Shown piece by piece: positions 1 to 64,000 of a stretch of DNA of 64,000 nt; position 1 is the stretch's first letter, and each line of letters begins with the position of its first letter. Source of the DNA: Cellulosimicrobium cellulans (GTDB lineage: Bacteria > Actinomycetota > Actinomycetes > Actinomycetales > Cellulomonadaceae). Both the position numbers and the translations under genes were made by a program. The notes under the pieces were generated by a model that was given only the letters and a program-made list of their open reading frames with translations, had not been told where the DNA came from and made no database searches. The stretch covers positions 372,001 to 436,000 of the forward strand of contig NZ_JAMXST010000005.1 in the NCBI RefSeq assembly GCF_024124905.1, given 5' to 3'.

Positions 1-288
1 CTGGGCGTACGGGCGGGCGGCCTCGCGGGGACGAGCCCCGACCGTGGAGGCGGTGGCCGCGCGGACCTCGCGGCGGTGCCGGAGGCGCTGCGGCGGTGGT
101 CCGACGAGCGGCGGCCCCGCGTCCTGAAGGTCATGAGGATGTCGGCGCAGATGGCCGGGATGTCGCGCACCGTCTCGCCCGTCGCGACGGCCGTGCGCGA
201 CCTCGGCGCGCGCCTCGCCGGGCCGTGGAGCGCAACGCTCGGCGCGTGGGCGCTGCGCGGCGTGCTCGGCTGGCGCCCACCGGGCTGA
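1..288 (+). CDS. C-terminal fragment, probable FAD-dependent monooxygenase
   Basis: Open reading frame that enters the window already in progress and ends with TGA at 286-288, leaving 95 residues. The segment ERRPRVLKVMRMSAQMAG followed by a short helical tail ending in GWRPPG resembles the C-terminal cap helices of PHBH-fold, FAD-dependent aromatic monooxygenases, which often carry an RRxPR..VxxxS pattern. The FAD-binding GxGxxG and substrate domains lie outside the window, so the assignment rests on the tail alone. It could instead be another flavoprotein oxidoreductase. Confidence 0.5.
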   Translation: MGVRAGGLAGTSPDRGGGGRADLAAVPEALRRWSDERRPRVLKVMRMSAQMAGMSRTVSPVATAVRDLGARLAGPWSATLGAWALRGVLGWRPPG

Positions 289-321
289 GCAGACGAGCTC
301 CGCGACGTCGGGACGAGTTCC

Positions 322-627
322 CTACCGGCTCGACCAGTACTCGAAGCAGCGCTGCGCCTCGGTGAACCACGCGTCCTTGCCCGCCGTGAACCCACGCCCC
401 GGTTCCCCGCCGGACTTTCCCACGACCAGGACGGCGAGCGACGGTTCACCGGCGTCGATGCACACGGTCGACACCTTGTCGAGGATCCGCGAGACGTGGC
501 CCGGCAGCGGGATCTTCCGGTCGATCCCCACGGCACGGCCCAGCTCGCCGTACGTCAAGAGCGAGCGGCGCATCGCCGCGACGATCAGCGACGCGCGCGC
601 CTGCGAAGCCATGAGCTCGTAGTCCAC
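322..627 (-). CDS. Small conserved hypothetical protein (101 aa)
   Basis: A soluble 101-residue protein. I chose the GTG at 627 because it sits just after a strong GGAGGAG ribosome-binding site (about 633-640), whereas the ORF could be extended upstream only through unlikely Arg-rich sequence. The middle shows LLTYGELGRAVGI followed by a VSRILDKVS block and LAVLVVGKSGGEPGRGF. This layout recalls small uncharacterised bacterial proteins with a helical start and a short beta sheet that carries a conserved VV.K..G.PG.GF element. No catalytic motif is evident. It is divergent from the response regulator at 770. I do not assign a function. Confidence 0.7.
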   Translation of the reverse strand: MDYELMASQARASLIVAAMRRSLLTYGELGRAVGIDRKIPLPGHVSRILDKVSTVCIDAGEPSLAVLVVGKSGGEPGRGFTAGKDAWFTEAQRCFEYWSSR

Positions 628-757
628 CGTTCTCCTCCGTCGCAACCCGTGGACCGCCGTACGCGGCCCGTGGCGGCACCCAGCATGAGGGACACGAGGT
701 GAACTGTCAGCCACCGGCGCGACACTTCACCCGCAGCACGCCGTGGGCGACCGTCGA

Positions 758-763
758 TAGGGT
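758..763 (+). promoter_or_regulatory. -10 box (TAGGGT) for the response regulator, leaderless
   Basis: TAGGGT fits the actinobacterial TAnnnT -10 consensus and ends 6 nt before the GTG at 770, so transcription would start at or next to the start codon. No Shine-Dalgarno sequence is present, in keeping with a leaderless transcript. Confidence 0.5.
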
Positions 764-769
764 CGCCTC

Positions 770-1423
770 GTGATCAGGGTGCTGGTCGTCGACGACGACC
801 CGATGGTGCGACGGCTGCTCCGGACGATCCTGCGACCGGACGACATCGAGGTCGTCGCCGAGGCTGCGGACGGCGACGAGGTGGTGACCGCCGTGCAGGC
901 CCACCACCCCGACGTCGTGCTCATGGACCTGCGGATGCCGCGGGTCGACGGCGTGGCCGCCACGCGTTCCGTGCGGGGGCTCCCGGACCCGCCCGGGGTC
1001 ATCGCCATGACGTCGTTCGACACCGAGGCCGTCATCCTCGGCGCCGTGCACGCCGGCGCGTCGGGCTTCCTCGCCAAGGACGCCTCCCCGGAGGAGATCG
1101 TGGCCGCCGTGCGGGCCGTCGCTGCCGGCGACGGCGCGCTCTCGCCGCGCGCCGCACGGACCGTGATGGCTCAGGTCAGCGCCGCGTCGGGTGCAGCCGG
1201 GCGCCGCGAAGCGTCGGAGAAGCTCGCCACGCTGACCGAGCGCGAGCTCGACGTCGCGCGGCTCGTCTCAGAAGGCCTCTCCAACGCCCAGATCGCGCAG
1301 CGGCTGTTCCTCGGCGAGGCGACCGTCAAGACCCACCTCGCCGCCGCGTCGGCCAAGCTCGGCGTCACCAACCGCGTGCAGCTCGCGGTGATCGTGACGC
1401 AGTCCGACACCGGCCCCGCGTAG
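770..1423 (+). CDS. NarL/FixJ-family response regulator (LuxR HTH)
   Basis: A 217-residue two-component response regulator. The receiver domain (residues 1-120) has the acidic pocket DDD at 8-10, the phospho-acceptor D53 in VVLMDLRMP, T81 and K103. A LuxR-type helix-turn-helix follows at about 155-207 (LTERELDVARLVSEGLSN... VKTHL). Such proteins bind DNA as dimers after phosphorylation by a sensor kinase. No histidine kinase gene is visible next to it, so it is an orphan regulator in this window. The start is a GTG with no ribosome-binding site but a TAGGGT box 6 nt upstream, which suggests leaderless expression. It has the usual family length. Confidence 0.93.
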   Translation: MIRVLVVDDDPMVRRLLRTILRPDDIEVVAEAADGDEVVTAVQAHHPDVVLMDLRMPRVDGVAATRSVRGLPDPPGVIAMTSFDTEAVILGAVHAGASGFLAKDASPEEIVAAVRAVAAGDGALSPRAARTVMAQVSAASGAAGRREASEKLATLTERELDVARLVSEGLSNAQIAQRLFLGEATVKTHLAAASAKLGVTNRVQLAVIVTQSDTGPA

Positions 1424-1498
1424 CGATCAGCTCCCGCACGGTCCACGGGTCGTCGACGTCCGCGACCGCGGTCCCGAGCGGCGGGCGGGCGGGGAGCC

Positions 1499-1749
1499 CG
1501 ACGTCGGGCGGCCGGCATCGTCCTCGCGGTCGCCCGCGACGCGTCCGGGGACGTCCTGCGCCGCGTCCGGCTCGACGGACCCGACGCCGACGACCTCACC
1601 GCACACTTCCTCGCGGGGGGGGCGCCGCCCGTGCCGCCGCAGGAGAGGCCCAGGCGACGGGAGCGCTCGGCCCGGTGCAGGCGTTCGGCCTCCACGCGCT
1701 GCTCGCGGCGGCTCGCGAGGCGGGCATCACCGTGACGACCGGTCGCTGA
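1499..1749 (+). pseudogene. Frameshifted remnant, possibly saccharopine-dehydrogenase-like tail
   Basis: Two coding-like pieces sit in different frames: residues reading GIVLAVARDASGDVLRRVRL up to about 1615, then VQAFGLHALLAAAREAGI ending at TGA 1747-1749. Removing one G from the run of eight G at about 1615-1622 joins them into one uninterrupted frame, so either the gene is broken or the homopolymer was miscounted. No good start codon or ribosome-binding site is visible upstream. The pattern VRL.GPD..DLTA....G and the final PVQAFGL..L resemble the end of saccharopine dehydrogenase-like proteins; this is a weak, inferred match. The rest of 1424-1805 holds no other supported gene. Confidence 0.35.
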
Positions 1750-1805
1750 CGCCCGCGCTCCCCACCGCCGGGCGACGCGCGAGTCCTCGGGGACACCGCG
1801 GTCGG

Positions 1806-2327
1806 TCAGCGGGCCGCGAGCGCCGCGCGCAGGATCCGCACGGCCCGGGGACCGACCCCGTGCAGGGCGAGCAGCTCCCGATCACTGAGCCGCGCGACGT
1901 CGGACAGCGTGACGATGCCCGCGCCCGCGAGCGCGCGCGTCGCGGGGCGGCCGATGGCGACCGGGAGGTCGCCGACCGACCCGGGCTCCGCGGCGTCCGC
2001 GGCGACCAGAGCGGCCCCGAGCCGTTGCGGCGCACGGGCGAACCACGCGCGCCGCACCCAGTGGTTGGCCTGCTGGCCGTCGAGGGCGGCGAGCGGCACG
2101 CTCGCGCCGAGCAGGTGGTCGCCGCGCGTCCACCGGCGCGCGGCGGGGTGCTCGGCGAGCACGCGCGCGACGTCGTCGTCCGCGAGGCGGAGCTGCACGA
2201 CGTCGTCCCGCGTCACCACCGCGAATCGTCGCCCGCGCACCACGAAGGACACGGTCCCGGCGGCCACGCCCTCTGCCACCTCGGGCAGGGCGAGAGCGGC
2301 CGCGCGGACCTGCGAGAGCGTCGTCAT
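1806..2327 (-). CDS. YjbR/MmcQ-domain protein with C-terminal helix-hairpin-helix
   Basis: A 173-residue protein. Residues 1-110 match the MmcQ/YjbR fold (LPEVAEGVA..., a VVRGRRFAVV strand pair, and the terminal NHWVRRAWF motif followed by an L.AALVAAD helix). Residues 125-173 form a helix-hairpin-helix module like that of the RNA polymerase alpha C-terminal domain (IGRPATRALAGAGI... LHGVGPRAVRILRAAL). The combination suggests a DNA-associated protein, but no biochemical role is established for this fusion. The start at 2327 is an ATG with no strong ribosome-binding site. It is transcribed toward the decayed region and is divergent from the gene at 2481. Confidence 0.8.
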   Translation of the reverse strand: MTTLSQVRAAALALPEVAEGVAAGTVSFVVRGRRFAVVTRDDVVQLRLADDDVARVLAEHPAARRWTRGDHLLGASVPLAALDGQQANHWVRRAWFARAPQRLGAALVAADAAEPGSVGDLPVAIGRPATRALAGAGIVTLSDVARLSDRELLALHGVGPRAVRILRAALAAR

Positions 2328-2467
2328 ACCGCCACCCTGCCACGCATCGCGACGGTGCTCGAGGCCAGCACGCGGTCATCGACCGCCAGCCAGGGTGTCG
2401 TCGACCGTGTTCGGCGCAAGACGATCGTCGACCCCATGGTCGGCGGGAGCGTGACAGCGGTCGCTCG

Positions 2468-2473
2468 TAGGAT
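2468..2473 (+). promoter_or_regulatory. -10 box (TAGGAT), leaderless start at 2481
   Basis: TAGGAT ends 7 nt before the ATG at 2481. This spacing places the transcription start at the start codon and favours 2481 over the upstream ATG at 2478. Confidence 0.4.
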
Positions 2474-2480
2474 CAGGATG

Positions 2481-3458
2481 ATGTCTGACCACACCACGAG
2501 GGCGTCCTTCCCGGACCCTCGGCACGACGAACCGCCCCTCCCGCCGTCCGCCGCTCTCGCGCGCAAGGTCGCCGACCCGGGGGCCATCCTGCGGCTGGTG
2601 GGCAACGGCGAGTCCGTCGACGACCTGCCGCGCACGCCCGACGGCCTCCTGGACCCGCCGTCGAGCGTCGGGACGAAGATCCGCAACGGCGTGCTGCTCG
2701 TGCTGCTGTCCGGGGGCTTCGTCTGGCTCGTCACGGTCAACGCGTGGGACCACGACGGCTTCTTCCCGTGGTTCTGGAACGTCGTGTGGACGATCTTCCC
2801 GTGGGTGTTCCTCGGCCCGCTCTGGGCCGGGTACGCGCGGTCGCTGCGGCGGTCGCGCGACGACGCCCCGCTCTACGCCCAGTACCACCGCGACCGGAAG
2901 GCCGCGGTCCGCGAGGAGGGCGTCGTGACCGCGTCGGTCACCGACCGCACGGACTCGGGCGGGGTCGCACAGTGCGTGGTCCGCGTGCGGCACGGCGCGC
3001 TCACGACGACGGTCACGCGTCTCGCGCCGGTGACGAACCTGCTCCCGTCGGAGGTCCCGCAGCCCGGCGACCCGGTGGTCGTGTGGCGCCTGCCCGGGGA
3101 GCGGGTCGTGGTGCAGGCGCGCCGCGACCGCACGCGCGCCTTGCACGACGCCGCACGGGCCGCCGGGTCCGCCGCGGTCACCGATGCGCGGGTCACCGAC
3201 TCCCCGGTCGCCGAGCCCGTGAGCGCGGTGGCCCCGAGCGCGTCCGAGGACGCGCCGGCCTGGGGCTCACCCGCGCCGGCCTCGTCGACGACCACGACCA
3301 CCACGACCCGGACGACCCGCGGCGGGAACGCTCCCGAGGTCACCGTGCAGCACGGGATCGCGGCGGCGCTCTCGGAGCTCGCGCACCTGCACGCCTCGGG
3401 CGCCCTGACCGACGACGAGCTCGCCGCGGCGAAGCGGATGCTGCTCGGCGGGTCCTGA
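2481..3458 (+). CDS. Membrane protein with C-terminal SHOCT domain
   Basis: A 325-residue protein. A soluble N-terminus (1-60) is followed by two membrane segments, about 70-90 (GVLLVLLSGGFVWLVTVNAW) and 95-115 (FWNVVWTIFPWVFLGPLW). A beta-rich domain (about 145-220) follows, then an Ala/Pro/Thr-rich linker with a TTTTTTT run. The final 30 residues (ALSELAHLHASGALTDDELAAAKRM) are a SHOCT motif, a short helix-turn-helix-like module often found at protein ends and thought to mediate oligomerisation. The reading frame is open far upstream, but the promoter-like TAGGAT and the composition favour ATG 2481. Cytoplasmic or membrane-associated; no specific function can be given. Confidence 0.75.
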   Translation: MSDHTTRASFPDPRHDEPPLPPSAALARKVADPGAILRLVGNGESVDDLPRTPDGLLDPPSSVGTKIRNGVLLVLLSGGFVWLVTVNAWDHDGFFPWFWNVVWTIFPWVFLGPLWAGYARSLRRSRDDAPLYAQYHRDRKAAVREEGVVTASVTDRTDSGGVAQCVVRVRHGALTTTVTRLAPVTNLLPSEVPQPGDPVVVWRLPGERVVVQARRDRTRALHDAARAAGSAAVTDARVTDSPVAEPVSAVAPSASEDAPAWGSPAPASSTTTTTTTRTTRGGNAPEVTVQHGIAAALSELAHLHASGALTDDELAAAKRMLLGGS

Positions 3459-3530
3459 CCGACCGGACGCCCCGGCGAGGACGGCGCACCCAACCGACCG
3501 GGCGCGCGTCGTCGGACCCACCCCTGCTGC

Positions 3531-3616
3531 GCCGTCGAGCACGAGGTTGCGCGCCGTCGAGCACGACATCCGTGTCGTTCTGAGCCTGAGAACGACGTCG
3601 ATGTCGTGTTCGGCGC
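3531..3616. repeat. Dispersed asymmetric palindrome, copy A
   Basis: A detached half-arm (3531-3550, GCCGTCGAGCACGAGGTTGC) precedes an imperfect stem-loop at 3551-3616 with arms starting GCGCCGTCGAGCACGACATC and ending GATGTCGTGTTCGGCGC. The inner stem is TCGTTCT...AGAACGA. It lies between two co-directional genes, after the stop at 3458 and before the start at 3645. One of six family members in this window. It has no T-tract; a terminator-like, REP-like or RNA-processing role is possible. Confidence 0.85.
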
Positions 3617-3644
3617 CGGTCCGGAGACCCGGCAGACTGTCCCC

Positions 3645-4274
3645 GTGAGCAGCCGCCCGCCCCGTCCCCCGCACCGGACCGGCATGGTGTGGACCGCCGT
3701 GCCCGGCGGGGTGCGGGGGCGCGAGCGCCTGACCCCGGTCGTCGACTACCTCGCGGTCCTGCTCGTCCTGCTCGTGCTGTTCGGCGGGTCGGTGTGGTTC
3801 GTCGTGTGGCTGCTGCTCCAGGAGGAGGGGGTCGCCGCGGCGGTCTCGTGCTTCCTGGTCGTCGGCTTCGGCGTCGCGCTGGTGGCCTACGTGCGCGGGC
3901 CGTCGAACCAGGCCGTCGTCCTGCGACCGCACGAGATCGAGCTGCCCGTGGGGCCGGAGCCGGCACGCGTCGTCGTGCGGTGGGACGACGTCGCGGGGGT
4001 GCGGGTGCTGGAGGGCGAGCGGCGTCCGGCGCTGCGGGTCGAGCTGCGCGACGGCGCGCGGGCCCGGCACGCCGAGGGCGAGGACCTGCTCCAGGTCCGC
4101 CCGGCGAACGGGCCGGACCCGGACTCGGTCGACGTCGCGGACGCCGAGGCGGTCGCCCGCGTCCTGCGGCACCTGCTGGACCACCCGGAGGACCGCGCGC
4201 GCCTCGCGCAGCGCGGCGGCGTGGGCATCGTCCTCGCGTTCGCGCGCCCGGTCTACGGCGACCCACCTGCCTGA
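3645..4274 (+). CDS. Small membrane protein with two TM helices, PH-like domain
   Basis: A 209-residue protein starting at GTG 3645, chosen because the frame upstream runs into the palindromic repeat ending at 3616. An ATG at 3684 is an alternative. Two hydrophobic helices at about 37-62 (DYLAVLLVLLVLFGGSVWFVV) and 66-88 are followed by a cytoplasmic beta-rich domain, ELPVGPEPARVVVRWDDVAGVRVLEG, that has the look of bacterial PH-like (YcxB/bPH) domains. A C-terminal helix with VARVLRHLLDHPEDRARL follows. No enzymatic motif is visible. It shares strand with the SHOCT gene but is separated by repeat copy A, so it is probably its own unit. Confidence 0.7.
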   Translation: MSSRPPRPPHRTGMVWTAVPGGVRGRERLTPVVDYLAVLLVLLVLFGGSVWFVVWLLLQEEGVAAAVSCFLVVGFGVALVAYVRGPSNQAVVLRPHEIELPVGPEPARVVVRWDDVAGVRVLEGERRPALRVELRDGARARHAEGEDLLQVRPANGPDPDSVDVADAEAVARVLRHLLDHPEDRARLAQRGGVGIVLAFARPVYGDPPA

Positions 4275-4304
4275 CCCGGCCGCCGCCTGCCTGATGTCAG
4301 CCCC

Positions 4305-4386
4305 CCGAACACGACCTCACCCGCCGTCGAGCACGACATGAGAGTCGCCAGACGACCGATAACGACCTTCATGTCGTGTTCGGCGC
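4305..4386. repeat. Dispersed asymmetric palindrome, copy B
   Basis: A half-arm CGAACACGACCTCACCC at about 4307-4323 precedes a stem-loop at 4323-4386: left arm GCCGTCGAGCACGACATGA, right arm TCATGTCGTGTTCGGCGC. It lies just after the stop codon at 4274. It has the same orientation and half-arm placement as copy A. Confidence 0.85.
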
Positions 4387-4430
4387 GGGAACGGGAGGGC
4401 GGCAGCCCGGTGGACCGGGTGGAGCGGGTA

Positions 4431-4481
4431 CGACGACGGCCCGAGCCCGCACCTGGGGGGTGCGGGGTCGGGCCGTCGTCG
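4431..4481. terminator. Bidirectional stem-loop between convergent genes
   Basis: A perfect GC-rich hairpin with arms GACGACGGCCCGAGCCCGCA and its near complement ending GGGCCGTCGTC. It lies between the convergent genes ending at 4274 and 4516. No T-run follows, which is usual for actinobacterial intrinsic terminators. Confidence 0.6.
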
Positions 4482-4515
4482 ATCGGACTGGTCAGGTCGG
4501 ACCGTCAGGCGTCGG

Positions 4516-6981
4516 TCAGCGGCGACCGATGTCGGACAGCTCGGCCGCGGCGATGATGAGCTCGCGCTCGGCGTCGTCGAGCACGCCGTCCCACACGAGG
4601 TCCTCGGTCACGAGGCTCACGTGGTCGACGAACTCGCGGTGCGTCGGGTACTCGTCGGTCTCGGCGACGTAGTCGTTCACGGTGCAGCCCGTGCCGTCGT
4701 CGTAGTTCTGGACGGTGCTGTCGTGGCCGTCGATGATGACGGTCGGACGCACGTCCGAGCCCACGCAGCGGTCGCGGACGAGCTGCAGGACCGTGAAGGT
4801 CACCTCGCCCGTCGTGACGTTGCCGACGCCGTCGACGGCGCGGTAGCGGACCACGTGCTGGCCGTCGGCCGCGAACGCGACGGGGGCCGCGTAGCGCTGC
4901 CAGGAGCCGCCGTCGGCCTGGAACTCGATGCGGTCGACGCCCGACTCCTCGTCGACCGCGGTCAGCGTGACCCGGGCGCTGGCGACGAAGTCGCCGTCGC
5001 GGGTCCGGCTGCCGCTGACGGCGGCCGTGACGACGGGGCCGTCGGTGTCGCCCGGCTCCTCGCCGCCCGCGATGACGAACGTCGCCGTCTTCAGGGCGGA
5101 GACGTTGCCCGCGACGTCCGTCGCGCGGTACGTGACGGTGTGCGCACCGGGGGTCCGCACGGAGATCTGCTTCGCGTACGGGAGCCACTCCCCGCCGTCG
5201 ACCTGGTACTCGACCGAGGCGACGCCGGAGTCGGCGTCCGTCGCGAGGAGGCGCAGGAAGACGGTCGAGAGGTACTCGCCGGCCTCGTTCTTCGTCCCGC
5301 CCATCACGCGGTGGTCGACCGTGGGGGCGACGGTGTCGCCGCCCTGGCCGGCCACGACGTCGAACGTGAGGCTCGCGGGCTCCGTGACGTTGCCCGCCAC
5401 GTCGGTCGCGCGGTAGGCGAGCGTGTGCCGACCCGGCTCGTCGACGACGACGGCCTCGGTGTACTCGGTCCAGCCCGCACCGTCGAGGTCGTACTCGACG
5501 GACGCGACGCCGGAGCCGTCGTCGGTCGCGGTGAGCTGCACGGACGCGGAGCCGACGTAGGCGCCGTCCTCGTCCTGCGTGCCGCTGAGCTGCGTCTCGA
5601 CGACCGGGGCCGTCGTGTCCTCGCCGGCGTCGGCGACGACGACGAACTCCGTGACGGACTCCTCGGACACGTTGCCCGCGACGTCGGTCGCCCGGTAGAC
5701 GAGCGTGTGCTCGCCGGGCTCGTCGACGACGAGCGGCGCGGTGTACGGGGCCCAGCCGGCGCCGTCGAGGTCGTACTCGACGGTCTCCACGCCGGACGCG
5801 TCGTCCGTCGCGGTGAGCGTCGCCGTGGCGGACCCGACGAACGCGCCGTTGTCGTCCTGCTCGCCCGTGATCTCGGCGGTCACGGTCGGGGCGGTCGTGT
5901 CCTGCTCGCCGTCCTCGACGACCGTGAAGGTCACCGAGCCGACCTCGGACACGTTGCCCGCGACGTCGGTCGCGCGGTAGGAGACGGTGTGCTCGCCGAG
6001 CTCGGTGAACGGCACCGTCGTCGTGTAGGGCAGCCACGCGCCGCCGTCGACCTGGTACTCGACCGACGCGACGCCCGACCCCTCGTCCGAGGCGTGGAGC
6101 ATGAACGCGGCCGTGCCGATGTACGCGCCGTTCTCGTCCTGCTGACCCATGACCATGGGCTCGACGGTCGGCGCGGTCGTGTCCTCCTCGACGTCGCCCT
6201 CGACGACGGTGAACTCCGCGGTCTGGGCCTCGGACGTGTTGCCCGCCGTGTCGGTCGCGCGGAACTGCAGGGTGTGCGCGCCGACGGCGTCGACGAGGAA
6301 CGGCTCGGTGTACGCCTGCCAGCCCGCGCCGTCGAGGTCGTACTCGACCCCGGCCACGCCGGACTGGTCGTCGGTCGCGTCGAGCGTGACCGTGGCGCCG
6401 CCGACGTACGCGCCGTCGCCGTCCTGCTCGCCCGTGAGGAGCGCGGAGACCGCGGGTGCGGTCGTGTCGTCGCCCCCGCCGCCGTCGGTGACGACGAGCT
6501 CGCCCCACATCTCGCCGTGGCCGGGGATCGCGCAGAAGTAGCGGTAGGTGCCGGACGTGAGGGTCACGTCCTTCTCGTGCAGCCCGCCGTTCGCGTCGAA
6601 CGGGCTCGCGAGGATGTTCACGTCGAGGTCGTGGTTGTAGCCGGCCGTCGACGTGTCGAACGTGAGCGTGTGGCTCATGCCGAACGTGCTGCCGGTCGCG
6701 ATGCTGTTCTCGAACACGATCGTGGCCGGGCCGGCCTCGGCCGTGGCCGGGAAGGACTTGTAGTCGGTCACGCTGTTGTCCGCGGTCCAGGTGAGGACCT
6801 GCGCGGCGGCGACGGTGCTGCTCGCGACGGACGAGACGGCGGACGGTGCCGTCGCTGTGGGGGCCGCCGAGGCCGGGGCGACGGTGAGGACCGTCGTCGC
6901 GGTGAGTCCGGCGACCGTGGCGGCGAGGAACCGCCGCGCGCCGCGGCGGCGAGGGCCGCCGGGACTGGTACGTCGTTCCAT
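4516..6981 (-). CDS. Secreted cupredoxin protein with six Ig-like (OmpL47-type) repeats
   Basis: An 821-residue exported protein. The start is ATG 6981, behind a GGAGGAG site 9 nt away. A signal peptide (1-39, RRFLAATVAGLTATT...ASA) is followed by a plastocyanin-like domain (about 60-165) with type I copper ligands H104, C150, H155 and M158 (CAIPGHGEMWG). Six repeats of about 93 residues follow (about 172-735). Each begins D-T-x-x-P and has GAYVG, SGVASVEYDLDG.GW..Y and H(T/V)L.YRATDVAGNVSE elements typical of OmpL47-type beta domains. The last 80 residues form a small Cys-containing module also found in the neighbouring protein at 7149-11144. It is the last gene of a three-gene secreted oxidoreductase unit. 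An extracellular electron-transfer or copper-binding role is inferred. Confidence 0.85.
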   Translation of the reverse strand: MERRTSPGGPRRRGARRFLAATVAGLTATTVLTVAPASAAPTATAPSAVSSVASSTVAAAQVLTWTADNSVTDYKSFPATAEAGPATIVFENSIATGSTFGMSHTLTFDTSTAGYNHDLDVNILASPFDANGGLHEKDVTLTSGTYRYFCAIPGHGEMWGELVVTDGGGGDDTTAPAVSALLTGEQDGDGAYVGGATVTLDATDDQSGVAGVEYDLDGAGWQAYTEPFLVDAVGAHTLQFRATDTAGNTSEAQTAEFTVVEGDVEEDTTAPTVEPMVMGQQDENGAYIGTAAFMLHASDEGSGVASVEYQVDGGAWLPYTTTVPFTELGEHTVSYRATDVAGNVSEVGSVTFTVVEDGEQDTTAPTVTAEITGEQDDNGAFVGSATATLTATDDASGVETVEYDLDGAGWAPYTAPLVVDEPGEHTLVYRATDVAGNVSEESVTEFVVVADAGEDTTAPVVETQLSGTQDEDGAYVGSASVQLTATDDGSGVASVEYDLDGAGWTEYTEAVVVDEPGRHTLAYRATDVAGNVTEPASLTFDVVAGQGGDTVAPTVDHRVMGGTKNEAGEYLSTVFLRLLATDADSGVASVEYQVDGGEWLPYAKQISVRTPGAHTVTYRATDVAGNVSALKTATFVIAGGEEPGDTDGPVVTAAVSGSRTRDGDFVASARVTLTAVDEESGVDRIEFQADGGSWQRYAAPVAFAADGQHVVRYRAVDGVGNVTTGEVTFTVLQLVRDRCVGSDVRPTVIIDGHDSTVQNYDDGTGCTVNDYVAETDEYPTHREFVDHVSLVTEDLVWDGVLDDAERELIIAAAELSDIGRR

Positions 6982-7148
6982 GAGGGTGCACTCCTCCGGG
7001 GGTGTCTGGGGTTCTGTCGGGCTGGTCGGGCTGTCCGGGCGTGGTCGGGGCGGGCCGTGCAGCCTGCCCCGAGGGCCGCCGTCGTGCGGCACGACGGCGG
7101 CCCCGGGGTCGGCGGGGACGGCCGGCCGGCCGCCCCCGCCGGGCGGTG

Positions 7149-10100
7149 CTACAGGTCCGCCACCCGGACGTCACGGAACTCGATGAGGTCCGAGTTCCCG
7201 TGGTTCTGCAGCCCGATGAACCCGCTGTCGAACTGGCGCAGGTCCGTGGGCGGGTCGCCCGCGCGGGACGACTGGATCCCCGGCGCGTTCTCGAACTCGT
7301 TGATGACGACGCCGTTGCGGATGATCGTGTAGTGCTGGCCCACGACCCGGATCTCGTACTCGTTCCACTCGCCCTTGGGCTTCTCCCCGCCGGTGTTCAG
7401 GCCGACCGGGTCGAAGTTGTAGACCGAGCCCGTCTTCTGCGGCTCGCCCGTGGGTCCGTCGTAGATCTGGATCTCGTGGCCGCAGTAGATCGCGACCCAG
7501 GCGGGTGACTGGTTGTTCGCGCACTGCGCGTCACCCGGGTCGTTCGGGTTCGGGAACCGGGTGAACACGCCGGTGTTGGCGTGGTGGTCGCCCGCCGAGA
7601 CGTCGCGGTACAGGAGCTTCACGGAGAAGTCCCCGAGCTCCTCGCCCGCGTACCAGAGCATCCCCAGGCCGCCGCTCGACTTGAGCGAGCCGCCCGGCTC
7701 GAGCGTGAACTTGCCGCCCGGAGCCTGGTACCAGTCGTACAGCGACTCCTGCGTGCCGTCGAAGATCGTGCGGTACCCGCCGGGGTACGCGCCGATCTGG
7801 GACCGGGCCGCCGCGTCGACGAGGCGAGCACGCTCGCGGTCGCTGATGCGGCTGTCGTCGTACAGGCCCTTGGCCACCGACTCGACGTGCGCCAGGAACC
7901 GGGCGTGGGTGCGCCACTCCTTCTCGTCCTGGAACAGGTCGGCGATGTTGCACGCGCCCAGGTCACGGTTCTCGACCGTGGAGTCCACGTCGCCGAAGAA
8001 CACGGTCTCGCGGTCGTCGGGCAGCGTGCACGACGGCGAGCCGTCGGTCGTGACCGTGGCCGTCGAGCCGTCGGCGTACGTGACGGTGAGCTTGGCCTCG
8101 TAGTTCTTGACGCGCGGGTACTTGTGCTTCGGGTTGGCCTGACGCGAGGTCGAGCCGTCGCCGAACTCCCAGAGGTAGGAGACGCCACCGGAACGCGCTC
8201 CGGTGAACTGCACGGTCAGCGGGTCGCCCTGGATGCTCGTCGCGGACGCCGCCGGGGCCGGGGTCGGAGCCCCGCCCTGGTAGGTGATCCGCATGAGCTT
8301 CTGGTTCGGGTCGAGGCTGAAGAAGCCGCCCGCGTAGTCGACCAGGTACAGCGCGCCGTCCGGACCGAACTTCGCGTCCATCCAGCTCTGCAGCAGCCCG
8401 TCACCGCGGCCGCCCGGGATGATCTGGCGCAGGTCCTCCATGAACACGGGCGCGTCCAGGTTCTCCGGGTCGACCGTCACCGCGACGCGGTTGTTCGAGT
8501 TCGACTGGTCGCCGATGAACCACTTGCCCTCCCAGTACGACGGCCACGCGACGTCGGACTCGGGGTCGACCTGCGACTGGCGGTAGGTCGGGCCGGACAT
8601 GACGGCCTGGCCGCCACCCCGCAGCCACGGGATGGTGTAGGTCGCCTCGCTGTCGACGTACGACGGGATGCCGTTGCCGCGGTCCGGGAACACCGGGCCG
8701 CCGCCCGAGGGCGAGTACCAGATCATGTTGTCGCGCACCGGCGGGAGGTCGACGAGACCCGTGTTGCGCGGCGACGTGTTCTTCAGGTTGTCGCAGTCGT
8801 ACCAGCCGGTGAGGACGCTCGCGTCCTCGTTGCTCCGGTCGCGGTACGGCTGCCCGTTACCCATGCAGTACGGCCAGCCCTGGTTGCCCGCGGACGTGAT
8901 GATCGTCGCGGTCTCGTACTTCGCCGGGCCGAGGTCCGGGTTCGGGAGCGTCGCGTCCGGCCCGACCCAGGCCGCGGTCAGCCAGTCCGTGTCGGGGTCG
9001 ATCTGCAGGCGCGAGATGTTGCGCACGCCCATGACGTAGATCTCGGGACGCGTCTTGTCCGCGGGGTACTCGCCCACCGGGAACAGGTTGTCGTCCGGGA
9101 TCGTGTAGGTGCCGTCGTCCTCCGGGTGGATCCGCAGGATCTTGCCGTTGAGGTCGTTCGTGTTGCCGGCGGTGCGGCGCGCGTCCTGGAAGCTCAGGCC
9201 CGCGTACTCCTGCGTCCAGTTGTTGCCGGAGTAGCCGCTCGAACCACCGGACGAGTTGTTGTCGCCGGAGCCGATGTAGAGGTTGCCCTTGCTGTCGAAC
9301 GCCATGCCGCCGCCCGCGTGGCAGCAGCTGTGGATCTGCGTCTCCCACTCGAGCAGGTCGACCCGCGTGCTCTGGTCGATCGTCGGCGTCGCGGGGTCGT
9401 AGGTGAACCGCGAGACCGTCCGGTAGCCCACGCGACGCTCACGGTCGATGTTCTCGTGCGGCATCCAGTACACGTACAGCCAGTGGTTGGTCGCGAAGTC
9501 GGGGTCGGGCACGATGCCGAGCAGGCCCTCCTCGTTCTTCACGAGCTCGTCGCCGCTGCCGCGGTTGCCCATGACGTCGAGCGTCGTGAGGAGCTTCGCC
9601 TCACCCGTCTCCGGGTCCCACTGGTGGATCGTGCCGCAGCCGAGGCCCACGTTCGGGTCGCTCCACGGGACGATCGGGCCGGTCGGGCAGGCGCCGCGAC
9701 CGATGTAGAAGACCGTGCCGTCGGGCGCGATCGTCAGGCCGTGCTGCTCGCCGTTCTGGTCGAGCGTGCCGGCCGTGTTCACCTTCGACAGGCGCTCGGC
9801 CTTGTAGTTCGACGCGATCGTGGCCTGGCAGTCGCCGCGCACGACGCCCGTCGTCCACTGCAGCGCGCCGAGGAGGTGCTCGCGGAACGTCGCGTCCTGC
9901 CAGCTCTCGGGCGTGCCGCCCATGCCGGTGAAGAACGAGCGTCCGCCGTCGTAGTCGCGGCACCACGAGACGGGCTGGAACGGGTTGGTCGTCGGGCCGG
10001 CGTCGGGGCCGGGCTCGAGCGTCGCGACCGTGTGCACGTCACCGGTCGGGTCGTCGGCCCAGTCCAGCCACCTGTCCTCGCGGTCCCACGTGAGCGGGAG

Positions 10101-11144
10101 GTCCGCCGTCGCGGGGTGCTGGCGGTCGACCAGGTCGACCGTGCGCTCCTCGAGCGGGATCTCCGGGTCGGGCTGCTCGACGGAGTCGGGGCCGAAGATC
10201 GAGAACTCGGCGAGCTGGACCTCGGCGTCGCCCGAGTTCGCGGTGACGTCCAGGCGGTACCAGCCGTACTCCGTCTCGTTCCCGACGTCGAACGTGCGCG
10301 GCTGGAAGCGCTGCGGGAAGTCCTCGTCGGTCCGCGTGTCGAGGTCGACCCACGTCTGCCCGTCGGTCGAGCCCTGGACCTTCCAGTTCTTCGGGTCGCG
10401 GCCCGCGGAGTCGTTCGCCGAGGTGATGCCGTACTTCACGAGCGCGACGGGCTTCTCCATGCGCAGCGTGAGCTGGCCCGTGCGGGCGAACGTCAGCCAC
10501 TTGGTGTTGGGGTCGCCGTCGACGGCCTTGGCCGGGGTCTCTGCGGCCGGGCTGCGGCCGGTGCCGGTCGCCTCGGCGACCTTCTCCGCCGTCATCGTCG
10601 CGCCCTTGATCCGGGCGCCGACGAGGCCCTCGAACCACTTCGACGCCTCCTGGGCGCGCGCGGCGTCGCGCACGCCGAGGAAGCCGCCGCCGGCGTTGAC
10701 GTACGCCTGGAGCGCGGCCTCCTGCTCGCCGCTCAGCTCGATGCCCTCCGAGGAGAGCATGACGACGCCGCGGTACTCGCCGAGCGTCGCCTCGCTGATC
10801 ATGGCCGGGTCGGACGTCGCCTCGACGTCGAACCCGTTGGCGGCACCCAGCTCGGTCAGCGCCGCGGTCGCGGCGACGACCGGGTCGGCCTGCTCGTCGG
10901 GCGCGCCGTGGAACACGAGCACGCGCACGGCCGTCGTGGTCGCCGCGGTCGCCACGGGCCCGGCGGCCAGGGCCCCGCTCGAGGCGACCGCGCTGCTCGG
11001 CGCCGTGGCGACGGGCTGCGCCGCCGCCGGGATCACGGCGGCGCTCGCGACGAGCGCGGCGCTCGTGAGGCCCACGGTCATGGCCAGTAGTGCTCCTGGT
11101 CGGGAGCGTCCCCTCGTGGGGGATGTCGATCGTCTGGACAGCAC
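7149..11144 (-). CDS. Giant secreted ThuA / discoidin / GSDH / PKD / DUF1080 protein
   Basis: A 1331-residue exported protein. The GTG start at 11144 is 7 nt from AAGGAG. Visible modules in order: signal peptide (1-42); first half of a ThuA-like glutamine amidotransferase fold (about 73-180, VRVLVFHG); a discoidin (F5/8 type C) domain inserted at about 186-317; the second ThuA half (to about 440, GGRSFFTGMGGTPESW); a glucose/sorbosone dehydrogenase beta-propeller (about 455-985, with NEEGLLGI, HAGGGMAFD, NDLNGKILRIHPEDDG); a PKD domain (about 990-1068, YLWEFGDGSTS); a small Cys module (about 1070-1150) shared with the downstream protein; and a C-terminal 3-keto-disaccharide hydrolase/DUF1080 domain (about 1155-1331, with EYEIRVVGQHYTIIRNG). 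It likely oxidises and cleaves extracellular sugars. The multicopper oxidase upstream and the cupredoxin downstream could serve as electron acceptors; that link is inferred. Confidence 0.9.
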   Translation of the reverse strand: MLSRRSTSPTRGRSRPGALLAMTVGLTSAALVASAAVIPAAAQPVATAPSSAVASSGALAAGPVATAATTTAVRVLVFHGAPDEQADPVVAATAALTELGAANGFDVEATSDPAMISEATLGEYRGVVMLSSEGIELSGEQEAALQAYVNAGGGFLGVRDAARAQEASKWFEGLVGARIKGATMTAEKVAEATGTGRSPAAETPAKAVDGDPNTKWLTFARTGQLTLRMEKPVALVKYGITSANDSAGRDPKNWKVQGSTDGQTWVDLDTRTDEDFPQRFQPRTFDVGNETEYGWYRLDVTANSGDAEVQLAEFSIFGPDSVEQPDPEIPLEERTVDLVDRQHPATADLPLTWDREDRWLDWADDPTGDVHTVATLEPGPDAGPTTNPFQPVSWCRDYDGGRSFFTGMGGTPESWQDATFREHLLGALQWTTGVVRGDCQATIASNYKAERLSKVNTAGTLDQNGEQHGLTIAPDGTVFYIGRGACPTGPIVPWSDPNVGLGCGTIHQWDPETGEAKLLTTLDVMGNRGSGDELVKNEEGLLGIVPDPDFATNHWLYVYWMPHENIDRERRVGYRTVSRFTYDPATPTIDQSTRVDLLEWETQIHSCCHAGGGMAFDSKGNLYIGSGDNNSSGGSSGYSGNNWTQEYAGLSFQDARRTAGNTNDLNGKILRIHPEDDGTYTIPDDNLFPVGEYPADKTRPEIYVMGVRNISRLQIDPDTDWLTAAWVGPDATLPNPDLGPAKYETATIITSAGNQGWPYCMGNGQPYRDRSNEDASVLTGWYDCDNLKNTSPRNTGLVDLPPVRDNMIWYSPSGGGPVFPDRGNGIPSYVDSEATYTIPWLRGGGQAVMSGPTYRQSQVDPESDVAWPSYWEGKWFIGDQSNSNNRVAVTVDPENLDAPVFMEDLRQIIPGGRGDGLLQSWMDAKFGPDGALYLVDYAGGFFSLDPNQKLMRITYQGGAPTPAPAASATSIQGDPLTVQFTGARSGGVSYLWEFGDGSTSRQANPKHKYPRVKNYEAKLTVTYADGSTATVTTDGSPSCTLPDDRETVFFGDVDSTVENRDLGACNIADLFQDEKEWRTHARFLAHVESVAKGLYDDSRISDRERARLVDAAARSQIGAYPGGYRTIFDGTQESLYDWYQAPGGKFTLEPGGSLKSSGGLGMLWYAGEELGDFSVKLLYRDVSAGDHHANTGVFTRFPNPNDPGDAQCANNQSPAWVAIYCGHEIQIYDGPTGEPQKTGSVYNFDPVGLNTGGEKPKGEWNEYEIRVVGQHYTIIRNGVVINEFENAPGIQSSRAGDPPTDLRQFDSGFIGLQNHGNSDLIEFRDVRVADL

Positions 11145-11265
11145 TCTCCAACTCCTTCGTCATCGGTGCGGCGCTCCCGGGCGGGCCGGGAGCGGGTCGT
11201 GCTGGTGCGGGTGGTGCTGGTGCGGGGCGAGCCCGCGGCCCGTCGGTCCTGGATCAGCCGACGGC

Positions 11266-12432
11266 TCAGTGGCCGGCGTGCCCCGCGAGGTCGACGACGG
11301 CCGGCCCGGTCCCTCCGGCCGCGGCACCACCCGTGGTGGCCGCTGCGCCGTCGGTCGTCGCGGCCCCGCCCGACGGTGCCGACATCGTGTGGCTGGCGTG
11401 GCCCTGGAACCGGTCGATGGTCTCCTGCGCACCGGGCGGCATGGAGCCGTCGGCGTTGCGCACGAGGAAGACGCCCGCCATCCCGCCGTCGGAGTGGAAC
11501 TGGACGTGGCAGTGGTACATCCACGCCCCCGGCCCGACCCCGAGGCCCGCGACGACCTGGAACCCGAACGCGTCGCCCGGGTTGAGGTCGCGGTTGTCCA
11601 CGACCTGGCTCGTGTCGTACTGGTCCGCGAGGAGGCCCGTCCGGTTGTTCGCCCAGCGGTGGGCGTGCAGGTGGAAGGTGTGGAGCTGGTTCCCGTGGCC
11701 GATGCAGATGAACTCGACGCGCTCGCCGAGCTTCGCCTCGTACATCGGCGTGTTCGGCGCGACCTTGTTGTTGATCGTCATGTCGTTGAAGACCATCGTG
11801 AACTGCTTCTGCGGCAGCACGTCCCCGACGCGGCGCACGACGAGCGCGCCGTAGAGCCCGGCGGCGATCCCCTGCGTGCCGTGGTCGCCCCACGCGTGGT
11901 CGTGGTAGTGCCAGTAGCCGGCGCTGCCCGGCATCCAGATGCCGCGGTCACGCGCCATCTTGACGGTCGACCAGGTGTACGTCCGCGTCTCGCCCGGCTC
12001 GTTGAACGAGTTGTTGAAGGCGCTGCCGTCGCTGTTGACGTCGTAGTTCACGCCGTGCGGGTGGATCGACAGGCGCTTGTCCGTCGTGTTGACGAGCGTG
12101 ATCTCGAGGGTCTCGCCCTCCCACATCTCGAGGATGGGGCCGGGGACCGTGGCCTTGCCGCGCTCCAAGCCGTAACCGACGAGCGTGTCGGAGATCCGCT
12201 CGGCGTACATCGTGATCTTGCGGACGTCGCCCACGGCGGTGGCTACCGCACCGGTGGCCGCCGCGCCGGTCGTGGTCGCGGCGGCGGCCGGGGGTGCCGC
12301 CGCGACGCTGCCGCCGGCGCCCAGCAGCAGGGCGGCCGCGGGGCTCGCGGCGACGACGCCGGCCCCCGCGAGGAGCGCCCGTCGCGAGAGCGGCCTGGCG
12401 GGCGTCTCGGTCTCGGTCGTCGGGTCGGGCAT
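11266..12432 (-). CDS. Tat-exported two-domain multicopper oxidase
   Basis: A 388-residue protein with a twin-arginine leader (LSRRALLAGAG at 15-25) and all copper motifs of a multicopper oxidase: HPHG (H124, H126), HYHDH (175-179), HTFHLHAH (251-258) and HCHVQFHSDGGM (307-318, holding the T1 Cys308 and Met318). The length and two-domain layout match small laccases or two-domain multicopper oxidases that work as trimers. The His/Gly-rich C-terminus ends DLAGHAGH. The ATG at 12432 follows GAAGGAG at 5 nt. It would oxidise phenolic or metal substrates outside the cell with reduction of O2. It is the first gene of the unit continuing into the ThuA/GSDH and cupredoxin genes (gaps 121 and 167 bp). 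Confidence 0.92.
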   Translation of the reverse strand: MPDPTTETETPARPLSRRALLAGAGVVAASPAAALLLGAGGSVAAAPPAAAATTTGAAATGAVATAVGDVRKITMYAERISDTLVGYGLERGKATVPGPILEMWEGETLEITLVNTTDKRLSIHPHGVNYDVNSDGSAFNNSFNEPGETRTYTWSTVKMARDRGIWMPGSAGYWHYHDHAWGDHGTQGIAAGLYGALVVRRVGDVLPQKQFTMVFNDMTINNKVAPNTPMYEAKLGERVEFICIGHGNQLHTFHLHAHRWANNRTGLLADQYDTSQVVDNRDLNPGDAFGFQVVAGLGVGPGAWMYHCHVQFHSDGGMAGVFLVRNADGSMPPGAQETIDRFQGHASHTMSAPSGGAATTDGAAATTGGAAAGGTGPAVVDLAGHAGH

Positions 12433-12803
12433 GGGGACTCCTTCCGGGCGTACGGGGTCGTCCGGGCGGCTCGCGGGCGCGCCGGACCGGCGTGCCGGCG
12501 CTCGCCGTCACGCTGACCGGCGCCACGGGTGCGCGCGGAGGTTCCCCGGGTGGTGCTGTGGGGGGCAGTGTGGGCAGGACTGGGTCGTGCGGGGGTGTCC
12601 CGCGTCGCAGAGGGTCGAGACGGTTCTCGGTCGTGCGGGGCTCGACCCGCGACCGGTGGGAGACCGACCGTGGGGCGAGGTCCGGGGCCGCCGTGGCCCC
12701 GCCGGGGCACGCGTCGGTGCGCGCCGTCGGCTGTCGGTCCGGACGTCGAGCTCCCCTGCTCCGGCGTCCGGTCCCCTGGTCGGTTCCAGGGGCAACGAGG
12801 TTT

Positions 12804-12832
12804 ATGACACCGCAGTCAGAGGCCGATGTCAA
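12804..12832 (-). promoter_or_regulatory. Candidate sigma70-type promoter for the multicopper oxidase unit
   Basis: On the minus strand a perfect TTGACA (12827-12832) is followed, after exactly 17 nt, by TGTCAT (12804-12809), a moderate -10. This is the only consensus -35 in the region and lies in its AT-richest patch. Confidence 0.5.
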
Positions 12833-12845
12833 CAGATAGGCGAAA

Positions 12846-12859
12846 GTTGTGTCGACAAC
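12846..12859. promoter_or_regulatory. Palindrome GTTGTGTCGACAAC, possible operator
   Basis: Arms GTTGT/ACAAC with a 4-nt centre, 13 bp upstream of the candidate -35 of the oxidase unit. An activator or repressor site is possible; no matching regulator can be named. Confidence 0.35.
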
Positions 12860-13000
12860 AAGCAAAAGTCCCCGGTCGGTCGACACTTCTCCGTGTCGTG
12901 GCCCGGGGACGCGCCCGGCACGGGGTGGCGACGGGGCCTCGGGAAGGCGGTCGACCACCCCGTGCTCGGGGGTCGCTCAGCACGCGCGCCGCGCGCCAGG

Positions 13001-13867
13001 TCAGGCGTCGAGCACCTCGCGCAGCGCGGCGGCGAACGCCGCCGGGTCGTTGTGCGGCGACCACTCGCTCACCATGAAGCCGCCGTGGTCGCCGGGGAAC
13101 GTCACCGCCTCGACGCCCAGCAGCTCCGCGAGCGCCACGCCGCCCCTCCAGGCGAGCGTCCCCTCGCCCTGTGCGCTGACCGCCGGCACGACCCGCGTCC
13201 CCGACGCCCGCAGCACCGCGCCGTCGGGAGCCCAGGACGGCATCGTCGCGAGGTTCCGGCCGAGCAGCAGGTCGTCGCGCGACCCGTCGTCCTCCGCGGG
13301 GAAGCCGAACGTCGCCGGGTCGGGGGCCGGCCGCCCGAGGTAGTCGGCCGGGAGGGGGCCCACGTGGCTCACGAGCGCGACGAACTTCGCCATCGCCGGG
13401 CCGAACCCCTCCCGGCCGTAGGTCTCGACGATGTCCGCCTGCACCGTCGTCGCGAGCTCGGCGTCCTCGAGCAGCGGCGTGATCGGCGGCTCGTGCGACA
13501 CGAACGTCCGCACGTCCCCCGGGTACCGCTCGACCCACGACAGCCCGACCACGCCGCCACCGCTCGACCCGAACACGTCCACCGGCCCCAGGCCGACCGC
13601 CGACGCCACCGCGTGCAGGTCGTCGGCGTGCGCCTCGACCGAGACCTCCCCGTCGGGCGCGAGCGTGCTGCGCTCGGTGCCGCGCGGGTCGTACGTGACG
13701 ACCACCCTGTCGTCGAGCAGCCCGGCGAGCTGCTCGAACCCGGACGCCGCCATGGGCGACCCCATGACGACGACCGGCCGTCGGTCGCCCGCGACGTCCG
13801 GCGTCCAGACGTCGTAGGCGACGACCGCTCCCGGTACGTCCACCGTGTAGGTCTTGCGCGCGCTCAT
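13001..13867 (-). CDS. Alpha/beta hydrolase
   Basis: A 288-residue cytoplasmic alpha/beta hydrolase. The GGAGG at 5-6 nt supports the ATG at 13867. The oxyanion segment VVVMGSPM, the strand-turn TYDPRGTERS and the nucleophile elbow VFGSSGGG (Ser102) are clear; the catalytic His lies in FPGDHGGFM near residue 263. The acid residue is less obvious from sequence alone. It fits the general family of esterases, haloalkane dehalogenases and epoxide hydrolases; the substrate is unknown. It is transcribed alone, with the pseudogene at 14004 upstream on the same strand. Confidence 0.85.
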   Translation of the reverse strand: MSARKTYTVDVPGAVVAYDVWTPDVAGDRRPVVVMGSPMAASGFEQLAGLLDDRVVVTYDPRGTERSTLAPDGEVSVEAHADDLHAVASAVGLGPVDVFGSSGGGVVGLSWVERYPGDVRTFVSHEPPITPLLEDAELATTVQADIVETYGREGFGPAMAKFVALVSHVGPLPADYLGRPAPDPATFGFPAEDDGSRDDLLLGRNLATMPSWAPDGAVLRASGTRVVPAVSAQGEGTLAWRGGVALAELLGVEAVTFPGDHGGFMVSEWSPHNDPAAFAAALREVLDA

Positions 13868-14003
13868 GCCGTCCTCCGTGTCGTCGTGCCCGCGGCCGTG
13901 CACCCGGGCTCCCGAGCGTTCTGACGACCGCCGCGCCGAGAACTCATCGGCGGCGGCGACCGACCGCTCGGGCCGTCGCCGCCGACTCGTCAGTCGTCGC
14001 CGG

Positions 14004-14941
14004 TCAGCTCGTCAGGCGCGCGAACTCGTCCTGGGAGACCTCGCGCAGACCCGCGACCGACGGCTCGAGGAGGGCGAGGGACGCGTCGTCGCGCGGGTGC
14101 CAGGTGTACTCCGACGTCGTGACCGACAGGCTCGGCTGCGTGGCGCCGTCGAGGAGGTAGTGCTCGGTCCGCTCGTCGGACAGCGGCAGGTGCGTCTGGT
14201 CGTCGAAGCACGCGGCCCGCGTCCAGTCGACGGTGCCCGGCGCACCGTCGACCCACATCGGCGCCTCGCTCGCGGGAGCCGCCGACCCGGGACCGGAGAG
14301 CTCGAAGCACGTCGCCGCGCGCCCGCCGACCGTCCGCTCCTCGGGGCCGCTCGTGACGACGTCCGGCTGGTCGGCGAGCGCCCGGATCGCCTCCATCTGC
14401 GCAGACAGGTCCGCCATCTGCGCGGTGAGCTGCTCCCGGATGGTGCCCTCCCGGACGTCGTCCCAGTTCTCGGCCGGCAGCGTGAACCGCGAGTAGACGC
14501 CGGCCGCGGGGCTCACCCACCAGTACGTCGTCTGCCCTTCCGGCCCGGCCGGGTCGGCGTGCTTGACCTCCTCGACGCCCACCATGGGGGCAGCGACCGA
14601 CGCCGCGGAGTCCCTCTCGGAGACCCAGCGGGTCGCGCTCCCGTCTCCGGCCGTGAAGGTCCGGTCCGCGGACGTGTCGACGCGCCGCACGAGCGCGGCC
14701 CGGCGCGAGCCCGCGCGCAGGTGGTTCGCCATGACGTTGCGCGTGACCCGCAGGAGCCACCCGAGCTGTACGGCGGCACCTCCGTGATCCGGCGCCAGGC
14801 CACCACGAAGACCTCGCACACGACGTCCTCCGCGTCCTGCGGGGACAGCCGCGTCGCCACGCACCGGTACACGGACCGCGCATGGTCGCGGTAGAGGCGG
14901 TCGAGGCGCTCGCGCGCCTCCGCCTCGGGGGGTGGGGACAT
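14004..14941 (-). pseudogene. Chimeric, frameshifted ECF sigma factor fused to another gene's 3' end
   Basis: The first part, from ATG 14941, encodes an ECF sigma region 2 (RLYRDHARSVYRCVATRLSP, QDAEDVVCEVFVVAWRRI). Near 14765-14770 the frame shifts, and region 2 continues in another frame as LGWLLRVTRNVMANHLRAG. Instead of region 4, that frame passes into about 200 residues unlike any sigma factor (YWWVSPAAGVYSRFTLPAEN ... EYTWHPRDDASLALLEPSV). These look like the C-terminal half of an extracytoplasmic protein of the type often encoded just downstream of such sigma genes. The likely history is an internal deletion joining the two genes, plus a frameshift. Region 4, needed for -35 recognition, is missing, so no functional sigma factor is expected. 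Confidence 0.7.
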
Positions 14942-15067
14942 CCGCCCTCGCTCCTGTCGTCGTCCTCGACGCCGCCCCTCGCGGCGCTCCGCACGGGGAT
15001 GTCCGGCAGGCGGCCCAGGATGACAGCCGGGACGAACCGGGCGGTGCAGCCGGCGGCACGGTGCCAC

Positions 15068-15073
15068 TACCCT
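15068..15073 (+). promoter_or_regulatory. -10 box (TACCCT), leaderless start at 15080
   Basis: TACCCT ends 6 nt before the ATG at 15080; no Shine-Dalgarno sequence is present. Confidence 0.4.
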
Positions 15074-15079
15074 CGCAGG

Positions 15080-16318
15080 ATGCCGTCATCGAGGACCGTC
15101 CCCGCCGTCGTCGCCGCCGGAACGCTCACCGCCGTCCTCTGGGTGGTCACGGGCCGCCTCGGGGACTGGCTCTCCGGGGCGCCGCTCCCCGTCCCCGGCA
15201 CCCTCGTCCGCGCGCTGCTCCCCCACCCGACCGCGTCCGTCGCGGGCGGTGCACCCGTCTCCGGGAGCACGCTGCTCACGGCGGCGCTCGCGGGGGCGAT
15301 CGTCGCCGCCGGCACGCAGCTCGTGCTGCGGCGACTGCCGTCGGGCACGGGCCGGTGGGCGACGTTCCTCGGCGTCTGGTTCGCCGTCGTCGCCGCGTCG
15401 GCCCTCGCCGCGACGGCCGCGTGGTTCGCCGGGGTCACGCTGCCGTGGCGGGCCGACACGATCACGGAGCTCGTCGCCACCGCGCTCGGCGGGTGGTGGG
15501 GGCTCGTGAACGGCCTGCTCGTCGGGCTCGCGGTGGTCGTGACGCGCGCGCTGACCGACCGTCGCGACGACCCGGCGGGCACGCGGCACACCCGCGCCCC
15601 GGCGACGGTGCGCGCCTGGCCGGCCGCCCTCGCGGCAGGCACGGCGACGGGCGTGCTCTGGGCGGCCGCCGGCGTCGGGCGGACCCTGCTCCCCGGGGCG
15701 TCCGACCCGCAGTCCCCGTGGGGCGTCGCCCGGGACGTCGTGCTGCTGCCCTCCGCACGGCTCGCCGTCGACCGGGACGCGCTCCTCGCCGACCCGGTGC
15801 ACCTCGTGCTGCCGCTCGGGGTCGGGCTGGCCGTGGGGCTGCTCACCGCGCTCGCCGCGCGCCGCCTGCCCCCGGCGGAGGGCCGATGGGCGCTCCTGCT
15901 CTCCGTCTGGTTCGCGTGCGTCGCGGGCGCGGCGCTCGCCGCGGCGGTGCCCGTCGTCGTCTCGACCGTCACCTCCGGCGGCGTCCTGCCCGACGCCGGC
16001 CGCGTCCTCCCCGTCCTGCAGGCGGGCCTGGGGTGGGGGCTGGTGGCCGGGGTGCTCGTCGCGCCGCTCGCGGTCGTCGTCCACCGGGCGGCCGGCGCGG
16101 TGCCGGACGCCGCCGGGGACGCCGAGGAGCCGTGGCCTGCGCCCGCCGCGACGCCCGCGGCCGACACCGAGGAGCGGGGCGCCGCACCGGGCACGGACGG
16201 CTCGTCGACGCAGCCCGCGGACGCGGCCGACCGCTCCGACGGCTCCGAGGGCTCCGAGGGCTCGGATCGCGAGCGGGCGGCGCGCGCCGAGCGCGACGAG
16301 GTCCCCGCGTCCGTGTGA
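15080..16318 (+). CDS. Multi-pass membrane protein with internal duplication
   Basis: A 412-residue membrane protein with about eight hydrophobic helices. The two halves are clearly related: GAIVAAGTQLVLRRLPSGTG followed by RWATFLGVWFAVVAASALAA in the first half corresponds to GVGLAVGLLTALAARRLPPA followed by RWALLLSVWFACVAGAALAA in the second. The final 70 residues are hydrophilic and acidic with SDGSEGSEGSD repeats, probably a disordered cytoplasmic tail. The ATG at 15080 has a -10 box 6 nt upstream and no ribosome-binding site. No transporter signature is recognised. It is divergent from the sigma pseudogene. Confidence 0.75.
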   Translation: MPSSRTVPAVVAAGTLTAVLWVVTGRLGDWLSGAPLPVPGTLVRALLPHPTASVAGGAPVSGSTLLTAALAGAIVAAGTQLVLRRLPSGTGRWATFLGVWFAVVAASALAATAAWFAGVTLPWRADTITELVATALGGWWGLVNGLLVGLAVVVTRALTDRRDDPAGTRHTRAPATVRAWPAALAAGTATGVLWAAAGVGRTLLPGASDPQSPWGVARDVVLLPSARLAVDRDALLADPVHLVLPLGVGLAVGLLTALAARRLPPAEGRWALLLSVWFACVAGAALAAAVPVVVSTVTSGGVLPDAGRVLPVLQAGLGWGLVAGVLVAPLAVVVHRAAGAVPDAAGDAEEPWPAPAATPAADTEERGAAPGTDGSSTQPADAADRSDGSEGSEGSDRERAARAERDEVPASV

Positions 16319-16459
16319 CGGTCGCCGGGTCGCCGAGCCCTGGTCCTCGGAGCCGGTGTGCGGCCGCGCGGCCGTACCGCGGCGCGTCCGGCCCGCGGCG
16401 TTCCGGCGTCGGCCACGCGTTCGTCACCGGGACGTCGTCGTCACGACACCGGGACGCCC

Positions 16460-16465
16460 TAGCGT
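16460..16465 (+). promoter_or_regulatory. -10 box in CCTAGCGTCG context, histidine phosphatase
   Basis: TAGCGT within CCTAGCGTCG, about 46 nt before the ATG at 16512. The same ten bases recur upstream of the genes at 18783 and 28310 (TAGCGT at 18742 and 28265). Confidence 0.45.
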
Positions 16466-16511
16466 CGGCCGTGACCAGCAGACCGGGACGACCGGAGAGG
16501 GCACAGCGACG

Positions 16512-17186
16512 ATGACCCTGACGATCACGCTCGTACGCCACGGGCAGACCTACCTCAACGCGCGACGGCACCTGCAGGGGTCGTGCGACTCCCCCCTGAC
16601 CCGCACGGGGCGCGCGGGCGTGCGCGTCACCGCGCAGCACCTCGCGCGGCACGACTTCGCGGCCGCGTACTCCTCGCCGCAGGGCCGCGCGGTCCTCACT
16701 GCCATGGAGATCCTGCGCCACCACCCCGACCTCCCGCTGACCGTCGACCACGACCTGCGCGAGCTGTCGTTCGGCTCGTACGAGCGGCGCCCGGAGTCGC
16801 ACCTCGACGCGGTCGAGCCGTGGGCCGAGCTCGTGCCGCGCATGCTCGCGGGCACGCACCCCGGTGTGGGCGGCGGCGAGCCCGGCAAGGACTTCATGGC
16901 GCGGGTGCGCGACGTCTTCGCGCGGGTCGTCGCCGCGCACGACGACGCGTCCCGCCCCGGCGCGGCGCTCGACCGGCACGTGCTCGTGGTCGGGCACGGG
17001 CTCACGCTCGGCGCGTGGCTCGCGACGCTCGACCCGTCCGGCCTCGCGGCCCTGCCCAACGCGTCGGTGTCGACCGTCGAGGTGACCGACGGCGTCCCGC
17101 ACGTCCTCGCGGTCGGCGTCGACGTCGCCGGGCACGGCCACGTCGCCGCGCGCCCCGCGCCGGCGGGCGCCGCCGTCCCGGTCTGA
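16512..17186 (+). CDS. Histidine phosphatase superfamily protein
   Basis: A 224-residue cytoplasmic protein of the phosphoglycerate-mutase-like family. The phosphate pocket LVRHGQT gives the phospho-acceptor His10, with Arg9 and Gly11. The second basic motif AAYSSPQGRAVLTA, the acid ELSFGSYE and the late LVVGHGLTLG (second catalytic His) are all present. The substrate is unknown; members hydrolyse small phosphate esters such as sugar phosphates, alpha-ribazole phosphate or nucleotides. The ATG at 16512 follows GGAGAGGG by about 10 nt. Single-gene unit, followed by repeat copy C. Confidence 0.88.
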   Translation: MTLTITLVRHGQTYLNARRHLQGSCDSPLTRTGRAGVRVTAQHLARHDFAAAYSSPQGRAVLTAMEILRHHPDLPLTVDHDLRELSFGSYERRPESHLDAVEPWAELVPRMLAGTHPGVGGGEPGKDFMARVRDVFARVVAAHDDASRPGAALDRHVLVVGHGLTLGAWLATLDPSGLAALPNASVSTVEVTDGVPHVLAVGVDVAGHGHVAARPAPAGAAVPV

Positions 17187-17194
17187 GCCACTCC

Positions 17195-17280
17195 CGTCGA
17201 ACACGGGGTTGCTGTCGTTCTCGACCGGAGAACGACAGCAACCCCGTGCTCGGCGCGGTACGACCTCGTGGTCGGCGGGA
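17195..17280. repeat. Dispersed asymmetric palindrome, copy C
   Basis: A near-perfect stem-loop at 17195-17256: arm GTCGAACACGGGGTTGCTGT, inner TCGTTCTC...GAGAACGA, return arm ending CCCCGTGCTCGGC. It is followed by a detached half-arm (about 17258-17277, TACGACCTCGTGGTCGGCGG). It sits between the convergent genes ending at 17186 and 17296. Confidence 0.85.
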
Positions 17281-17295
17281 GCCAGTGGGCCCCCG

Positions 17296-17754
17296 CTACC
17301 TCGCGGTGCGGCGGGCGGCGCGGGCGCGGGCGTCGTCGTGGGCGGCGCGCAGCAGGTCGAGGACGAGCGCGGTCGTGCGCTCGCCCGGGGTGACGACGCA
17401 CACCCAGCCGAGCGCACCGTAGACGGGGTGCGGCACGACGACGTCGGTCGACTCCGCCTCCGCCGCGTCGCCGTCGCGCGCGTCGTCGCCGACGAGGTCG
17501 CGGAACCGGTCGCGGCCCACGTGCACGTTGACCCTCCACCGGCCCTCCTCGCCGAGCCGCGACGCGGAGTCGTCGGGGTAGTCCTTGGTGACGACCGTGC
17601 CGTACGGCTGCCCGTGCGGGATCTCGCCGTCGGGGGCGTAGTAGAAGAAGTGGTCGCCCCACGCCAGCTCGGGGAACTCGCTGCCCGGGCCGGGCGAGAG
17701 CACGAGGACGCCGTCGAGGGACCGGACCGTTCCGAGGATCTGCTCCATACTCAT
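17296..17754 (-). CDS. DUF6194-like protein (152 aa)
   Basis: A soluble 152-residue protein. Recognisable features are the N-terminal MEQILGTVRSL helix, WGDHFFYYAPDGEIP in the first half, TVVTKDYPDD, a WRVNVHVGRDRFRDLVG strand-helix, and VVPHPVYGALGWVCVVTPGERT near the end. This matches a family of uncharacterised actinobacterial proteins annotated as DUF6194. Two ATGs (17754 and 17748) are possible starts. It is divergent from the double-MerR regulator at 17794 with only about 40 bp between starts, so that regulator may control it. Confidence 0.75.
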   Translation of the reverse strand: MSMEQILGTVRSLDGVLVLSPGPGSEFPELAWGDHFFYYAPDGEIPHGQPYGTVVTKDYPDDSASRLGEEGRWRVNVHVGRDRFRDLVGDDARDGDAAEAESTDVVVPHPVYGALGWVCVVTPGERTTALVLDLLRAAHDDARARAARRTAR

Positions 17755-17793
17755 GGTTCGAGTGTGTGCTTGAAGCGCTTGTGGAGGGTTGGA

Positions 17794-18615
17794 GTGACGA
17801 TCTCGGGGCGCGGTGCGGCACGGCGCGAGGAGGCGGACGGCGAGGCGTCGCGGCCGCTGCGGACGTCCGACGTCGCGCGCGCGGCCGGGTGCTCGGTCCA
17901 GCAGGTGCGCGACCTGGAGGCCCTCGGCGTCGTGCCGCCCGCGGGCCGGTCCGCGAACGGGTACCGCACGTTCGGCGACGAGCACGTCCTGGCCCTGCGC
18001 GCGTACCGCGGCCTCGCAGCCGCCGTCGGGCCGGTCGTCGCGCGACGGGTGCTGCGCGACGCGCGGTCGCTCGGTCTCGACGAGGCGGTGGCCCTCGTCT
18101 CCGGGCTGCACGTGACGCTCGCGCGCGAGCGCGACGAGGCTCTCGCCGCACGGCGCGCTCTCCTCGTGATCCGGTCGGAGGACGACCCGGCCGGCTCGCC
18201 CGGCAGCACGACCGCAGGGGTGACCGAGCCCGATGGGTCGGAACTCACGATCACGGAGCTCGCCGCGGCGCTGGGCGTCCGGGCGTCGACGCTGCGGTTC
18301 TGGGAGCACGAGGGACTCCTCGCGCCGGAGCGCGTCGCGTCCCGCACGGGCGCGGTGTCGGCCCGTCGCTACCCACCCGCGACCGTGCGCGAGGCCCGGG
18401 TCGTCGCGGCGCTGCGGGCGGCCGGGTACCGGGTCCCGGAGGTCCGCCACGCGATCGACGCGCTGCGCGGGGCCACCGGTCCGGCCGACGTCACCGACCC
18501 GCTCGCCGCGCTCGATGCGCGGCTCGACGCGATCGCGCGCCGCACCCTCGCGCTGCTGGAGGCCGGGCACGACGTCGTGCGCCTGCTGGCGCGCGTGCCG
18601 GAGCCGCCCGGGTGA
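17794..18615 (+). CDS. Transcriptional regulator with two MerR-type HTH domains
   Basis: A 273-residue regulator with two MerR-like winged-helix segments. The first (about 22-90) reads LRTSDVARAAGCSVQQVRDL with NGYRTFGDEHVLALRAYRGL. The second (about 148-215) reads LTITELAAALGVRASTLRFW with RRYPPATVREARVVAAL. A helical dimerisation segment with LDARLDAIARRTLALLEAG closes the protein. Typical MerR proteins have one such domain, so the double unit is unusual. The GTG at 17794 follows GGAGGG by about 5 nt. It is divergent from the DUF6194-like gene with overlapping promoter space, which suggests local control. No effector-binding Cys cluster is seen. Confidence 0.85.
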   Translation: MTISGRGAARREEADGEASRPLRTSDVARAAGCSVQQVRDLEALGVVPPAGRSANGYRTFGDEHVLALRAYRGLAAAVGPVVARRVLRDARSLGLDEAVALVSGLHVTLARERDEALAARRALLVIRSEDDPAGSPGSTTAGVTEPDGSELTITELAAALGVRASTLRFWEHEGLLAPERVASRTGAVSARRYPPATVREARVVAALRAAGYRVPEVRHAIDALRGATGPADVTDPLAALDARLDAIARRTLALLEAGHDVVRLLARVPEPPG

Positions 18616-18741
18616 CGCTCGGGGCGGCGTTTCGAGGGGGTGCTCGAAGGGGCCCGCGGTGGACGTCGGGGACCTGCGTCCCGTCACCTGCCCGACCCTC
18701 CGGCGTCGCCCGGAGTCCACCGGGCCGTCACGCGGCATTCC

Positions 18742-18747
18742 TAGCGT
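18742..18747 (+). promoter_or_regulatory. -10 box in CTAGCGTCG context, GDPD gene
   Basis: TAGCGT about 36 nt before the ATG at 18783, within TTCCTAGCGTCG, which resembles the boxes at 16460 and 28265. Confidence 0.45.
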
Positions 18748-18782
18748 CGCCGGGGCAACCGTCCCGACGCTCGGAGGACCCG

Positions 18783-20672
18783 ATGACGACCACCCGACGC
18801 CGCGCCGTGCGCGGTACCGCGGCCGCGCTGGCAGGAACCCTGCTCGCGAGCACGCTCGCCGTGGCAGCGACCACGACGACGACCGTCCCGTTCGCCACCC
18901 CGGCCGCGGCCGAGCCCGGCGACGTGCTGCTCGCCGAGTCGTTCGACGGCGACACCCTCCCGGAGGGCTGGACGCCCGTGCTGGGCGACTGGCAGGTGCG
19001 GGACGGCAGGCTCGTCGGTGACGCGCCCGACGGGTCGTCGCCCGCGCGCATCGTCTTCGGGCGGTCGGCGGAGAACTACCGCCTCGACGCGACGCTGCGC
19101 TTCGAGAGCGTGGACAACGCGTCGCGCTGGGCGGGCGCGATCCTCGACGTCGCGCCCGACGGGACGGTCCCGTGGTGGCAGGCGGTCCTGCGCAGCACCA
19201 CGACCGCGCACAACGGCGTCGAGATCGCGCAGCGGACGGCCGCGGACGCCTGGAACGTGCCGTACACGGCGTCCGCCCCGGCGGACGCGGCGACGGGTCG
19301 CGACGTGCACCTCTCCGTCGAGGTGCAGGGCGCGGCGGTCACCTACGCGCTCGACGGGAAGACCCTCCTGGAGGGCCGGATCGACCGGTCCCGCGACGGC
19401 GCGCTGGGCTTCGTGACCGCCGGGGCGACCGTGAGCGTCGACGATGTCACCGTCACGGAGATCGAGCCGGCGTCCTACGTCGGCGGCGACGGGGAGCTCC
19501 CCGTCACGGTCGCGCACCGCGGGTACTCGTCGGTCGCGCCGGAGAACACGCTCGCCGCCGTGGCGGCGGGCATGCGCAGCGGCGCCGAGTACGTCGAGAT
19601 CGACGTGCACACCACGGCGGACGGGCTGCCCGTGGTGCTCCACGACCAGACCGTGGACCGCACGACCGAGGGCACGGGCGACGTCGCCGTGCTGCCCGGC
19701 GAGCAGGTCACCGCGCTCGACGCCGGGTCGTGGTTCTCCCCGGCGTTCGCCGGTCAGCACCTGCCGACGTTCGCGCAGGTGCTCGACCTCCTGGAGACCG
19801 GCTCGTCGACCCTCCTGCTGGAGATCAAGGGTCCGGAGACGTCCGCCGAGGTCGAGCGGGTCGTGGACATGGTCGTCGAGGCCGGGCTCGAGGACCGCGT
19901 GGTCCTGCAGTCGTTCGACGTCGCCGCGCTGCGGTCCGCGCGCGAGCACGCGCCGCAGATCCCGCGCGGCCTGCTGCGCGGCGCGCTCGACGCCGACCCC
20001 GTCGCCGTGGCGCAGGACCTCGGGGCGATCATGTACAACCCGTCGGCGAGCGCGCTGCTCGCGCGCCCGAGCGTCGTCGCGGACCTCAACGAGGCCGGCA
20101 TCGCCGTGATGCCGTACACCGTGAACTCCGCGGCCGACTGGGCCCGGCTCACCGAGATCGGGGTCGACGGCGTCATCACCGACCGTGCGGGCGCGTTCAT
20201 CGGCTGGAAGCAGGCGCGCGAGCAGGAGGCACCGGCCCCCGCCGCGCCGACGGTGGAGGTCGTGAGCCCGGCCGACGGCGCCGAGGTCGAGCGCGGCGGC
20301 ACGCTCGTCGTCGCCGCGAGCGCCACGGACGCGGACGAGGTCGTCGTCGCGCTCGACGGCGAGCCGGTCGAGAACGGCGCGGCCGTCGCCGCCGCGGACC
20401 TCGCGCTCGGCGAGCACACCGTCTCCGCGACGGCCCGGGGAGCGGGCGGCGAGGCGACGGCGGAGCGGACCGTCGTCGTCACGGTCACGCCCGAGGGCCT
20501 GCGCACGCGCCTCGCGCTGCTCGACCTCCCGCCCGGCCAGCTCGTGGGCGCGCTCGGCGCGGTCGAGGCGGGGCGCTGGGAGTCGGTGCGGCGGACCGTC
20601 GAGAAGTTCGTCGACGACGCGGCCGTGCGCGGGCGCCTGCTCGAGGAGATCGCGCACCTCGACGGCCGCTGA
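18783..20672 (+). CDS. Secreted glycerophosphodiester phosphodiesterase
   Basis: A 629-residue exported enzyme with an Arg-rich signal peptide (1-44). An N-terminal concanavalin-like jelly-roll domain (about 48-228, LLAESFDGDTLPEGWTPV...) precedes the GDPD TIM barrel (about 240-478). The catalytic pair HRG (His245, Arg246), the metal ligands E272 and D274 in YVEIDVHTTADG, and the LPVVLHD motif (His287) are present. An Ig-like domain (about 498-575, VEVVSPADGAEVERGG) and a short helical C-terminus follow. It should hydrolyse glycerophosphodiesters or related wall and lipid head-group diesters to an alcohol plus glycerol-3-phosphate. The ATG at 18783 follows CGGAGG. Single unit with a clear 3' hairpin. 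Confidence 0.9.
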   Translation: MTTTRRRAVRGTAAALAGTLLASTLAVAATTTTTVPFATPAAAEPGDVLLAESFDGDTLPEGWTPVLGDWQVRDGRLVGDAPDGSSPARIVFGRSAENYRLDATLRFESVDNASRWAGAILDVAPDGTVPWWQAVLRSTTTAHNGVEIAQRTAADAWNVPYTASAPADAATGRDVHLSVEVQGAAVTYALDGKTLLEGRIDRSRDGALGFVTAGATVSVDDVTVTEIEPASYVGGDGELPVTVAHRGYSSVAPENTLAAVAAGMRSGAEYVEIDVHTTADGLPVVLHDQTVDRTTEGTGDVAVLPGEQVTALDAGSWFSPAFAGQHLPTFAQVLDLLETGSSTLLLEIKGPETSAEVERVVDMVVEAGLEDRVVLQSFDVAALRSAREHAPQIPRGLLRGALDADPVAVAQDLGAIMYNPSASALLARPSVVADLNEAGIAVMPYTVNSAADWARLTEIGVDGVITDRAGAFIGWKQAREQEAPAPAAPTVEVVSPADGAEVERGGTLVVAASATDADEVVVALDGEPVENGAAVAAADLALGEHTVSATARGAGGEATAERTVVVTVTPEGLRTRLALLDLPPGQLVGALGAVEAGRWESVRRTVEKFVDDAAVRGRLLEEIAHLDGR

Positions 20673-20692
20673 CGCGCAGCACCCCGCCGGCA

Positions 20693-20736
20693 GCGGGTCC
20701 GTCCCCGGTCGACACGACGGCCGGGGACGGGCCCGC
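20693..20736. terminator. Strong bidirectional stem-loop
   Basis: GCGGGTCCGTCCCCGG and its near-perfect complement CCGGGGACGGGCCCGC around a 12-nt loop, between the convergent genes ending at 20672 and 20737. Confidence 0.75.
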
Positions 20737-22122
20737 TCACGCGTCGGACAGGAAGCGGCGCCGGTCCGAGCGGGCCGAGCCCAGCCCGGCCCACCCGACG
20801 AGCGCGAGCACGGCGCCCGCGATCCAGACGGCGACGTCCCACCCGGGCGAGCCGTCCGACCCGACGACGGCCCCGTCGGTGGCGAGGATCGCCGCACCGA
20901 GCCCGAGCAGCCCGAGGCCGAGCACGACGAGGACCACGTCACGGGCGGTCTTCCCCGCGCTGCGACGGGGCGCGCGGGCCGCGAGCGCCCCCTTCTCCTG
21001 CGGGGTGAGGGGCGCCGTCGGGCCGAGGGGCTGCACGCGCTCGGACCCGTGGCGGAACCGGGCAGGGTCCTCGACGGCCTCGACGAGCGCCGACGGCAGT
21101 CCCAGGAGGTACGCGAGGTCGGCGACGGGGTCGCCGGGCCACGTCGACGCGGCGAGCAGCGCGCGCAGCCGTCCCGGGTCGCGCGGCTCGCCGAACACCT
21201 CGACGAGCGCGTCGAACGCGCCCTCGGTCCCGGAGGTCGACAGGTCCGTCCACGTGTCGTTCCAGCTCCCGAAGACCCACGGGCGACCGCGCGTGGTGAG
21301 CGTCCACGAGACCCCGGTCCCCGCGCGCTCCAGGCTCAGCATCGCCTCCCCGGCGCGCAGGCCGCGCTCGATCGTCGAGCGCGCGCGGAACTCCCCGCCG
21401 AGCGCCGCCGTGAAGGCCTCCCGCACGTCGTCGTCCGGCTCGCCCGGGACGGGCGCGGGCGGACGTTCGAGCGTCCAGACGGCGGTGCGCTCGTCGGTCG
21501 CGCGCACCCACGCCGACCCGGCGCGGCGCACCGCGGCACGCACGAACGCGGCGTCGGCGCGCACGAGCTGGACGACGGCGTCGGGCGCCGCCGAGTCGGT
21601 CGCGGGGAGGTCCGCGAGCGCGGTGAACACGTCGAGGAGGTCGTCGGGGTGCTCGAGCTCCCGCAGGCGGTCCTGCGCGGTCGCCGCGTCCCGCAGCCCG
21701 ACGAGCGCGTCGACGGCCGCGAGCACGTCGCCCGGGTCGCCGTAGAGGCGCATCGCGTGGTCGGTGCTCGTCGCGGACGCGTCGACGGGCGCCCAGGTGA
21801 CGACGACGGGCGGGGCGACGGGGTCCGTCCGGGCGGCGAGGACCGCGCTGACCCCGGGCGGGAGCGGGTCCGACCCGCCGTCGAGCTGCACGACCCACGG
21901 TGCGGCGACCAGCTCGTCGACCCGGGCCAGGGCCTCGGCGACCGACCCGGGCACGTCCGGGTCGCGGTCCACCGCCGAGCCGTCGTCGGTCTCGACCTCC
22001 GTATCGACCTCGGCGAAGGTCCAGCCGCGCTCGTCCGTGGGGCCCACGCGTCCGTACTCGAGGCGCGCGGCGCGCAGACGGTCGACGACCTGGGCGTGCG
22101 GGGTGCGGGTGACGACGTTCAC
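20737..22122 (-). CDS. Uncharacterised protein with two C-terminal TM helices
   Basis: A 461-residue protein with a large soluble N-terminal part and two membrane helices near the end (VVLVVLGLGLLGLGAAILA and VAVWIAGAVLALVGWAGLG), placing the soluble part on one face of the membrane. Segments with regular hydrophobic spacing (VVDRLRAARLEYGRVG; ALARVDELVAAPWVVQLDGG) suggest a folded alpha/beta domain, but I recognise no family. The GTG at 22122 is preferred because CATCAT lies 6 nt upstream as a leaderless-type -10; a GTG at 22140 is also in frame. It is followed on the same strand, 66 bp upstream, by the VOC gene. Confidence 0.65.
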   Translation of the reverse strand: MNVVTRTPHAQVVDRLRAARLEYGRVGPTDERGWTFAEVDTEVETDDGSAVDRDPDVPGSVAEALARVDELVAAPWVVQLDGGSDPLPPGVSAVLAARTDPVAPPVVVTWAPVDASATSTDHAMRLYGDPGDVLAAVDALVGLRDAATAQDRLRELEHPDDLLDVFTALADLPATDSAAPDAVVQLVRADAAFVRAAVRRAGSAWVRATDERTAVWTLERPPAPVPGEPDDDVREAFTAALGGEFRARSTIERGLRAGEAMLSLERAGTGVSWTLTTRGRPWVFGSWNDTWTDLSTSGTEGAFDALVEVFGEPRDPGRLRALLAASTWPGDPVADLAYLLGLPSALVEAVEDPARFRHGSERVQPLGPTAPLTPQEKGALAARAPRRSAGKTARDVVLVVLGLGLLGLGAAILATDGAVVGSDGSPGWDVAVWIAGAVLALVGWAGLGSARSDRRRFLSDA

Positions 22123-22188
22123 CGCGTCATGATGCCGCACGCGCGCGGCCGGGACGGCGGGGCGACCACGCCGCGCCTGGTCCGTGCG

Positions 22189-23022
22189 TCAGAAGCCCTC
22201 GGGCGGGGTGAACTGCGACAGCGTGAGGACCGCGCCCTGCGGGTCGCGCACCTCGGCCTCGCGCGTCCACTCCGTGTCGGCCGACGAGAGCACGACCGCG
22301 CCCGCGCGCTCGGCGGCCGCGGCGGCGGCGTCCCGGTCGGCGACGGCGAAGGTCACCGAGTGCCGCGCGGGCCCGCCGTCCTCGACCACGCCCGCCACGA
22401 CGTCCCGGAACCCCGGCGGCGCGCCCTCCTGGTTCGCGTCGATCTCCGGGTAGACGGTCCGGGCGAGGTGGTCGCCGTACCCCGGGACGCGGGCCATGCC
22501 CGCCCCGAGCCCCGGGTCCACCTCCCAGCCGAGGAGGGGCCCGTAGAAGTGGAGCGCCCGCGCGACGTCGGGCGTGTGCAGCACGCTGAAGTTCCACGTG
22601 CCCGGCTCGTTGACCCGCTGCGCGCCGACGCGCGTCCCGGGCTCCCACAGCCGGAACGTCGCGCCCTGGGGGTCGCGGACGGACGCCATGCGGCCGGGCG
22701 GCCCGATCGTCGTCGGGCCGTCGAGGACCTCCCCGCCGAGGTCGGGGACGCCGCGGGAGGACGCGTCCACGTCGTCGACCGCGACGTACGTGATCCACGC
22801 GGCCTCGCCGGTCCCGGACGCGACCGCGGCGACGTCCTGCCCGCCGAGCGACGCCACGACGTACCGCTCCCCCGTGCCGGGCGGGAGCCTCTCCTCGAAC
22901 TCCCACCCGAAGAGCGCGCCGTAGAACGCGAGCGCGGCGTCGACGTCGGGCTGCTCGGTGTCCACCCAGCACGGCACGCCGTGCGGGTACGTGCGGGTCG
23001 GCCGGGACTGCGTGGTGTCCAT
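22189..23022 (-). CDS. VOC-family protein with two glyoxalase-like domains
   Basis: A 277-residue protein made of two vicinal-oxygen-chelate modules. The first (about 15-128) reads PCWVDTEQPDVDAALAFYGA, LFGWEFEE and RDPQGATFRLWEP; the second (about 140-270) reads HTPDVARALHFYGPLLGWEV and RDPQGAVLTLSQF. Each has the paired beta-alpha-beta-beta-beta layout seen in glyoxalase, bleomycin-resistance and dioxygenase folds. The metal-binding His/Glu set is incomplete, so it may be a binding or resistance protein rather than a glyoxalase. Close relatives often include 27-kDa antigen CFP30B-like proteins. ATG start at 23022. Confidence 0.85.
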   Translation of the reverse strand: MDTTQSRPTRTYPHGVPCWVDTEQPDVDAALAFYGALFGWEFEERLPPGTGERYVVASLGGQDVAAVASGTGEAAWITYVAVDDVDASSRGVPDLGGEVLDGPTTIGPPGRMASVRDPQGATFRLWEPGTRVGAQRVNEPGTWNFSVLHTPDVARALHFYGPLLGWEVDPGLGAGMARVPGYGDHLARTVYPEIDANQEGAPPGFRDVVAGVVEDGGPARHSVTFAVADRDAAAAAAERAGAVVLSSADTEWTREAEVRDPQGAVLTLSQFTPPEGF

Positions 23023-23172
23023 GCCTCAGGATCCCACCGGGCGCCCACACCGGCAGGGCCACCGGGGCGTTCACCCGCCGGTCACCTCGTCGCCCTTCCC
23101 CGCGGGGGCGGGCGTGCGTACGGTGACGAGGAACCTCTCGACGACCACCGTCCCCGACGACGAGGAGCCACC

Positions 23173-24486
23173 GTGTCCACGAGACCCGCTCACCCCGCCC
23201 CCACCGGCCGTGCCGCCCCCGCCCGCGCCGTCCCCGGCGCCGTGGCCCTCGCCCTGTCCGTCGCCCTCACCGGGGGCGCCGTCGGCGCCGCGGCGAGCCC
23301 CGCCGTCGCGCACGGCGGCCACGCGAACGGGCACGGAGACGGCCACGGTCACGACCGCGGGACCCTCCGCGTCGCGACGTACAACGCGAGCCTCAACCGC
23401 GCCGCGGCCGGAGAGCTCGAGGCCGACCTCTCGACCCCCGACGACCCGCAGGCCGCGACGATCGCCGAGGTGCTCCAGCGCACCCGGCCCGACGTCGTGC
23501 TGCTCAACGAGTTCGACTACGTCCCGGACGGACGCGCCGTCGACCTGTTCCGCGACCACTACCTCGAGGTCCCCCAGGGCGGCGCGGAGCCGATCGAGTA
23601 CCGCTACGCGTACGTCGCGCCGTCGAACACCGGCGTGCCCAGCGGGTTCGACCTCAACGACGACGGCACGGTCGGCGGGGGCGACGACGCGTTCGGCTTC
23701 GGGGCGTTCGAGGGTCAGTACGGCATGGTCGTGCTGTCGCGCTACCCGATCGACACGCGCGGCGTCCGCACGTTCCAGCACTTCCTGTGGAAGGACATGC
23801 CCGGCGCGCTCCTCCCCGACGACCCGGCGACGGCCGCGCCCGCGGACTGGTTCACGCCGGAGGAGCTCGAGGTCGTGCGGCTGTCGAGCAAGTCGCACTG
23901 GGACGTGCCCGTGCGGGTCGGCCGGGAGACGGTCCACGTGCTCGCGTCCCACCCCACGCCGCCCACGTTCGACGGCCCCGAGGACCGCAACGGGCGGCGC
24001 AACCACGACGAGATCCGGTTCTGGGCCGACTACGTGACGCCCGGCAAGGCGTCGCGGTACGTCTACGACGACGCCGGCCGCCGCGGCGGGCTGCACCCGG
24101 GCGAGAGCTTCGTCGTCCTGGGCGACCAGAACGCCGACCCGCTCGACGGCGACTCGGTCGACGCCGCGATCGACCAGCTCCTCCACCACCGCCGCGTCCA
24201 GGACCCGGCACCCCGCTCCGACGGCGCCGTCGAGGCCGCCACGCTCCAGGGCGGCGCGAACGCGACCCACCGCGGCGACCCCGCGCTGGACACGGCCGAC
24301 TTCGCGGACAGCGCGCCCGGCAACCTGCGCGCGGACTACGTACTGCCGTCGCGCGACCTGCGCGTGCGCGACGCCGGGGTGTTCTGGCCCGTCCAGGCGG
24401 ACCCGCTGTCACGGCTCACCGGGGTCTTCCCGTTCCCGAGCAGCGACCACCGGCTCGTGTGGGTGGACCTGGCGGTCCGCGGCTGA
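23173..24486 (+). CDS. Secreted endonuclease/exonuclease/phosphatase-family protein
   Basis: A 437-residue exported hydrolase. The GTG at 23173 follows GAGGAG at 6-7 nt. The signal peptide runs to about residue 45 (SPAVA-HGGHANG) and is followed by a His/Gly-rich stretch that could bind metals. Family motifs are ATYNASLNR, VVLLNEFDYV (metal-binding Glu), SHPTPPTF, VVLGDQNADPLDGD and the terminal PSSDHRLVWVDL (catalytic SDH). This group includes nucleases and phosphodiesterases acting on nucleic acids or phospholipids; the exact substrate is unclear. It sits in a run of secreted phosphodiester-cleaving genes with the GDPD gene at 18783. Confidence 0.88.
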   Translation: MSTRPAHPAPTGRAAPARAVPGAVALALSVALTGGAVGAAASPAVAHGGHANGHGDGHGHDRGTLRVATYNASLNRAAAGELEADLSTPDDPQAATIAEVLQRTRPDVVLLNEFDYVPDGRAVDLFRDHYLEVPQGGAEPIEYRYAYVAPSNTGVPSGFDLNDDGTVGGGDDAFGFGAFEGQYGMVVLSRYPIDTRGVRTFQHFLWKDMPGALLPDDPATAAPADWFTPEELEVVRLSSKSHWDVPVRVGRETVHVLASHPTPPTFDGPEDRNGRRNHDEIRFWADYVTPGKASRYVYDDAGRRGGLHPGESFVVLGDQNADPLDGDSVDAAIDQLLHHRRVQDPAPRSDGAVEAATLQGGANATHRGDPALDTADFADSAPGNLRADYVLPSRDLRVRDAGVFWPVQADPLSRLTGVFPFPSSDHRLVWVDLAVRG

Positions 24487-24510
24487 CGCGGCGCCGGGCG
24501 GTCCCCGCCC

Positions 24511-24535
24511 GCCCCGGGCGCTCGTCGCCCGGGGC
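24511..24535. terminator. Stem-loop after the phosphatase-family gene
   Basis: GCCCCGGGCG and its exact complement CGCCCGGGGC around a 5-nt loop, 24 nt after the stop at 24486. A perfect 15-bp palindrome (GTCCTGGACCAGGAC, 24540-24554) follows. The remaining bases to 24770 hold no gene. Confidence 0.65.
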
Positions 24536-24770
24536 GACGGTCCTGGACCAGGACGGTCGCCGGGTGCACACTCGGAGGTCTGTGCTCACCGCCGACGCAC
24601 AGCAGACTCCCGGCCGGCGCCACGCCGGTCGCACGGCACGCCCGCGGCGCGCCACGTCGTCCGGCCCGACGACCACCCACCCACGTCCCCGGCGCGACGC
24701 GCGCGTGCCGCCTCCGCGGCACGGCGACGACACCCCCGCCGCGCCCCGGACCGCCGGACCAGGAGCACCC

Positions 24771-25919
24771 ATGAGACGACTCCGCACCACCCTGCCCGCA
24801 GGCGTCGCCGCCGCGACCGCCGCCCTCGTCCTCGTCGCGAGCCCCGCCGTCGCGCACGGCGGCGGAAAGCCCGACCCGCGCCCGCCCACCGTGACCGACG
24901 TCGCGACCGGGCTCGTCACCCCGCTCAGCCTCGCGGCCGGACCACGCGGCACGACCTACGTCACCCAGAACTTCCCCGGCCTGCTCACGGCCGTCGGGCG
25001 CGACGGCACGCCGAGCGTGCTCTACGCCTCGCCGGACGGCGGCGAGGTGGGCGGCGTCTCCTACGCCGACCGCCGCATCACGTTCACCGAGACGCAGCTC
25101 GGCGAGGAGGGGCCGGTCGCGTCGGAGGTCTCGACGCTGCGCACCGACCGCTGGGGGAACCCGACGGGCACGCCCCGCGTCCTCGCGGACACGTTCGCGT
25201 ACGAGCAGGCGAACAACCCCGACGCCGGCGTGACGTACGGCCTGCGCGAGACCGACCCGGCCTGCGTCGCGCAGGTGCCTCCGGTGCCCATCCCGGGCCT
25301 GTACACCGGGATCGCGGACTCCCACCCGTACGCGACGGCCTCGTCCCGCGGCACCACCTACGTCGCCGACGCGGGCGCGAACGCGATCCTGTCGATCAGC
25401 GACCGCGGGAAGGTCCGGACCGTGGCCGTCCTCCCCGCCCAGCCCGCGGTGGTGACGGCGGAGGCCGCGGCGGCCGTCGGGTGGCCCGACTGCGCCGTCG
25501 GCGAGACCTACTGGTTCGAGCCCGTCCCCACGGACGTCGAGGTGGGTCCCCGTGGCGTGCTCTACGTGACGACGCTCCCCGGCGGGCCCGAGGACGCGAG
25601 CCTCGGCGCGCGCGGCGCCGTCTACACGGTCGACCCGTGGAAGGGGAAGGTGCGCCCGCTCGGGTCCGGGTTCGTGGGCGCGACGAACCTCGCCGTGACG
25701 GACCAGGGGACGGTCTACGTGGCCGAGCTGTTCGGCGGCAAGATCTCGCAGGTCGGCAAGCGCGGCCCGAGCACGGTCGTCGAGGTCCCGCTGCCCGCCG
25801 GGCTGGAGTGGGACGGCACGGGCCTGCTCGCGACGACGAACGCGCTGCCCCCGGACGAGACGACGCCGCCCGACGGGCATCTCGTGCGCGTCGACCTCGG
25901 CAAGCACCGCGGTCGCTGA
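24771..25919 (+). CDS. Secreted ScyD/ScyE-family beta-propeller protein
   Basis: A 382-residue exported protein with a signal peptide (1-29, ending SPAVAHGGG). The mature part consists of propeller-type repeats with the sequence G.TYVTQNF, GVSYADRRITFTETQ, TTYVADAGANAILSISDRG, GVLYVTTLPGG and VYVAELFGGKISQVG. Lone members occur widely in actinobacteria as ScyD/ScyE family proteins; no reaction has been assigned to most of them. The ATG at 24771 follows CAGGAG at 6 nt. It follows the phosphatase-family gene with a terminator-like hairpin between, so it is probably its own unit. Confidence 0.82.
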   Translation: MRRLRTTLPAGVAAATAALVLVASPAVAHGGGKPDPRPPTVTDVATGLVTPLSLAAGPRGTTYVTQNFPGLLTAVGRDGTPSVLYASPDGGEVGGVSYADRRITFTETQLGEEGPVASEVSTLRTDRWGNPTGTPRVLADTFAYEQANNPDAGVTYGLRETDPACVAQVPPVPIPGLYTGIADSHPYATASSRGTTYVADAGANAILSISDRGKVRTVAVLPAQPAVVTAEAAAAVGWPDCAVGETYWFEPVPTDVEVGPRGVLYVTTLPGGPEDASLGARGAVYTVDPWKGKVRPLGSGFVGATNLAVTDQGTVYVAELFGGKISQVGKRGPSTVVEVPLPAGLEWDGTGLLATTNALPPDETTPPDGHLVRVDLGKHRGR

Positions 25920-25934
25920 CCGCCCTGCTGCAGG

Positions 25935-25971
25935 GCCCGGGCGCCTCCCGCTGCGGCGGGGACGCCCGGGC
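25935..25971. terminator. Stem-loop between convergent genes
   Basis: GCCCGGGCG and its complement CGCCCGGGC enclose an additional CCCGC/GCGGGG stem. It lies between the ends of the genes at 25919 and 26004. Confidence 0.65.
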
Positions 25972-26003
25972 CGCGTCCTGCCGGGGCTCTGCGCGTCGGG
26001 CCG

Positions 26004-26546
26004 TCAGCCCCTCCCGAGGGTGAGCGCCAGGACCGCCGCGGCCAGGGCGACCGCCAGCCCGACGCCCGCCGCCACCAGGCTGACGATCGTCGCGGCGCGG
26101 TTCCGCGCCGACGCGCCGACGCTCAGACCGAGGCTCTGGGCCGCCTCGGTGACGATCCGGCGCCCGGCCGCCGTGTCGAAGAGGACGCGCGTCCGCGCCC
26201 CCGACTCGTCGTCGGCGATCGACGCGGTGAACGTCGAGCTGATGCTGCCGCGCGAGACGGAGCGCACCCAGCCCCGCTCGGGCTCGACGAACCGCCCGTC
26301 CGCGTCGAGGGCCCAGTGGGTGTCCCGCACGACGTCGGTGAGCTCGACCCGCAGCCCGTCCGGCAGGACGCGGACCTCGTGGGTGACGAGGGTCGCGTAG
26401 TAGCTGTGCGAGAAGATCCGCCACCACGCCACGTCCGGGCGGTCGAGACGCACCGTGAACCCGTCCGGACGCTCGTCGACGATCCGGTACGGCGTCCCGT
26501 CGGTGCGCGCACGGACGGCGGCGGCGAGGTCCTCGGCGGTCGGCAC
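26004..26546 (-). CDS. Uncharacterised tail-anchored protein (180 aa)
   Basis: A 180-residue protein with a soluble domain (1-150) and one C-terminal hydrophobic helix (IVSLVAAGVGLAVALAAAVLAL), as in tail-anchored membrane proteins. The soluble part has repeated strands with aromatic residues (RPDVAWWRIFSHSYYATLVT; DVVRDTHWALDADGRF) but no motif I can name. It starts with GTG at 26546, and a TACACT box (26554-26559) 7 nt upstream suggests leaderless expression. The adjacent decarboxylase is on the same strand 91 bp upstream; they may not be co-transcribed. Confidence 0.65.
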   Translation of the reverse strand: MPTAEDLAAAVRARTDGTPYRIVDERPDGFTVRLDRPDVAWWRIFSHSYYATLVTHEVRVLPDGLRVELTDVVRDTHWALDADGRFVEPERGWVRSVSRGSISSTFTASIADDESGARTRVLFDTAAGRRIVTEAAQSLGLSVGASARNRAATIVSLVAAGVGLAVALAAAVLALTLGRG

Positions 26547-26553
26547 GGCAGCG

Positions 26554-26559
26554 AGTGTA
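26554..26559 (-). promoter_or_regulatory. -10 box (TACACT), leaderless start at 26546
   Basis: On the minus strand TACACT ends 7 nt before the GTG at 26546; no Shine-Dalgarno sequence is present. Confidence 0.4.
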
Positions 26560-26637
26560 GGCGCCGCTCCCGGGGCCGGGGGCGGGCGGGGCCGAGCCGG
26601 TCCGGACCGCGCCGGACCTCGACGTCGGTGCCCGGCC

Positions 26638-28089
26638 TCACCCCGACGACGCGGCGCGGCGCAGGGCGTCGAGGCTCACCCGGACGTCGTCGTCCGTCGT
26701 CGCCCACGAGCTCACCGACACGCGGAGCACCCCGCGGTCGTGCCACCGCGACCCGGACATCCAGGCCGTCCCGTCGTCGAGCACGCGACGCACGACCTCC
26801 TGCGTGCGCGCGTCGTCCCCGAACGCCGCGCACACCTGGGTGAAGACGACGTCGTTGAGCACGACCGCGCCGTCGATCGCCCGCATGCCCGCGGCGAACG
26901 CGGCCGCGTGGCGGCAGAAGCCGTCCACCAGCTCCGCGACCCCGGAACGCCCCAGGGCGCGCAGCGTCGCCCACACCGGGAACGCGCGCCCGCGGCGCGA
27001 GAGCTCGGGCACCTTGTCGAGCGGGTCGCCCGTGTCGCTCTGGATGAGGTAGTCGCCGTGCATCCCCATCGCCGCGCGCAGCGGCGCGGGGTCCGCGACG
27101 ATCGCGAGCCCACAGTCGTACGGCACGTTGAGCGTCTTGTGCGCGTCGGTCGCCCACGAGTCCGCCGCCTCGTACCCCGCGACCAGGTGGCAGAACGACG
27201 GCGACGCCGCGGCGAAGAGCCCGAACGCGCCGTCGACGTGCACCCACGCGCCGTGCCGGTGCGCGACCTCGACGGCCGCGTCGAACGGGTCGAACGCCCC
27301 CGAGTGCACGTTCCCCGCCTGGAGCACGACGATCGTCGGGCCGTCCGCCGTCCCCGGCGAGGGAGAGCCCTGGTCCCGCGAGGTAGAGCCCCGGTCAGCC
27401 CAGGTAGAGCCCTGGTCCCGCGAGGTAGAGCCCAGGTCCGTCAGCGCCTCGTCGAGCGCGGCGACCGAGATGCGGCCCTGGTCGTCCGCGGCCACGACCT
27501 CGGGCGCGCCGAGCCCGAGGTAGGACAGCGCGAGGTCGACCGACTCGTGCCGCTCGGCGCCCACGAGCACGCGGACGCGCGGGGCGCCCGTCAGCCCGTC
27601 GCGACGCACGTCCCACCCGGCACGCCGCAGGACCTCGCCGCGCGCCGCCGCGAGCGCCGTGAAGTTCGCGGTCGTCGCGCCGGTGACGAACCCGACCGCA
27701 CCCGTGGCGGGCAGGCCGAGCAGGTCGAGCAGCCACGCGCTCGCCACGTCCTCGACGGCGGTGTGCGCGGGCGTCACGGTGCGCAGCGCGGAGTTCTGGT
27801 CCCACGCGCTCGTGAGCCAGTCGGCGGCGAGCGCCGCGGGGTGGCTGCCGCCGATGACCATTCCGTAGAAGCGGCCGGACGGCATGGCCGTGAGGCCGGG
27901 GCCGCACGCGGTCGCGAGGAGGTCGACGACGTCCGCGGCGCTCGTCGGACCGTCGGGCAGGTCCGTGCCGAGCGCGGCGACGACGTCCCCGACGGTCGCC
28001 TGCGGCGGGACCGGCCGCGTCGCGAGGGAGTCGAGCCACGCGGCGGCGTGCTCGTGCGCCCGCAGGAGGGCGGCGTCGCGGTCGTCCAT
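26638..28089 (-). CDS. PLP-dependent decarboxylase (group II, amino acid)
   Basis: A 483-residue pyridoxal-phosphate enzyme of the aromatic-L-amino-acid/glutamate decarboxylase group. The ATG at 28089 is supported by AGGAG at 6 nt. Landmarks are GFVTGATTANFTALAAAR (phosphate-binding Gly-rich loop), HVDGAFGLFAAAS (the Asp that pairs with the PLP ring nitrogen), SWATDAHKTLNVPYDCG with the Schiff-base Lys, and MGMHGDYLIQ. The substrate cannot be fixed. The loop before the PLP-binding region contains an unusual 7-residue tandem repeat (GSTSRDQ/GSTWADR) encoded by a 21-bp DNA repeat. It is divergent from the asparaginase gene. Confidence 0.88.
   Translation of the reverse strand: MDDRDAALLRAHEHAAAWLDSLATRPVPPQATVGDVVAALGTDLPDGPTSAADVVDLLATACGPGLTAMPSGRFYGMVIGGSHPAALAADWLTSAWDQNSALRTVTPAHTAVEDVASAWLLDLLGLPATGAVGFVTGATTANFTALAAARGEVLRRAGWDVRRDGLTGAPRVRVLVGAERHESVDLALSYLGLGAPEVVAADDQGRISVAALDEALTDLGSTSRDQGSTWADRGSTSRDQGSPSPGTADGPTIVVLQAGNVHSGAFDPFDAAVEVAHRHGAWVHVDGAFGLFAAASPSFCHLVAGYEAADSWATDAHKTLNVPYDCGLAIVADPAPLRAAMGMHGDYLIQSDTGDPLDKVPELSRRGRAFPVWATLRALGRSGVAELVDGFCRHAAAFAAGMRAIDGAVVLNDVVFTQVCAAFGDDARTQEVVRRVLDDGTAWMSGSRWHDRGVLRVSVSSWATTDDDVRVSLDALRRAASSG
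27362..27440. repeat. In-frame 21-bp tandem repeat (about 3.8 copies)
   Basis: Units at 27362, 27383, 27404 and 27425 share GTAGAGCCC(T/C)GGTC. The first and third are nearly identical over 21 bp. It lies inside the decarboxylase gene and changes the protein by multiples of seven residues. Confidence 0.85.
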
Positions 28090-28264
28090 GACCGGCTCCT
28101 GACCGGGCCGGACCGACGCCGGCCCCTCTCGCCAGGCTGGACCCGCCCCGCGTCCGGGGCAACCGCGGCCCGAGGGTCGGCGCCCGTCGGCGGGACGGCA
28201 ACCCGCCGATCCGGTACGCGAGTACTTCTTACGTCCAGGCAACCATCAGGCAACACACGGTCCC

Positions 28265-28270
28265 TAGCGT
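28265..28270 (+). promoter_or_regulatory. -10 box in CCTAGCGTCG context, asparaginase
   Basis: TAGCGT places the transcription start near 28277. An ATG at 28283 would then have almost no leader, whereas the TTG at 28310 has GGAAGG 7 nt upstream. Confidence 0.45.
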
Positions 28271-28309
28271 CGGGCGGGCCAGATGTTCCCCCCGACGGAA
28301 GGCCCCCTG

Positions 28310-29929
28310 TTGAGAACGTTCACCCTGACCCTGTCCGGCCGCGCCGTCGCGGCCGTCGTCGCGCTCGTCCTCGCGTGCGCGGCCCTCGCCGCGACGGTCG
28401 CGTACACCGTCGCCGACTCCCGGGCGTCGGCCGCCGCCGCGCGCGCCGAGGGCGCCGCGGCGCCGGTGCTCGCCGCCGGGACGGCCCCGGCCAACCCGCT
28501 CGGCATCGCGTCCGCGCAGTACGCGACCGCGACGGCGACCGCCGCCGCGGAGAAGCCGAAGGTCGTCGTCGTCGCGACCGGAGGCACGATGGCCGGCAAG
28601 GCGACCGGCCGCGACACGTTCACGAGCTACCGCGCCGGCACGTACCTCATGGAGGACATGCTGAACACGTTGCGCCCCGAGCTCGACGCGGTCGCCGACG
28701 TCACGGCCGTCCAGTTCGGCAACGCCGGCTCGTCGGGCTACTCGATGGAGCAGTTCCACGCGCTCACGCTCGAGGTGGAGAAGCAGCTCGAGACGGCGGA
28801 CGCCGTCGTCGTCACGACGGGCACCGACACGCAGGAGGAGTTCGCGTACTGGCTCGATCTCACGGTGCGGTCGCGCAAGCCCGTCGTCACGTCCGGCTCG
28901 ATGCGCCCGTGGGGGTCGGGCGCCGGGCCGGACTCGAGCCTCGTGTTCGGCACGGACGCGCCCGCGAACCTGTACAACGCGATCAAGGTCGCGGCGTCGC
29001 AGCAGACGTTCTGCTTCGGCACCGTGCTCATGCTCAACGACGAGATCCAGGCGGCCCGCGAGGTCACCAAGACGAACTCCTACCGCACCGACACGTTCCA
29101 GACGCGCGAGTACGGCGTGCTCGGCTGGATCGACGGCGACAACATCACGCTGGGCCGCGCGCCGGCACGCGTGCTGGCGTGCGACACCGAGGAGTGGTTC
29201 ACGCCGTTCGACCTCGCGAAGGTCGACCCGAAGGCCCTGCCGCGCGTCGAGATCGTCACGTCCTACCAGCAGGCGGGAGGCGAGGGCGTCGCGGCGTTCG
29301 CGAACGCGGGCGTCCGGGGCATCGTCACGGCGGGCACGGGTGCGGGGGGCATCTCGTCCGCGATGAGCCAGGCCCGCACCGCGGCGATCCGCGACAAGGG
29401 CGTCTGGTTCGTCTCGACGACGCGCACCGGGTCCGGGTCGTCGTACGGCGGCGGGAACGGCATCATCGCGGGCGGTGACCTCACGGCCGTCAAGGCGCGG
29501 CTCCTGCTGCTCCTGTCGCGCGCCTTCACCGAGGACTTCGCGACGGCGCAGGGCTGGTTCGCGACGTACGGCGACGCGTCGTTCGACCAGTCCGCGACGG
29601 CGGCCACGATCGGCGCCGAGCCGGGGTCCACGAGCGTCCTCTTCACGGGCACGGCGACGCCGTCGTGCAAGGCGGCGGGCAAGCAGCTCTGGCTGACCAC
29701 CTCGGTGACGAACACCGACACGGTACCGATCGACGTCCGAGTCACGACGGTCTCGGGCGAGCACAAGTTCACGAAGATCCCCGCCGGGGAGACGGTCGAG
29801 AAGACGTTCTCGGTCAAGGGAAAGACGCTCGACGCCGGCGAGGTCTCGCTCGTCGCGTACAAGAACGTCGACGGCCACGCCGTCCAGACGAAGTCGACGG
29901 CGCCCTACCCGGAGACGACGTGCGCCTGA
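28310..29929 (+). CDS. Exported type II asparaginase with extra C-terminal module
   Basis: A 539-residue enzyme, longer than the usual 330-350 of periplasmic asparaginases. A hydrophobic leader (about 10-35) anchors or exports it. The catalytic core (about 83-420) has both threonines: Thr93 in VVVATGGTMAG, and Thr172 with Asp173 in TTGTDTQEEFAY; SGSMRPWG is also conserved. It should convert asparagine to aspartate and ammonia outside the membrane. Residues from about 445 form a beta-sandwich-like module with two Cys (PSCKAAGKQLWLTTSVTNTD ... TTCA), also present at the end of the esterase at 30921-33440. TTG 28310 is preferred for its ribosome-binding site; ATG 28283 is an alternative. Confidence 0.87.
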   Translation: MRTFTLTLSGRAVAAVVALVLACAALAATVAYTVADSRASAAAARAEGAAAPVLAAGTAPANPLGIASAQYATATATAAAEKPKVVVVATGGTMAGKATGRDTFTSYRAGTYLMEDMLNTLRPELDAVADVTAVQFGNAGSSGYSMEQFHALTLEVEKQLETADAVVVTTGTDTQEEFAYWLDLTVRSRKPVVTSGSMRPWGSGAGPDSSLVFGTDAPANLYNAIKVAASQQTFCFGTVLMLNDEIQAAREVTKTNSYRTDTFQTREYGVLGWIDGDNITLGRAPARVLACDTEEWFTPFDLAKVDPKALPRVEIVTSYQQAGGEGVAAFANAGVRGIVTAGTGAGGISSAMSQARTAAIRDKGVWFVSTTRTGSGSSYGGGNGIIAGGDLTAVKARLLLLLSRAFTEDFATAQGWFATYGDASFDQSATAATIGAEPGSTSVLFTGTATPSCKAAGKQLWLTTSVTNTDTVPIDVRVTTVSGEHKFTKIPAGETVEKTFSVKGKTLDAGEVSLVAYKNVDGHAVQTKSTAPYPETTCA

Positions 29930-29944
29930 CTCTCTGACACCCAG

Positions 29945-30034
29945 CCGCCGAGCACGACATGAGGGTCGTTATCCAGCCGATAGCGACCCTCATGTCGTGC
30001 TCGAGGGCGGGTGGCGTTGTGCTCGGTGCGAGCC
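29945..30034. repeat. Dispersed asymmetric palindrome, copy D
   Basis: A stem-loop at 29945-30010: arm GCCGAGCACGACATGAGGGT, centre CGTTATC...GATAGCG, return arm CCCTCATGTCGTGCTCGA. It is followed by a half-arm at about 30010-30028 (GTGGCGTTGTGCTCGGTGCG). It lies just after the asparaginase stop. Confidence 0.85.
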
Positions 30035-30090
30035 GCGGGGAGCGGCGGGCGAACTCGCCGCGGGTTACGCAGGTCTCCTCACGAATCGCC

Positions 30091-30096
30091 TAGGGT
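30091..30096 (+). promoter_or_regulatory. -10 box (TAGGGT), GH19 gene
   Basis: TAGGGT in GCCTAGGGTGGG about 48 nt before the ATG at 30145. A strong GAGGGGG site precedes the start codon. Confidence 0.4.
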
Positions 30097-30144
30097 GGGT
30101 CGGGGCGTGATGCCGCGCCCACGCCGACCCGACGAGGGGGACCC

Positions 30145-30798
30145 ATGACCGACCCGACGCCGACCGCAGCCACCCCGCCGACGTTCGTCGTGACCGAGCA
30201 GCAGTTCGAGGCGATGTTCCCCGAGCGGAGCGCGTTCTACACGTACGCGGGGCTCGTCGCCGCGACGGCCGCGTACCCGGAGTTCGCGACGACGGGCGGC
30301 GACCGCGTCGCCCGCCGCGAGGCGGCGGCGTTCCTCGCGAACGTGAGCCACGAGACGCACGGGCTGGTGCACGTCGTCGAGGTGAACACCGCGAACTACC
30401 CGCACTACTGCGACCCCGCGCAGCCCTACGGGTGCCCCGCCGGGCAGGACGCCTACTACGGCCGCGGCCCGCTCCAGCTGAGCTGGAACTTCAACTACCG
30501 CGCGGCCGGCGAGGCGCTGGGGATCGATCTCCTGGCCGACCCGTGGCTCGTCGAGCAGGACCCGACCGTCGCGTGGCAGACCGCGCTCTGGTACTGGAAC
30601 ACGCAGCCCGGCACGGCCTCGATGACGTGCCACGAGGCGATCGTCGGCGAGCACGGCTTCGCCGAGACCATCCGGTCCATCAACGGCCCGCTCGAGTGCG
30701 AGGGCGGCAACCCGCGCCAGATGAACAACCGCGTCCGCCTCTTCCGCCACTACGTCGAGATCGTCGGCACCACGACGGGCGACCACCTCACCTGCTGA
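30145..30798 (+). CDS. GH19 chitinase catalytic domain without signal peptide
   Basis: A 217-residue protein that is almost entirely a GH19 catalytic domain. The general acid and base are Glu70 and Glu79 in SHETHGLVHVVE; other landmarks are NTANYPHYCD, YYGRGPLQLSWNFNY and RSINGPLEC. It would hydrolyse beta-1,4 GlcNAc links in chitin with inversion. Unlike the paralogue at 46196 it begins MTDPTPTAATPPTF, with no Sec or Tat leader and no binding module. No in-frame ATG/GTG upstream restores one. It may act inside the cell, leave by another route, or be released on lysis. GAGGGGG and a -10 box support the start. Flanked by repeats D and E. Confidence 0.9.
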   Translation: MTDPTPTAATPPTFVVTEQQFEAMFPERSAFYTYAGLVAATAAYPEFATTGGDRVARREAAAFLANVSHETHGLVHVVEVNTANYPHYCDPAQPYGCPAGQDAYYGRGPLQLSWNFNYRAAGEALGIDLLADPWLVEQDPTVAWQTALWYWNTQPGTASMTCHEAIVGEHGFAETIRSINGPLECEGGNPRQMNNRVRLFRHYVEIVGTTTGDHLTC

Positions 30799-30826
30799 CC
30801 ACTCCGGTCCCTGCCGCCCCCACCCC

Positions 30827-30911
30827 GCGCCGAACACGACGTTGCTGTCGTTATCCGGCGGATAACGACAGCAACGTCGTGTTCGACCGCGCGCGGGGTC
30901 GTGGTCGGCGG
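30827..30911. repeat. Dispersed asymmetric palindrome, copy E
   Basis: A nearly perfect stem-loop at 30827-30892: GCGCCGAACACGACGTTGCT, inner GTCGTTATC...GATAACGAC, return AGCAACGTCGTGTTCGACC. A half-arm follows at about 30892-30911 (GCGGGGTCGTGGTCGGCGGC). It lies between the convergent ends of GH19 and the esterase. Confidence 0.88.
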
Positions 30912-30920
30912 CAGCAGCGG

Positions 30921-33440
30921 TCAGGCGCAGGCGAGCGCGGCGTACGGGACGACGGCGGTGCGGCCGTCCGCGGTCGCGGTCGCCTCGCCCGCGGGGACGG
31001 TCGCGGCGCGGGCGGGGAACGCCTGGTAGGCGCTCGCGCCCGGAGCGACGTCCGTGACGGCGCGCGAGCCGAACGGCGTGGCGAGCTCGACGTCGACCGG
31101 TGCGTCCGCCGTGCTCGTGGCGCGCACCGCGACGTAGGCCTTCCCGGCCAGGCACCGCGACTCGGCGGTGACGGTCAGCGGCGGCTCGCCCGTGCCGGAG
31201 CCCGGTACGACGGCGTCCCACGGCACACGCGCGACGAACACGTCCGCAGCACCCGCGTTGGTCGTGCCCGCGGTGGCGCCGTACGTGAGCCCGGTGAGCA
31301 ACGCCGCTCCCTCGCCGGTCGTGCCGGCTGAGTCGTCCGAGTCTGGCCCGGAGGCCGGGGCCGGAGCCGCGAACAGGTTCGCGTCGTCCCACTCGTCGGC
31401 GCCGTCGCGCTCGCGCGACCCGGTCTGGGTCGCCTCGCCCGGGGCGCCGTCGGCCGCGACGGGGATCGTCACGACGTCGACCCCGCCGACGGCCGTGCCC
31501 AGCGCGCCGTACGTCGTGCCGACGACGAGCACCGCGTCGTCGGCGCCGAGCACGCCCGTCACGCCGCGGTCGTCGGTCGACGTGCCGACCTGCGTCGTCC
31601 ACAGGACCTCGCCCGCGGTGTCGAGGGCACGCACGACGACGTCGTTGTCCCCCTTGTTGCCGTCGTCGCCGAGCGCCCCACGCGTGTGCCCGACGGCGAC
31701 GACCGACCCGTCCGAGCGCGCCACGAGGCCGTTGACCTGGTCGTTCTCGCTCGTCGCGACGGCGCGCAGCCACTCCCGCTCGCCGTCGGCGTCGTAGCGC
31801 GCGACCCAGCCGTCGTTCGCGCCCGCACGCTCGGCCCCGGGCATCCCGCCGCCCGACACCCCGCCCACGTACACCGCGCCGTCGGGCGAGGCCGCGACCG
31901 CGAGCGCCTTGTCCTCGCCGGGCCCGCCCACCTGGCGCAGCCACAGCAGCTCGCCCGCCGCGGAGACCCGCCCGACCAGCGCGTCCTTGTCCCCGGCGCT
32001 CGGCGCGTCGCCCACGGCACCGGTCGTGTACCCGGCGACGTAGGCGCCGCCCGCGCCGTCGGGCGCGACGGCGTAGAAGCGGTCGGCCGCGCCGGGGTCG
32101 CCGGTCTGCAGCGTCCAGGCGCGCTCGCCGTCGGCGGTGACGGCCGCGACGAACCCGTCGTCGCGCGTCGTGCCCGCGTGGGCGCCGTCGAGGTCGCCCT
32201 TGGTGTACCCGGCGACGAGCACGCCGCCGTCGGCGCCCGGCACGACGCCGTACGCGCGGTCGTCCGCGGCCGTCGCGACCGCGTGCCGCCAGACCTCGGC
32301 GCCGTCGGCGTCGCGCCGCACGACGACCGTGTCGAGCCCGCCCGCGGGCTCGTACCCGTCCCACGCACCGGCGAGGTTCAGCGCGACGGCGGTCCCGCCG
32401 TCGGGCAGGGCCGCGACCCCGCCCGCGCGGTCGTCGCCCGCGGAGCCGAGGAGCTCGGCGTCCCACGGCGCGGTGGGCGTGGTGCGCAGGCGCGCCGAGA
32501 CGTCGACGACCCCCTCGCGGAACGCGGGCCGCCAGACGTCCCAGTCGTGGCCGCCGTCGAGCACGCGCAGCTCGGCCGTCACGCCCGGGACGCGGCGCGC
32601 CTGGTTGTAGAGGCGTGCGGACTCGAAGTCGATGTCGTGCGTGGCCTCGGCGGGGTCGGGGTTGGCCCACTCGTCGTCGCCGACGGCGACGAACAGGTGC
32701 ACCGGGAGCGCCGGGTCGAGCGCCGCGAGCGCCGTCGGGTAGGACAGCTCCGTGTACCGGTCGGCGTCGAACGGCGCGGTCCCGACGCCGTAGCCGCCGT
32801 GGTCGCGGGCCGAGGAGTCGGCGGGCGGCTGCGGCACGTAGACGGCGGGGCTCAGCACGATGCCCGCGGAGAACGTGTCCTGGTGGGCGAGCGTGAACCG
32901 CAGCGCGCCCGCGCCGCCCATGGAGTAGCCGCCGACGGCGCGTGCCTCGCGGTCCTCGACCGTGCGGTAGGTCGCGTCGACGTGCTCGACGAGGTCGCGC
33001 GTGAACGCCGTCTCGACGGCGGTGCCGGCCCCGGCCCCCGTCGCGTCCCCGGTGTACAGCGAGTCGGTGTACCAGGAGCCGCGGTCGTTCCACGGCGCGT
33101 CGGGCATGACGACGACCATCGGCTGGATCTCGCCCGCCCCGATGAGCTCGTCGAGGTCGCCCGTGACCTGCTGCCACGCGGCCTGCGTGTCGCCGCGGCC
33201 GTGCAGCAGGTAGAGCGTCGGGTACTCCTGCTCCGCGTCGTCGTAGCCGGGCGGCAGGTAGACCGTGTAGTCGATCGGCCCGGCCGCCGACTCCGCGACC
33301 CGCCCCGGCTCGACCGTGCCCTGCTCCGCGGCCGTCGCGGGCAGCGCGAGCCCCAGCCCGCCCAGGCCGACCGCGAGGGCCAGCGCCGTCCCGACCGCCG
33401 TCGTCCCGGGCCGCCGGTGCGGCCGTGGTGCTCCGTCCAT
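30921..33440 (-). CDS. Secreted esterase with beta-propeller repeats and C-terminal module
   Basis: An 839-residue exported protein. The ATG at 33440 follows GAGGAG at 6 nt. A signal peptide (about 1-35, ending PATAAEQG) precedes an esterase-D/feruloyl-esterase-like alpha/beta hydrolase (about 45-305) with YTVYLPPGYDD, LYLLHGRGDTQAAW, the nucleophile elbow GGYSMGG and a late His in GGHDWDVW. Repeats of about 55 residues follow (about 315-730) of the type Y.VAPDGAGGAYVAGYT..., resembling SBBP-type propeller blades. The final 85 residues (SRCLAGKAYVAVRATSTADA ... ALACA) are the same module as at the end of the asparaginase. An extracellular esterase on plant or wall carbohydrate is inferred. 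Confidence 0.85.
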   Translation of the reverse strand: MDGAPRPHRRPGTTAVGTALALAVGLGGLGLALPATAAEQGTVEPGRVAESAAGPIDYTVYLPPGYDDAEQEYPTLYLLHGRGDTQAAWQQVTGDLDELIGAGEIQPMVVVMPDAPWNDRGSWYTDSLYTGDATGAGAGTAVETAFTRDLVEHVDATYRTVEDREARAVGGYSMGGAGALRFTLAHQDTFSAGIVLSPAVYVPQPPADSSARDHGGYGVGTAPFDADRYTELSYPTALAALDPALPVHLFVAVGDDEWANPDPAEATHDIDFESARLYNQARRVPGVTAELRVLDGGHDWDVWRPAFREGVVDVSARLRTTPTAPWDAELLGSAGDDRAGGVAALPDGGTAVALNLAGAWDGYEPAGGLDTVVVRRDADGAEVWRHAVATAADDRAYGVVPGADGGVLVAGYTKGDLDGAHAGTTRDDGFVAAVTADGERAWTLQTGDPGAADRFYAVAPDGAGGAYVAGYTTGAVGDAPSAGDKDALVGRVSAAGELLWLRQVGGPGEDKALAVAASPDGAVYVGGVSGGGMPGAERAGANDGWVARYDADGEREWLRAVATSENDQVNGLVARSDGSVVAVGHTRGALGDDGNKGDNDVVVRALDTAGEVLWTTQVGTSTDDRGVTGVLGADDAVLVVGTTYGALGTAVGGVDVVTIPVAADGAPGEATQTGSRERDGADEWDDANLFAAPAPASGPDSDDSAGTTGEGAALLTGLTYGATAGTTNAGAADVFVARVPWDAVVPGSGTGEPPLTVTAESRCLAGKAYVAVRATSTADAPVDVELATPFGSRAVTDVAPGASAYQAFPARAATVPAGEATATADGRTAVVPYAALACA

Positions 33441-33494
33441 CGTGTTCTCCTCGTCGAGATCCGTTGATGTGCTGCCCCCTCCCCCCTCCCCCAC

Positions 33495-33585
33495 GCGCCG
33501 AACACGACATGAGGGTCGCTATCCGGTCGATATCGACCTTCATGTCGTGGTCGACGGCGCGCAGGGTCGTGCTCGGCGCCGGGGC
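33495..33585. repeat. Dispersed asymmetric palindrome, copy F
   Basis: A stem-loop at 33495-33562: arm GCGCCGAACACGACATGAGG, centre CTATC...GATAT, return arm TTCATGTCGTGGTCGACGGC. The half-arm is at about 33563-33583 (AGGGTCGTGCTCGGCGCC). It lies between the end of the ten-gene operon (stop at 33587) and the esterase promoter. Confidence 0.86.
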
Positions 33586-33586
33586 G

Positions 33587-34474
33587 CTAGCCGGCCGGGC
33601 GGCGGTCCGCCAGGGCCAGCACGGTGCGCGCGCGCTCGACCATCGCGACGTCGAGGAACGTGCCGTCCGCGAGCGCGACGACGCCCGTGCCCGACGCCGC
33701 GGCGTCGCCGACGCGGTCCACCACCTCGTGCGCGCGGGCCACCTCGTCCGGGGTCGGGAGGAACGCGTCGCGGATGGTGTCGAGCTGCGCGGGGTGGATC
33801 GCGGTGCGGCCGCAGAACCCGAGCGACCGCCCGGCGCGGCACGACGCCGCGAGCCCGTCGAGGTCGCGCACGTGCGTGTACGCGGACATCGCGGGCGACG
33901 GCAGCCCCGCCGCCCGGGCCGCGACGACGACCCGGCTGCGCGCCCACGCGAGCCCGGCCTCGTCGTCGACCCGCAGGTCGGAGCGCAGGTCCGCCTCGCC
34001 GAGCCCGAGCGACGCGACCTGCGGCGACGCCGTCGCGAGCTCGAACGCGCGCTCGACGCCGAGGGCCGACTCGACCAGCAGGTGCAGCGCCCGCCCGGGG
34101 AGCGCCGCCGCGAGCGCGCGCACCTCGTCGACGGACTCGACCTTCGGCGCGCGCGCCCCGACGGCGAGCGGGAGCCCGGCGAGGGCCGCGACGTCGGCGG
34201 CGTGCCACGGCGTCGCGGGGTGGTTGATCCGCACCTGGACCCCGCGCGCGGCGGCGGCCTCGTCCAGCAGCCCGACGGCGTTCCCCCGCGCCTCGTCCTT
34301 GCGCGCCGGCGCGACGGCGTCCTCGAGGTCCACGAGCACGACGTCGGCCGCGGACCCGAGCGCCTTGGCCACCCGGTCGGGCCGGTCCGCGGGCACGTAC
34401 AGCAAGGTCAGCGGCGGCGCACCGGCCCGGGACGCGCGCCGGTCTCCCGGACCCGGCCGAGCGCCCGCACTCAT
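33587..34474 (-). CDS. CitE/HpcH-family CoA-ester lyase
   Basis: A 295-residue member of the HpcH/HpaI aldolase/citrate-lyase-beta family. Seen: LTLLYVPADRPDRVAKALGS (substrate-binding Arg), VVLVDLEDAVAPARKDEAR (the CitE signature), VRINHPATPW, HLLVESALGVERAF (metal-binding Glu) and LGLGEADLRSDL (metal-binding Asp). Relatives cleave (S)-malyl-CoA, citramalyl-CoA or related beta-hydroxyacyl-CoA esters with Mg2+. Its ATG at 34474 overlaps the stop of the CoA-transferase gene by 4 bp, so the two probably act in sequence: CoA activation, then C-C cleavage. Last gene of the ten-gene operon, followed by repeat copy F. Confidence 0.88.
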   Translation of the reverse strand: MSAGARPGPGDRRASRAGAPPLTLLYVPADRPDRVAKALGSAADVVLVDLEDAVAPARKDEARGNAVGLLDEAAAARGVQVRINHPATPWHAADVAALAGLPLAVGARAPKVESVDEVRALAAALPGRALHLLVESALGVERAFELATASPQVASLGLGEADLRSDLRVDDEAGLAWARSRVVVAARAAGLPSPAMSAYTHVRDLDGLAASCRAGRSLGFCGRTAIHPAQLDTIRDAFLPTPDEVARAHEVVDRVGDAAASGTGVVALADGTFLDVAMVERARTVLALADRRPAG

Positions 34475-35691
34475 ACCGCGCCCTCCGCCCGGAGCTCCGC
34501 GACGCGCTCGGGCGAGAAGCCGAGCTCGCCGAGCACAGCGTCGGTGTCGGCGCCGTGCGCGCGGCCGGTGAAGCGGATGACGCCGTCGTTCTCGGACATC
34601 CGGAACAGCGGGCCCTGCATGAGCATCGGCCCGAGCTCGGGGTCCTCGATCTCGTGGATCGTGCCGAGCGCGCGGAACTGCGGGTCGTCGACGATGTCCT
34701 GGGCGTCGTAGATCGGCGCGACGGCGGCCTGCGCCTCCTCGAACGCGGCGACGACCTCGTCGCGCGTGCGCTGCGCGATCCAGCCGCCGACGGCCTCGTC
34801 GAGCAGGTCGGCGTGCTGCGCGCGCTCGACGCCGCTCGCGAACCACGGCTCGTCGACGATCTCGGGGCGCCCGACGAGGCGCATGACGCGCTCGGCGATG
34901 GACTGCGCCGACGTCGACACCGCGACCCACTGCCCGTCGCGCGTGCGGTAGGTGTTGCGCGGCGCGTTGTTCGCGGACCGGTTGCCGGTGCGCGGCTGCA
35001 CGGTGCGGAGCTGGTCCCAGCGCGTGATCTGCGGCCCGAGCATCGCGAGGATGGGCTCGATGATCGCCGTGTCGACGACCTGCCCGTGCCCGGTGCGCTC
35101 GCGCGTGGACAGCGCGACCATGACGGCGAACGCGGTCGCGAGCGACGCGACGCCGTCGGCGAGCCCGAATGGCGGGAGGGTCGGCGGGCCGTCGGGCTCG
35201 CCGGTCATCGCGGCGAACCCGCTCATCGCCTCGGCGAGCGTGCCGAACCCGGGGCGGGTGCGGTACGGCCCGACCTGCCCGAACCCGCTCACGCGCGCGA
35301 GCACGAGCCGCGGGTTGCGCGCGGACAGCTCGTCGTAGCCGAGGCCCCAGCGCTCGAGCGTGCCGGGCCGGAAGTTCTCGATGACGACGTCCGCCTCGGC
35401 GACGAGCGCGAGGAACACCTCGCGGCCGCCGTCGCTCCCGAGGTTCGCGGTGACGGTGCGCTTGTTGCGCCCGAGCGTCTTCCACCACAGGTTCACGCCG
35501 TCCTTCGCGGCACCGTGCGTCCGCGACGGGTCGGGCTTCGTGGGGTGCTCGACCTTGACGACGTCGGCGCCCAGGTCGCCGAGGTGCATCGCCGCCATGG
35601 GCCCGGCGAACAGCGTCGACGCGTCGACGACGCGCAGGCCCGCGAGCGCGCCCGCGGCCGGGTCGCGCGAGACGCGCGGTGCGTCCGTCAT
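34471..35691 (-). CDS. CaiB/BaiF-family (class III) CoA-transferase
   Basis: A 406-residue class III CoA-transferase. Seen: LAGLRVVDASTLFAGPMAAM, LGADVVKVEHPTKPDPSRTH, NKRTVTANLGSDGGREVFLA, VVIENFRPGTLERWGLGYDE and a long C-terminal domain ending GELGFSPERVAEL. The catalytic Asp of the family is expected in the central region near GFGTLAEAMSGFAAMTGEPD. It moves CoA between carboxylic acids and so activates an acid intermediate at the expense of an acyl-CoA. GAGGAGG at 7 nt supports the ATG at 35691, and it overlaps both neighbours by 4 bp. With the CitE-like lyase it suggests that an organic-acid part of the substrate is broken down as a CoA ester. Confidence 0.9.
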   Translation of the reverse strand: MTDAPRVSRDPAAGALAGLRVVDASTLFAGPMAAMHLGDLGADVVKVEHPTKPDPSRTHGAAKDGVNLWWKTLGRNKRTVTANLGSDGGREVFLALVAEADVVIENFRPGTLERWGLGYDELSARNPRLVLARVSGFGQVGPYRTRPGFGTLAEAMSGFAAMTGEPDGPPTLPPFGLADGVASLATAFAVMVALSTRERTGHGQVVDTAIIEPILAMLGPQITRWDQLRTVQPRTGNRSANNAPRNTYRTRDGQWVAVSTSAQSIAERVMRLVGRPEIVDEPWFASGVERAQHADLLDEAVGGWIAQRTRDEVVAAFEEAQAAVAPIYDAQDIVDDPQFRALGTIHEIEDPELGPMLMQGPLFRMSENDGVIRFTGRAHGADTDAVLGELGFSPERVAELRAEGAV

Positions 35692-37766
35692 GCCGTCACC
35701 TCCTCGGCGGGCTGGTCGGCGGCGAGGTCCCACGCGCAGCGGAACCCGACGGTCGCGCCGCGCGCGAGCCCCAGGCCGGGGACGAGGAGCTTGACGGCGT
35801 AGTCGGCCGCGTGGCGCCCGCCCTCGACGTACCAGTCGGAGCCCTCGGCGCGGTAGTCGCTGCCGCCCTTGAGCATGACGAACCGGGTGCGGCCGTCGGA
35901 GTGCTCGGAGCCCGTCCAGCTCCACACGGCGGGCTCACCGCGCGCCCAGCCGGGCTGCTCGGCCGCCAGCTGCCACTCGTCCTCGGTGGGCAGGCGCCCG
36001 CCGCGCCACGCGCAGTACGCCCGCGCGTCGTCGAGGTCGACGAACGTCACGGGCTCGTCCTCCGTGCCGGGCGCGGGACGGCCGTCCTTCCAGTGCGCGA
36101 GGAAGCGGTGCGCGACAGCGGGCACGTACCCGGTGGCCGCGAGGAACTCCGCGAACTCCGCGTTCGTCACGTCGCTCCCGACCGCGACCGGAGCGGCGAG
36201 CTCGCCGTCGCGCTGGAGGGTCCGCGCGTCGTGCAGACGTGGCGGGAGCGGCTTCCACTCGTCCACGTACGGCGCACCCTGGTACATCCCGGTCTCGCGC
36301 GCGCGGTACCGGACGGTCAGCACGTACGGCCCCGCGGGCACGACGACGGCCCCCGCCCCGGGCGCACCGCTCGCCCCGGGAGCCGCGACGGTCTCGGCAG
36401 CGGGTGCGAGACGCCGCGCGAGGCGGTGCGGGAACCGCGCGTCGGGGTCGTGCGGCGCGGTCTCGTCGAGCGCGGCGACCGTGTCGCGCAGGTGCGGCAG
36501 CCAGTCGGGCTCGCCGACGCCGTCCGCCACGCACAGCACCGCGGCGACCCCCCGCCCCGGCACCCGCACGCCCCGCCGAACCCGGGATTCCTCCCCACCG
36601 ACGGCCCCGGCCGAGGAACGATCCAGGGTTCGGCGGGAGGGGTGGTCGGGCGGGAGGAGGGGGCCGTCGTAGTCGGACTCCCCGCGGTTGACCAGCGTCC
36701 ACAGGGTCACGCCGTCGAGGTCCCAGCGCGAGGCGTAGACCCCCGCCTCCTCCGCCTCGGGGGCGAGCTCGGTGAGGGGCGTCCACTCGCCGTCGAGCAG
36801 CAGCGGTCGCGCCGCGCGCTGGACCGTGACGAGGCGCTTGACCGTCGCGGCGTCGCGCCGCGACCACCCGACCCACACGCCGAACACGACCTCCCACACC
36901 ATGACGCCCACGCCGTTGAGCCACGCGGACTGGAGCTCCTCGGAGTGGTCGCGGTGCCAGCGGCGCACGTGGTGCTGCATGTGCCGGCGCTCGTACCAGT
37001 GCGCGCGCAGCACGCCGGGCACGGGCGAGTCGGCGAAGAACTGCCCCCACGACGACGAGTGGTCCTCGATGCGCTCGACCGGGAGCTTGGACTCGCCCTC
37101 CAGGACGATGCCCGGGCGCGCGGCCTCGAGCCGCGCGACGAGCTCCGGCTCGGCCTTCTTCAGCGTGTCGAGGAAGACGCCGTCGGCGCCGAGGTCTCGC
37201 ACGACGGCGGCGAGCTCGGTGAGGTCGTCGTCGCCGCGGCGCGTGCCGACGTCCCACGGGTTGTAGTCGACGAACACGTGCAGGCCCGCGTCGTGGAACG
37301 TCCGCACGAGGTCGACGATGCCCGGGACGTCGCGGTAGAAGTCCCACTGGTTGCGGTCGTCGATCCCGATGACGGGGTACGCGTGCCACAGCACGACGGC
37401 GTCGAGGCCGCCGAACCGCTCGCGCGCGTCGGCGAGGAACCGCTCGGGCGTGAACCGGTGCTCCTCGAACGAGTACAGCAGCTCGTCCCACAGCCACACC
37501 TGCGCGACCGTCGAGCACCCCGCGGCCCACGCCGCGTCCGGGCGGTCGTACGCGGCGCCCGTGTACCCGTGGCGGCGGCGCGCGTCGTCGCGCCACGCGG
37601 CGAGGCGCTCGCGCCAGGCCGGGCGGTCGGCGGGGTCGGCCGGGCCGACGAAGATCTTCGCCTCGTCGAGCGCGAGGGACTGCTCGGGCGTGAGCGGCCC
37701 GTCGAGCGCGACCTCGGTCGGCAGGTCGATCGGGCGCGGGACCAGCGGGTCGAACGTGTAGGTCAT
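35688..37766 (-). CDS. TIM-barrel glycosidase-like protein fused to a SUMF1/FGE-like domain
   Basis: A 692-residue fusion. Residues 1-430 look like a TIM barrel of glycoside-hydrolase type: LDAVVLWHAYPVIGIDDR, LHVFVDYNPWDVG, GADGVFLDTL (Asp200) and GIVLEGES (Glu223/225), candidate nucleophile and acid. Residues about 505-680 are a formylglycine-generating-enzyme-like domain (VTNAEFAEFLAATGY, PVTFVDLDDARAYCAWRGGR, LPTEDEWQLAAEQPG, VGFRCAW). The cysteine pair that binds copper in true FGE is missing, so sulfatase maturation is unlikely. Residues about 376-398 are encoded by a 66-bp palindrome that seems to have been inserted in frame. The start at 37766 follows GGGAAAGG. It overlaps the CoA-transferase start by 4 bp. 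Role inferred: hydrolysis of a glycosidic or related bond. Confidence 0.75.
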   Translation of the reverse strand: MTYTFDPLVPRPIDLPTEVALDGPLTPEQSLALDEAKIFVGPADPADRPAWRERLAAWRDDARRRHGYTGAAYDRPDAAWAAGCSTVAQVWLWDELLYSFEEHRFTPERFLADARERFGGLDAVVLWHAYPVIGIDDRNQWDFYRDVPGIVDLVRTFHDAGLHVFVDYNPWDVGTRRGDDDLTELAAVVRDLGADGVFLDTLKKAEPELVARLEAARPGIVLEGESKLPVERIEDHSSSWGQFFADSPVPGVLRAHWYERRHMQHHVRRWHRDHSEELQSAWLNGVGVMVWEVVFGVWVGWSRRDAATVKRLVTVQRAARPLLLDGEWTPLTELAPEAEEAGVYASRWDLDGVTLWTLVNRGESDYDGPLLPPDHPSRRTLDRSSAGAVGGEESRVRRGVRVPGRGVAAVLCVADGVGEPDWLPHLRDTVAALDETAPHDPDARFPHRLARRLAPAAETVAAPGASGAPGAGAVVVPAGPYVLTVRYRARETGMYQGAPYVDEWKPLPPRLHDARTLQRDGELAAPVAVGSDVTNAEFAEFLAATGYVPAVAHRFLAHWKDGRPAPGTEDEPVTFVDLDDARAYCAWRGGRLPTEDEWQLAAEQPGWARGEPAVWSWTGSEHSDGRTRFVMLKGGSDYRAEGSDWYVEGGRHAADYAVKLLVPGLGLARGATVGFRCAWDLAADQPAEEVTA
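36572..36637. repeat. Palindrome inside the TIM-barrel/SUMF1 gene
   Basis: Arms CCCGCCGAACCCGGGATTCC (36572-) and GGAACGATCCAGGGTTCGGC (36615-) pair with few mismatches around a 20-nt loop. The outer bases GCCGAAC match the intergenic family A-F, though the inner stem differs. It keeps the reading frame. Confidence 0.7.
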
Positions 37767-37819
37767 GGTGCCTTTCCCTCGGCGGGCCGGGCCCGCGCTC
37801 GGTCGTGCGGTGAACAGGC

Positions 37820-38872
37820 TCAGGTCGGTCGGGTGAGGCCCTCGGCCCGCCGCGCGAGCGCGACGACGTCCGCCGCGTCGGGCACGGCGTCCTGCGCCCC
37901 GGGCCGGGTCACCGCGAGCGCGCCCGCGGCGGCGGCGAGCCGCGCGGCGTCGGGCAGGTCGGCGCCGCGAGCGAGCGCCGCGGCGAGGACACCGCAGAAG
38001 GTGTCACCCGCACCCGTCGTGTCGACGGCGTCGACGGCGATCGCGGGGACGAGGGTGAGCAGCTTGCCGCCGGGCAGCCGCTCGAGCACGAGACTGCCCC
38101 GGCCGCCGAGCGTCACGACGACGGCCGGCACCCGCTCGATCAGGAGCCCGGCGAGGCCCTCGGGGTCGACGTCGCCCGCCGTCTCCCCCTCGGGACCCGG
38201 AGCGCCCTCGACGCCCTGCACGTCTCCGGGAGGTGGCGCCGCACGGAGGTCAGCCCCGGCGAGGTCCGCAGCCTCGTGCTCGTTGACGACGAGCACGTCG
38301 ATCTCGGCCCAGAGGTCGTCCGGGAGATCGCGCGACGGCGCCGCGTTGAGGACCAGCAGCGCGCCCGGTCGGCGCGCCGCGGCGGCGGCGCGCACGACGT
38401 CGAGCGGGATCTCGAGCTGCGCGAGCACGACGTCCGCGGCGGCGATCCGCTCGGCCTGCGCCGCGCCGATGCTCACGTACGAGTTCGCGCCGGGCGCGAC
38501 GACGATCGCGTTCTCGCCGTCGGGCGAGACGGTGATGAGCGCGGTGCCTGTCGCGGCGTCCACGCGCTCGACGAGGTCGGTCCGCACGCCGCCGCGGTCG
38601 AGCGACGCGAGCAGCAGGTCGGCCGCGTCGTCGTGCCCGAGCGCGCCGACGAACGTCGTCTCGGCACCGCCCGCGCGCGCCGCGCCGACCGCCTGGTTCG
38701 CGCCCTTGCCGCCGGGGTTGCGCCGCAGCTCGCCGCCGAGGATGGTCTCCCCGCCACCGGGGTGCCGCGGCACGTCCACGACGAGGTCGACGTTCGCCGA
38801 CCCGACGACCACGACCCGTCCCGAGCCGCCCGGGACCGTGGCGGCCTGCTCCCCGTCCGCCGTCGTGCTCAT
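37820..38872 (-). CDS. rbsK: Ribokinase (PfkB family)
   Basis: A 350-residue PfkB-type sugar kinase that best fits ribokinase: VVVVGSANVDLVVDVPRHPG at the start, the NPGGKGANQAVGAARAG signature, LAQLEIPLDVV, VVVTLGGRGSLV and the catalytic DTTGAGDTFCGVLAAAL near the end. It converts D-ribose plus ATP into ribose-5-phosphate. The ATG at 38872 overlaps by 4 bp with the stop of the ADP-ribosylglycohydrolase-like gene. This pairing is the strongest sign that the operon releases free ribose. An Ala/Pro/Glu-rich loop at about 215-240 is longer than usual. The assignment to ribose rather than another pentose is from family resemblance. Confidence 0.85.
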   Translation of the reverse strand: MSTTADGEQAATVPGGSGRVVVVGSANVDLVVDVPRHPGGGETILGGELRRNPGGKGANQAVGAARAGGAETTFVGALGHDDAADLLLASLDRGGVRTDLVERVDAATGTALITVSPDGENAIVVAPGANSYVSIGAAQAERIAAADVVLAQLEIPLDVVRAAAAARRPGALLVLNAAPSRDLPDDLWAEIDVLVVNEHEAADLAGADLRAAPPPGDVQGVEGAPGPEGETAGDVDPEGLAGLLIERVPAVVVTLGGRGSLVLERLPGGKLLTLVPAIAVDAVDTTGAGDTFCGVLAAALARGADLPDAARLAAAAGALAVTRPGAQDAVPDAADVVALARRAEGLTRPT

Positions 38873-40368
38873 GCCCGTACCTCCTCTGGGGGACCCTGCA
38901 CGGCTCCCCCGGCCACCACGACCGGGACCGTCGCGAGCGCGACCGTCCGCGCCGCGAGGTCCACGATCCTCTGCTCGCCGCCGGGCAGCGAGGTCGCGAT
39001 GCGGCCGTCGAGCGGGCGCGTCCACTGCGGGCCGATCCCGTCGACGCCCTGCAGCGCACCCACCACGCCGCCGACCGTCGCGCCGGCGGAGTCGGTGTCC
39101 CACCCCGCGGTGACGGCGATCGCGACGCTCGCGCCGAAGTCGCCGCGGCCGTCCGCGCCGCGCCCCGCGGTGAGCGCGTAGGCGATCACCGCGGCGTTGT
39201 TGAGCACGTGCACCCAGTGCAGGTCGCCGTACGCGGCGTGGATCGCGTCGAGCCCGGCGCGCACGCCCGCCTCGGACGCCTCGCCGTCGCGGCCCGCGTC
39301 CCTGCCGAGCCGGATCGCGGCGGCCAGGCGGCTGCCCGGCGGCACGACGGCGTCCGCCGCGTCGAGCACCTCGTCCACCGTCTCGCAGACCATCGCCGCC
39401 GACGCGAGCGCGGCCGCCCATATCGCGCCGTACGCGCCGTTGCGCGTGTGGCTCAGGCGCGCGTCCGTCCACGCGAGGCGCGCGGCCTCGCGCACGTCGC
39501 CGGGCGAGACCCAGCCGAGCACGTCCGTGCGGATGAGCGCGCCGATCCACTCGCGGAACGGGTTGTGGTGCGTCGCCGTCTCCGGCACCGGCCGCGCGTC
39601 GAGGATGTTGCGGTACGCGGCGCGCTCGGCGGTGAACACGCGGCCCGCGGGCAGCGCGTCGAGCCAGAGCTGCGCGACGTCGTCGGTCGTGAAGCCGCGC
39701 CCGTGCCGCTCCAGCAGGGCGAGCGCGAGGATCGGGTAGTTGAGGTCGTCGTCCTCCGGCATCCCGTCGATGTTCTCCTCGAGCGACGTCGGGGCGCTGC
39801 GCCGGTTCCACGGCCAGCGCGCGGCGACGTCGTCGGGCAGCCCGACGGCGGTGAACCAGCGGTCGAGCGGCCACCGGCCCGTCGCGCGCAGGATCTCCTC
39901 GATCCCGGCGCGCGGGATCTTCTCGACCGGCTTGCCAAGCAGGCAGCCCGCCGCGCGGCCGGTCCAGGCGCCGAGCACGCGGTCGGCGTACGCGGCGTCG
40001 GCGGCGGTGGCGGTTCCGGTCGCCGCGCCGGCGGCCGTGCCGCCGGGAGGCCCGACGGCGCCCGGGCGGGTCGGCAGGCCGGGCGCCGCCGGGAGCGTGG
40101 CGAGGATCGCGTCCCAGTCGTCGGGCTCGTGCGGCGCGGGCGCCGCGGGCAGCGCGTCCAGCTCGACGAGCAGGTCGCGCGCGAGCGCGCGCAGCGCCGG
40201 GGTCGCGGGCACCGGTCCGGCACCGCTCACCGCGGGGACGGGGTCCCCGCCCGCAGCGGTCCAGCGCTCGCGCACGTCGGCGAGCGCCGCAGGGTCCTTG
40301 CCCTCCGCCGTCGCCTGGACGAGCTCGTGCGCGAGGAGGTCCTCGGGCTGGGCCCAGGTGAGCCTCAC
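38869..40368 (-). CDS. ADP-ribosylglycohydrolase-family protein, long form
   Basis: A 499-residue protein with about 125 extra N-terminal residues (helical, Ala/Pro-rich), then the ADP-ribosylglycohydrolase fold. The Mg2+-binding acid clusters appear as MPEDDDLNYPILALALLERH and, near the end, TAGWDTDSAGATVGGVVGAL; GAWTGRAAGCLLGKPVEKIP marks the start of the domain. Family members cleave N- or O-ribosyl bonds, for example of ADP-ribosyl arginine or dinitrogenase reductase. Here, between an ABC importer and ribokinase, a role on an imported small riboside is more likely (inference). The GTG at 40368 overlaps the upstream stop by 4 bp. It differs strongly from its neighbour, so the pair may act on different linkages. 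Confidence 0.88.
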   Translation of the reverse strand: MRLTWAQPEDLLAHELVQATAEGKDPAALADVRERWTAAGGDPVPAVSGAGPVPATPALRALARDLLVELDALPAAPAPHEPDDWDAILATLPAAPGLPTRPGAVGPPGGTAAGAATGTATAADAAYADRVLGAWTGRAAGCLLGKPVEKIPRAGIEEILRATGRWPLDRWFTAVGLPDDVAARWPWNRRSAPTSLEENIDGMPEDDDLNYPILALALLERHGRGFTTDDVAQLWLDALPAGRVFTAERAAYRNILDARPVPETATHHNPFREWIGALIRTDVLGWVSPGDVREAARLAWTDARLSHTRNGAYGAIWAAALASAAMVCETVDEVLDAADAVVPPGSRLAAAIRLGRDAGRDGEASEAGVRAGLDAIHAAYGDLHWVHVLNNAAVIAYALTAGRGADGRGDFGASVAIAVTAGWDTDSAGATVGGVVGALQGVDGIGPQWTRPLDGRIATSLPGGEQRIVDLAARTVALATVPVVVAGGAVQGPPEEVRA

Positions 40369-41594
40369 GCCGGGTCACCCGCCCGCGCGGGCTGCGCCGC
40401 GCCGTCGGGCACGCCGGGTCCGCTCCCGTCCACGGACGCGCCGCCGAGCTCGGCGAGCGCGCGCAGGCGCGACGTGGCGCGCTCGCGGTCGGAGCGGAGG
40501 ATGTCCGCCGCCGCGGACGCCATGAGGCGACCCGTCTCGCGGATGTCCATGCGGCTCGCGTCCTCGATCGCGTCGAGCCACTCGTCCGGCACGACGGCGG
40601 TCCCGCCCAGCCCGGCGCACACGGCACCGGCCATGACGGCGATCGAGTCGGCGTCGCGCCCGTAGTTCACGGCGCCGAGCACGGCGCCGCGGAAGTCGCC
40701 GTGGTGCCCGAGCACGAACCCGAGCGCGGCGGGCAGCTCCTCGATGGACTTGGTGCGCGACGGGCGCCGCGCGTCCATCGACATCTGCCGGTACGCGGGC
40801 CCGACGGAGTCGAACGGCGCGACCGTGTCGCGGATCAGCCGCGCGAGGGCGCGCTCCTCCTCGTCGGTGGTGGGCGCCGTCGTCCAGCCGTCGAAGGCGT
40901 CGACGACGGCGCGCAGCGCGGCGGCCGTGCCGTCGTGCGCGACGTCGAGCGCGGCGTGCACGACGTCGTCGACCGTCGCCCCGGGCGCGACGGACGCGGC
41001 GACCATGGCCGCGAACACGCCCGCGGCCTCGCGGCCGTAGCTCGACTGGTGCGCGCCCGTGAGGTCGATCGCCTCGGCGTACGCGCCGCGGGGGTCGCCC
41101 GCGTTCGCGAGGCCGACCGGCGCGACGTACATCGCCGCGCCGCAGTTGACGACGTTCCCGACGCCCGCCTCGCGCGGGTCGACGTGCCCGTAGTGCAGGC
41201 GCGCGACGATCCACTTCTCGGCGAGGAACACGCGCTGGAGCAGCAGCGCGGTCGACTCGAGCTCGGGGATCCACCGCGGCTCGCCGATCATGAGCGGCAC
41301 GAGGTCCTCGGCCATCGCGTACGCGTCGAGGTGCTCGCGCCGCTTCGCGTACACCTCCACGAGCGCGCGCGTCATGAGGGTGTCGTCCGTGACGTGCCCG
41401 TCGCCCTTGTGGTAGGGCGCGATCGGACGCGCGTCCTGCCAGTTCGGGTACCAGGGCTCGACGATCCCCGTCACGCGCCCCCCGTGGCGCTCCTCGATCT
41501 GCTCGGGGGTCCAGCCCTCGGTGGCGCCCCCCAGCGCGTCCCCCACCGCCGCTCCGGTGATCACTGCCACCGCTCGGTCGTCCAGCCAGGTCAC
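40365..41594 (-). CDS. ADP-ribosylglycohydrolase-family protein, short form
   Basis: A 409-residue ADP-ribosylglycohydrolase-fold protein. GAAVGDALGGATEGWTPEQI marks the start and GHVTDDTLMTRAL holds the first metal-binding DDT; YGRDADSIAVMAGAVCAGLG holds the second acid cluster. The metal residues look intact, so it should be an active hydrolase on a ribosyl or related glycosyl bond. The GTG at 41594 follows GGGAG by 6-7 nt. It directly precedes the second family member and ribokinase. Family members outside classical ADP-ribosyl chemistry are poorly known; this operon suggests a nutrient-processing role. Confidence 0.88.
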   Translation of the reverse strand: MTWLDDRAVAVITGAAVGDALGGATEGWTPEQIEERHGGRVTGIVEPWYPNWQDARPIAPYHKGDGHVTDDTLMTRALVEVYAKRREHLDAYAMAEDLVPLMIGEPRWIPELESTALLLQRVFLAEKWIVARLHYGHVDPREAGVGNVVNCGAAMYVAPVGLANAGDPRGAYAEAIDLTGAHQSSYGREAAGVFAAMVAASVAPGATVDDVVHAALDVAHDGTAAALRAVVDAFDGWTTAPTTDEEERALARLIRDTVAPFDSVGPAYRQMSMDARRPSRTKSIEELPAALGFVLGHHGDFRGAVLGAVNYGRDADSIAVMAGAVCAGLGGTAVVPDEWLDAIEDASRMDIRETGRLMASAAADILRSDRERATSRLRALAELGGASVDGSGPGVPDGAAQPARAGDPA

Positions 41595-41664
41595 GGTCCA
41601 CTCCCTGTCGATCTCTCCTCGGCGCGGGTCGCGCCCGGTGCGACCCGTGGGGGCCGCGGTTCCC

Positions 41665-41697
41665 GGCGGGGGCGGTCGACCACCGACCGACCCCGCC
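41665..41697 (-). terminator. Hairpin between binding protein and hydrolase genes
   Basis: GGCGGGGGCGGTCGACC and its near-complement CGACCGACCCCGCC form a stem of about 14 bp in the 113-bp gap after the binding-protein stop. Such hairpins often stop part of transcription or protect the upstream message, so that binding protein is made in excess. Confidence 0.5.
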
Positions 41698-41707
41698 GCT
41701 TGTCCTG

Positions 41708-42997
41708 CTACTTGGTGATCTCGTCCCAGCCCGACTCGAGCTCGGTCGCGAGCTGGTCGGCGTCGATCTCCTGGGCGAGGAACTTCTGGTACGCGGGCGT
41801 CGCGACCGTGTCCTTCCACTGCGCGTACGCGTCGACGAACAGGTACGGCGCGGACGTGAGGAACTGACCGGACGAGAGGATCGTCGACCAGCCGTTCTCG
41901 TCGCCGAGCGACGTCGCCATGGCCTCCTGCGCCGACGTCGTCGCCGGGATGAGCGCGTCCGCCTCGTTGAGCGCAGCGAGGTTCTCGGTGTCGGTGAAGA
42001 ACTCGATGAACTCCGCGGACTCCTCGACGTGCTCGGAGTCGATGTTCACCGACAGGGTCTGCGGGTTGGCGGCCTGCTCGGCGCCGTCGGGACCCTCGAG
42101 CGGAGGCAGCACGACCCAGTCGAAGCCCTCGGGCGCGTCGTTGGCGATGTTCGCGGCCTGGAACGAGCCCTGGATCGTCATCGCGACCTGGCCGCCGTAG
42201 AACGACGCGAGCGTCTCCGACCCGGACTGCGTGAGGGTCACCGGCAGCACCGTGTTGTCGGTGTGCGCCATCTCGTCGACGAGCTCCGGCAGCGCCATCT
42301 CGCCCTCGCCGATGGTGATGCTCGCGTCGGCGCCGGTGCCCTCGAAGTACTGGCCGCCGAACCCGGGAGCCATCGCCATGAACGCGGCCGTCGGGCTCGC
42401 GAGCCCCCACCCGAGCCCGTACGCGCCGTCCTTCGTGGTGGCCTTGGCGATCTCGCGCAGCTCGTCCCACGTCATGGTCTCGCCCGTGGGGATCTCGACG
42501 CCCGCGGCCTCGAGCATCGTCCTGTTCGCGAACACCATGTAGGACTGCAGCTCGGTCGGGTACGCGATGACCTGGTCGTCGACGGTCACGGAGTCGAGGA
42601 TGCCCTCGGGGATGTCGGCGCGCTTCTCGTCGGACATGTACTCCGACAGGTCGGCCAGGTAGCCGTCCACGGCGAAGGGCACGATGCTCGCCGCCTCGTA
42701 GTGGATGATGTCCGGCGCGGCGCCGCCGTTGAACTGCGTGATGAGCTTGTCGTAGATGCCGTCCCAGCCCGCGGGCACGATCTCGACCTGGACGTCGGGG
42801 TTCGCCTCGTTCCAGTCGGCGACGATCTTCTCGGTCGCCTCGATCGCGGCGGGCTGGTCGGACAGCGACTGGAACTTCAGCGTCACGGGGCCGCCGTCGG
42901 TGCCGTCGTCCCCGCTGCCGCCCCCGCTGGAGCAGGACGCGACGAGCAGGGTCGTGATCGTGAGGCATGCGGCGATGGACGCACCACGAGTCTTCAT
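41708..42997 (-). CDS. CUT1-type extracellular solute-binding lipoprotein
   Basis: A 429-residue binding protein of family 1. The lipobox is LVASC with Cys at about 22, followed by SSGGGSGDDGTDGG. The mature part has VTLKFQSLSDQP, WNEANPDVQVEIVPAGWDGI, APDIIHYEAAS and the usual two-lobe pattern. It should capture the substrate outside the cell and deliver it to the two permeases at 43040 and 43871. The ATG at 42997 follows GAAAGG. The gene order, permeases before binding protein, is less common. The ligand is unknown; the context suggests a riboside or other glycoside. Confidence 0.9.
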   Translation of the reverse strand: MKTRGASIAACLTITTLLVASCSSGGGSGDDGTDGGPVTLKFQSLSDQPAAIEATEKIVADWNEANPDVQVEIVPAGWDGIYDKLITQFNGGAAPDIIHYEAASIVPFAVDGYLADLSEYMSDEKRADIPEGILDSVTVDDQVIAYPTELQSYMVFANRTMLEAAGVEIPTGETMTWDELREIAKATTKDGAYGLGWGLASPTAAFMAMAPGFGGQYFEGTGADASITIGEGEMALPELVDEMAHTDNTVLPVTLTQSGSETLASFYGGQVAMTIQGSFQAANIANDAPEGFDWVVLPPLEGPDGAEQAANPQTLSVNIDSEHVEESAEFIEFFTDTENLAALNEADALIPATTSAQEAMATSLGDENGWSTILSSGQFLTSAPYLFVDAYAQWKDTVATPAYQKFLAQEIDADQLATELESGWDEITK

Positions 42998-43039
42998 GGT
43001 TCTACCTTTCGGGTGGGGGTGGTTCGGGGGTTCATGGGG

Positions 43040-43867
43040 TCACCCCTTGACGGCGCCGGACAGCAGGCCGCCGGTGAGCTTCTTCTGCATGATCGAGAAG
43101 AAGACGATGCTGGGGATGGCCGCGAGCACGGAGCCCGCGGCGAGGGGACCGAGCGCCACCTTGCCCTCGCCGCCGATGAACATCTTCAGCGTGATGGGCA
43201 GCGTGTAGTTCTCGGGCGACTGGAGCAGGACGAGCGCGAAGAAGAACTCGTTCCACGAGGACACGAAGCTGAACATCGCCGTCGCGACGATGCCCGGCAT
43301 GAGCAGCGGGAAGACGATCGTGCGGAGCACGGTGAACCGGCTCGCGCCGTCCATCGAGCCCGCCTCCTCCAGGTCGACCGGGATCGCGGAGACGTAGCCC
43401 TGCATCATCCACAACGCGAACGGGAGGGTGTACGTGGTGTGGACGAGCGTCAGCCCGACGAGCGAGTCCGTGAGCCCGATGGTCCGCAGGATGAGGAACA
43501 GCGGCAGGATGATGAGGATCACCGGGAACACCTGGCTCACCAGGATCCAGCCGACGCCCGCCGCGCGGATCTTGCCGCGCAGGCGCGCGAGCACGTACGA
43601 CGCCGGCAGCGCGATGACGATGACGAGCATCGTCGAGACGACCGCGACGATCGCGCTGTTCCACGCCGAGCGCACGAGGCCCTGCCGCGAGAGCGCCTGG
43701 GAGTAGTTCTCCCAGTGGAAGTCCTGCGGGACCAGGCTCACGGTGAGCGAGTTGAGCTCGCCCGACGACTTGAGCGAGGCCGAGATGAGCCACAGCAGCG
43801 GGAAGCCGAGGAAGAGGATGTAGAACGCCAGGGCCACGTACTGGGCCGGGCGGACGAGTGCGCGCAC
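43040..43867 (-). CDS. ABC sugar permease, MalG type
   Basis: A 275-residue inner-membrane permease with six predicted helices. The EAA loop that docks on the ATPase reads VDLEEAGSMDGASRFTVLRT, and the C-terminus has the MalG-like LTGGLLSGAVKG. It starts with GTG at 43867, only 3 bp after the other permease's stop. It pairs with the permease at 43871 and the binding protein at 41708. No ATPase gene lies in the operon. Confidence 0.92.
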   Translation of the reverse strand: MRALVRPAQYVALAFYILFLGFPLLWLISASLKSSGELNSLTVSLVPQDFHWENYSQALSRQGLVRSAWNSAIVAVVSTMLVIVIALPASYVLARLRGKIRAAGVGWILVSQVFPVILIILPLFLILRTIGLTDSLVGLTLVHTTYTLPFALWMMQGYVSAIPVDLEEAGSMDGASRFTVLRTIVFPLLMPGIVATAMFSFVSSWNEFFFALVLLQSPENYTLPITLKMFIGGEGKVALGPLAAGSVLAAIPSIVFFSIMQKKLTGGLLSGAVKG

Positions 43868-43870
43868 GGG

Positions 43871-44833
43871 TCAGCTCTCCTTCTCGGAGCGGAACTGCGA
43901 CCGCAGGTAGATCGCGAGCAGGAGGACGACGACGACCACGAGGACCACGCCCATCGCGGCGGCGTAGCCGATGTTCCGGTTCTTGAACGCCTCCAGGTAC
44001 GTGAAGAGCATCGGCAGCATGGTCCGACCGCCCGGCCCGCCCTCGGTGAGCACGTAGACCAGCGAGAACGAGTTGAAGTTCCAGATGAAGTTCAGCGACG
44101 TGATGGACGTGATGATCGGCCGCAGGCTGGGGAGCGTCACCGCCGTGAACCGGCGCCACGCGCCCGCGCCGTCCATCGCCGCGGCCTCGTGCAGCTCCTC
44201 CGGGATCTGCTGGAGCCCGGCGAGCAGCGTCACGGTGGTCTGCGGCATGCCGACCCACACCCCGACGACGATCACCGCGGGCAGCGCGGTGGAGAAGTCC
44301 GCGAGCCAGTTGACGTCGTCCGGGAGCCCGAGGGCGCCGAGGAACGCGTTGAGCGGCCCGGCGTTGGGCGAGTAGATCATCTGCCACATGATCGCCACGA
44401 CGACCGGCGGCATGGCCCACGGGATGAGCGCGAGGACGCGCGTCAGCCCCTGGAGCCGGAGCCCGGAGTTGAGCAGGAGCGCGAGGCCCATCGCCGCGAC
44501 GAGCTGGAGCAGCGTCACCGAGACGGCCCAGATCATGCCGATGCGGAACGAGTCCCAGAAGAACGAGTTGTCCGCGAGGCGCACGAAGTTGTCGACGCCC
44601 ACGAACTGGTAGTCCGGGTGGCGCACGAGCCGGGCGTCGGTGAACGCCAGGGCCACGCCCATGACGAGCGGCGCGACGCTCAGCACGAGGATCGGCAGGA
44701 GCGACGGCATGACGAGCGCGATCGCCTCGCGCCGCTTGGCGCGCGCCATCCCGCCGGTCCGGCGCGGGGCGCCCCGGTCGGGCCGACGCGCCGCGGCGGC
44801 GTGCGGGTCGCCCGCCAGGGTCGGGGCGCTCAT
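43871..44833 (-). CDS. ABC sugar permease, MalF type
   Basis: A 320-residue permease with six helices and the EAA motif ELHEAAAMDGAGAWRRFTAV. It ends in a charged tail (LRSQFRSEKES). The ATG at 44833 overlaps the LacI stop by 4 bp, so regulator and transporter are co-transcribed. It forms the transmembrane channel with the MalG-type partner. The ATPase must come from elsewhere. Confidence 0.92.
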   Translation of the reverse strand: MSAPTLAGDPHAAAARRPDRGAPRRTGGMARAKRREAIALVMPSLLPILVLSVAPLVMGVALAFTDARLVRHPDYQFVGVDNFVRLADNSFFWDSFRIGMIWAVSVTLLQLVAAMGLALLLNSGLRLQGLTRVLALIPWAMPPVVVAIMWQMIYSPNAGPLNAFLGALGLPDDVNWLADFSTALPAVIVVGVWVGMPQTTVTLLAGLQQIPEELHEAAAMDGAGAWRRFTAVTLPSLRPIITSITSLNFIWNFNSFSLVYVLTEGGPGGRTMLPMLFTYLEAFKNRNIGYAAAMGVVLVVVVVLLLAIYLRSQFRSEKES

Positions 44834-45930
44834 CGGCGGTCACCTCCGGTCGTGGCGGCCGTGGCGTCCTGCCCGACGGCGCCGCTCACCCCGCCCTGCG
44901 CCCCCGCCTCGGGCGTCGCGGCGGTCGACTCGCGCACGACGAGGCGCGGTCCGACGGCGGTGTGCCGCCCGGCCTGCGCGTCGCCGTCCACGAGGTCGAC
45001 GACGAGCTCCGCGGCGATCCGCCCGCGCTCGGTCGAGCCGAGCGAGACGCTCGTGAGGCTGGGCTGGAACACCCGCCCGATCTCGGTGTCGTCCATGCCG
45101 GTCACGGCGACGTCCTCGGGGACCGACAGCCCGCGCTCGCGCACGGCCCGGATCGCGCCGATCGCGAGCAGGTCGTTGGCCGCGACGATCGCGTCGGGGC
45201 GGGCGCCGTCGTCGGTCCCGTCGAGGAGCGCGAGCGTGGCCGCGAGGCCCGCCGCGACGGTGAAGTCCGCCGCGACGACGGCGTCGGCACGCTCGCCCGT
45301 GAAGTCGTCGGCGCGCGTCGCGGCGTCGAAGCCGCGCTGCCGCGCCTCACCGGGCGTGGTGTCGAGAGGGCCGTTGAGGAACGCGAGGCGGCGGCGGCCG
45401 AGGCCGAGCAGGTGACGCACGGCCTCGCCGATGCCGCCCGCCGAGTCGGTGGACACGGAGTCAATGCCGCGGTCGGCCAGGGTGCGGCCGATGACGACGA
45501 CGGGCACGGGTGCCTGCCGGATCTCCTCGACGAGCTCGTCGTCGGTGCGCAGCGGGCTGAGGATCATCGCGTCGACGAACCCGCTCGACAGGCTGCGCAC
45601 GAGCTCGACGGTCGACCGCGTGGTGTCCCCCGTCGTCATGACGACCACGCGGTACCCGTGCGGCGCGAGCACCTCGTGGATCGCCGTCATCATCTCGACG
45701 TAGACGGGGTTGCCGATGTCGGCGACGGCGAACGCGACCTGGAACGTCTTCTTCAGGCGCAGCGAGCGCCCGATCGCGTCCGGGCTGTAGCCGAGCTCGG
45801 TGGCCGCGGCGCGCACGCGCTCGACCATCGCCGGGCTCGCGCCCGTCCCGTGCAGGGCGCGGGAGGTCGAGGCCAGGGAGACCCCGGCCCGCTGTGCCAC
45901 CTGGATCAGCGTGGCGCGTGATGACGTCAC
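44830..45930 (-). CDS. LacI-family repressor of the ribosyl-compound operon
   Basis: A 366-residue regulator with an N-terminal LacI HTH (LIQVAQRAGVSLASTSRALH) and hinge, then a periplasmic-binding-protein-like ligand domain (FQVAFAVADIGNPVYVEMMT, RRLAFLNGPLDTTPGEARQR, AIVAANDLLAIGAIRAVRER, VAVTGMDDTEIGRV). The GTG at 45930 follows GAGG at about 9 nt; longer open frame upstream runs over the operators and was rejected. It is the first gene of its own operon, and two TGGAAACGTTTCC(A/G) palindromes lie at 36 and 71 bp upstream. Autoregulation with release by the imported compound or an intermediate is the likely logic. Confidence 0.9.
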   Translation of the reverse strand: MTSSRATLIQVAQRAGVSLASTSRALHGTGASPAMVERVRAAATELGYSPDAIGRSLRLKKTFQVAFAVADIGNPVYVEMMTAIHEVLAPHGYRVVVMTTGDTTRSTVELVRSLSSGFVDAMILSPLRTDDELVEEIRQAPVPVVVIGRTLADRGIDSVSTDSAGGIGEAVRHLLGLGRRRLAFLNGPLDTTPGEARQRGFDAATRADDFTGERADAVVAADFTVAAGLAATLALLDGTDDGARPDAIVAANDLLAIGAIRAVRERGLSVPEDVAVTGMDDTEIGRVFQPSLTSVSLGSTERGRIAAELVVDLVDGDAQAGRHTAVGPRLVVRESTAATPEAGAQGGVSGAVGQDATAATTGGDRR

Positions 45931-45966
45931 TGTCGTCCACCTCGTCGTCGAAGGACCGTCGCGTTT

Positions 45967-45980
45967 TGGAAACGTTTCCA
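45967..45980. promoter_or_regulatory. LacI-type operator O1 (TGGAAACGTTTCCA)
   Basis: A perfect 14-bp palindrome with the central CG pair typical of LacI/GalR operators, 36 bp upstream of the LacI start. Confidence 0.85.
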
Positions 45981-46001
45981 GATCGGCGACCATGACCGCT
46001 C

Positions 46002-46015
46002 TGGAAACGTTTCCG
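46002..46015. promoter_or_regulatory. LacI-type operator O2 (TGGAAACGTTTCCG)
   Basis: 13 of 14 bases match O1. The centre-to-centre distance is 35 bp. It could also affect the GH19 gene that starts at 46196 in the other direction. Confidence 0.8.
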
Positions 46016-46195
46016 GATTGCGCACACTCTCGCACCCGCCGAGCCCGGACGTCAACCCCTCGGCACGCCCTCGCCGAGGACCGGGGCCCTGCCTCGCGCC
46101 TCCCCGGGGTACGGGGTTCCGCGTACGGGGGTTGTCCACCGTGGCGACGCCCCACCAGGCTCGAACCGACCCGACCATCGACGAAAGGTGCACCG

Positions 46196-47176
46196 ATGCA
46201 CACCCGAGCTCTGGCGTCGCCCTCCCCCGCGGCGGCCGCCGCGGTCGCCCAGCGCCCCGCTTCCCGTCCCCTCGCCCTGCTCCTCGCCGTCTTCCTCGTG
46301 CTCGCGGGAGCGCTCTCCTGGGCGGTCGCCGGGCCGGCGCAGCAGGCGCACGCCGCGACCTGCGCCCCCGCGTGGAGCTCCGGCGCCGTCTACCTGGGCG
46401 GCGCCGTCGTCTCCCACGGCGGCCAGAACTGGAAGGCCGGCTGGTGGACCCAGGGCGAGACGCCCGGCACCACCGGCGAGTGGGGCGTCTGGCGCTCCCA
46501 GGGCGCGTGCGGCGGCGGGACCGACCCGGGCAACCCCGGCAACCCCGGCAACCCGAGCGGCTTCGTCGTCTCCGAGGCCCAGTTCAACCAGATGTTCCCG
46601 AACCGGAACGCGTTCTACACGTACCAGGGCCTGGTCGACGCGTTGTCGGCCTACCCGGCCTTCGCGACGACGGGCGGCACCGAGGTCGCCAAGCGCGAGG
46701 CTGCGGCGTTCCTCGCCAACGTCGACCACGAGACCGGCGGGCTCGTCTACATCAAGGAGATCAACACCGCGAACTACCCGCACTACTGCGACGCCTCGAA
46801 GCCGTACGGCTGCCCCGCGGGCCAGAGCGCGTACTACGGCAAGGGTCCGATCCAGCTCAGCTGGAACTACAACTACAAGGCGGCCGGTGACGCGCTCGGC
46901 ATCGACCTGCTCAACAACCCCTACCTCGTGGAGCAGAACTCGGCCGTCGCCTGGAAGACGGGCCTGTGGTACTGGAACACGCAGTCCGGGCCGGGCACGA
47001 TGACCGGCCACCAGGCGATCGTCAACGGCGCCGGCTTCGGCGAGACGATCCGCTCCATCAACGGCTCTCTCGAGTGCAACGGCGGCAACCCGGCGCAGGT
47101 GCAGTCGCGCATCGCGGCGTTCCAGCGCTTCGCGCAGATCCTCGGCACGACGACGGGCTCGAACCTGTCCTGCTGA
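46196..47176 (+). CDS. Secreted GH19 chitinase with N-terminal carbohydrate-binding module
   Basis: A 326-residue exported chitinase. The signal peptide (1-53, LALLLAVFLVLAGAL...AHA) is followed by a CBM5/12-type chitin-binding module (about 55-105, APAWSSGAVYLGGAVVSHGG, NWKAGWWTQGETP), a Gly-Asn-Pro linker with PGN repeats, and a GH19 catalytic domain (about 122-326). Catalytic Glu179 and Glu188 lie in DHETGGLVYIKE. Chitin oligomers would be cut with inversion. The ATG at 46196 follows GAAAGG. The catalytic domain closely resembles the leaderless enzyme at 30145. It shares its upstream region with the LacI operators, so co-regulation cannot be excluded. Confidence 0.93.
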   Translation: MHTRALASPSPAAAAAVAQRPASRPLALLLAVFLVLAGALSWAVAGPAQQAHAATCAPAWSSGAVYLGGAVVSHGGQNWKAGWWTQGETPGTTGEWGVWRSQGACGGGTDPGNPGNPGNPSGFVVSEAQFNQMFPNRNAFYTYQGLVDALSAYPAFATTGGTEVAKREAAAFLANVDHETGGLVYIKEINTANYPHYCDASKPYGCPAGQSAYYGKGPIQLSWNYNYKAAGDALGIDLLNNPYLVEQNSAVAWKTGLWYWNTQSGPGTMTGHQAIVNGAGFGETIRSINGSLECNGGNPAQVQSRIAAFQRFAQILGTTTGSNLSC

Positions 47177-47197
47177 CCGTCCGTCCGGCGCAGACGA

Positions 47198-47231
47198 CCG
47201 TGGCCCGTCCCGACCCGGGGGCGGGCCACGG
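47198..47231. repeat. 34-bp hairpin repeat, left copy
   Basis: A stem-loop with arms CCGTGGCCCG and CGGGCCACGG, after the chitinase stop at 47176. Its full 34 bases equal the exact reverse complement of 47737-47770. Confidence 0.85.
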
Positions 47232-47263
47232 TCGCGGACGACGAGCCCCGCCCGGGGCACCGG

Positions 47264-47269
47264 TAGGTT
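47264..47269 (+). promoter_or_regulatory. -10 box (TAGGTT), leaderless start at 47277
   Basis: TAGGTT ends 7 nt before the ATG at 47277, and no ribosome-binding site is present. Confidence 0.45.
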
Positions 47270-47276
47270 CGGCGGC

Positions 47277-47720
47277 ATGAGCGCGCACCCGACCGCCGAC
47301 GGCGTCCGATGCCCCTGCCTGTCCGGCGACGCCTACCCGGCGTGCTGCGGCCGCTACCACGCGGGCCTGCGACCCGGCCCGGACGGCGCGGCACCGGGCC
47401 CGCACGCCCCGACCGCGGAGGCGCTCATGCGCTCGCGCTACAGCGCGTTCGCCGTCGGCGACGCCGGCTACCTGCGCGCGACCTGGCACGCGTCCACCCG
47501 GCCGGCCGACCTCGACCTCGACGACGACCTCGAGTGGCGCCGCCTCGACGTCCTGCGCACGGAGGCCGGCGGCCCGTTCGACACCACGGGCGTCGTCGAG
47601 TTCGCCGCGTACCACCGGTCGCGCACGGACCGCTCCGACCGCGGTCGCCTCCACGAGGTCAGCCGGTTCGTGCGCGAGGGCGACCGCTGGTACTACGTCG
47701 ACGGGGCCCATCCCGCGTAG
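47277..47720 (+). CDS. YchJ/UPF0225-family protein with SEC-C-like zinc motif
   Basis: A 147-residue protein. The N-terminus CPCLSGDAYPACCGRYHAG is a Cys-rich SEC-C-like zinc-binding element, and the rest (ALMRSRYSAFAVGDAGYLRA, TWHASTRP, LEWRRLDVLRTEAGG, DTTGVVEFAAYHR, RWYYVDG) matches the YchJ/UPF0225 NTF2-like fold. Its biochemical role is not established. TAGGTT 7 nt upstream suggests leaderless expression. The gene is bracketed by two copies of a 34-bp hairpin in opposite orientation. Confidence 0.9.
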   Translation: MSAHPTADGVRCPCLSGDAYPACCGRYHAGLRPGPDGAAPGPHAPTAEALMRSRYSAFAVGDAGYLRATWHASTRPADLDLDDDLEWRRLDVLRTEAGGPFDTTGVVEFAAYHRSRTDRSDRGRLHEVSRFVREGDRWYYVDGAHPA

Positions 47721-47736
47721 CCGACCGACCGCGCGC

Positions 47737-47770
47737 CCGTGGCCCGCCCCCGGGTCGGGACGGGCCACGG
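47737..47770. repeat. 34-bp hairpin repeat, right copy (inverted)
   Basis: The exact reverse complement of 47198-47231. It lies between the convergent genes ending at 47720 and 47808 and can also act as a bidirectional terminator. Confidence 0.85.
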
Positions 47771-47807
47771 CGGGTCGCGAGAGCGCGGCCGGGCGGACGG
47801 CGCGTCC

Positions 47808-49331
47808 TCAGAGGCGCGGGGCGCGACCCGTGAAGGTCTCCGCCTCGGCGAGGTAGGCGTCGTGCACCTCGCCCGCGGCGAGCGCGGCGTTCACGGCGTC
47901 GACGGCGAGGCGGCGCTCGCGCTCCACCGCCACGGGGTCGCGGCGCAGCGACGCCCCCTGGTCCAGCAGGGTCGCCTGGACGTCACGGTGGTCGACCTCG
48001 CGCGGACGCGTACCGCTCTTCGCCGCCAGCGCCGCGAGCGTGCCCGCCGCGTGGCCGATGGCCATGACGCCGCCTTGCGTCCGGAAGGAGCCGTGCGCCG
48101 CCTGGTCGGCGGAGATCGCGCGGCCCGCCATCACGAGCCCGTCGAGCTCCACGGGGATGAGCGCCCGCTGGGGCACGTCGTACGTGTCCTCGAGGTCCTG
48201 CCACGTGCCCCCGCCCGTGTACCCCGACTTGCCCTTGAGGTTGTGGATGTCGATCGGGAAGTAGCCGCGCGAGACGACGTCGTCGAACTTCTGCCCGTTG
48301 ACGACGTCCTCCCCGGTGAGCACGTACTCACCCGTGATGTGGCGGCTCTCGCGGATCCCGAGCGCCGTCCCGGTCCCCGCGAGCTGGGCGTTCTCGAACC
48401 CGGGCACCTTCTCGACGAGGAAGCGCGAGAGCGACATGACCTGGCGTCGGGCGTCGATCTCCGCGCGGGTGAGGGACTCCGCGTCGGTGGCGTCGACCTC
48501 CGCGACGCGCGTCGAGTTGAAGTGCAGGACGCCGTGGTGCGTGGTCGTGAGGAAGAGGATCGAGTCGCGGCCCAGGTAGAGCTCCTCGTCGGCCATGGCC
48601 TTGCCGACCATCTCGACGAAGCCCTGGCCGACGAAGTGGTCCTTCGGCTGCGGGAGCCGGGGCGAGTAGTCGGACACCGCGACGAACTCGGAGGCCCACT
48701 CGAAGTCCTCGGGGTGCTCGTCCATGTACCTCTTCACCGCGAGCGTGTCGACTCCCTCCATGTCGAACATGAGCGTCGCGGGCTGGGACAGCCCGTGACC
48801 GTTGCCGACGGTGTGGGCGGCACCGGCCCGCGCGGCGACGTCACCGTCGCCCGTCGCGTCGACGACGACCTTGGCACGGATCTCGCTCCTGCCGCCCTTG
48901 TTCTCCACGACGACGCCCCGCACGGCGCCGTCCTCGACGATCGTGTCCGCGATCCAGGTGTGCAGGAGCGGGGTGCCGCCGGCTTCGAGGAACAGCGTCA
49001 TGGCCGACCACTTGTACTGCTCGCGGTCGTAGAAGCACAGGTAGCTCCCGCTCCCGTGCGGGTTCGTGCAGCGGATGTGCCCCGTGGAGCCCCCCGCCGC
49101 CACCATGTGCCGGACGAAGTCGTACGGCACGCCCGCGATGACGCGCTCGTCCTTGAAGTAGAAGGGCGAGATGGGACCCAACCACCCGATGGTCGCCATG
49201 CCGCCGAGGAACCCGTACCGCTCCACGAGCAGGGTCTTCGCGCCCGTGCGTGCCGCAGCGATCGCGGCGATGAATCCGGACGGTCCGCCCCCGCAGACGA
49301 TGACGTCGAAGTCGGTCGAGGTGGTGCTCAT
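47808..49331 (-). CDS. FAD-dependent oxidoreductase (FAD_oxidored family)
   Basis: A 507-residue flavoprotein. The dinucleotide-binding VIVCGGGPSGFIAAIAAART and LLVERYGFLGGMA mark the N-terminus; VVVDATGDGDVAARAGA, GTGTALGIRESRHITGEYVL and GGVMAIGHAAGTLAALAA are typical of the FAD-dependent oxidoreductase group seen in sugar and organic-acid catabolic operons. It should oxidise an alcohol or amine intermediate; the electron acceptor and substrate are unknown. AGGAAGG at 7 nt supports the ATG at 49331. Last gene of the GntR-controlled operon. Confidence 0.87.
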   Translation of the reverse strand: MSTTSTDFDVIVCGGGPSGFIAAIAAARTGAKTLLVERYGFLGGMATIGWLGPISPFYFKDERVIAGVPYDFVRHMVAAGGSTGHIRCTNPHGSGSYLCFYDREQYKWSAMTLFLEAGGTPLLHTWIADTIVEDGAVRGVVVENKGGRSEIRAKVVVDATGDGDVAARAGAAHTVGNGHGLSQPATLMFDMEGVDTLAVKRYMDEHPEDFEWASEFVAVSDYSPRLPQPKDHFVGQGFVEMVGKAMADEELYLGRDSILFLTTTHHGVLHFNSTRVAEVDATDAESLTRAEIDARRQVMSLSRFLVEKVPGFENAQLAGTGTALGIRESRHITGEYVLTGEDVVNGQKFDDVVSRGYFPIDIHNLKGKSGYTGGGTWQDLEDTYDVPQRALIPVELDGLVMAGRAISADQAAHGSFRTQGGVMAIGHAAGTLAALAAKSGTRPREVDHRDVQATLLDQGASLRRDPVAVERERRLAVDAVNAALAAGEVHDAYLAEAETFTGRAPRL

Positions 49332-49431
49332 GGAGTGTCCTTCCTGGGTGGTGGTGCTCGTTGCCGTGCTGCGTCCCTGCGGCGGGACGGTGGGCCGGGA
49401 CGGCCCGCGGGCCGTCCCGGTGGACCGGTGG

Positions 49432-50724
49432 TCAGCCGCCCGAGTAGGCGGACGCCGCCGTCTGGAGCGACGGGAGCGGGTCGGCTCCCTTGAAGACCGT
49501 CTGCTGGCCGGCCGACACCAGGGCGGCGCTCAGCTCGTTGAACCTCGTCGACGTGACCTCGGGGCGCCCGTGCTCGGCGATGTAGTCGCGCCAGGTGCGC
49601 AGCTCCTCGGCGTTGCCGAGGCTCGCGAAGTCGTCCGAGTCGTAGACCGAGGAGCGTGAGGGCAGGACGCCGGCCTCGGCGAACGCCGTCGCCGACTCGA
49701 CCGACGTGTAGTACTTGATGAACTCCCACGCGCCCTCCGGGTCCGAGGAGTTCGCCCCGATGCCCATCGTCTGGCCGGCGACCGCCGTGGGCAGCGGGCC
49801 CGCGGCGTCGAACGGCACCGGGACGACCTGCAGGTTCTCGCCGATCCCGTCCCCGGCACGCGCCGCGCTCACGCGCTGCGTGCCCTCGATCGCCATGCCG
49901 ATGGTCCCCGCCGAGACCCCCTGCACGACGTCGTCGGCCGTCATGCTGAGCGCCTCGTCGCCGAACGCGCCGGCATCGTGGAAGTCGCTCATGAGGTCGA
50001 GCGCCGCGACGCCTGCGTCGCTCGCGAACGCGGGCTCGCCCGAGTCGTCGAGGATCTCGCCGCCGTTCGCCCACGTGAAGGGGATGAACTTCTCGACGAA
50101 GTCGGCGCCGAGGCCCTGGTCCGAGAACCCGATCGCGAGACCCGTCGTCACGTCGGTCTCGGCGCTCAGCCGTCCCGCCACGTCGACGAGCTCGTCCATC
50201 GTCGAGGGCACCTCGGCGCCGATCTCGTCGAGGAGGTCGGCGCGGTACCAGAGCATCCACGCCCGGACCTCCCACGGCACGGACATGACGTCGCCGTCGA
50301 ACGTGACGCCGTCGAACGGGAAGATCGAGTCCGCCTCGAGCTCGTCGAGCTCGGTGCCCGCCACGTCCCCGAGGGGTTGGAGCGTGCGCGCGTCCACGTG
50401 CGTCGCGAGCTGGGTGCTGTACACGTTGAGGATGTCCGGGCCCTGGCCGCTGCTCGTCGCCCGGATGACCTCGGCGTCGATCTGCGCGTAGTTGATCGAG
50501 CGGACGGTCACGGTCACGTCGTCCTGGCTCGCGTTGAAGCCGTCGACGATCTCCTTGAGCGCCTTCCCGCGCGCGTCGTCGGCCGAGCTCGGGTCGAGGA
50601 ACGTCCAGAGCTCGAGGTCGGACGAGCCGCCGGACGACGAGTCCCCGCCGCATGCGGCGAGCGAGAGGGCGAGCGCCCCGGTCGCTGCGAGCGCGACGGC
50701 CCTGCGGGTGGTGGAGGTGCGCAT
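49432..50724 (-). CDS. CUT1-type extracellular solute-binding lipoprotein
   Basis: A 430-residue binding protein with lipobox SLAAC at about 21-25 and a Ser/Gly linker. Seen: LELWTFLDPSSADDARGKAL, IVDGFNASQDDVTVTVRSIN, GQGPDILNVYSTQLAT, MSVPWEVRAWMLWYRADLLD. It delivers an unknown sugar or sugar acid to the permeases at 50808 and 51727. The ATG at 50724 follows an AAGGAAGAAGGAACC purine-rich site. Confidence 0.9.
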   Translation of the reverse strand: MRTSTTRRAVALAATGALALSLAACGGDSSSGGSSDLELWTFLDPSSADDARGKALKEIVDGFNASQDDVTVTVRSINYAQIDAEVIRATSSGQGPDILNVYSTQLATHVDARTLQPLGDVAGTELDELEADSIFPFDGVTFDGDVMSVPWEVRAWMLWYRADLLDEIGAEVPSTMDELVDVAGRLSAETDVTTGLAIGFSDQGLGADFVEKFIPFTWANGGEILDDSGEPAFASDAGVAALDLMSDFHDAGAFGDEALSMTADDVVQGVSAGTIGMAIEGTQRVSAARAGDGIGENLQVVPVPFDAAGPLPTAVAGQTMGIGANSSDPEGAWEFIKYYTSVESATAFAEAGVLPSRSSVYDSDDFASLGNAEELRTWRDYIAEHGRPEVTSTRFNELSAALVSAGQQTVFKGADPLPSLQTAASAYSGG

Positions 50725-50807
50725 GGTTCCTTCTTCCTTGAAGTGCGTGCGGAGGTGGGTGCTGCTCGAGGACGTGGGCGCGGCGCGCCGGGTCGGCGGG
50801 ACCCGGC

Positions 50808-51734
50808 TCACCCCTTGGTCGCGCCCGCGGACAGGCCCGAGACGATGCGCTTCTCCATGAGGACGAAGAGCACGATCATCGGGACGACGGTGACGACGAC
50901 GGCGGCGGTGAGCTGGCCCCACTCGATGCCGTACTGGGACAGGTAGTTGTAGAGGCCGACGGCGACCAGGCGCTTCTCGTCGGAGCTGACCATGGTCGAG
51001 GCGATGAGGAAGTCGTTCCAGACCGCGACGAACGCGACGACGGACGCCGCCGCGATGCCCGGCTTGGCGAGCGGCAGCACGAGCTGGACCATGATCCGCA
51101 GGTCGCCCGCGCCGTCGATGCGCCCCGCCTCCTCGAGCGAGCCGGGGATCGACTGGAGGAAGCCCCGCAGCATCCACAGCACGGTCGGGACCTGCCACGC
51201 GGTGTAGACGACGATCATGCCGGCGTAGGTGTCGTACAGCCCGGTGCGAACCGCGAGGAAGTACAGGGGCACGAGGATCGCGATGCCCGGGATCATCGAC
51301 GTCATGAGGATGAGGAACAGGCTCGCGTCGCGGCCGCGGAACGCGAACCGGGCGGTCGCGTAGGCGCCGAGCAGGGCGAGCACGATGGTCAGCACGACCG
51401 ATCCCGCGGCGACGACGATGCTGTTGAGGAGGTAGCGCGGCACCTGGGACTCGAAGAGGACCTTGGTGTAGTTCTCGAGCGTCGGGGCGGCCGGGATCCA
51501 GCCGCTGTCCGAGAGCACCGCGCCCTTGCTCTTGAACGAGGTCGACAGCGCCCACAGGAGCGGGAGCACGGCGAACACGGACGCCGCGACGAGGCCGACG
51601 TACGCGAGCGGGCCGGCCGGCCGGTGCCGCCCGTGGGACACCGCACCTCCGCGGGGCCGCGACCGCCGTCCGGCCCGGGTCGAGGACGGCGTCGGCGCGG
51701 TCGCCGGCGCCAGGGTCGTGGTCGTCTCAGGCAT
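50808..51734 (-). CDS. ABC sugar permease, MalG type
   Basis: A 308-residue permease with six helices and the EAA loop SLEEAGRIDGAGDLRIMVQL. The ATG at 51734 overlaps the preceding permease gene by 8 bp. In-frame GTGs at 51737 and 51743 are alternatives. The C-terminal IVSGLSAGATKG is typical of MalG-like partners. Confidence 0.9.
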   Translation of the reverse strand: MPETTTTLAPATAPTPSSTRAGRRSRPRGGAVSHGRHRPAGPLAYVGLVAASVFAVLPLLWALSTSFKSKGAVLSDSGWIPAAPTLENYTKVLFESQVPRYLLNSIVVAAGSVVLTIVLALLGAYATARFAFRGRDASLFLILMTSMIPGIAILVPLYFLAVRTGLYDTYAGMIVVYTAWQVPTVLWMLRGFLQSIPGSLEEAGRIDGAGDLRIMVQLVLPLAKPGIAAASVVAFVAVWNDFLIASTMVSSDEKRLVAVGLYNYLSQYGIEWGQLTAAVVVTVVPMIVLFVLMEKRIVSGLSAGATKG

Positions 51735-52674
51735 CACGGTCACCCCGCAGCATCTTGATGTAGGCCAGGCCGAAGACGACGTTGAAGACGAACAGGATCA
51801 CGCTGTACGCCGCGCCGAGGCCGAGGTTGAAGAAGCTGAACGACTGCTGGTAGGCCTCGAGGCTCACGAGCAGCGTCGCGTTGAAGGGCCCGCCGCCCGT
51901 GAAGGTCAGGACGAGCGTGACCATGTTGAAGTAGAGCAGCGTGAGCATGATCGCCACGACGAAGACCGTCGGCATGATCATGGGCAGGGTCACGGAGCGG
52001 AACCTGCGGAACGCGCTCGCGCCGTCCACCTCGGCCGCCTCGTGCAGCTCGGCCGGAACGCCCTGGAGCGCGGCGAGCGTGAGGATCGTCGCGAGCGGGT
52101 AGCTCAGCCACACGTTCACCAGGACGAGGGCGACCATCGCGAGCACCGGGTCGGCGAGCACGTCGACGCGGGAGCCACCCAGGCTCCCCAGGCCCAGCGG
52201 CCCGTAGTCGGGGTTGAGGAGCCAGCGCCACAGGAGCGCGGCCACGGTCTGCGAGATGACCCAGGGCATGAGGATCAGCACGCGGAACACGCGACGGAAC
52301 CTCGCGGGGCGGTCGAGCAGGTGGGCGAGGCCGACGGCGAGCGGGAGCGCGAGGACCAGCGACCCGAGCACGTAGACCATCGAGCGGCCGATCATGGCCC
52401 AGCCCTCGGTGGTGCCCAGCACCTGGGCGTAGTGCTGGAGACCGACGAAGTCCTCGACCTCGGTGTACCGGGTCTCGTGCACGGAGAGGTTGAGCGCGAA
52501 GAGGATGGGGAACACCGACACGATCGCGACGAGCACGACCGCCGGCGCGAGCAGCGCGACGGGCAGGCGGGTCGACCGCAGCGACCGGCGTCGGGGCGGG
52601 CGTGCCGGCGCACGGGCCGGCTCGACGTCCGCGGGGGGCGGCGTCGTGGGCGGGGTGGTCAGGCTCATGGTCAT
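51727..52674 (-). CDS. ABC sugar permease, MalF type
   Basis: A 315-residue permease with six helices and EAA loop ELHEAAEVDGASAFRRFRSV. The N-terminal 30 residues are Pro/Arg-rich and cytoplasmic. GGAGG at 6 nt supports the ATG at 52674. It partners the MalG-type gene, which it overlaps. Confidence 0.92.
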   Translation of the reverse strand: MTMSLTTPPTTPPPADVEPARAPARPPRRRSLRSTRLPVALLAPAVVLVAIVSVFPILFALNLSVHETRYTEVEDFVGLQHYAQVLGTTEGWAMIGRSMVYVLGSLVLALPLAVGLAHLLDRPARFRRVFRVLILMPWVISQTVAALLWRWLLNPDYGPLGLGSLGGSRVDVLADPVLAMVALVLVNVWLSYPLATILTLAALQGVPAELHEAAEVDGASAFRRFRSVTLPMIMPTVFVVAIMLTLLYFNMVTLVLTFTGGGPFNATLLVSLEAYQQSFSFFNLGLGAAYSVILFVFNVVFGLAYIKMLRGDRDA

Positions 52675-52696
52675 CGTCGACCTCCGGGCGGGACGG

Positions 52697-53566
52697 TCAG
52701 GCCTGCACGACGGCAGGTGGTTCGGGGACCGGGTCGGTGGCGGGTCGGGACACGTGCGGGACGCGCACGGCAGAGGAGGCGAGCAGACCCTCGGCGACCA
52801 GGCGCGCCTTCGTCGCGGCGAGGTCCGGGCCGTATACCCCGACGAGCGCGTCGACGTCCGGCCGGACGGCGAGCGCCGCCGCGACGTCGCCTCGGCGCAG
52901 CGCCTCTGCCTGGCGCAGGAACGGCTCCGGTCCCGCCTGCATGACTCCCGAGACGACGCCGGCCCCCCCGGCCTCGACGACCTCGGGCAGCAGAGCGTCG
53001 TTCCCGGAGTAGACGACCGCCCCGGCGGGCAGCGCGTCCACCAGGCGACCCACGTAGTCGACGCCTGGGACGCTCACCTTGACCCCGTCGAGACCGGCCG
53101 CCACCACGACGGCGGCCAGGTCCTCGGGCGAGATGTCGAGGCCCGTACGGTCGGGAAAGACGTAGGCGAACAGCTCGCACCCGTCGAGGGCGCGGCGCAG
53201 TCCCGTGTAGTAGTCGACGAGCGCCGCGCGCGGCACGGCCGTGTAGTACGGGGTGATCGCCGCGAACCGTCGGGCGCCGAGCTCGTGCGCGCGCATCGCG
53301 AGCCGGACGGCCGCGTGCTCGGACGCGGCTCCCACGTGGGCGAACACGTGCTGGGGCCCGATCTCGTCGACGGCGGCCCCGATCACGGAGAGCCGCTCGT
53401 CGTCGGACAGCGTCACGAACTCGCCGGTCGTGCCGGCGACGAAGTGCGCCTCGACGTCGAGCGTCGCCGCCCGGGCGAAGAGCCGGCGGCACGACACGAG
53501 GTCGAGCGCGCCGTCCTGGCCGAACGCCGTCACCAGGGCGGGCAGCAGGTGAGGGGTGGTAGTCAT
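52697..53566 (-). CDS. DapA-family lyase/synthase (aldolase class I)
   Basis: A 289-residue TIM-barrel protein of the dihydrodipicolinate synthase/N-acetylneuraminate lyase family. The pyruvate-binding GTTGEFVTLSDDER, the tyrosine-bearing AITPYYTAVPRAALVDYYTG and the Schiff-base lysine in GLDGVKVSVPGVDYVG are present. It should cleave (or form) a 2-keto acid with release of pyruvate or a related unit. In this operon a 2-keto-3-deoxy sugar acid or sialic-acid-like substrate is likely; true DapA function is unlikely in this setting. The ATG at 53566 overlaps the GntR stop by 4 bp. Confidence 0.88.
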   Translation of the reverse strand: MTTTPHLLPALVTAFGQDGALDLVSCRRLFARAATLDVEAHFVAGTTGEFVTLSDDERLSVIGAAVDEIGPQHVFAHVGAASEHAAVRLAMRAHELGARRFAAITPYYTAVPRAALVDYYTGLRRALDGCELFAYVFPDRTGLDISPEDLAAVVVAAGLDGVKVSVPGVDYVGRLVDALPAGAVVYSGNDALLPEVVEAGGAGVVSGVMQAGPEPFLRQAEALRRGDVAAALAVRPDVDALVGVYGPDLAATKARLVAEGLLASSAVRVPHVSRPATDPVPEPPAVVQA

Positions 53567-54258
53567 GCGGGAAGCTCTCCGTCGGTCGGGGTCGAGATGC
53601 GGGCGTGGGCCTGCACCATGCGCGTGCGGGCGCCGAGCAGGTGCTCCTGCACCTCCGCCACGGCTTCCTCCACGCGGCCGGCCCGCGTCGTCTCGAGGAT
53701 CGCGACGTGCGAGGCGAACGACGGGCCGAGGTCGATGTCCTCGGCGTTCGTGATCTGGAGGAGCACGGCGAAGGTGGGCTCGTACTGGCGCCAGATGTCG
53801 AACAGCCGCCTGCTGCCGGACAGCGCGTAGAAGGACGAGTGGAACGCGAGGTCGGCACGCGCGTAGTCGTCGTACCGGTCGTCGTCGGCCGCGGCACGCA
53901 TGGTGTCGAGCGCGGCGAGCGCCGCCGCCCAGTCGGCCGCGTCGGCACGCTGGTGCGCGAGGCGCAGCGCGAGGACCTCGATCGCCTCGCGGATCGCGTA
54001 CAGCTCGACGATGTCGTCCGCGGTGAGCCCCGCGGCGAACACCTTGCGTCGTCGCGTGACGACGAGGCCCTCCGACTCGAGCTGGCGGAGCGCGTCGCGC
54101 ACCGGGCCGCGGCTCACGTCGAACGACTCGGCGAGCCGCGGCTCGGCGAGGTGGGACCCCGCCGGGACCTCTCCCGCGATGATCATGTGCCGCAGCCTCT
54201 CGGCGATGTGGTCGCTCAGTGCCGTCGTCGGCACCGGTTCCACCGCTGTCCAGGTCAT
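53563..54258 (-). CDS. GntR-family regulator, FadR/FCD type
   Basis: A 231-residue regulator with an N-terminal winged helix (IAERLRHMIIAGEVPAGSHL, RLAESFDVSRGPVRDALRQL) and an all-helical FCD ligand domain with the metal-binding pattern of Asp/His residues (DLAFHSSFYALSGSRRLFDI, SFASHVAILETTRAG). ATG 54258 is favoured over GTG 54264 because GGGGAG lies at a good distance. It is the first gene of the operon and probably controls it; a 20-bp palindrome (54286-54305) sits 28 bp upstream. The ligand is likely the sugar acid or aldolase substrate. Confidence 0.9.
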   Translation of the reverse strand: MTWTAVEPVPTTALSDHIAERLRHMIIAGEVPAGSHLAEPRLAESFDVSRGPVRDALRQLESEGLVVTRRRKVFAAGLTADDIVELYAIREAIEVLALRLAHQRADAADWAAALAALDTMRAAADDDRYDDYARADLAFHSSFYALSGSRRLFDIWRQYEPTFAVLLQITNAEDIDLGPSFASHVAILETTRAGRVEEAVAEVQEHLLGARTRMVQAHARISTPTDGELPA

Positions 54259-54285
54259 CGCCACGCTCCCCTCTGAACGTCAGCA

Positions 54286-54305
54286 GTCAACTGTTAACAG
54301 GTGAC
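54286..54305. promoter_or_regulatory. 20-bp palindrome, candidate GntR operator
   Basis: GTCAACTGTTAACAGGTGAC, symmetric except for one base pair, between the divergent GntR and LacI genes and nearest the GntR start. The core CTGTTAACAG is perfect. Confidence 0.6.
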
Positions 54306-54306
54306 A

Positions 54307-54318
54307 GTAATCGATTAC
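54307..54318. promoter_or_regulatory. Perfect 12-bp palindrome GTAATCGATTAC, candidate LacI operator
   Basis: A symmetric site with central CG, as in LacI/GalR operators, immediately beside the other palindrome. A near-copy GTAATCGATTTC occurs at 63460 upstream of the FGGY kinase. Confidence 0.6.
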
Positions 54319-54450
54319 ACCCGTCGCCGCAAGACCCCACCGCACCGACCGCCGTCCGGCGCGCGCCCTACGATGAGCGGCACGGCGAGCACAGCCGCCC
54401 CGGCGCACCCCGGACCGGGTGCGCACGACCCCCGCCGAGGAGGCGCTCCC

Positions 54451-55461
54451 ATGACCCGTATCGTCGACGTCGCCCGGCACGCGGGCGTGTCCACGGCCAC
54501 GGTCTCCCGGGTCCTCAACGGCAAGAGCGTGCGACCCGAGCTCGCGGCCGCCGTCCACGCCGCGGTCGAGGACCTCGGCTACGTGCCCGACCGCACCGCG
54601 CGCTCGCTCCGCCGCCGCTCCAGCGACGTCGTCGCGCTCGTCCTGCCCGACGTCGAGAACCCGTTCTTCACGGCCGTCGCGCGCGGCGTCGAGGACGTCG
54701 CGCAGGAGGCCGGGTACTCCGTCGTGCTCTGCAACACCGACGACGACCCGGCCAAGGAGGAGCGCTACCTCGCGGTGGCGGAGCACGAGAACATGGCGGG
54801 CGTCGTCGTCGCGCCCGCGAGCGGGTCTCCCGAGATCGCCGCTCTGCGCGCCCGGCGCCGGGCGGTCGTCGTGATCGACCGCCGCGTGGGCCAGGACGTG
54901 GACCAGGTGCTCTTCGACAACGTCGCGCTCGGGCGGCGCGCCGCGCAGGCGCTGGTCGAGCGCGGGTTCCGGCGGATCGCGTGCGTCACGGGGCCGGTCG
55001 CGACGAGCACGGCGGTCGACCGCGCACGCGGCTGGCGGGAGGCGCTCGACGACGCGGGCCTCCCCGCCGACGACCTCCTCGTGCACGCCAACTTCCGCGT
55101 CGACGGGGGCTACGACGCGACCGTCGCCCTGCTGGCCCGGGCCGACCCTCCGGACGCGGTCGTCGCGACGAACAACCTGGTGGGCGTCGGGGTGCTCCGC
55201 GCGCTCGCCGACGCGCACGGCCGCCCCGCGGCGTCCCCGGCGGACGCGGTGGGCGGCCAGGGACCGGGCAGCGGTCCGGCGCTCGGGGTCGGGATCGTGG
55301 GCGACCTGCCCTTCGCGACGTCGCGCACGTCCGACGTCGCGCTCGTGCCCCTGGACCCCCGTGCGCTCGGCACGACGGCGGCCCGGCTCCTGCTGGACCG
55401 GCTCGCGGGCGACGAGGAGCCGGCCCGGCAGGTCGTCCAGGAGACGCCCGCCGGGCCGTGA
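54451..55461 (+). CDS. LacI-family regulator
   Basis: A 336-residue LacI-type protein. The HTH IVDVARHAGVSTATVSRVLN leads into a ligand domain (VVALVLPDVENPFFTAVARG, FRRIACVTGPVATSTAVDRA, PPDAVVATNNLVGVGVLRAL). The ATG at 54451 follows GAGGAGG at 7 nt; the frame is open further upstream but passes over the operator region. It is divergent from the GntR operon and ends 9 bp from the convergent aldolase gene. It may bind the GTAATCGATTAC sites at 54307 and 63460. Confidence 0.9.
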   Translation: MTRIVDVARHAGVSTATVSRVLNGKSVRPELAAAVHAAVEDLGYVPDRTARSLRRRSSDVVALVLPDVENPFFTAVARGVEDVAQEAGYSVVLCNTDDDPAKEERYLAVAEHENMAGVVVAPASGSPEIAALRARRRAVVVIDRRVGQDVDQVLFDNVALGRRAAQALVERGFRRIACVTGPVATSTAVDRARGWREALDDAGLPADDLLVHANFRVDGGYDATVALLARADPPDAVVATNNLVGVGVLRALADAHGRPAASPADAVGGQGPGSGPALGVGIVGDLPFATSRTSDVALVPLDPRALGTTAARLLLDRLAGDEEPARQVVQETPAGP

Positions 55462-55470
55462 ACGCCGGGC

Positions 55471-56457
55471 TCAGCGCCGTGCCGCGGCCTCCCGGGCCCC
55501 GACGTCGGCCGCCCGCCCCGCCTGCCCGAACAGGACCATGCGCTCCTCGAGGAGCCGCTGCGCCCAGCGCCGGCCCTCGGCGAGGTAGCCCGCGGGGTCC
55601 ACGTCCCCGGGAGACTGCGCGAGCGCGACCCGGACGCCGGCGGTGAACGCCATGTAGTGGTCCATGCCCTGGTTGATCTTGCGCACCCCGAGGCTCGCCG
55701 CGCGCGCCTTCTCCGCGTCGGGGACGCCCCACGACTCGGGCAGGTCGCCGCCGTGCGCGTTGATGGTCGCGCGCAGGTCGGCCGGCAGGCCCGAGGACCC
55801 GTGCATGACGAGGTGCGTGCCGGGCACCCGGGCCGCGATGCGCTCGACGAGGTCCATGTGCAGGACCGAGCCGTCCGGCGGGCTCGTGAACTTGTAGGCG
55901 CCGTGCGACGTCCCGATCGCGACGGCGAGCGCGTCGACGCCGGTACGGCGCACGAACTCCTCCGCCTGCTCCGGGTCGGCGAGGACGATCTCGGCGTGGC
56001 TGCGCCCGTCCTTGGAGCCGCCGATGGTCCCGAGCTCCCCCTCGACGGACACGCCGTGCGCGTGCGCGTGCTCGACGACGCGGCGCGTGACCGCGACGTT
56101 CTCCTCGAAGCCGGCCGGGCGGCCGTCCGGACCGATCGAGCCGTCGATCATCACGCTCGTGAAGCCGGCGGCGACGGCCCGCGCGCAGGTCGCCTCGTCC
56201 GGCCCGTGGTCGAGGTGCAGGGCGACCGGCACGTCCGGGTAGGCGCCGATCACGGAGTGCAGGGCCGACCACCAGGTCCGGTCGTCGCCGTAGGGGTGCG
56301 ACCCGGCGAGCGTCTCCACGATCACGGGGCTCGCCGTCGCGCGCGCGGCGTCGAGCACCGCGGTGGCCATCGCGAGGTCCGCGACGTTGAAGGCGCCGAC
56401 GCCGTAGCCACCCCGGGCGGCGGCGTCGAGCAGGGTACGGTTCGTGACGAGGGTCAT
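55471..56457 (-). CDS. Class II (zinc) ketose-bisphosphate aldolase family protein
   Basis: A 328-residue class II aldolase of the fructose/tagatose-bisphosphate group. The N-terminal GYGVGAFNVADLAMATAVLD, the zinc-binding VALHLDHGPDEATCARA, SVMIDGS, SVEGELGTIGGSKDG, VAIGTSHGAYKF and HGSSGLPADLRATINAHGGD are all present. It should split a ketose-1-phosphate or bisphosphate into DHAP and an aldehyde. AGGAAGG at 6 nt supports the ATG at 56457. It is divergent from the LacI gene at 56541 and close to the FGGY/class II aldolase operon, so it may finish that pathway. Confidence 0.9.
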   Translation of the reverse strand: MTLVTNRTLLDAAARGGYGVGAFNVADLAMATAVLDAARATASPVIVETLAGSHPYGDDRTWWSALHSVIGAYPDVPVALHLDHGPDEATCARAVAAGFTSVMIDGSIGPDGRPAGFEENVAVTRRVVEHAHAHGVSVEGELGTIGGSKDGRSHAEIVLADPEQAEEFVRRTGVDALAVAIGTSHGAYKFTSPPDGSVLHMDLVERIAARVPGTHLVMHGSSGLPADLRATINAHGGDLPESWGVPDAEKARAASLGVRKINQGMDHYMAFTAGVRVALAQSPGDVDPAGYLAEGRRWAQRLLEERMVLFGQAGRAADVGAREAAARR

Positions 56458-56540
56458 GGCTGACCTTCCTGTCGTGTCGTCGGGAGCGTGCCGCCCGGGC
56501 GGACGGCGACGGGTTCGTGCGGGCGACGGGCGGAGGCGAC

Positions 56541-57599
56541 GTGACGCAGGACGACGACCGGACCGCGGGAGCGGGTGGCCGGTCCGTGCGGCTGGCCGAC
56601 ATCGCCGCACGCGCCGGGGTGTCCATCAAGACGGTGTCGCGCGTCGTCAACGACGAGCCGCACGTCGCCGCCGCCACGCGGCGCCTCGTCGAGGACGCGA
56701 TCGCCGAGCTGGGCCTGGAGGGCGAGGCCCGCCCGCGGGGGCGCAAGCGCCGGACCGGCGTCGTCGGGCTCGTGTTCCCCGACGTGCGCAACGACTACTT
56801 CGCCGCGGTGAGCCGCGCGCTCCAGGAGCGGCTGGCCAACGTCAGCCCGACGCTGCTCTCCGCCGACTCGGACGACGACCTGCACACCGAGGAGTCGATC
56901 CTCACGGCCTTCCGACGCCTCGACGTCGACGGCCTCGTGATCTTCCCGACCGGCGCACCGGGCCTGGTGGAGTTCGCGCAGTCCGTCCCGACCGTCGTCG
57001 TGGACCGCACGGTCCCCTCCGTCCGGGGTCTCGTCGACCACGTGCTGCCCGACGCCCGGCACGCGGCCGAGCAGCTCACCCTGCACATGATCGAGCAGCA
57101 CCACGTGCAGCGGGTGTGCCTCGTGGCCGGAGACCTCGCGGTCTCCACCCTGCGCAACCGGCACACGGCGTTCCAGCGCGTCGTCAGCCGGACGGGGACC
57201 GAGAACCACGTCCTCGCCGGGCTCACGACGTCCGAGGAGGCCGCGACCGCCGCGTACTCGCTGTTCCGGACGCTCGAGCCGCCGTTCGGCGTGCTCGCGA
57301 CGAACAGCCTCATGTTCTGGGGCGTGCTCACCGCGGCGCAGCGCCTCGGGCTCAAGGTGCCGTCCGACGTCGTGCTCACGACGTTCGACAACGTGCCCGG
57401 CGTGGGGACGACGGGCCTGGTGCCGACGAACGCCGTCGCGCCGGCCGCGACGCTCGCCGCGCGGACCGTCCAGCTCCTCACGGAGCGCATGAACAACCCG
57501 ACGCTGCCGCCGCGCCTGCTCGACATGGACTACGACATCGCCTACGGCACGACGTGCGGCTGCGTGCCGATCGACCCGGCGCGCAACGTCCTCGGGTAG
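56541..57599 (+). CDS. LacI-family regulator
   Basis: A 352-residue LacI-type regulator: HTH VRLADIAARAGVSIKTVSRV, ligand domain with VVGLVFPDVRNDYFAAVSRA, VQRVCLVAGDLAVSTLRNRH, FGVLATNSLMFWGVLTAAQR and a C-terminus with two close Cys (YGTTCGCVPID). GGAGG at 4 nt supports GTG 56541 over the upstream GTG 56517. It is divergent from the class II aldolase (83 bp between starts) and convergent with the fuculose-type aldolase operon, so it is well placed to control both. No clear operator palindrome is seen in the short gap. Confidence 0.88.
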   Translation: MTQDDDRTAGAGGRSVRLADIAARAGVSIKTVSRVVNDEPHVAAATRRLVEDAIAELGLEGEARPRGRKRRTGVVGLVFPDVRNDYFAAVSRALQERLANVSPTLLSADSDDDLHTEESILTAFRRLDVDGLVIFPTGAPGLVEFAQSVPTVVVDRTVPSVRGLVDHVLPDARHAAEQLTLHMIEQHHVQRVCLVAGDLAVSTLRNRHTAFQRVVSRTGTENHVLAGLTTSEEAATAAYSLFRTLEPPFGVLATNSLMFWGVLTAAQRLGLKVPSDVVLTTFDNVPGVGTTGLVPTNAVAPAATLAARTVQLLTERMNNPTLPPRLLDMDYDIAYGTTCGCVPIDPARNVLG

Positions 57600-57602
57600 C
57601 GT

Positions 57603-57620
57603 CCGGCGGCGGGCCGCCGG
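57603..57620. terminator. Short stem-loop between convergent genes
   Basis: CCGGCGG and CCGCCGG arms around a 4-nt loop, directly after the LacI stop at 57599 and before the convergent stop at 57657. Confidence 0.4.
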
Positions 57621-57656
57621 GCCGGCCCCGCGGGGACGGTGCGCACCGGGCACGGG

Positions 57657-58301
57657 TCAGAGCGTGTGCGTGATGCCCAGCGAGGCGTAGTCGAGCACGA
57701 TCGGCTCGTCCGTGACGGCCCGCGCCGCGGAGAGCACCTTCGCCGCGCTCTCCACCGCGACGCTCGTCTTGAACGCGTCGCGCAGGTTCGGGCCGACGGT
57801 GAGCAGGCCGTGGTTGGCCCACACGACCGCGTTGCGGTCCTCGAGGTAGCGCGCCATGTCGCGGCCGAACTCGGTCGAGTTGCTCAGCGCGAACGGCATG
57901 ATCGGCACGTCGCCCTTGGTGTAGATGACCATGTTGACGAGCGCGCCGCGGATCGGCTCACCGAGCACGCCGAACACGTTCGCGTACGTCGGCTCGGTGT
58001 GGACGATCGCCTGCACGTCGGGGCGGGCGGCGTACACGGCGAGGTGGACCGTCACCTCGGACGACGGCAGCAGGTGGCCCTCGACGACGTTCGCGTCCTC
58101 GTCCACGACGACCAGGTCGTCGGGCGTCATGCGGTCGTACTCGAGGTCCGTCGGGGTGATGAGGAACGTCGACGTGCCGGGGATGCGGAGGCTGATGTTC
58201 CCCTGCGTGTTGAAGTTGAGCCCGAGCTTCACGGACTCCAGGCAGTACGCGAGGACGTCCTCGCGCGCGGCCTGCAGGTCGAACGTGTCCAGCGTGGTCA
58301 T
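57657..58301 (-). CDS. Class II aldolase/epimerase (AraD/FucA family)
   Basis: A 214-residue member of the class II aldolase/adducin family. NTQGNISLRIPGTSTFLITP binds the phosphate; the zinc ligands appear as the Glu in SSEVTVHLAVYAARPDV with its His, IVHTEPTYANVFGVL and VVWANHGLLTVGPNLRDA. Relatives are L-fuculose-1-phosphate aldolase, L-rhamnulose-1-phosphate aldolase and L-ribulose-5-phosphate 4-epimerase; sequence alone does not decide among them. The ATG at 58301 overlaps the kinase stop by 4 bp, so the kinase product is probably its substrate. Last gene of its operon. Confidence 0.88.
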   Translation of the reverse strand: MTTLDTFDLQAAREDVLAYCLESVKLGLNFNTQGNISLRIPGTSTFLITPTDLEYDRMTPDDLVVVDEDANVVEGHLLPSSEVTVHLAVYAARPDVQAIVHTEPTYANVFGVLGEPIRGALVNMVIYTKGDVPIMPFALSNSTEFGRDMARYLEDRNAVVWANHGLLTVGPNLRDAFKTSVAVESAAKVLSAARAVTDEPIVLDYASLGITHTL

Positions 58302-59797
58302 GCGATCTCCTTGAGTGCGGTGCCGTCGAGGGGCTCGACGGCGAGGGACGTGCTGACGGGGGTGAGGAGGCGGTGGAGCGAGTCGAACGTCGCGCGCTGC
58401 CGCGCGTACCACGCCGCGTGGCGCGGGTCCGGGCTCGCCTCGTGGAGGACGGGTGGAGCGGGCAGGTCGAGCACGTCCCGGAACGTGCCGACCCCGAGGG
58501 CCGCGAGCAGCGCTGCGCCCCGCCCCGCGGCCTCGCGCACGACGGCGCGCAGCGGGACGCCCGCGGCGTCGGAGCGCGCCTGCAGCGCGGCGAGGTTGGC
58601 CGAGCCGCCGCCGACGGCGTGCACCTCGACCGGGGGGACGCCGCGCTCCGCGAGCGCGGCGCGGATCTTCGCGAGCTCGAACCCGGACGCCTCGACGAAC
58701 GCGCGCGCGATCTGGGCGGTCGTCGTCTCGAGCGTCAGCCCGAGGAGCGCTCCGCGCGCCGCCGGGTCGTTGTCGAGCGTGCCGGAGCCCGCGAGGTACG
58801 GGGCGACGAGGAGCGGGGGCGGGTCCACCGCGCCGACCTCGTAGAGCGACGCCCAGGGGTCGATCCGGTCGTGGTGGACGATGGTCGAGAACCAGTCGAG
58901 CGCGAACCCGCCGGCGGCGGTCCCCGCGAGCGTGACCCACAGGTCGTCGCCGACGGGGTAGGTCGCGAGCCCGGTGCCGTCGAGGCCGCCGGGGCGGGCG
59001 CGCGTCCCCACCGTGAGGCAGTCGCTCGACCCGAACGAGAACACGGCCCGGTGCCCGGGCCGCCCCCCGCCGCCCAGGAACGCCGCGGCCTGGTCGTGGA
59101 CGCCGGCCACGACCGGCGTGCCCGGTCGCAGGCCCGTGCGCTCGGCCGCGTCCGCGGACACGGTGCCGACCACCTCGCCCGCGGCCACCGCCGGGGAGAA
59201 GAGGTGCCCGGGGACGTCGAGCGCGTCGAGGACGGCGGCCGACCAGGTGCGCGAGCGCACGTCGAACGCGCCGGTGCGCGCCGCCATCGTGAGGTCGACG
59301 GCGGGCGCCGCGCCCAGGCGGGTCGCGACGAAGTCGTCCATCGTGCGGACCGCCGCGGGCAGCGCGGCGTCGGGCAGGAGGTCGTGGACCTTGTGCACGG
59401 AGAACATGGGGTGCAGCGGCTGGCCGGTGATCTCCTGGGCGACGTCGTCGCCGAGCGCCTCCCGGAGCCGGGCCGCGGAGGCCGCGCCGCGGCCGTCCAT
59501 GCTCAGCGGCGCCGGACCGAGCGCCCGGCCCGCGCGGTCGACGGGCACGACGGCCTCGCCCAGCGTGGAGAAGGAGAGCGCCTCGACGGGGTCCGCGCGG
59601 ACCGCGGGCTCGCCGACGACGTCGCGCACGAGCGCCTCGACGCCGTCCAGGACGGCCTCCGCGTCGACGTGCGCGCGGCCGGGTGCGGGTCGCACGACGG
59701 TGGTGCGGCGCGAGCGCGCGACGAGCTCGTTGCCGCTCTCGTCGTAGACGCCGACGCGCGTGCCGGTGGTCCCGAGGTCGATGCCGAGGTAGCTCAC
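58298..59797 (-). CDS. FGGY-family carbohydrate kinase
   Basis: A 499-residue sugar kinase. The N-terminal ATPase motif is YLGIDLGTTGTRVGVYD; the second lobe has TPVVAGVHDQAAAFLGGGG, the ATP-binding FSFGSSDCLTVGT and VHAVGGGSANLAALQ. The family phosphorylates ketoses or polyols (xylulose, ribulose, rhamnulose, fuculose, gluconate, glycerol). With the AraD/FucA-type gene that follows, a kinase plus aldolase or epimerase pair for a deoxy-hexose or pentose is the simplest reading. The GTG at 59797 overlaps the permease stop by 4 bp. Confidence 0.9.
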   Translation of the reverse strand: MSYLGIDLGTTGTRVGVYDESGNELVARSRRTTVVRPAPGRAHVDAEAVLDGVEALVRDVVGEPAVRADPVEALSFSTLGEAVVPVDRAGRALGPAPLSMDGRGAASAARLREALGDDVAQEITGQPLHPMFSVHKVHDLLPDAALPAAVRTMDDFVATRLGAAPAVDLTMAARTGAFDVRSRTWSAAVLDALDVPGHLFSPAVAAGEVVGTVSADAAERTGLRPGTPVVAGVHDQAAAFLGGGGRPGHRAVFSFGSSDCLTVGTRARPGGLDGTGLATYPVGDDLWVTLAGTAAGGFALDWFSTIVHHDRIDPWASLYEVGAVDPPPLLVAPYLAGSGTLDNDPAARGALLGLTLETTTAQIARAFVEASGFELAKIRAALAERGVPPVEVHAVGGGSANLAALQARSDAAGVPLRAVVREAAGRGAALLAALGVGTFRDVLDLPAPPVLHEASPDPRHAAWYARQRATFDSLHRLLTPVSTSLAVEPLDGTALKEIA

Positions 59798-60723
59798 TTG
59801 ACCGACCCCGCGAGCCCGTTCACCAGGTACCGCTGGATGAACAGGTAGACGACGACGATGGGCACCGAGATGAGCACGAGCACCGCGAACAGCGCGCCCG
59901 GCTGGCTCAGGTAGATCCCCCGGTACGCGAGGGGGACGAGCGTCAGCGGCTTGAGGTCGTTGTCGCTGATCGCCACGAGCGGGAGGAGGAAGTCGTTCCA
60001 CGTCATCATGAGCTGCCAGATGACGACGACGGCGGCCGCAGCCTTGCCGAGCGGGAAGTAGATGCGCCAGAAGATGGTCCAGGCGGAGGCTCCGTCGACG
60101 AGCGCGGCCTCGTACGTCTCGTCGGGGATCGCGAGGTACGTGGTGCGGATCATGATGACGGCGAACGGGAGCCCGAGCGCGGTGTAGGCGAGCACGAGGC
60201 CGAGGAGCGAGTCGTAGAGGCCGATCGCCTGGAGGATCTTGAAGACCGCCACGACGATGCTCGCCATGGGCAGCACGAGCGCGAGCAGCAGCCCCACGAA
60301 CACGACGCCGCGGAACGGCACCCGCAGGCGGGCGAGGGCGAACGCCGTCATGGAGCCGAGGAGGACCACGAGCAGGATCGACGGGACCGACACCAGCAGG
60401 CTGTTCAGCAGGTGCTGGAGGATCGGGTTGGTCTCGAAGATCGTCACGTAGTTGCGCAGCGTGGGCTCCTCGGGGAGCAGCCCGAGCGCCGTCGTCGAGG
60501 GGTTGGACGTCGGCAGCAGCGAGATCCCGAGCACCATGACCACGGGGATCATCCACAGCACGGCGAGCGGACCGAGCAGCCAGTGCGACCATCGCGGCGG
60601 CGCCTCCACGTCCTTGCTGCGTCCGTGACCGCGGCGGCGGCGCCCCGCCGCGACGGTCTCCCGCGCGGCGGCGTCGTCGGGCGCGTGCCCCGCGCGGGCG
60701 GTGCCGGAGCTGAGTGCCGTCAT
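59794..60723 (-). CDS. ABC sugar permease, MalG type
   Basis: A 309-residue permease with six helices and EAA loop ETYEAALVDGASAWTIFWRI. The N-terminal 45 residues are charged and cytoplasmic. The ATG at 60723 overlaps the MalF-type stop by 4 bp. It exports nothing by itself; it forms the import channel with its partner at 60720. Confidence 0.92.
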   Translation of the reverse strand: MTALSSGTARAGHAPDDAAARETVAAGRRRRGHGRSKDVEAPPRWSHWLLGPLAVLWMIPVVMVLGISLLPTSNPSTTALGLLPEEPTLRNYVTIFETNPILQHLLNSLLVSVPSILLVVLLGSMTAFALARLRVPFRGVVFVGLLLALVLPMASIVVAVFKILQAIGLYDSLLGLVLAYTALGLPFAVIMIRTTYLAIPDETYEAALVDGASAWTIFWRIYFPLGKAAAAVVVIWQLMMTWNDFLLPLVAISDNDLKPLTLVPLAYRGIYLSQPGALFAVLVLISVPIVVVYLFIQRYLVNGLAGSVK

Positions 60724-61688
60724 GACTTCTCCCCCGTGATGAACCCCGCGCCGAACGTGCGCAGCATCGCGACGGACGAGCCGATCGCGAGGACGAGCAG
60801 GACGACCGAGATCGTCGCGCCGTAGCCGAACGACTGGAGCTGGAAGGCTTCCTTGAACATGTACGTCGGCATGAGCTCCGACGCGTGGTTGGGCCCGCCC
60901 TCGGTGAGCACCCAGACGAGCTCGAAGGTCTTCAGCGACCCGATGATCCCGAGCAGGACGAGCGACAGGTGGGTGGGCTTGAGGAGCGGCAGGACGATCC
61001 GGCGGACCAGCGACCAGCCGCTGGCGCCGTCGATGCGCGCGGCCTCGAGGACCGAGTGGTCGAGGAGCTGGAGCCCGGCGAGGTAGAACAGCATCGAGAA
61101 GCCCGACCACATCCAGACGTTGACGACGATCACCGTGACGATCGCGGTCGACGGGTCGGACAGGTAGGGGCGCGTGAGGACCTCGAGGCCGGTGGCCCGG
61201 CCGAGCTGCGCGAGCACGCCGTTGAACGGGTCGAGCAGGCGCTGCCACACGATGCCCACGACGACGGGCGACAGGACGGCCGGCAGGAAGAAGATCGCCC
61301 GGTAGACCGTCCTCCCGCGCAGCCGGGTGTTGAGGAGCCACGCGAGCGTGAAGCCGATGACGGCCTGCGGCACGATCGTCAGGAGGATCCACAGCAGCGA
61401 GTTGCGCAGCGTGATGTGGAAGACCGGGTCCTGCGCGAGGTCCGCGTAGTTCTGGACGCCCGCGGGCGTCCCGGCGTTGACGCCGTCCCAGTCGAGCGTG
61501 CTCGCCTGGACGTTGAACACGATCGGGTACACGACGAACACGGCGAAGAGCAGGAGCGCGGGGGCGATGAAGCCGAGCGCGACGAGCTGCTGGCGGCGAC
61601 GCGTGCTGCGTCCCGTCGGCGTCGTCGCGCGCGACCCGGCGACCCGCGGCGTCGCCGCCGCGGGTCGCCCGGAGACGAGGGCTGCCAT
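60720..61688 (-). CDS. ABC sugar permease, MalF type
   Basis: A 322-residue permease with six helices. The EAA loop reads SVLEAARIDGASGWSLVRRI, and the C-terminus ends FGAGFITGEKS. The ATG at 61688 lies 2 bp after the binding-protein stop, so the genes are translationally coupled. Confidence 0.92.
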   Translation of the reverse strand: MAALVSGRPAAATPRVAGSRATTPTGRSTRRRQQLVALGFIAPALLLFAVFVVYPIVFNVQASTLDWDGVNAGTPAGVQNYADLAQDPVFHITLRNSLLWILLTIVPQAVIGFTLAWLLNTRLRGRTVYRAIFFLPAVLSPVVVGIVWQRLLDPFNGVLAQLGRATGLEVLTRPYLSDPSTAIVTVIVVNVWMWSGFSMLFYLAGLQLLDHSVLEAARIDGASGWSLVRRIVLPLLKPTHLSLVLLGIIGSLKTFELVWVLTEGGPNHASELMPTYMFKEAFQLQSFGYGATISVVLLVLAIGSSVAMLRTFGAGFITGEKS

Positions 61689-61690
61689 CG

Positions 61691-63028
61691 TCAGCCCAGC
61701 CCGTCCTGGACCGCCTGGACCGACGCCGCGGCCTCCTCCGGCGTCGACTGGCCCGCGGCGACCGCGGACAGCGCGTCGGCGACGGCCGTGTCGATGTCCG
61801 GCGACTCGAAGTAGCGCGAGTACTGCACCTCGGGCATCCAGTCCTCGGTGAACGTCGTCCACATCTCCTGCTGCTTGTCGCTCGTGAACTCCTCGGGGTC
61901 GAGGCCCTGCACGGCGGGCAGGTCGTTGAAGGTGTTGATGAGCACCTGGGCGCCGTCGCCCGCGATCCAGTCCGTGAGGACCTGGCACGCGAGGTCGGGG
62001 TTCTTCGCGTCCTTCGAGATGCCGAGCGCGACGTCGATGCCGCCGACGAGCTGCGGCTCCGGAGCCCCGCCCGGGATCGTCGGGAAGAGGAAGGGCTCGT
62101 AGCCCTCCATGCCCTGCGAGAGCGGCGGGATGTCCGAGCGCGAGGGGTCGGACTGCTGGATCCACCACGCGCCGAGGGGGATCATCGCGGCGTTGCCCGC
62201 CTCGAACTGGTTGACGCCGTTCGGGTAGGCGTCGAGGGCGAGGGCACCCTGCTGGGCGATCCCGTCGGTGAACAGCTTCTGCCAGTACGTGAACGCCTCG
62301 ACGACGCCCGGGTCGGTCCACGACGCCTCGCCCGACTCCGCCTGGTAGACGAGCCCGGGCTCGATGTTGTTGGCGATCTGCAGGAACACGACGTTCCGCA
62401 GCCACGAGTCCTTCGCGGGCAGCAGGAACGGCGCCGCCGAGCCGCCGCCGAGGGTGTCGACGGCGCTCTCGAGGTCGGCCCACGTGGCCGGCGGCTCGAT
62501 GCCCGCCTCGTCGAGGAGGTCGGAGTTGGCCCAGAGGTTCACCGTCTGCACGAGGAGGGGCAGCGCGTAGTAGTGCTCGTCGCCCTCGGGGTTGCCCATG
62601 CGGGCCTGCTCGAGGCCGATGGGGAAGAACTTCGACTCCCAGTCGTCGCCCCAGGTCTCGGCCGCGCAGTCCTCCAGCGGCATGAGGTTCTCCCGGTACT
62701 GCTGGGTCAGCGCGCCGGGCTGCAGACCCACGATGTCGGGCATCGTGCCCGAGCTCGCGCGGGTCTGCAGGTCCACGACGTACTCCGGGTAGTTGAAGAT
62801 CGTGGCGTCGATCGTGACGTCCGGGTTGGCGGTGGTGAACGCGTCGATCATCTGACGCGTGGTCTGCTCGATCGGGCTCCAGGAGCGGAACGACACCGTC
62901 GTCCCGCCCTCGCCCCCCTGGCCCGACTGCTCAGGATCCGCGCCGCCCGCGCACGCCGCGAGCGACGTGACGATCGTGAGCGCGACTCCGGCCTGGATGC
63001 CGCGGCGCGCAGTTCGGGGAAGCTTCAT
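61691..63028 (-). CDS. CUT1-type extracellular solute-binding lipoprotein
   Basis: A 445-residue binding protein. The lipobox is SLAAC with Cys at about 26, then AGGADPEQSGQGGEGG. Seen: VSFRSWSPIEQTTRQMIDAF, TANPDVTIDATIFNYPEYVV, GTMPDIVGLQPGALTQQYRE, AAMIPLGAWWIQQSDPSRSD. It is the first gene of the operon with two permeases, kinase and aldolase. The ATG at 63028 has an AGAGGA site. It is divergent from an FGGY kinase, with 447 bp of regulatory DNA between. The ligand is unknown; a deoxy-hexose or polyol fits the enzymes. Confidence 0.9.
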   Translation of the reverse strand: MKLPRTARRGIQAGVALTIVTSLAACAGGADPEQSGQGGEGGTTVSFRSWSPIEQTTRQMIDAFTTANPDVTIDATIFNYPEYVVDLQTRASSGTMPDIVGLQPGALTQQYRENLMPLEDCAAETWGDDWESKFFPIGLEQARMGNPEGDEHYYALPLLVQTVNLWANSDLLDEAGIEPPATWADLESAVDTLGGGSAAPFLLPAKDSWLRNVVFLQIANNIEPGLVYQAESGEASWTDPGVVEAFTYWQKLFTDGIAQQGALALDAYPNGVNQFEAGNAAMIPLGAWWIQQSDPSRSDIPPLSQGMEGYEPFLFPTIPGGAPEPQLVGGIDVALGISKDAKNPDLACQVLTDWIAGDGAQVLINTFNDLPAVQGLDPEEFTSDKQQEMWTTFTEDWMPEVQYSRYFESPDIDTAVADALSAVAAGQSTPEEAAASVQAVQDGLG

Positions 63029-63475
63029 CGCGTCCGTCCTCTCTCCGTCGTTGGATGCGAGGGCCTCATCGAACGTCTCCGGGTCGAGGTCGTCAACGGC
63101 TCCGCCGACCCCGTCGCCGCCGCGCCGGCCGCGTGTCGTCCGTGCCTGTCCGGTGGCCGCCGCCACGCGGGCGCGGCGTTGTCGCCGGTGCCGAGCCACG
63201 GGCCGACAGCGCGGTGTCCGTTGTCCGACAACGGCACCACCGCCGAGCGCGGAACGGTGCGGCGCGCACCGCGGGGGCAGGCGCCGCCGGGGCGGGTGAC
63301 AACCGGTCTCGCCGTCGCTGTCCCGGGGCGGCGCGGGGCGGGCCCCGACCCCGGGACGGCGCGCCGACACCCAGGTCACAGTTGCGTCAACCCTCGAATT
63401 CGTCTCACATGGCGAGATATCGCGGAACAAGAGTGCAGGTCGGGGCGACCGTTGTTTCTGTAATCGATTTCTGTC
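63029..63475. promoter_or_regulatory. Divergent regulatory region with candidate operators
   Basis: 447 bp without a supported gene. It holds a 17-bp palindrome CCGTTGTCCGACAACGG (63218-63234), an AT-richer patch at 63375-63475, and the LacI-like half-palindrome GTAATCGATTTC (63460-63471) right before the kinase start. No consensus -10/-35 pair could be fixed with confidence. Confidence 0.5.
63460..63471. promoter_or_regulatory. LacI-like site GTAATCGATTTC
   Basis: 11 of 12 bases match the perfect palindrome at 54307. It lies 4 bp upstream of the first possible start (63476), as a repressor site would. Confidence 0.5.
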
Positions 63476-63487
63476 ATGCTGGTCGGC

Positions 63488-64000
63488 ATGCCCAGACCTC
63501 CCGTGACCCCGGGCCTCGTCGGCGTCGACGTCGGCACCTCGAGCACCAAGGGCGTGCTCGTCGGACCCGACGGCGCGATCCTCCGCTCGACGACCCGCGC
63601 CCACACCGTGGACCGGCCCGCTCCCGGCCACGTCGAGATGGACGCCGCCGTCTGGTGGGACGAGCTCGTCGCGATCGTCACCGAGCTCACGGCCGACCTG
63701 GCCCCGGGCGCCGTCCGCGGCTCCGACGTGCCCGCCGACCTCGAGGTCGCGGCCGTCGGGGTGTCGGGCATGGGTCCGTGCGTCCTGCTGACGGACGACG
63801 TCGGGACGCCGGTGCGCCCGGCGATCCTGTACGGCGTCGACACGCGCGCGACGCGTCAGATCGCCGCGCTCGACGCCGCGCTGGGGCGCGCGACCGTCCT
63901 CGACCGCTGCGGCTCCGCGCTCTCGTCCCAGGCCGCGGGACCCAAGATCGCCTGGGTCCGCGAGCACGAGGCCGAGGCCTGGTCCCGCGCCCGGCGGCTG
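63488..64000 (+). CDS. FGGY-family carbohydrate kinase, N-terminal part
   Basis: A reading frame that runs off the window end; 171 residues are visible. VGVDVGTSSTKGVLVGPDG is the FGGY ATPase phosphate-binding motif, followed by PAPGHVEMDAAVWWDELVAI and AAVGVSGMGPCVLLTDDVGT. It resembles xylulokinase or gluconokinase-type members. ATG 63488 is given; ATG 63476 and GTG 63503 are alternatives. It is divergent from the third importer operon and has a LacI-like site at its start, so it may belong to the same regulon. Confidence 0.88.
   Translation, partial: MPRPPVTPGLVGVDVGTSSTKGVLVGPDGAILRSTTRAHTVDRPAPGHVEMDAAVWWDELVAIVTELTADLAPGAVRGSDVPADLEVAAVGVSGMGPCVLLTDDVGTPVRPAILYGVDTRATRQIAALDAALGRATVLDRCGSALSSQAAGPKIAWVREHEAEAWSRARRL

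What the first reader, a model, noticed from the sequence alone, without database searches (positions are those of the whole stretch)
33587..45930. Ten-gene operon combining two ADP-ribosylglycohydrolases, ribokinase, CoA-transferase and CitE-like lyase with a sugar importer
Seen: tight co-orientation with 4-bp ATGA/GTGA overlaps at 44830, 40365, 38869, 35688 and 34471; gene order LacI, two permeases, binding protein, two ADP-ribosylglycohydrolase-family proteins with intact acid clusters, ribokinase, TIM-barrel/SUMF1 fusion, CaiB-type CoA-transferase, CitE/HpcH-type lyase. Known: ADP-ribosylglycohydrolases cleave ribosyl bonds; ribokinase makes ribose-5-phosphate; CaiB and CitE-type enzymes activate and cleave organic acids. 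Inference: uptake and breakdown of an exogenous compound made of ribose linked to an acid-yielding part. I know of no described pathway with this set.
Basis: partly seen in the sequence, partly recalled or inferred. Interest (0 to 1): 0.8.

Follow-up and report, generated by a model that had tools for sequence, protein, structure and literature searches.

The report
Conserved sugar-conjugate import and breakdown operon
Ten neighbouring bacterial genes, kept together in the same order in many soil actinobacteria and partly in rhizobia, look like a complete but undescribed pathway that takes up an unknown compound, probably ribose joined to an organic acid, and feeds both parts into central metabolism.

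Summary
Observation confirmed: the ten genes, their order and all five 4-bp overlaps are as described. Not chance: of 69 uncut loci from named genomes, 58 hold all ten genes, 9 lack only the kinase, and the genes present keep one order in 69 of 69. The palindrome GGAAACGTTTCC occurs perfectly at two places in the 4.67-Mb genome, both upstream of LacI, and within one mismatch in 69 of 72 LacI upstream regions. Importer, two ADP-ribosylglycohydrolase-family (ARH) proteins, CaiB and CitE also sit together on rhizobial plasmids; some related operons carry four ARH proteins. Kinase and SUMF1 fusion are dispensable. The lyase is nearest to RipC but below its cut-off; five of six annotated CaiB relatives that I read sit in organic-acid clusters. 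Best reading: uptake and breakdown of a ribosyl (furanosyl) conjugate of a malate/citramalate-like acid. The substrate and every chemical step are inferred. No structure could be predicted, so the TIM barrel is unverified. Ten paper searches found no description of the set.

The parts
45968..46014 (.). two perfect copies of the palindrome GGAAACGTTTCC (45968-45979, 46003-46014), presumed LacI operators
   Evidence: the only perfect copies in the 4.67-Mb genome; within one mismatch in 69 of 72 named LacI upstream regions against mean 0.7 and maximum 3 of 72 in random 200-bp windows of the same loci
44830..45930 (-). LacI-family regulator (GTG start at 45930)
   Evidence: Pfam LacI (29.1 bits, cut-off 27) and Peripla_BP_3; start seen in sequence
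43871..44833 (-). ABC importer permease 1 (MalF/UgpA-like, CUT1 type)
   Evidence: BPD_transp_1; NCBIfam UgpA and MalF best, below cut-off
43040..43867 (-). ABC importer permease 2 (MalG-like)
   Evidence: BPD_transp_1; NCBIfam GlcU and MalG best, below cut-off
41708..42997 (-). extracellular solute-binding protein
   Evidence: SBP_bac_1; nearest solved chains Lmo0181 and YesO
40365..41594 (-). ARH1, ADP-ribosylglycohydrolase-family protein (GTG start at 41594 likely)
   Evidence: PF03747 159.9 bits; acidic residues invariant in 11 of 11, seven actinobacterial and four alphaproteobacterial
38869..40368 (-). ARH2, ADP-ribosylglycohydrolase-family protein with about 130 residues before the domain
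   Evidence: PF03747 147.8 bits, residues 133-445; acidic residues invariant in 11 of 11, all actinobacterial
37820..38872 (-). ribokinase-like PfkB kinase
   Evidence: PF00294 197.3 bits; TIGR02152 256.5 bits, below cut-off 299.65; GGKGANQ in five of five and GAGD in four of five aligned kinases
35688..37766 (-). unclassified N-terminal domain (TIM barrel only inferred) fused to a SUMF1/FGE-like domain; no signal peptide seen by eye
   Evidence: FGE-sulfatase at residues 532-619; no family for residues 1-420; D200 and E225 invariant in 8 of 8 sequences down to 34% identity
34471..35691 (-). CaiB/BaiF (family III) CoA-transferase
   Evidence: PF02515 399.6 bits; presumed catalytic Asp (position recalled) kept in four of four aligned homologues
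33587..34474 (-). CitE/HpcH-type CoA-ester lyase, nearest RipC/citramalyl-CoA lyase
   Evidence: PF03328; RipC_Ccl 145.6 bits, cut-off 375; R82, E135, D162, D275 invariant in 10 of 10
33496..33556 (.). strong intergenic hairpin after CitE, likely end of the transcript; copy of a dispersed repeat
   Evidence: MFE -62.2 kcal/mol, z -6.3 for 33485-33590; 61 matches in the genome, both strands of the palindrome counted apart, 40 of 158 candidates scored
30921..33494 (-). esterase (PF00756) with beta-propeller repeats, signal-peptide-like N-terminus by eye; optional neighbour, membership in the operon uncertain
   Evidence: within 5 kb downstream on the same strand in 18 of 80 loci

Best explanation
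A single LacI-controlled catabolic operon. Shown by sequence: the gene set, its order, the operators and its conservation. Inferred: the binding protein and two permeases, with an ATPase encoded elsewhere, import a glycoside-like conjugate. In the cytoplasm the two metal-dependent ADP-ribosylglycohydrolase-family enzymes act as glycosidases and cut (ribo)furanosyl bonds. The SUMF1-fusion protein cuts or prepares a further bond in the variants that carry it. The kinase turns the released ribose into ribose-5-phosphate. CaiB moves CoA onto the released acid, a malate- or citramalate-like 2-hydroxy-dicarboxylic acid. The CitE-type lyase splits the thioester into acetyl-CoA and a 2-keto acid (pyruvate or glyoxylate). 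When substrate is absent, LacI holds the operators upstream of its own gene.
For: Same ten-gene order in genera of several actinobacterial orders (orders recalled from genus names). Conserved, genome-unique operator. Importer, ARH1, an ARH2-like protein, CaiB and CitE on rhizobial plasmids, with a ribokinase instead of CaiB-CitE in Agrobacterium. Four ARH genes, kinase, CaiB and CitE without importer in a large-genome genus (L202). A separate Mycolicibacterium plasmid operon with LacI, ARH, importer and ribokinase. Presumed active-site residues kept. Five of six annotated CaiB relatives that I read sit with organic-acid enzymes: isopropylmalate dehydratase plus HMG-CoA-lyase-like, PrpF plus SLC13, RraA plus hydroxyacid dehydrogenase, MmgE/PrpD plus cyclase. 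The lyase is nearest to acyl-CoA lyases 9nzb and 8khl among solved proteins.
Against: No substrate, ligand or activity is known. The kinase and the lyase fall below the curated cut-offs of their nearest named families. One uncut locus lacks CaiB and CitE; another lacks LacI, ARH1, kinase, CaiB and CitE. CaiB-CitE pairs occur without sugar genes, and one CaiB relative sits in another kind of cluster. Six of six kinase-less genomes tested have another ribokinase-like gene, but the same profile rings in 14 of 14 control genomes, so this says little. A Sphingopyxis cluster has kinase, SUMF1 fusion and a CaiB (only 34% identical) with a GH127-type protein and no annotated ARH, so ribosyl specificity is not forced. 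The large-genome genus shows no importer beside the operon. The nearest solved binding proteins do not settle the ligand.
Confidence: 0.5

Rival explanations
1. Same catabolic logic, but the sugar is another furanose (arabinofuranose, apiose or similar) from plant or microbial polymers, and the ARH-family enzymes are general furanosidases; the kinase is a relative of ribokinase with another sugar.
For: A GH127-type (beta-L-arabinofuranosidase-like) protein stands where ARH would be expected in a Sphingopyxis cluster; a SUMF1-fusion homologue sits near GH28 and GH36 genes in Spirosoma; CUT1-type importers usually carry oligosaccharides (recalled); an esterase follows in 18 of 80 loci.
Against: The kinase's best named hit is ribokinase and it keeps the GGKGANQ motif; no arabinose or apiose pathway genes are among the ten.
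Confidence: 0.25
2. Scavenging of nucleosides, NAD-derived ribosides or ADP-ribose fragments; CaiB-CitE handles an unrelated acid in the same niche.
For: The ARH family is known for ADP-ribose bonds (recalled); a staphylococcal triple of ARH, nucleobase-type permease and ribokinase is in print (PMC3637587, passages).
Against: CUT1-type importer rather than a nucleoside carrier; no base deaminase or nucleoside hydrolase among the ten; CaiB-CitE linked to ARH genes in two phyla.
Confidence: 0.12
3. The ARH-family proteins remove ADP-ribose from proteins and regulate or defend; the rest is an ordinary sugar operon.
For: The NCBIfam hits of ARH1 are DraG and Tri1 hydrolases.
Against: Hits are far below cut-off (50.8 against 337.05 and 41.9 against 490); no ADP-ribosyltransferase among the ten; two to four ARH genes inside such operons in many genera.
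Confidence: 0.05

Closest known systems
Itaconate degradation (RipA/Ict CoA-transferase, RipB/Ich hydratase, RipC/Ccl lyase; gene names recalled)
   Same: a CoA-transferase plus a RipC-like lyase; RipC_Ccl is the best NCBIfam hit of the CitE protein
   Different: no hydratase gene among the ten; scores below the RipC cut-off; linked to a sugar importer and ARH genes
Staphylococcal ARH-permease-ribokinase triple (SERP2216-2218; PMC3637587, passages seen)
   Same: ADP-ribosylglycohydrolase next to a permease and a ribokinase
   Different: nucleobase-type permease, one ARH, no CaiB or CitE named; function not tested in the passages seen
E. coli yegTUV and Bacteroides ribose (rus) loci (recalled; no paper on rusGH was found)
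   Same: ARH or ribokinase genes with an importer (recalled)
   Different: other transporter types, no CoA-transferase or lyase (recalled)
DraG/ARH1/ARH3 ADP-ribosylhydrolases
   Same: same Pfam family and acidic motifs
   Different: weak similarity (best solved hit of ARH1 is MJ1187, E 1.1e-9); catabolic operon context; substrate unknown

Membership tests
ADP-ribosylglycohydrolase family (PF03747) | profile score over gathering threshold | tested here: met
   159.9 and 147.8 bits against 26.2
ADP-ribosylglycohydrolase family (PF03747) | conserved acidic metal-site residues (motif meaning recalled) | tested here: met
   invariant in 11 of 11 for ARH1 and for ARH2
ADP-ribosyl hydrolase by activity (DraG, ARH3) | hydrolysis of an ADP-ribosyl bond | not testable with these tools
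   sequence only; DraG equivalog cut-off not reached
Ribokinase (TIGR02152) | equivalog cut-off 299.65 bits | tested here: not met
   256.5 bits; ribokinase-like only
PfkB kinase (PF00294) | profile score over threshold | tested here: met
   197.3 bits against 25.8
Family III CoA-transferase (PF02515) | profile score over threshold and catalytic Asp (position recalled) | tested here: met
   399.6 bits against 23.3; Asp kept in four of four aligned homologues
RipC/Ccl citramalyl-CoA lyase (NF038242) | equivalog cut-off 375 bits | tested here: not met
   145.6 bits
Itaconate degradation operon | itaconyl-CoA hydratase (MaoC-type, recalled) beside transferase and lyase | tested here: not met
   no such protein among the ten
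CUT1-type sugar importer | SBP_bac_1 protein plus two MalF/MalG-like permeases | tested here: met
CUT1-type sugar importer | ATPase subunit available | tested here: inconclusive
   none in the operon; five UgpC-like genes of 43-57% identity elsewhere in the genome
Formylglycine-generating enzyme | paired active-site cysteines in the GGS segment (recalled) | tested here: inconclusive
   read by eye in the alignments: no pair there, but two isolated Cys elsewhere in the domain

The most novel reading that the evidence does not exclude
ADP-ribosylglycohydrolase-fold enzymes are, in these operons, ordinary metal-dependent glycosidases used in sets of two to four for a widespread, undescribed natural ribosyl (furanosyl)-hydroxyacid conjugate. 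The pathway (ARH set, kinase, CaiB, CitE) spans Actinomycetota and Pseudomonadota. Its importer-free form in a large-genome, Streptomyces-like genus means the conjugate is either made by those bacteria themselves or is common enough in soil to be taken up by a general route.
Probability: 0.35. Interest if true: 0.85.

Novelty: new variant of a known kind. Interest (0 to 1): 0.62.

Why it matters
ADP-ribosylglycohydrolases are studied almost only as reversers of protein ADP-ribosylation (recalled), yet here they sit in conserved sugar operons. A pathway in which they work as catabolic glycosidases would explain an unassigned part of the family, point to a natural product with an unusual ribosyl-hydroxyacid make-up, and give a function to an unclassified domain fused to SUMF1. 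The conserved operator and binding protein make the substrate directly searchable.

Tried and rejected
The promoter/terminator scan is not informative here (0 promoters; 1 terminator-like site against 1.4 expected). The phylum-wide search with the SUMF1-fusion profile found only the window's own genome at E<=1e-40 (1 of 396). PHROGs gave only weak or expected hits, and ARH1 DNA has no match in E. coli genomes. The fusion has only two plasmid relatives and ARH2 four plasmid records. Itaconate degradation was rejected as a membership claim (no hydratase, lyase below cut-off). Bacillithiol, methanopterin, thuringiensin, HMG glycosides and modified nucleosides were considered as substrates from memory; none is supported by any search. 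The divergent GH19 chitinase was rejected as a part: it stands directly beyond LacI in 5 of the 80 loci (L058-L062) and about 1.5 kb away in 2 Oerskovia loci (L094, L097). A relation of the third PF03747 gene of the genome to this operon was not seen (L139). None of what I saw describes the gene set.
Full report
WHAT IS THERE. The window lies in a 4.67-Mb genome; the nearest named loci are Cellulosimicrobium (the genus of the window is inferred). On the - strand run LacI 44830-45930, two permeases, a binding protein, ARH1, ARH2, a kinase, a SUMF1 fusion, CaiB and CitE, ending at 33587. Pfam supports every family name except 'TIM barrel'.

IS IT MORE THAN CHANCE. A scan of the named-genome collection with a profile of the SUMF1 fusion gave 200 pattern matches and 171 confirmed relatives, of which the tool kept the best 80. 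I examined all 80. Eleven are cut by contig ends. Of the other 69, 58 hold all ten genes, 9 lack only the kinase, 1 (L118) lacks CaiB and CitE, and 1 (L084) lacks LacI, ARH1, kinase, CaiB and CitE; the genes present keep the same order in 69 of 69. The hosts include Cellulosimicrobium, Promicromonospora, Georgenia, Oerskovia, Cellulomonas, Microbacterium, Amycolatopsis, Prauserella, Saccharopolyspora, Nocardiopsis, Glycomyces and Kribbella. These are the best-scoring relatives, so the other 91 may vary more. In the window's order, 20 of 396 genomes, the window's own included, have a strong match to the fusion (E 1e-168 or better), and one more has a fragment on a short contig; the tool's tally of 124 consists mostly of short SUMF1-only matches. 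The distribution is patchy.

ONE CONTROL REGION. Two perfect copies of GGAAACGTTTCC lie at 45968-45979 and 46003-46014, upstream of LacI. They are the only perfect copies in the genome. Among named loci with a LacI match and at least 120 bp upstream, 69 of 72 have the site within one mismatch, 56 of 72 perfectly, 54 have two and 3 have none; random 200-bp windows of the same loci gave a mean of 0.7 and a maximum of 3 of 72. No promoter-like site was found inside (weak test). After CitE stands a strong hairpin (z -6.3) that is a copy of a dispersed repeat; it probably ends the transcript. An esterase gene follows within 5 kb on the same strand in 18 of 80 loci.

VARIANTS SHOW THE CORE. (a) I fetched 11 neighbourhoods of ARH2 relatives that lie apart from a SUMF1 fusion. 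One (L170) has CaiB, CitE, LacI, importer, ARH1, ARH2 and two more PF03747 proteins, without fusion or kinase. The other ten hold ARH2 paralogues of 43-49% identity, some beside sugar-importer genes; no CaiB, CitE or fusion match was listed for them. (b) A class-wide search with CaiB matched 110 of 394 genomes at E<=1e-100. I fetched 20 neighbourhoods, some cut by contig ends. Nine have ARH1, ARH2, kinase, CaiB and CitE together, four of them with the fusion; five have CitE beside CaiB without ARH; six have neither arrangement. Four of the nine (L201-L204) come from one genus, which in the table has genomes of 6-11 Mb. (c) A Nonomuraea replicon has LacI, importer, four ARH genes and kinase; its CaiB relative (63.5%) lies elsewhere on the replicon. 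(d) ARH1 relatives (39-47%) lie on 20 alphaproteobacterial plasmid records, and a 62% relative on the Nonomuraea record. I read 11 of the 20, several from one Ensifer species. All 11 have LacI, two permeases, a binding protein and ARH1. Ten have a second ARH protein of about 700 residues, whose N-terminal half is most like ARH2 (26%; the C-terminal half matched none of 12 ARH proteins, one protein tested). Six of 11 have CaiB, five of 11 CitE, and one of 11 a ribokinase in line; two more show kinase matches on the opposite strand upstream, one of them only a short piece. (e) A Sphingopyxis plasmid has TonB receptor, ribokinase, SUMF1 fusion, a GH127-type protein and a CaiB of 34% identity, with no annotated ARH in the 16-kb stretch. 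So importer, ARH1 and an ARH2-like protein, often with CaiB-CitE, form the core; kinase and fusion are frequent but replaceable.

WHAT THE PARTS SAY ABOUT CHEMISTRY (inference unless a call is named). ARH1 and ARH2 keep the acidic residues of the family in 11 of 11 sequences each, across two phyla for ARH1. The kinase is ribokinase-like but under the cut-off. Six of six kinase-less genomes that I tested have another ribokinase-like gene of 244-297 bits, none over the cut-off, but the profile also rings in 14 of 14 control genomes, and the window's genome itself has a second such gene, so the test is weak. The lyase keeps R82, E135, D162 and D275 in 10 of 10 and is nearest to RipC and to solved acyl-CoA lyases 9nzb and 8khl. 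Of 170 plasmid records with a CaiB relative (E<=1e-70) I chose 7 from the 30 listed; one is unannotated. Of the six annotated ones, five sit in organic-acid clusters: with isopropylmalate dehydratase subunits and an HMG-CoA-lyase-like gene (Haloferax), with PrpF and SLC13 (Rhodococcus opacus), with RraA and a hydroxyacid dehydrogenase (Shinella and Aureimonas) and with cyclase and MmgE/PrpD (Rhodococcus gordoniae). The sixth (Sphingomonas) sits in another kind of cluster. These contexts suggest a malate- or citramalate-like acid. Malate itself would hardly need this route, so a branched or D-configured acid is likelier (my inference). The importer is of the type that usually carries oligosaccharide-sized ligands (recalled); its nearest solved relatives, Lmo0181 and YesO, do not settle the ligand.

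NOVELTY. Ten searches of the paper library gave no description of this set: six returned nothing and four returned listings. In passages of PMC3637587 a staphylococcal ARH-permease-ribokinase triple is listed. PMC10434189 lists a Bacteroides ribokinase locus; the row seen names no ARH. The library lacks most subscription papers. The recognisable parts belong to known families, so I rate it a new variant of a known kind: a complete, conserved, probably undescribed catabolic operon.

VERDICT. Observation confirmed. Interpretation partly supported: one unit, uptake and breakdown, sugar plus acid are likely; ribose and the hydroxyacid are plausible but untested.

Noticed in passing
window 33496-33556, 29941-30011 and elsewhere in the genome: Dispersed intergenic hairpin repeat of about 66 bp (core ACGACATGAgGGTCG); 61 matches in the genome with both strands of the palindrome counted apart, a lower bound because 40 of 158 candidates were scored. 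Terminator-like or REP-like element.
   Followed up: partly
window 30815-30901: A second, different long hairpin (arms of 43 nt, 84% complementary).
   Followed up: no
window 46196-47176: GH19 chitinase with CBM5/12, divergent from LacI; the two LacI operators lie between them, so it might share control in Cellulosimicrobium.
   Followed up: partly
window 47808-53566: A neighbouring cluster with a FAD_oxidored protein and a DHDPS-like protein; a binding protein and two permeases were recognised by eye among its ORFs. Another uncharacterised uptake cluster.
   Followed up: no
L139 8703-10079 (G000:C6:348777): Third PF03747 gene of the genome, about 22 kb before the window, without visible operon partners.
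   Followed up: partly
L056 (G031:C1:1750600-1770599): Second SUMF1-fusion homologue (50%) divergent from a LacI-type gene (41% match), with kinase-like and GH4-like ORFs recognised by eye.
   Followed up: no
L209, L210, L211, L213, L236: CaiB with CitE (apart in L236) in clusters with Cyclase (PF04199), MmgE/PrpD, FAD-binding and, in L209, a weak Asp/Glu-racemase-like protein, some with Liv-type or MFS transporters: an apparently distinct organic-acid pathway. Pfam was run on five proteins of L209 and one each of L210 and L213; the rest was read by eye or from annotation.
   Followed up: partly
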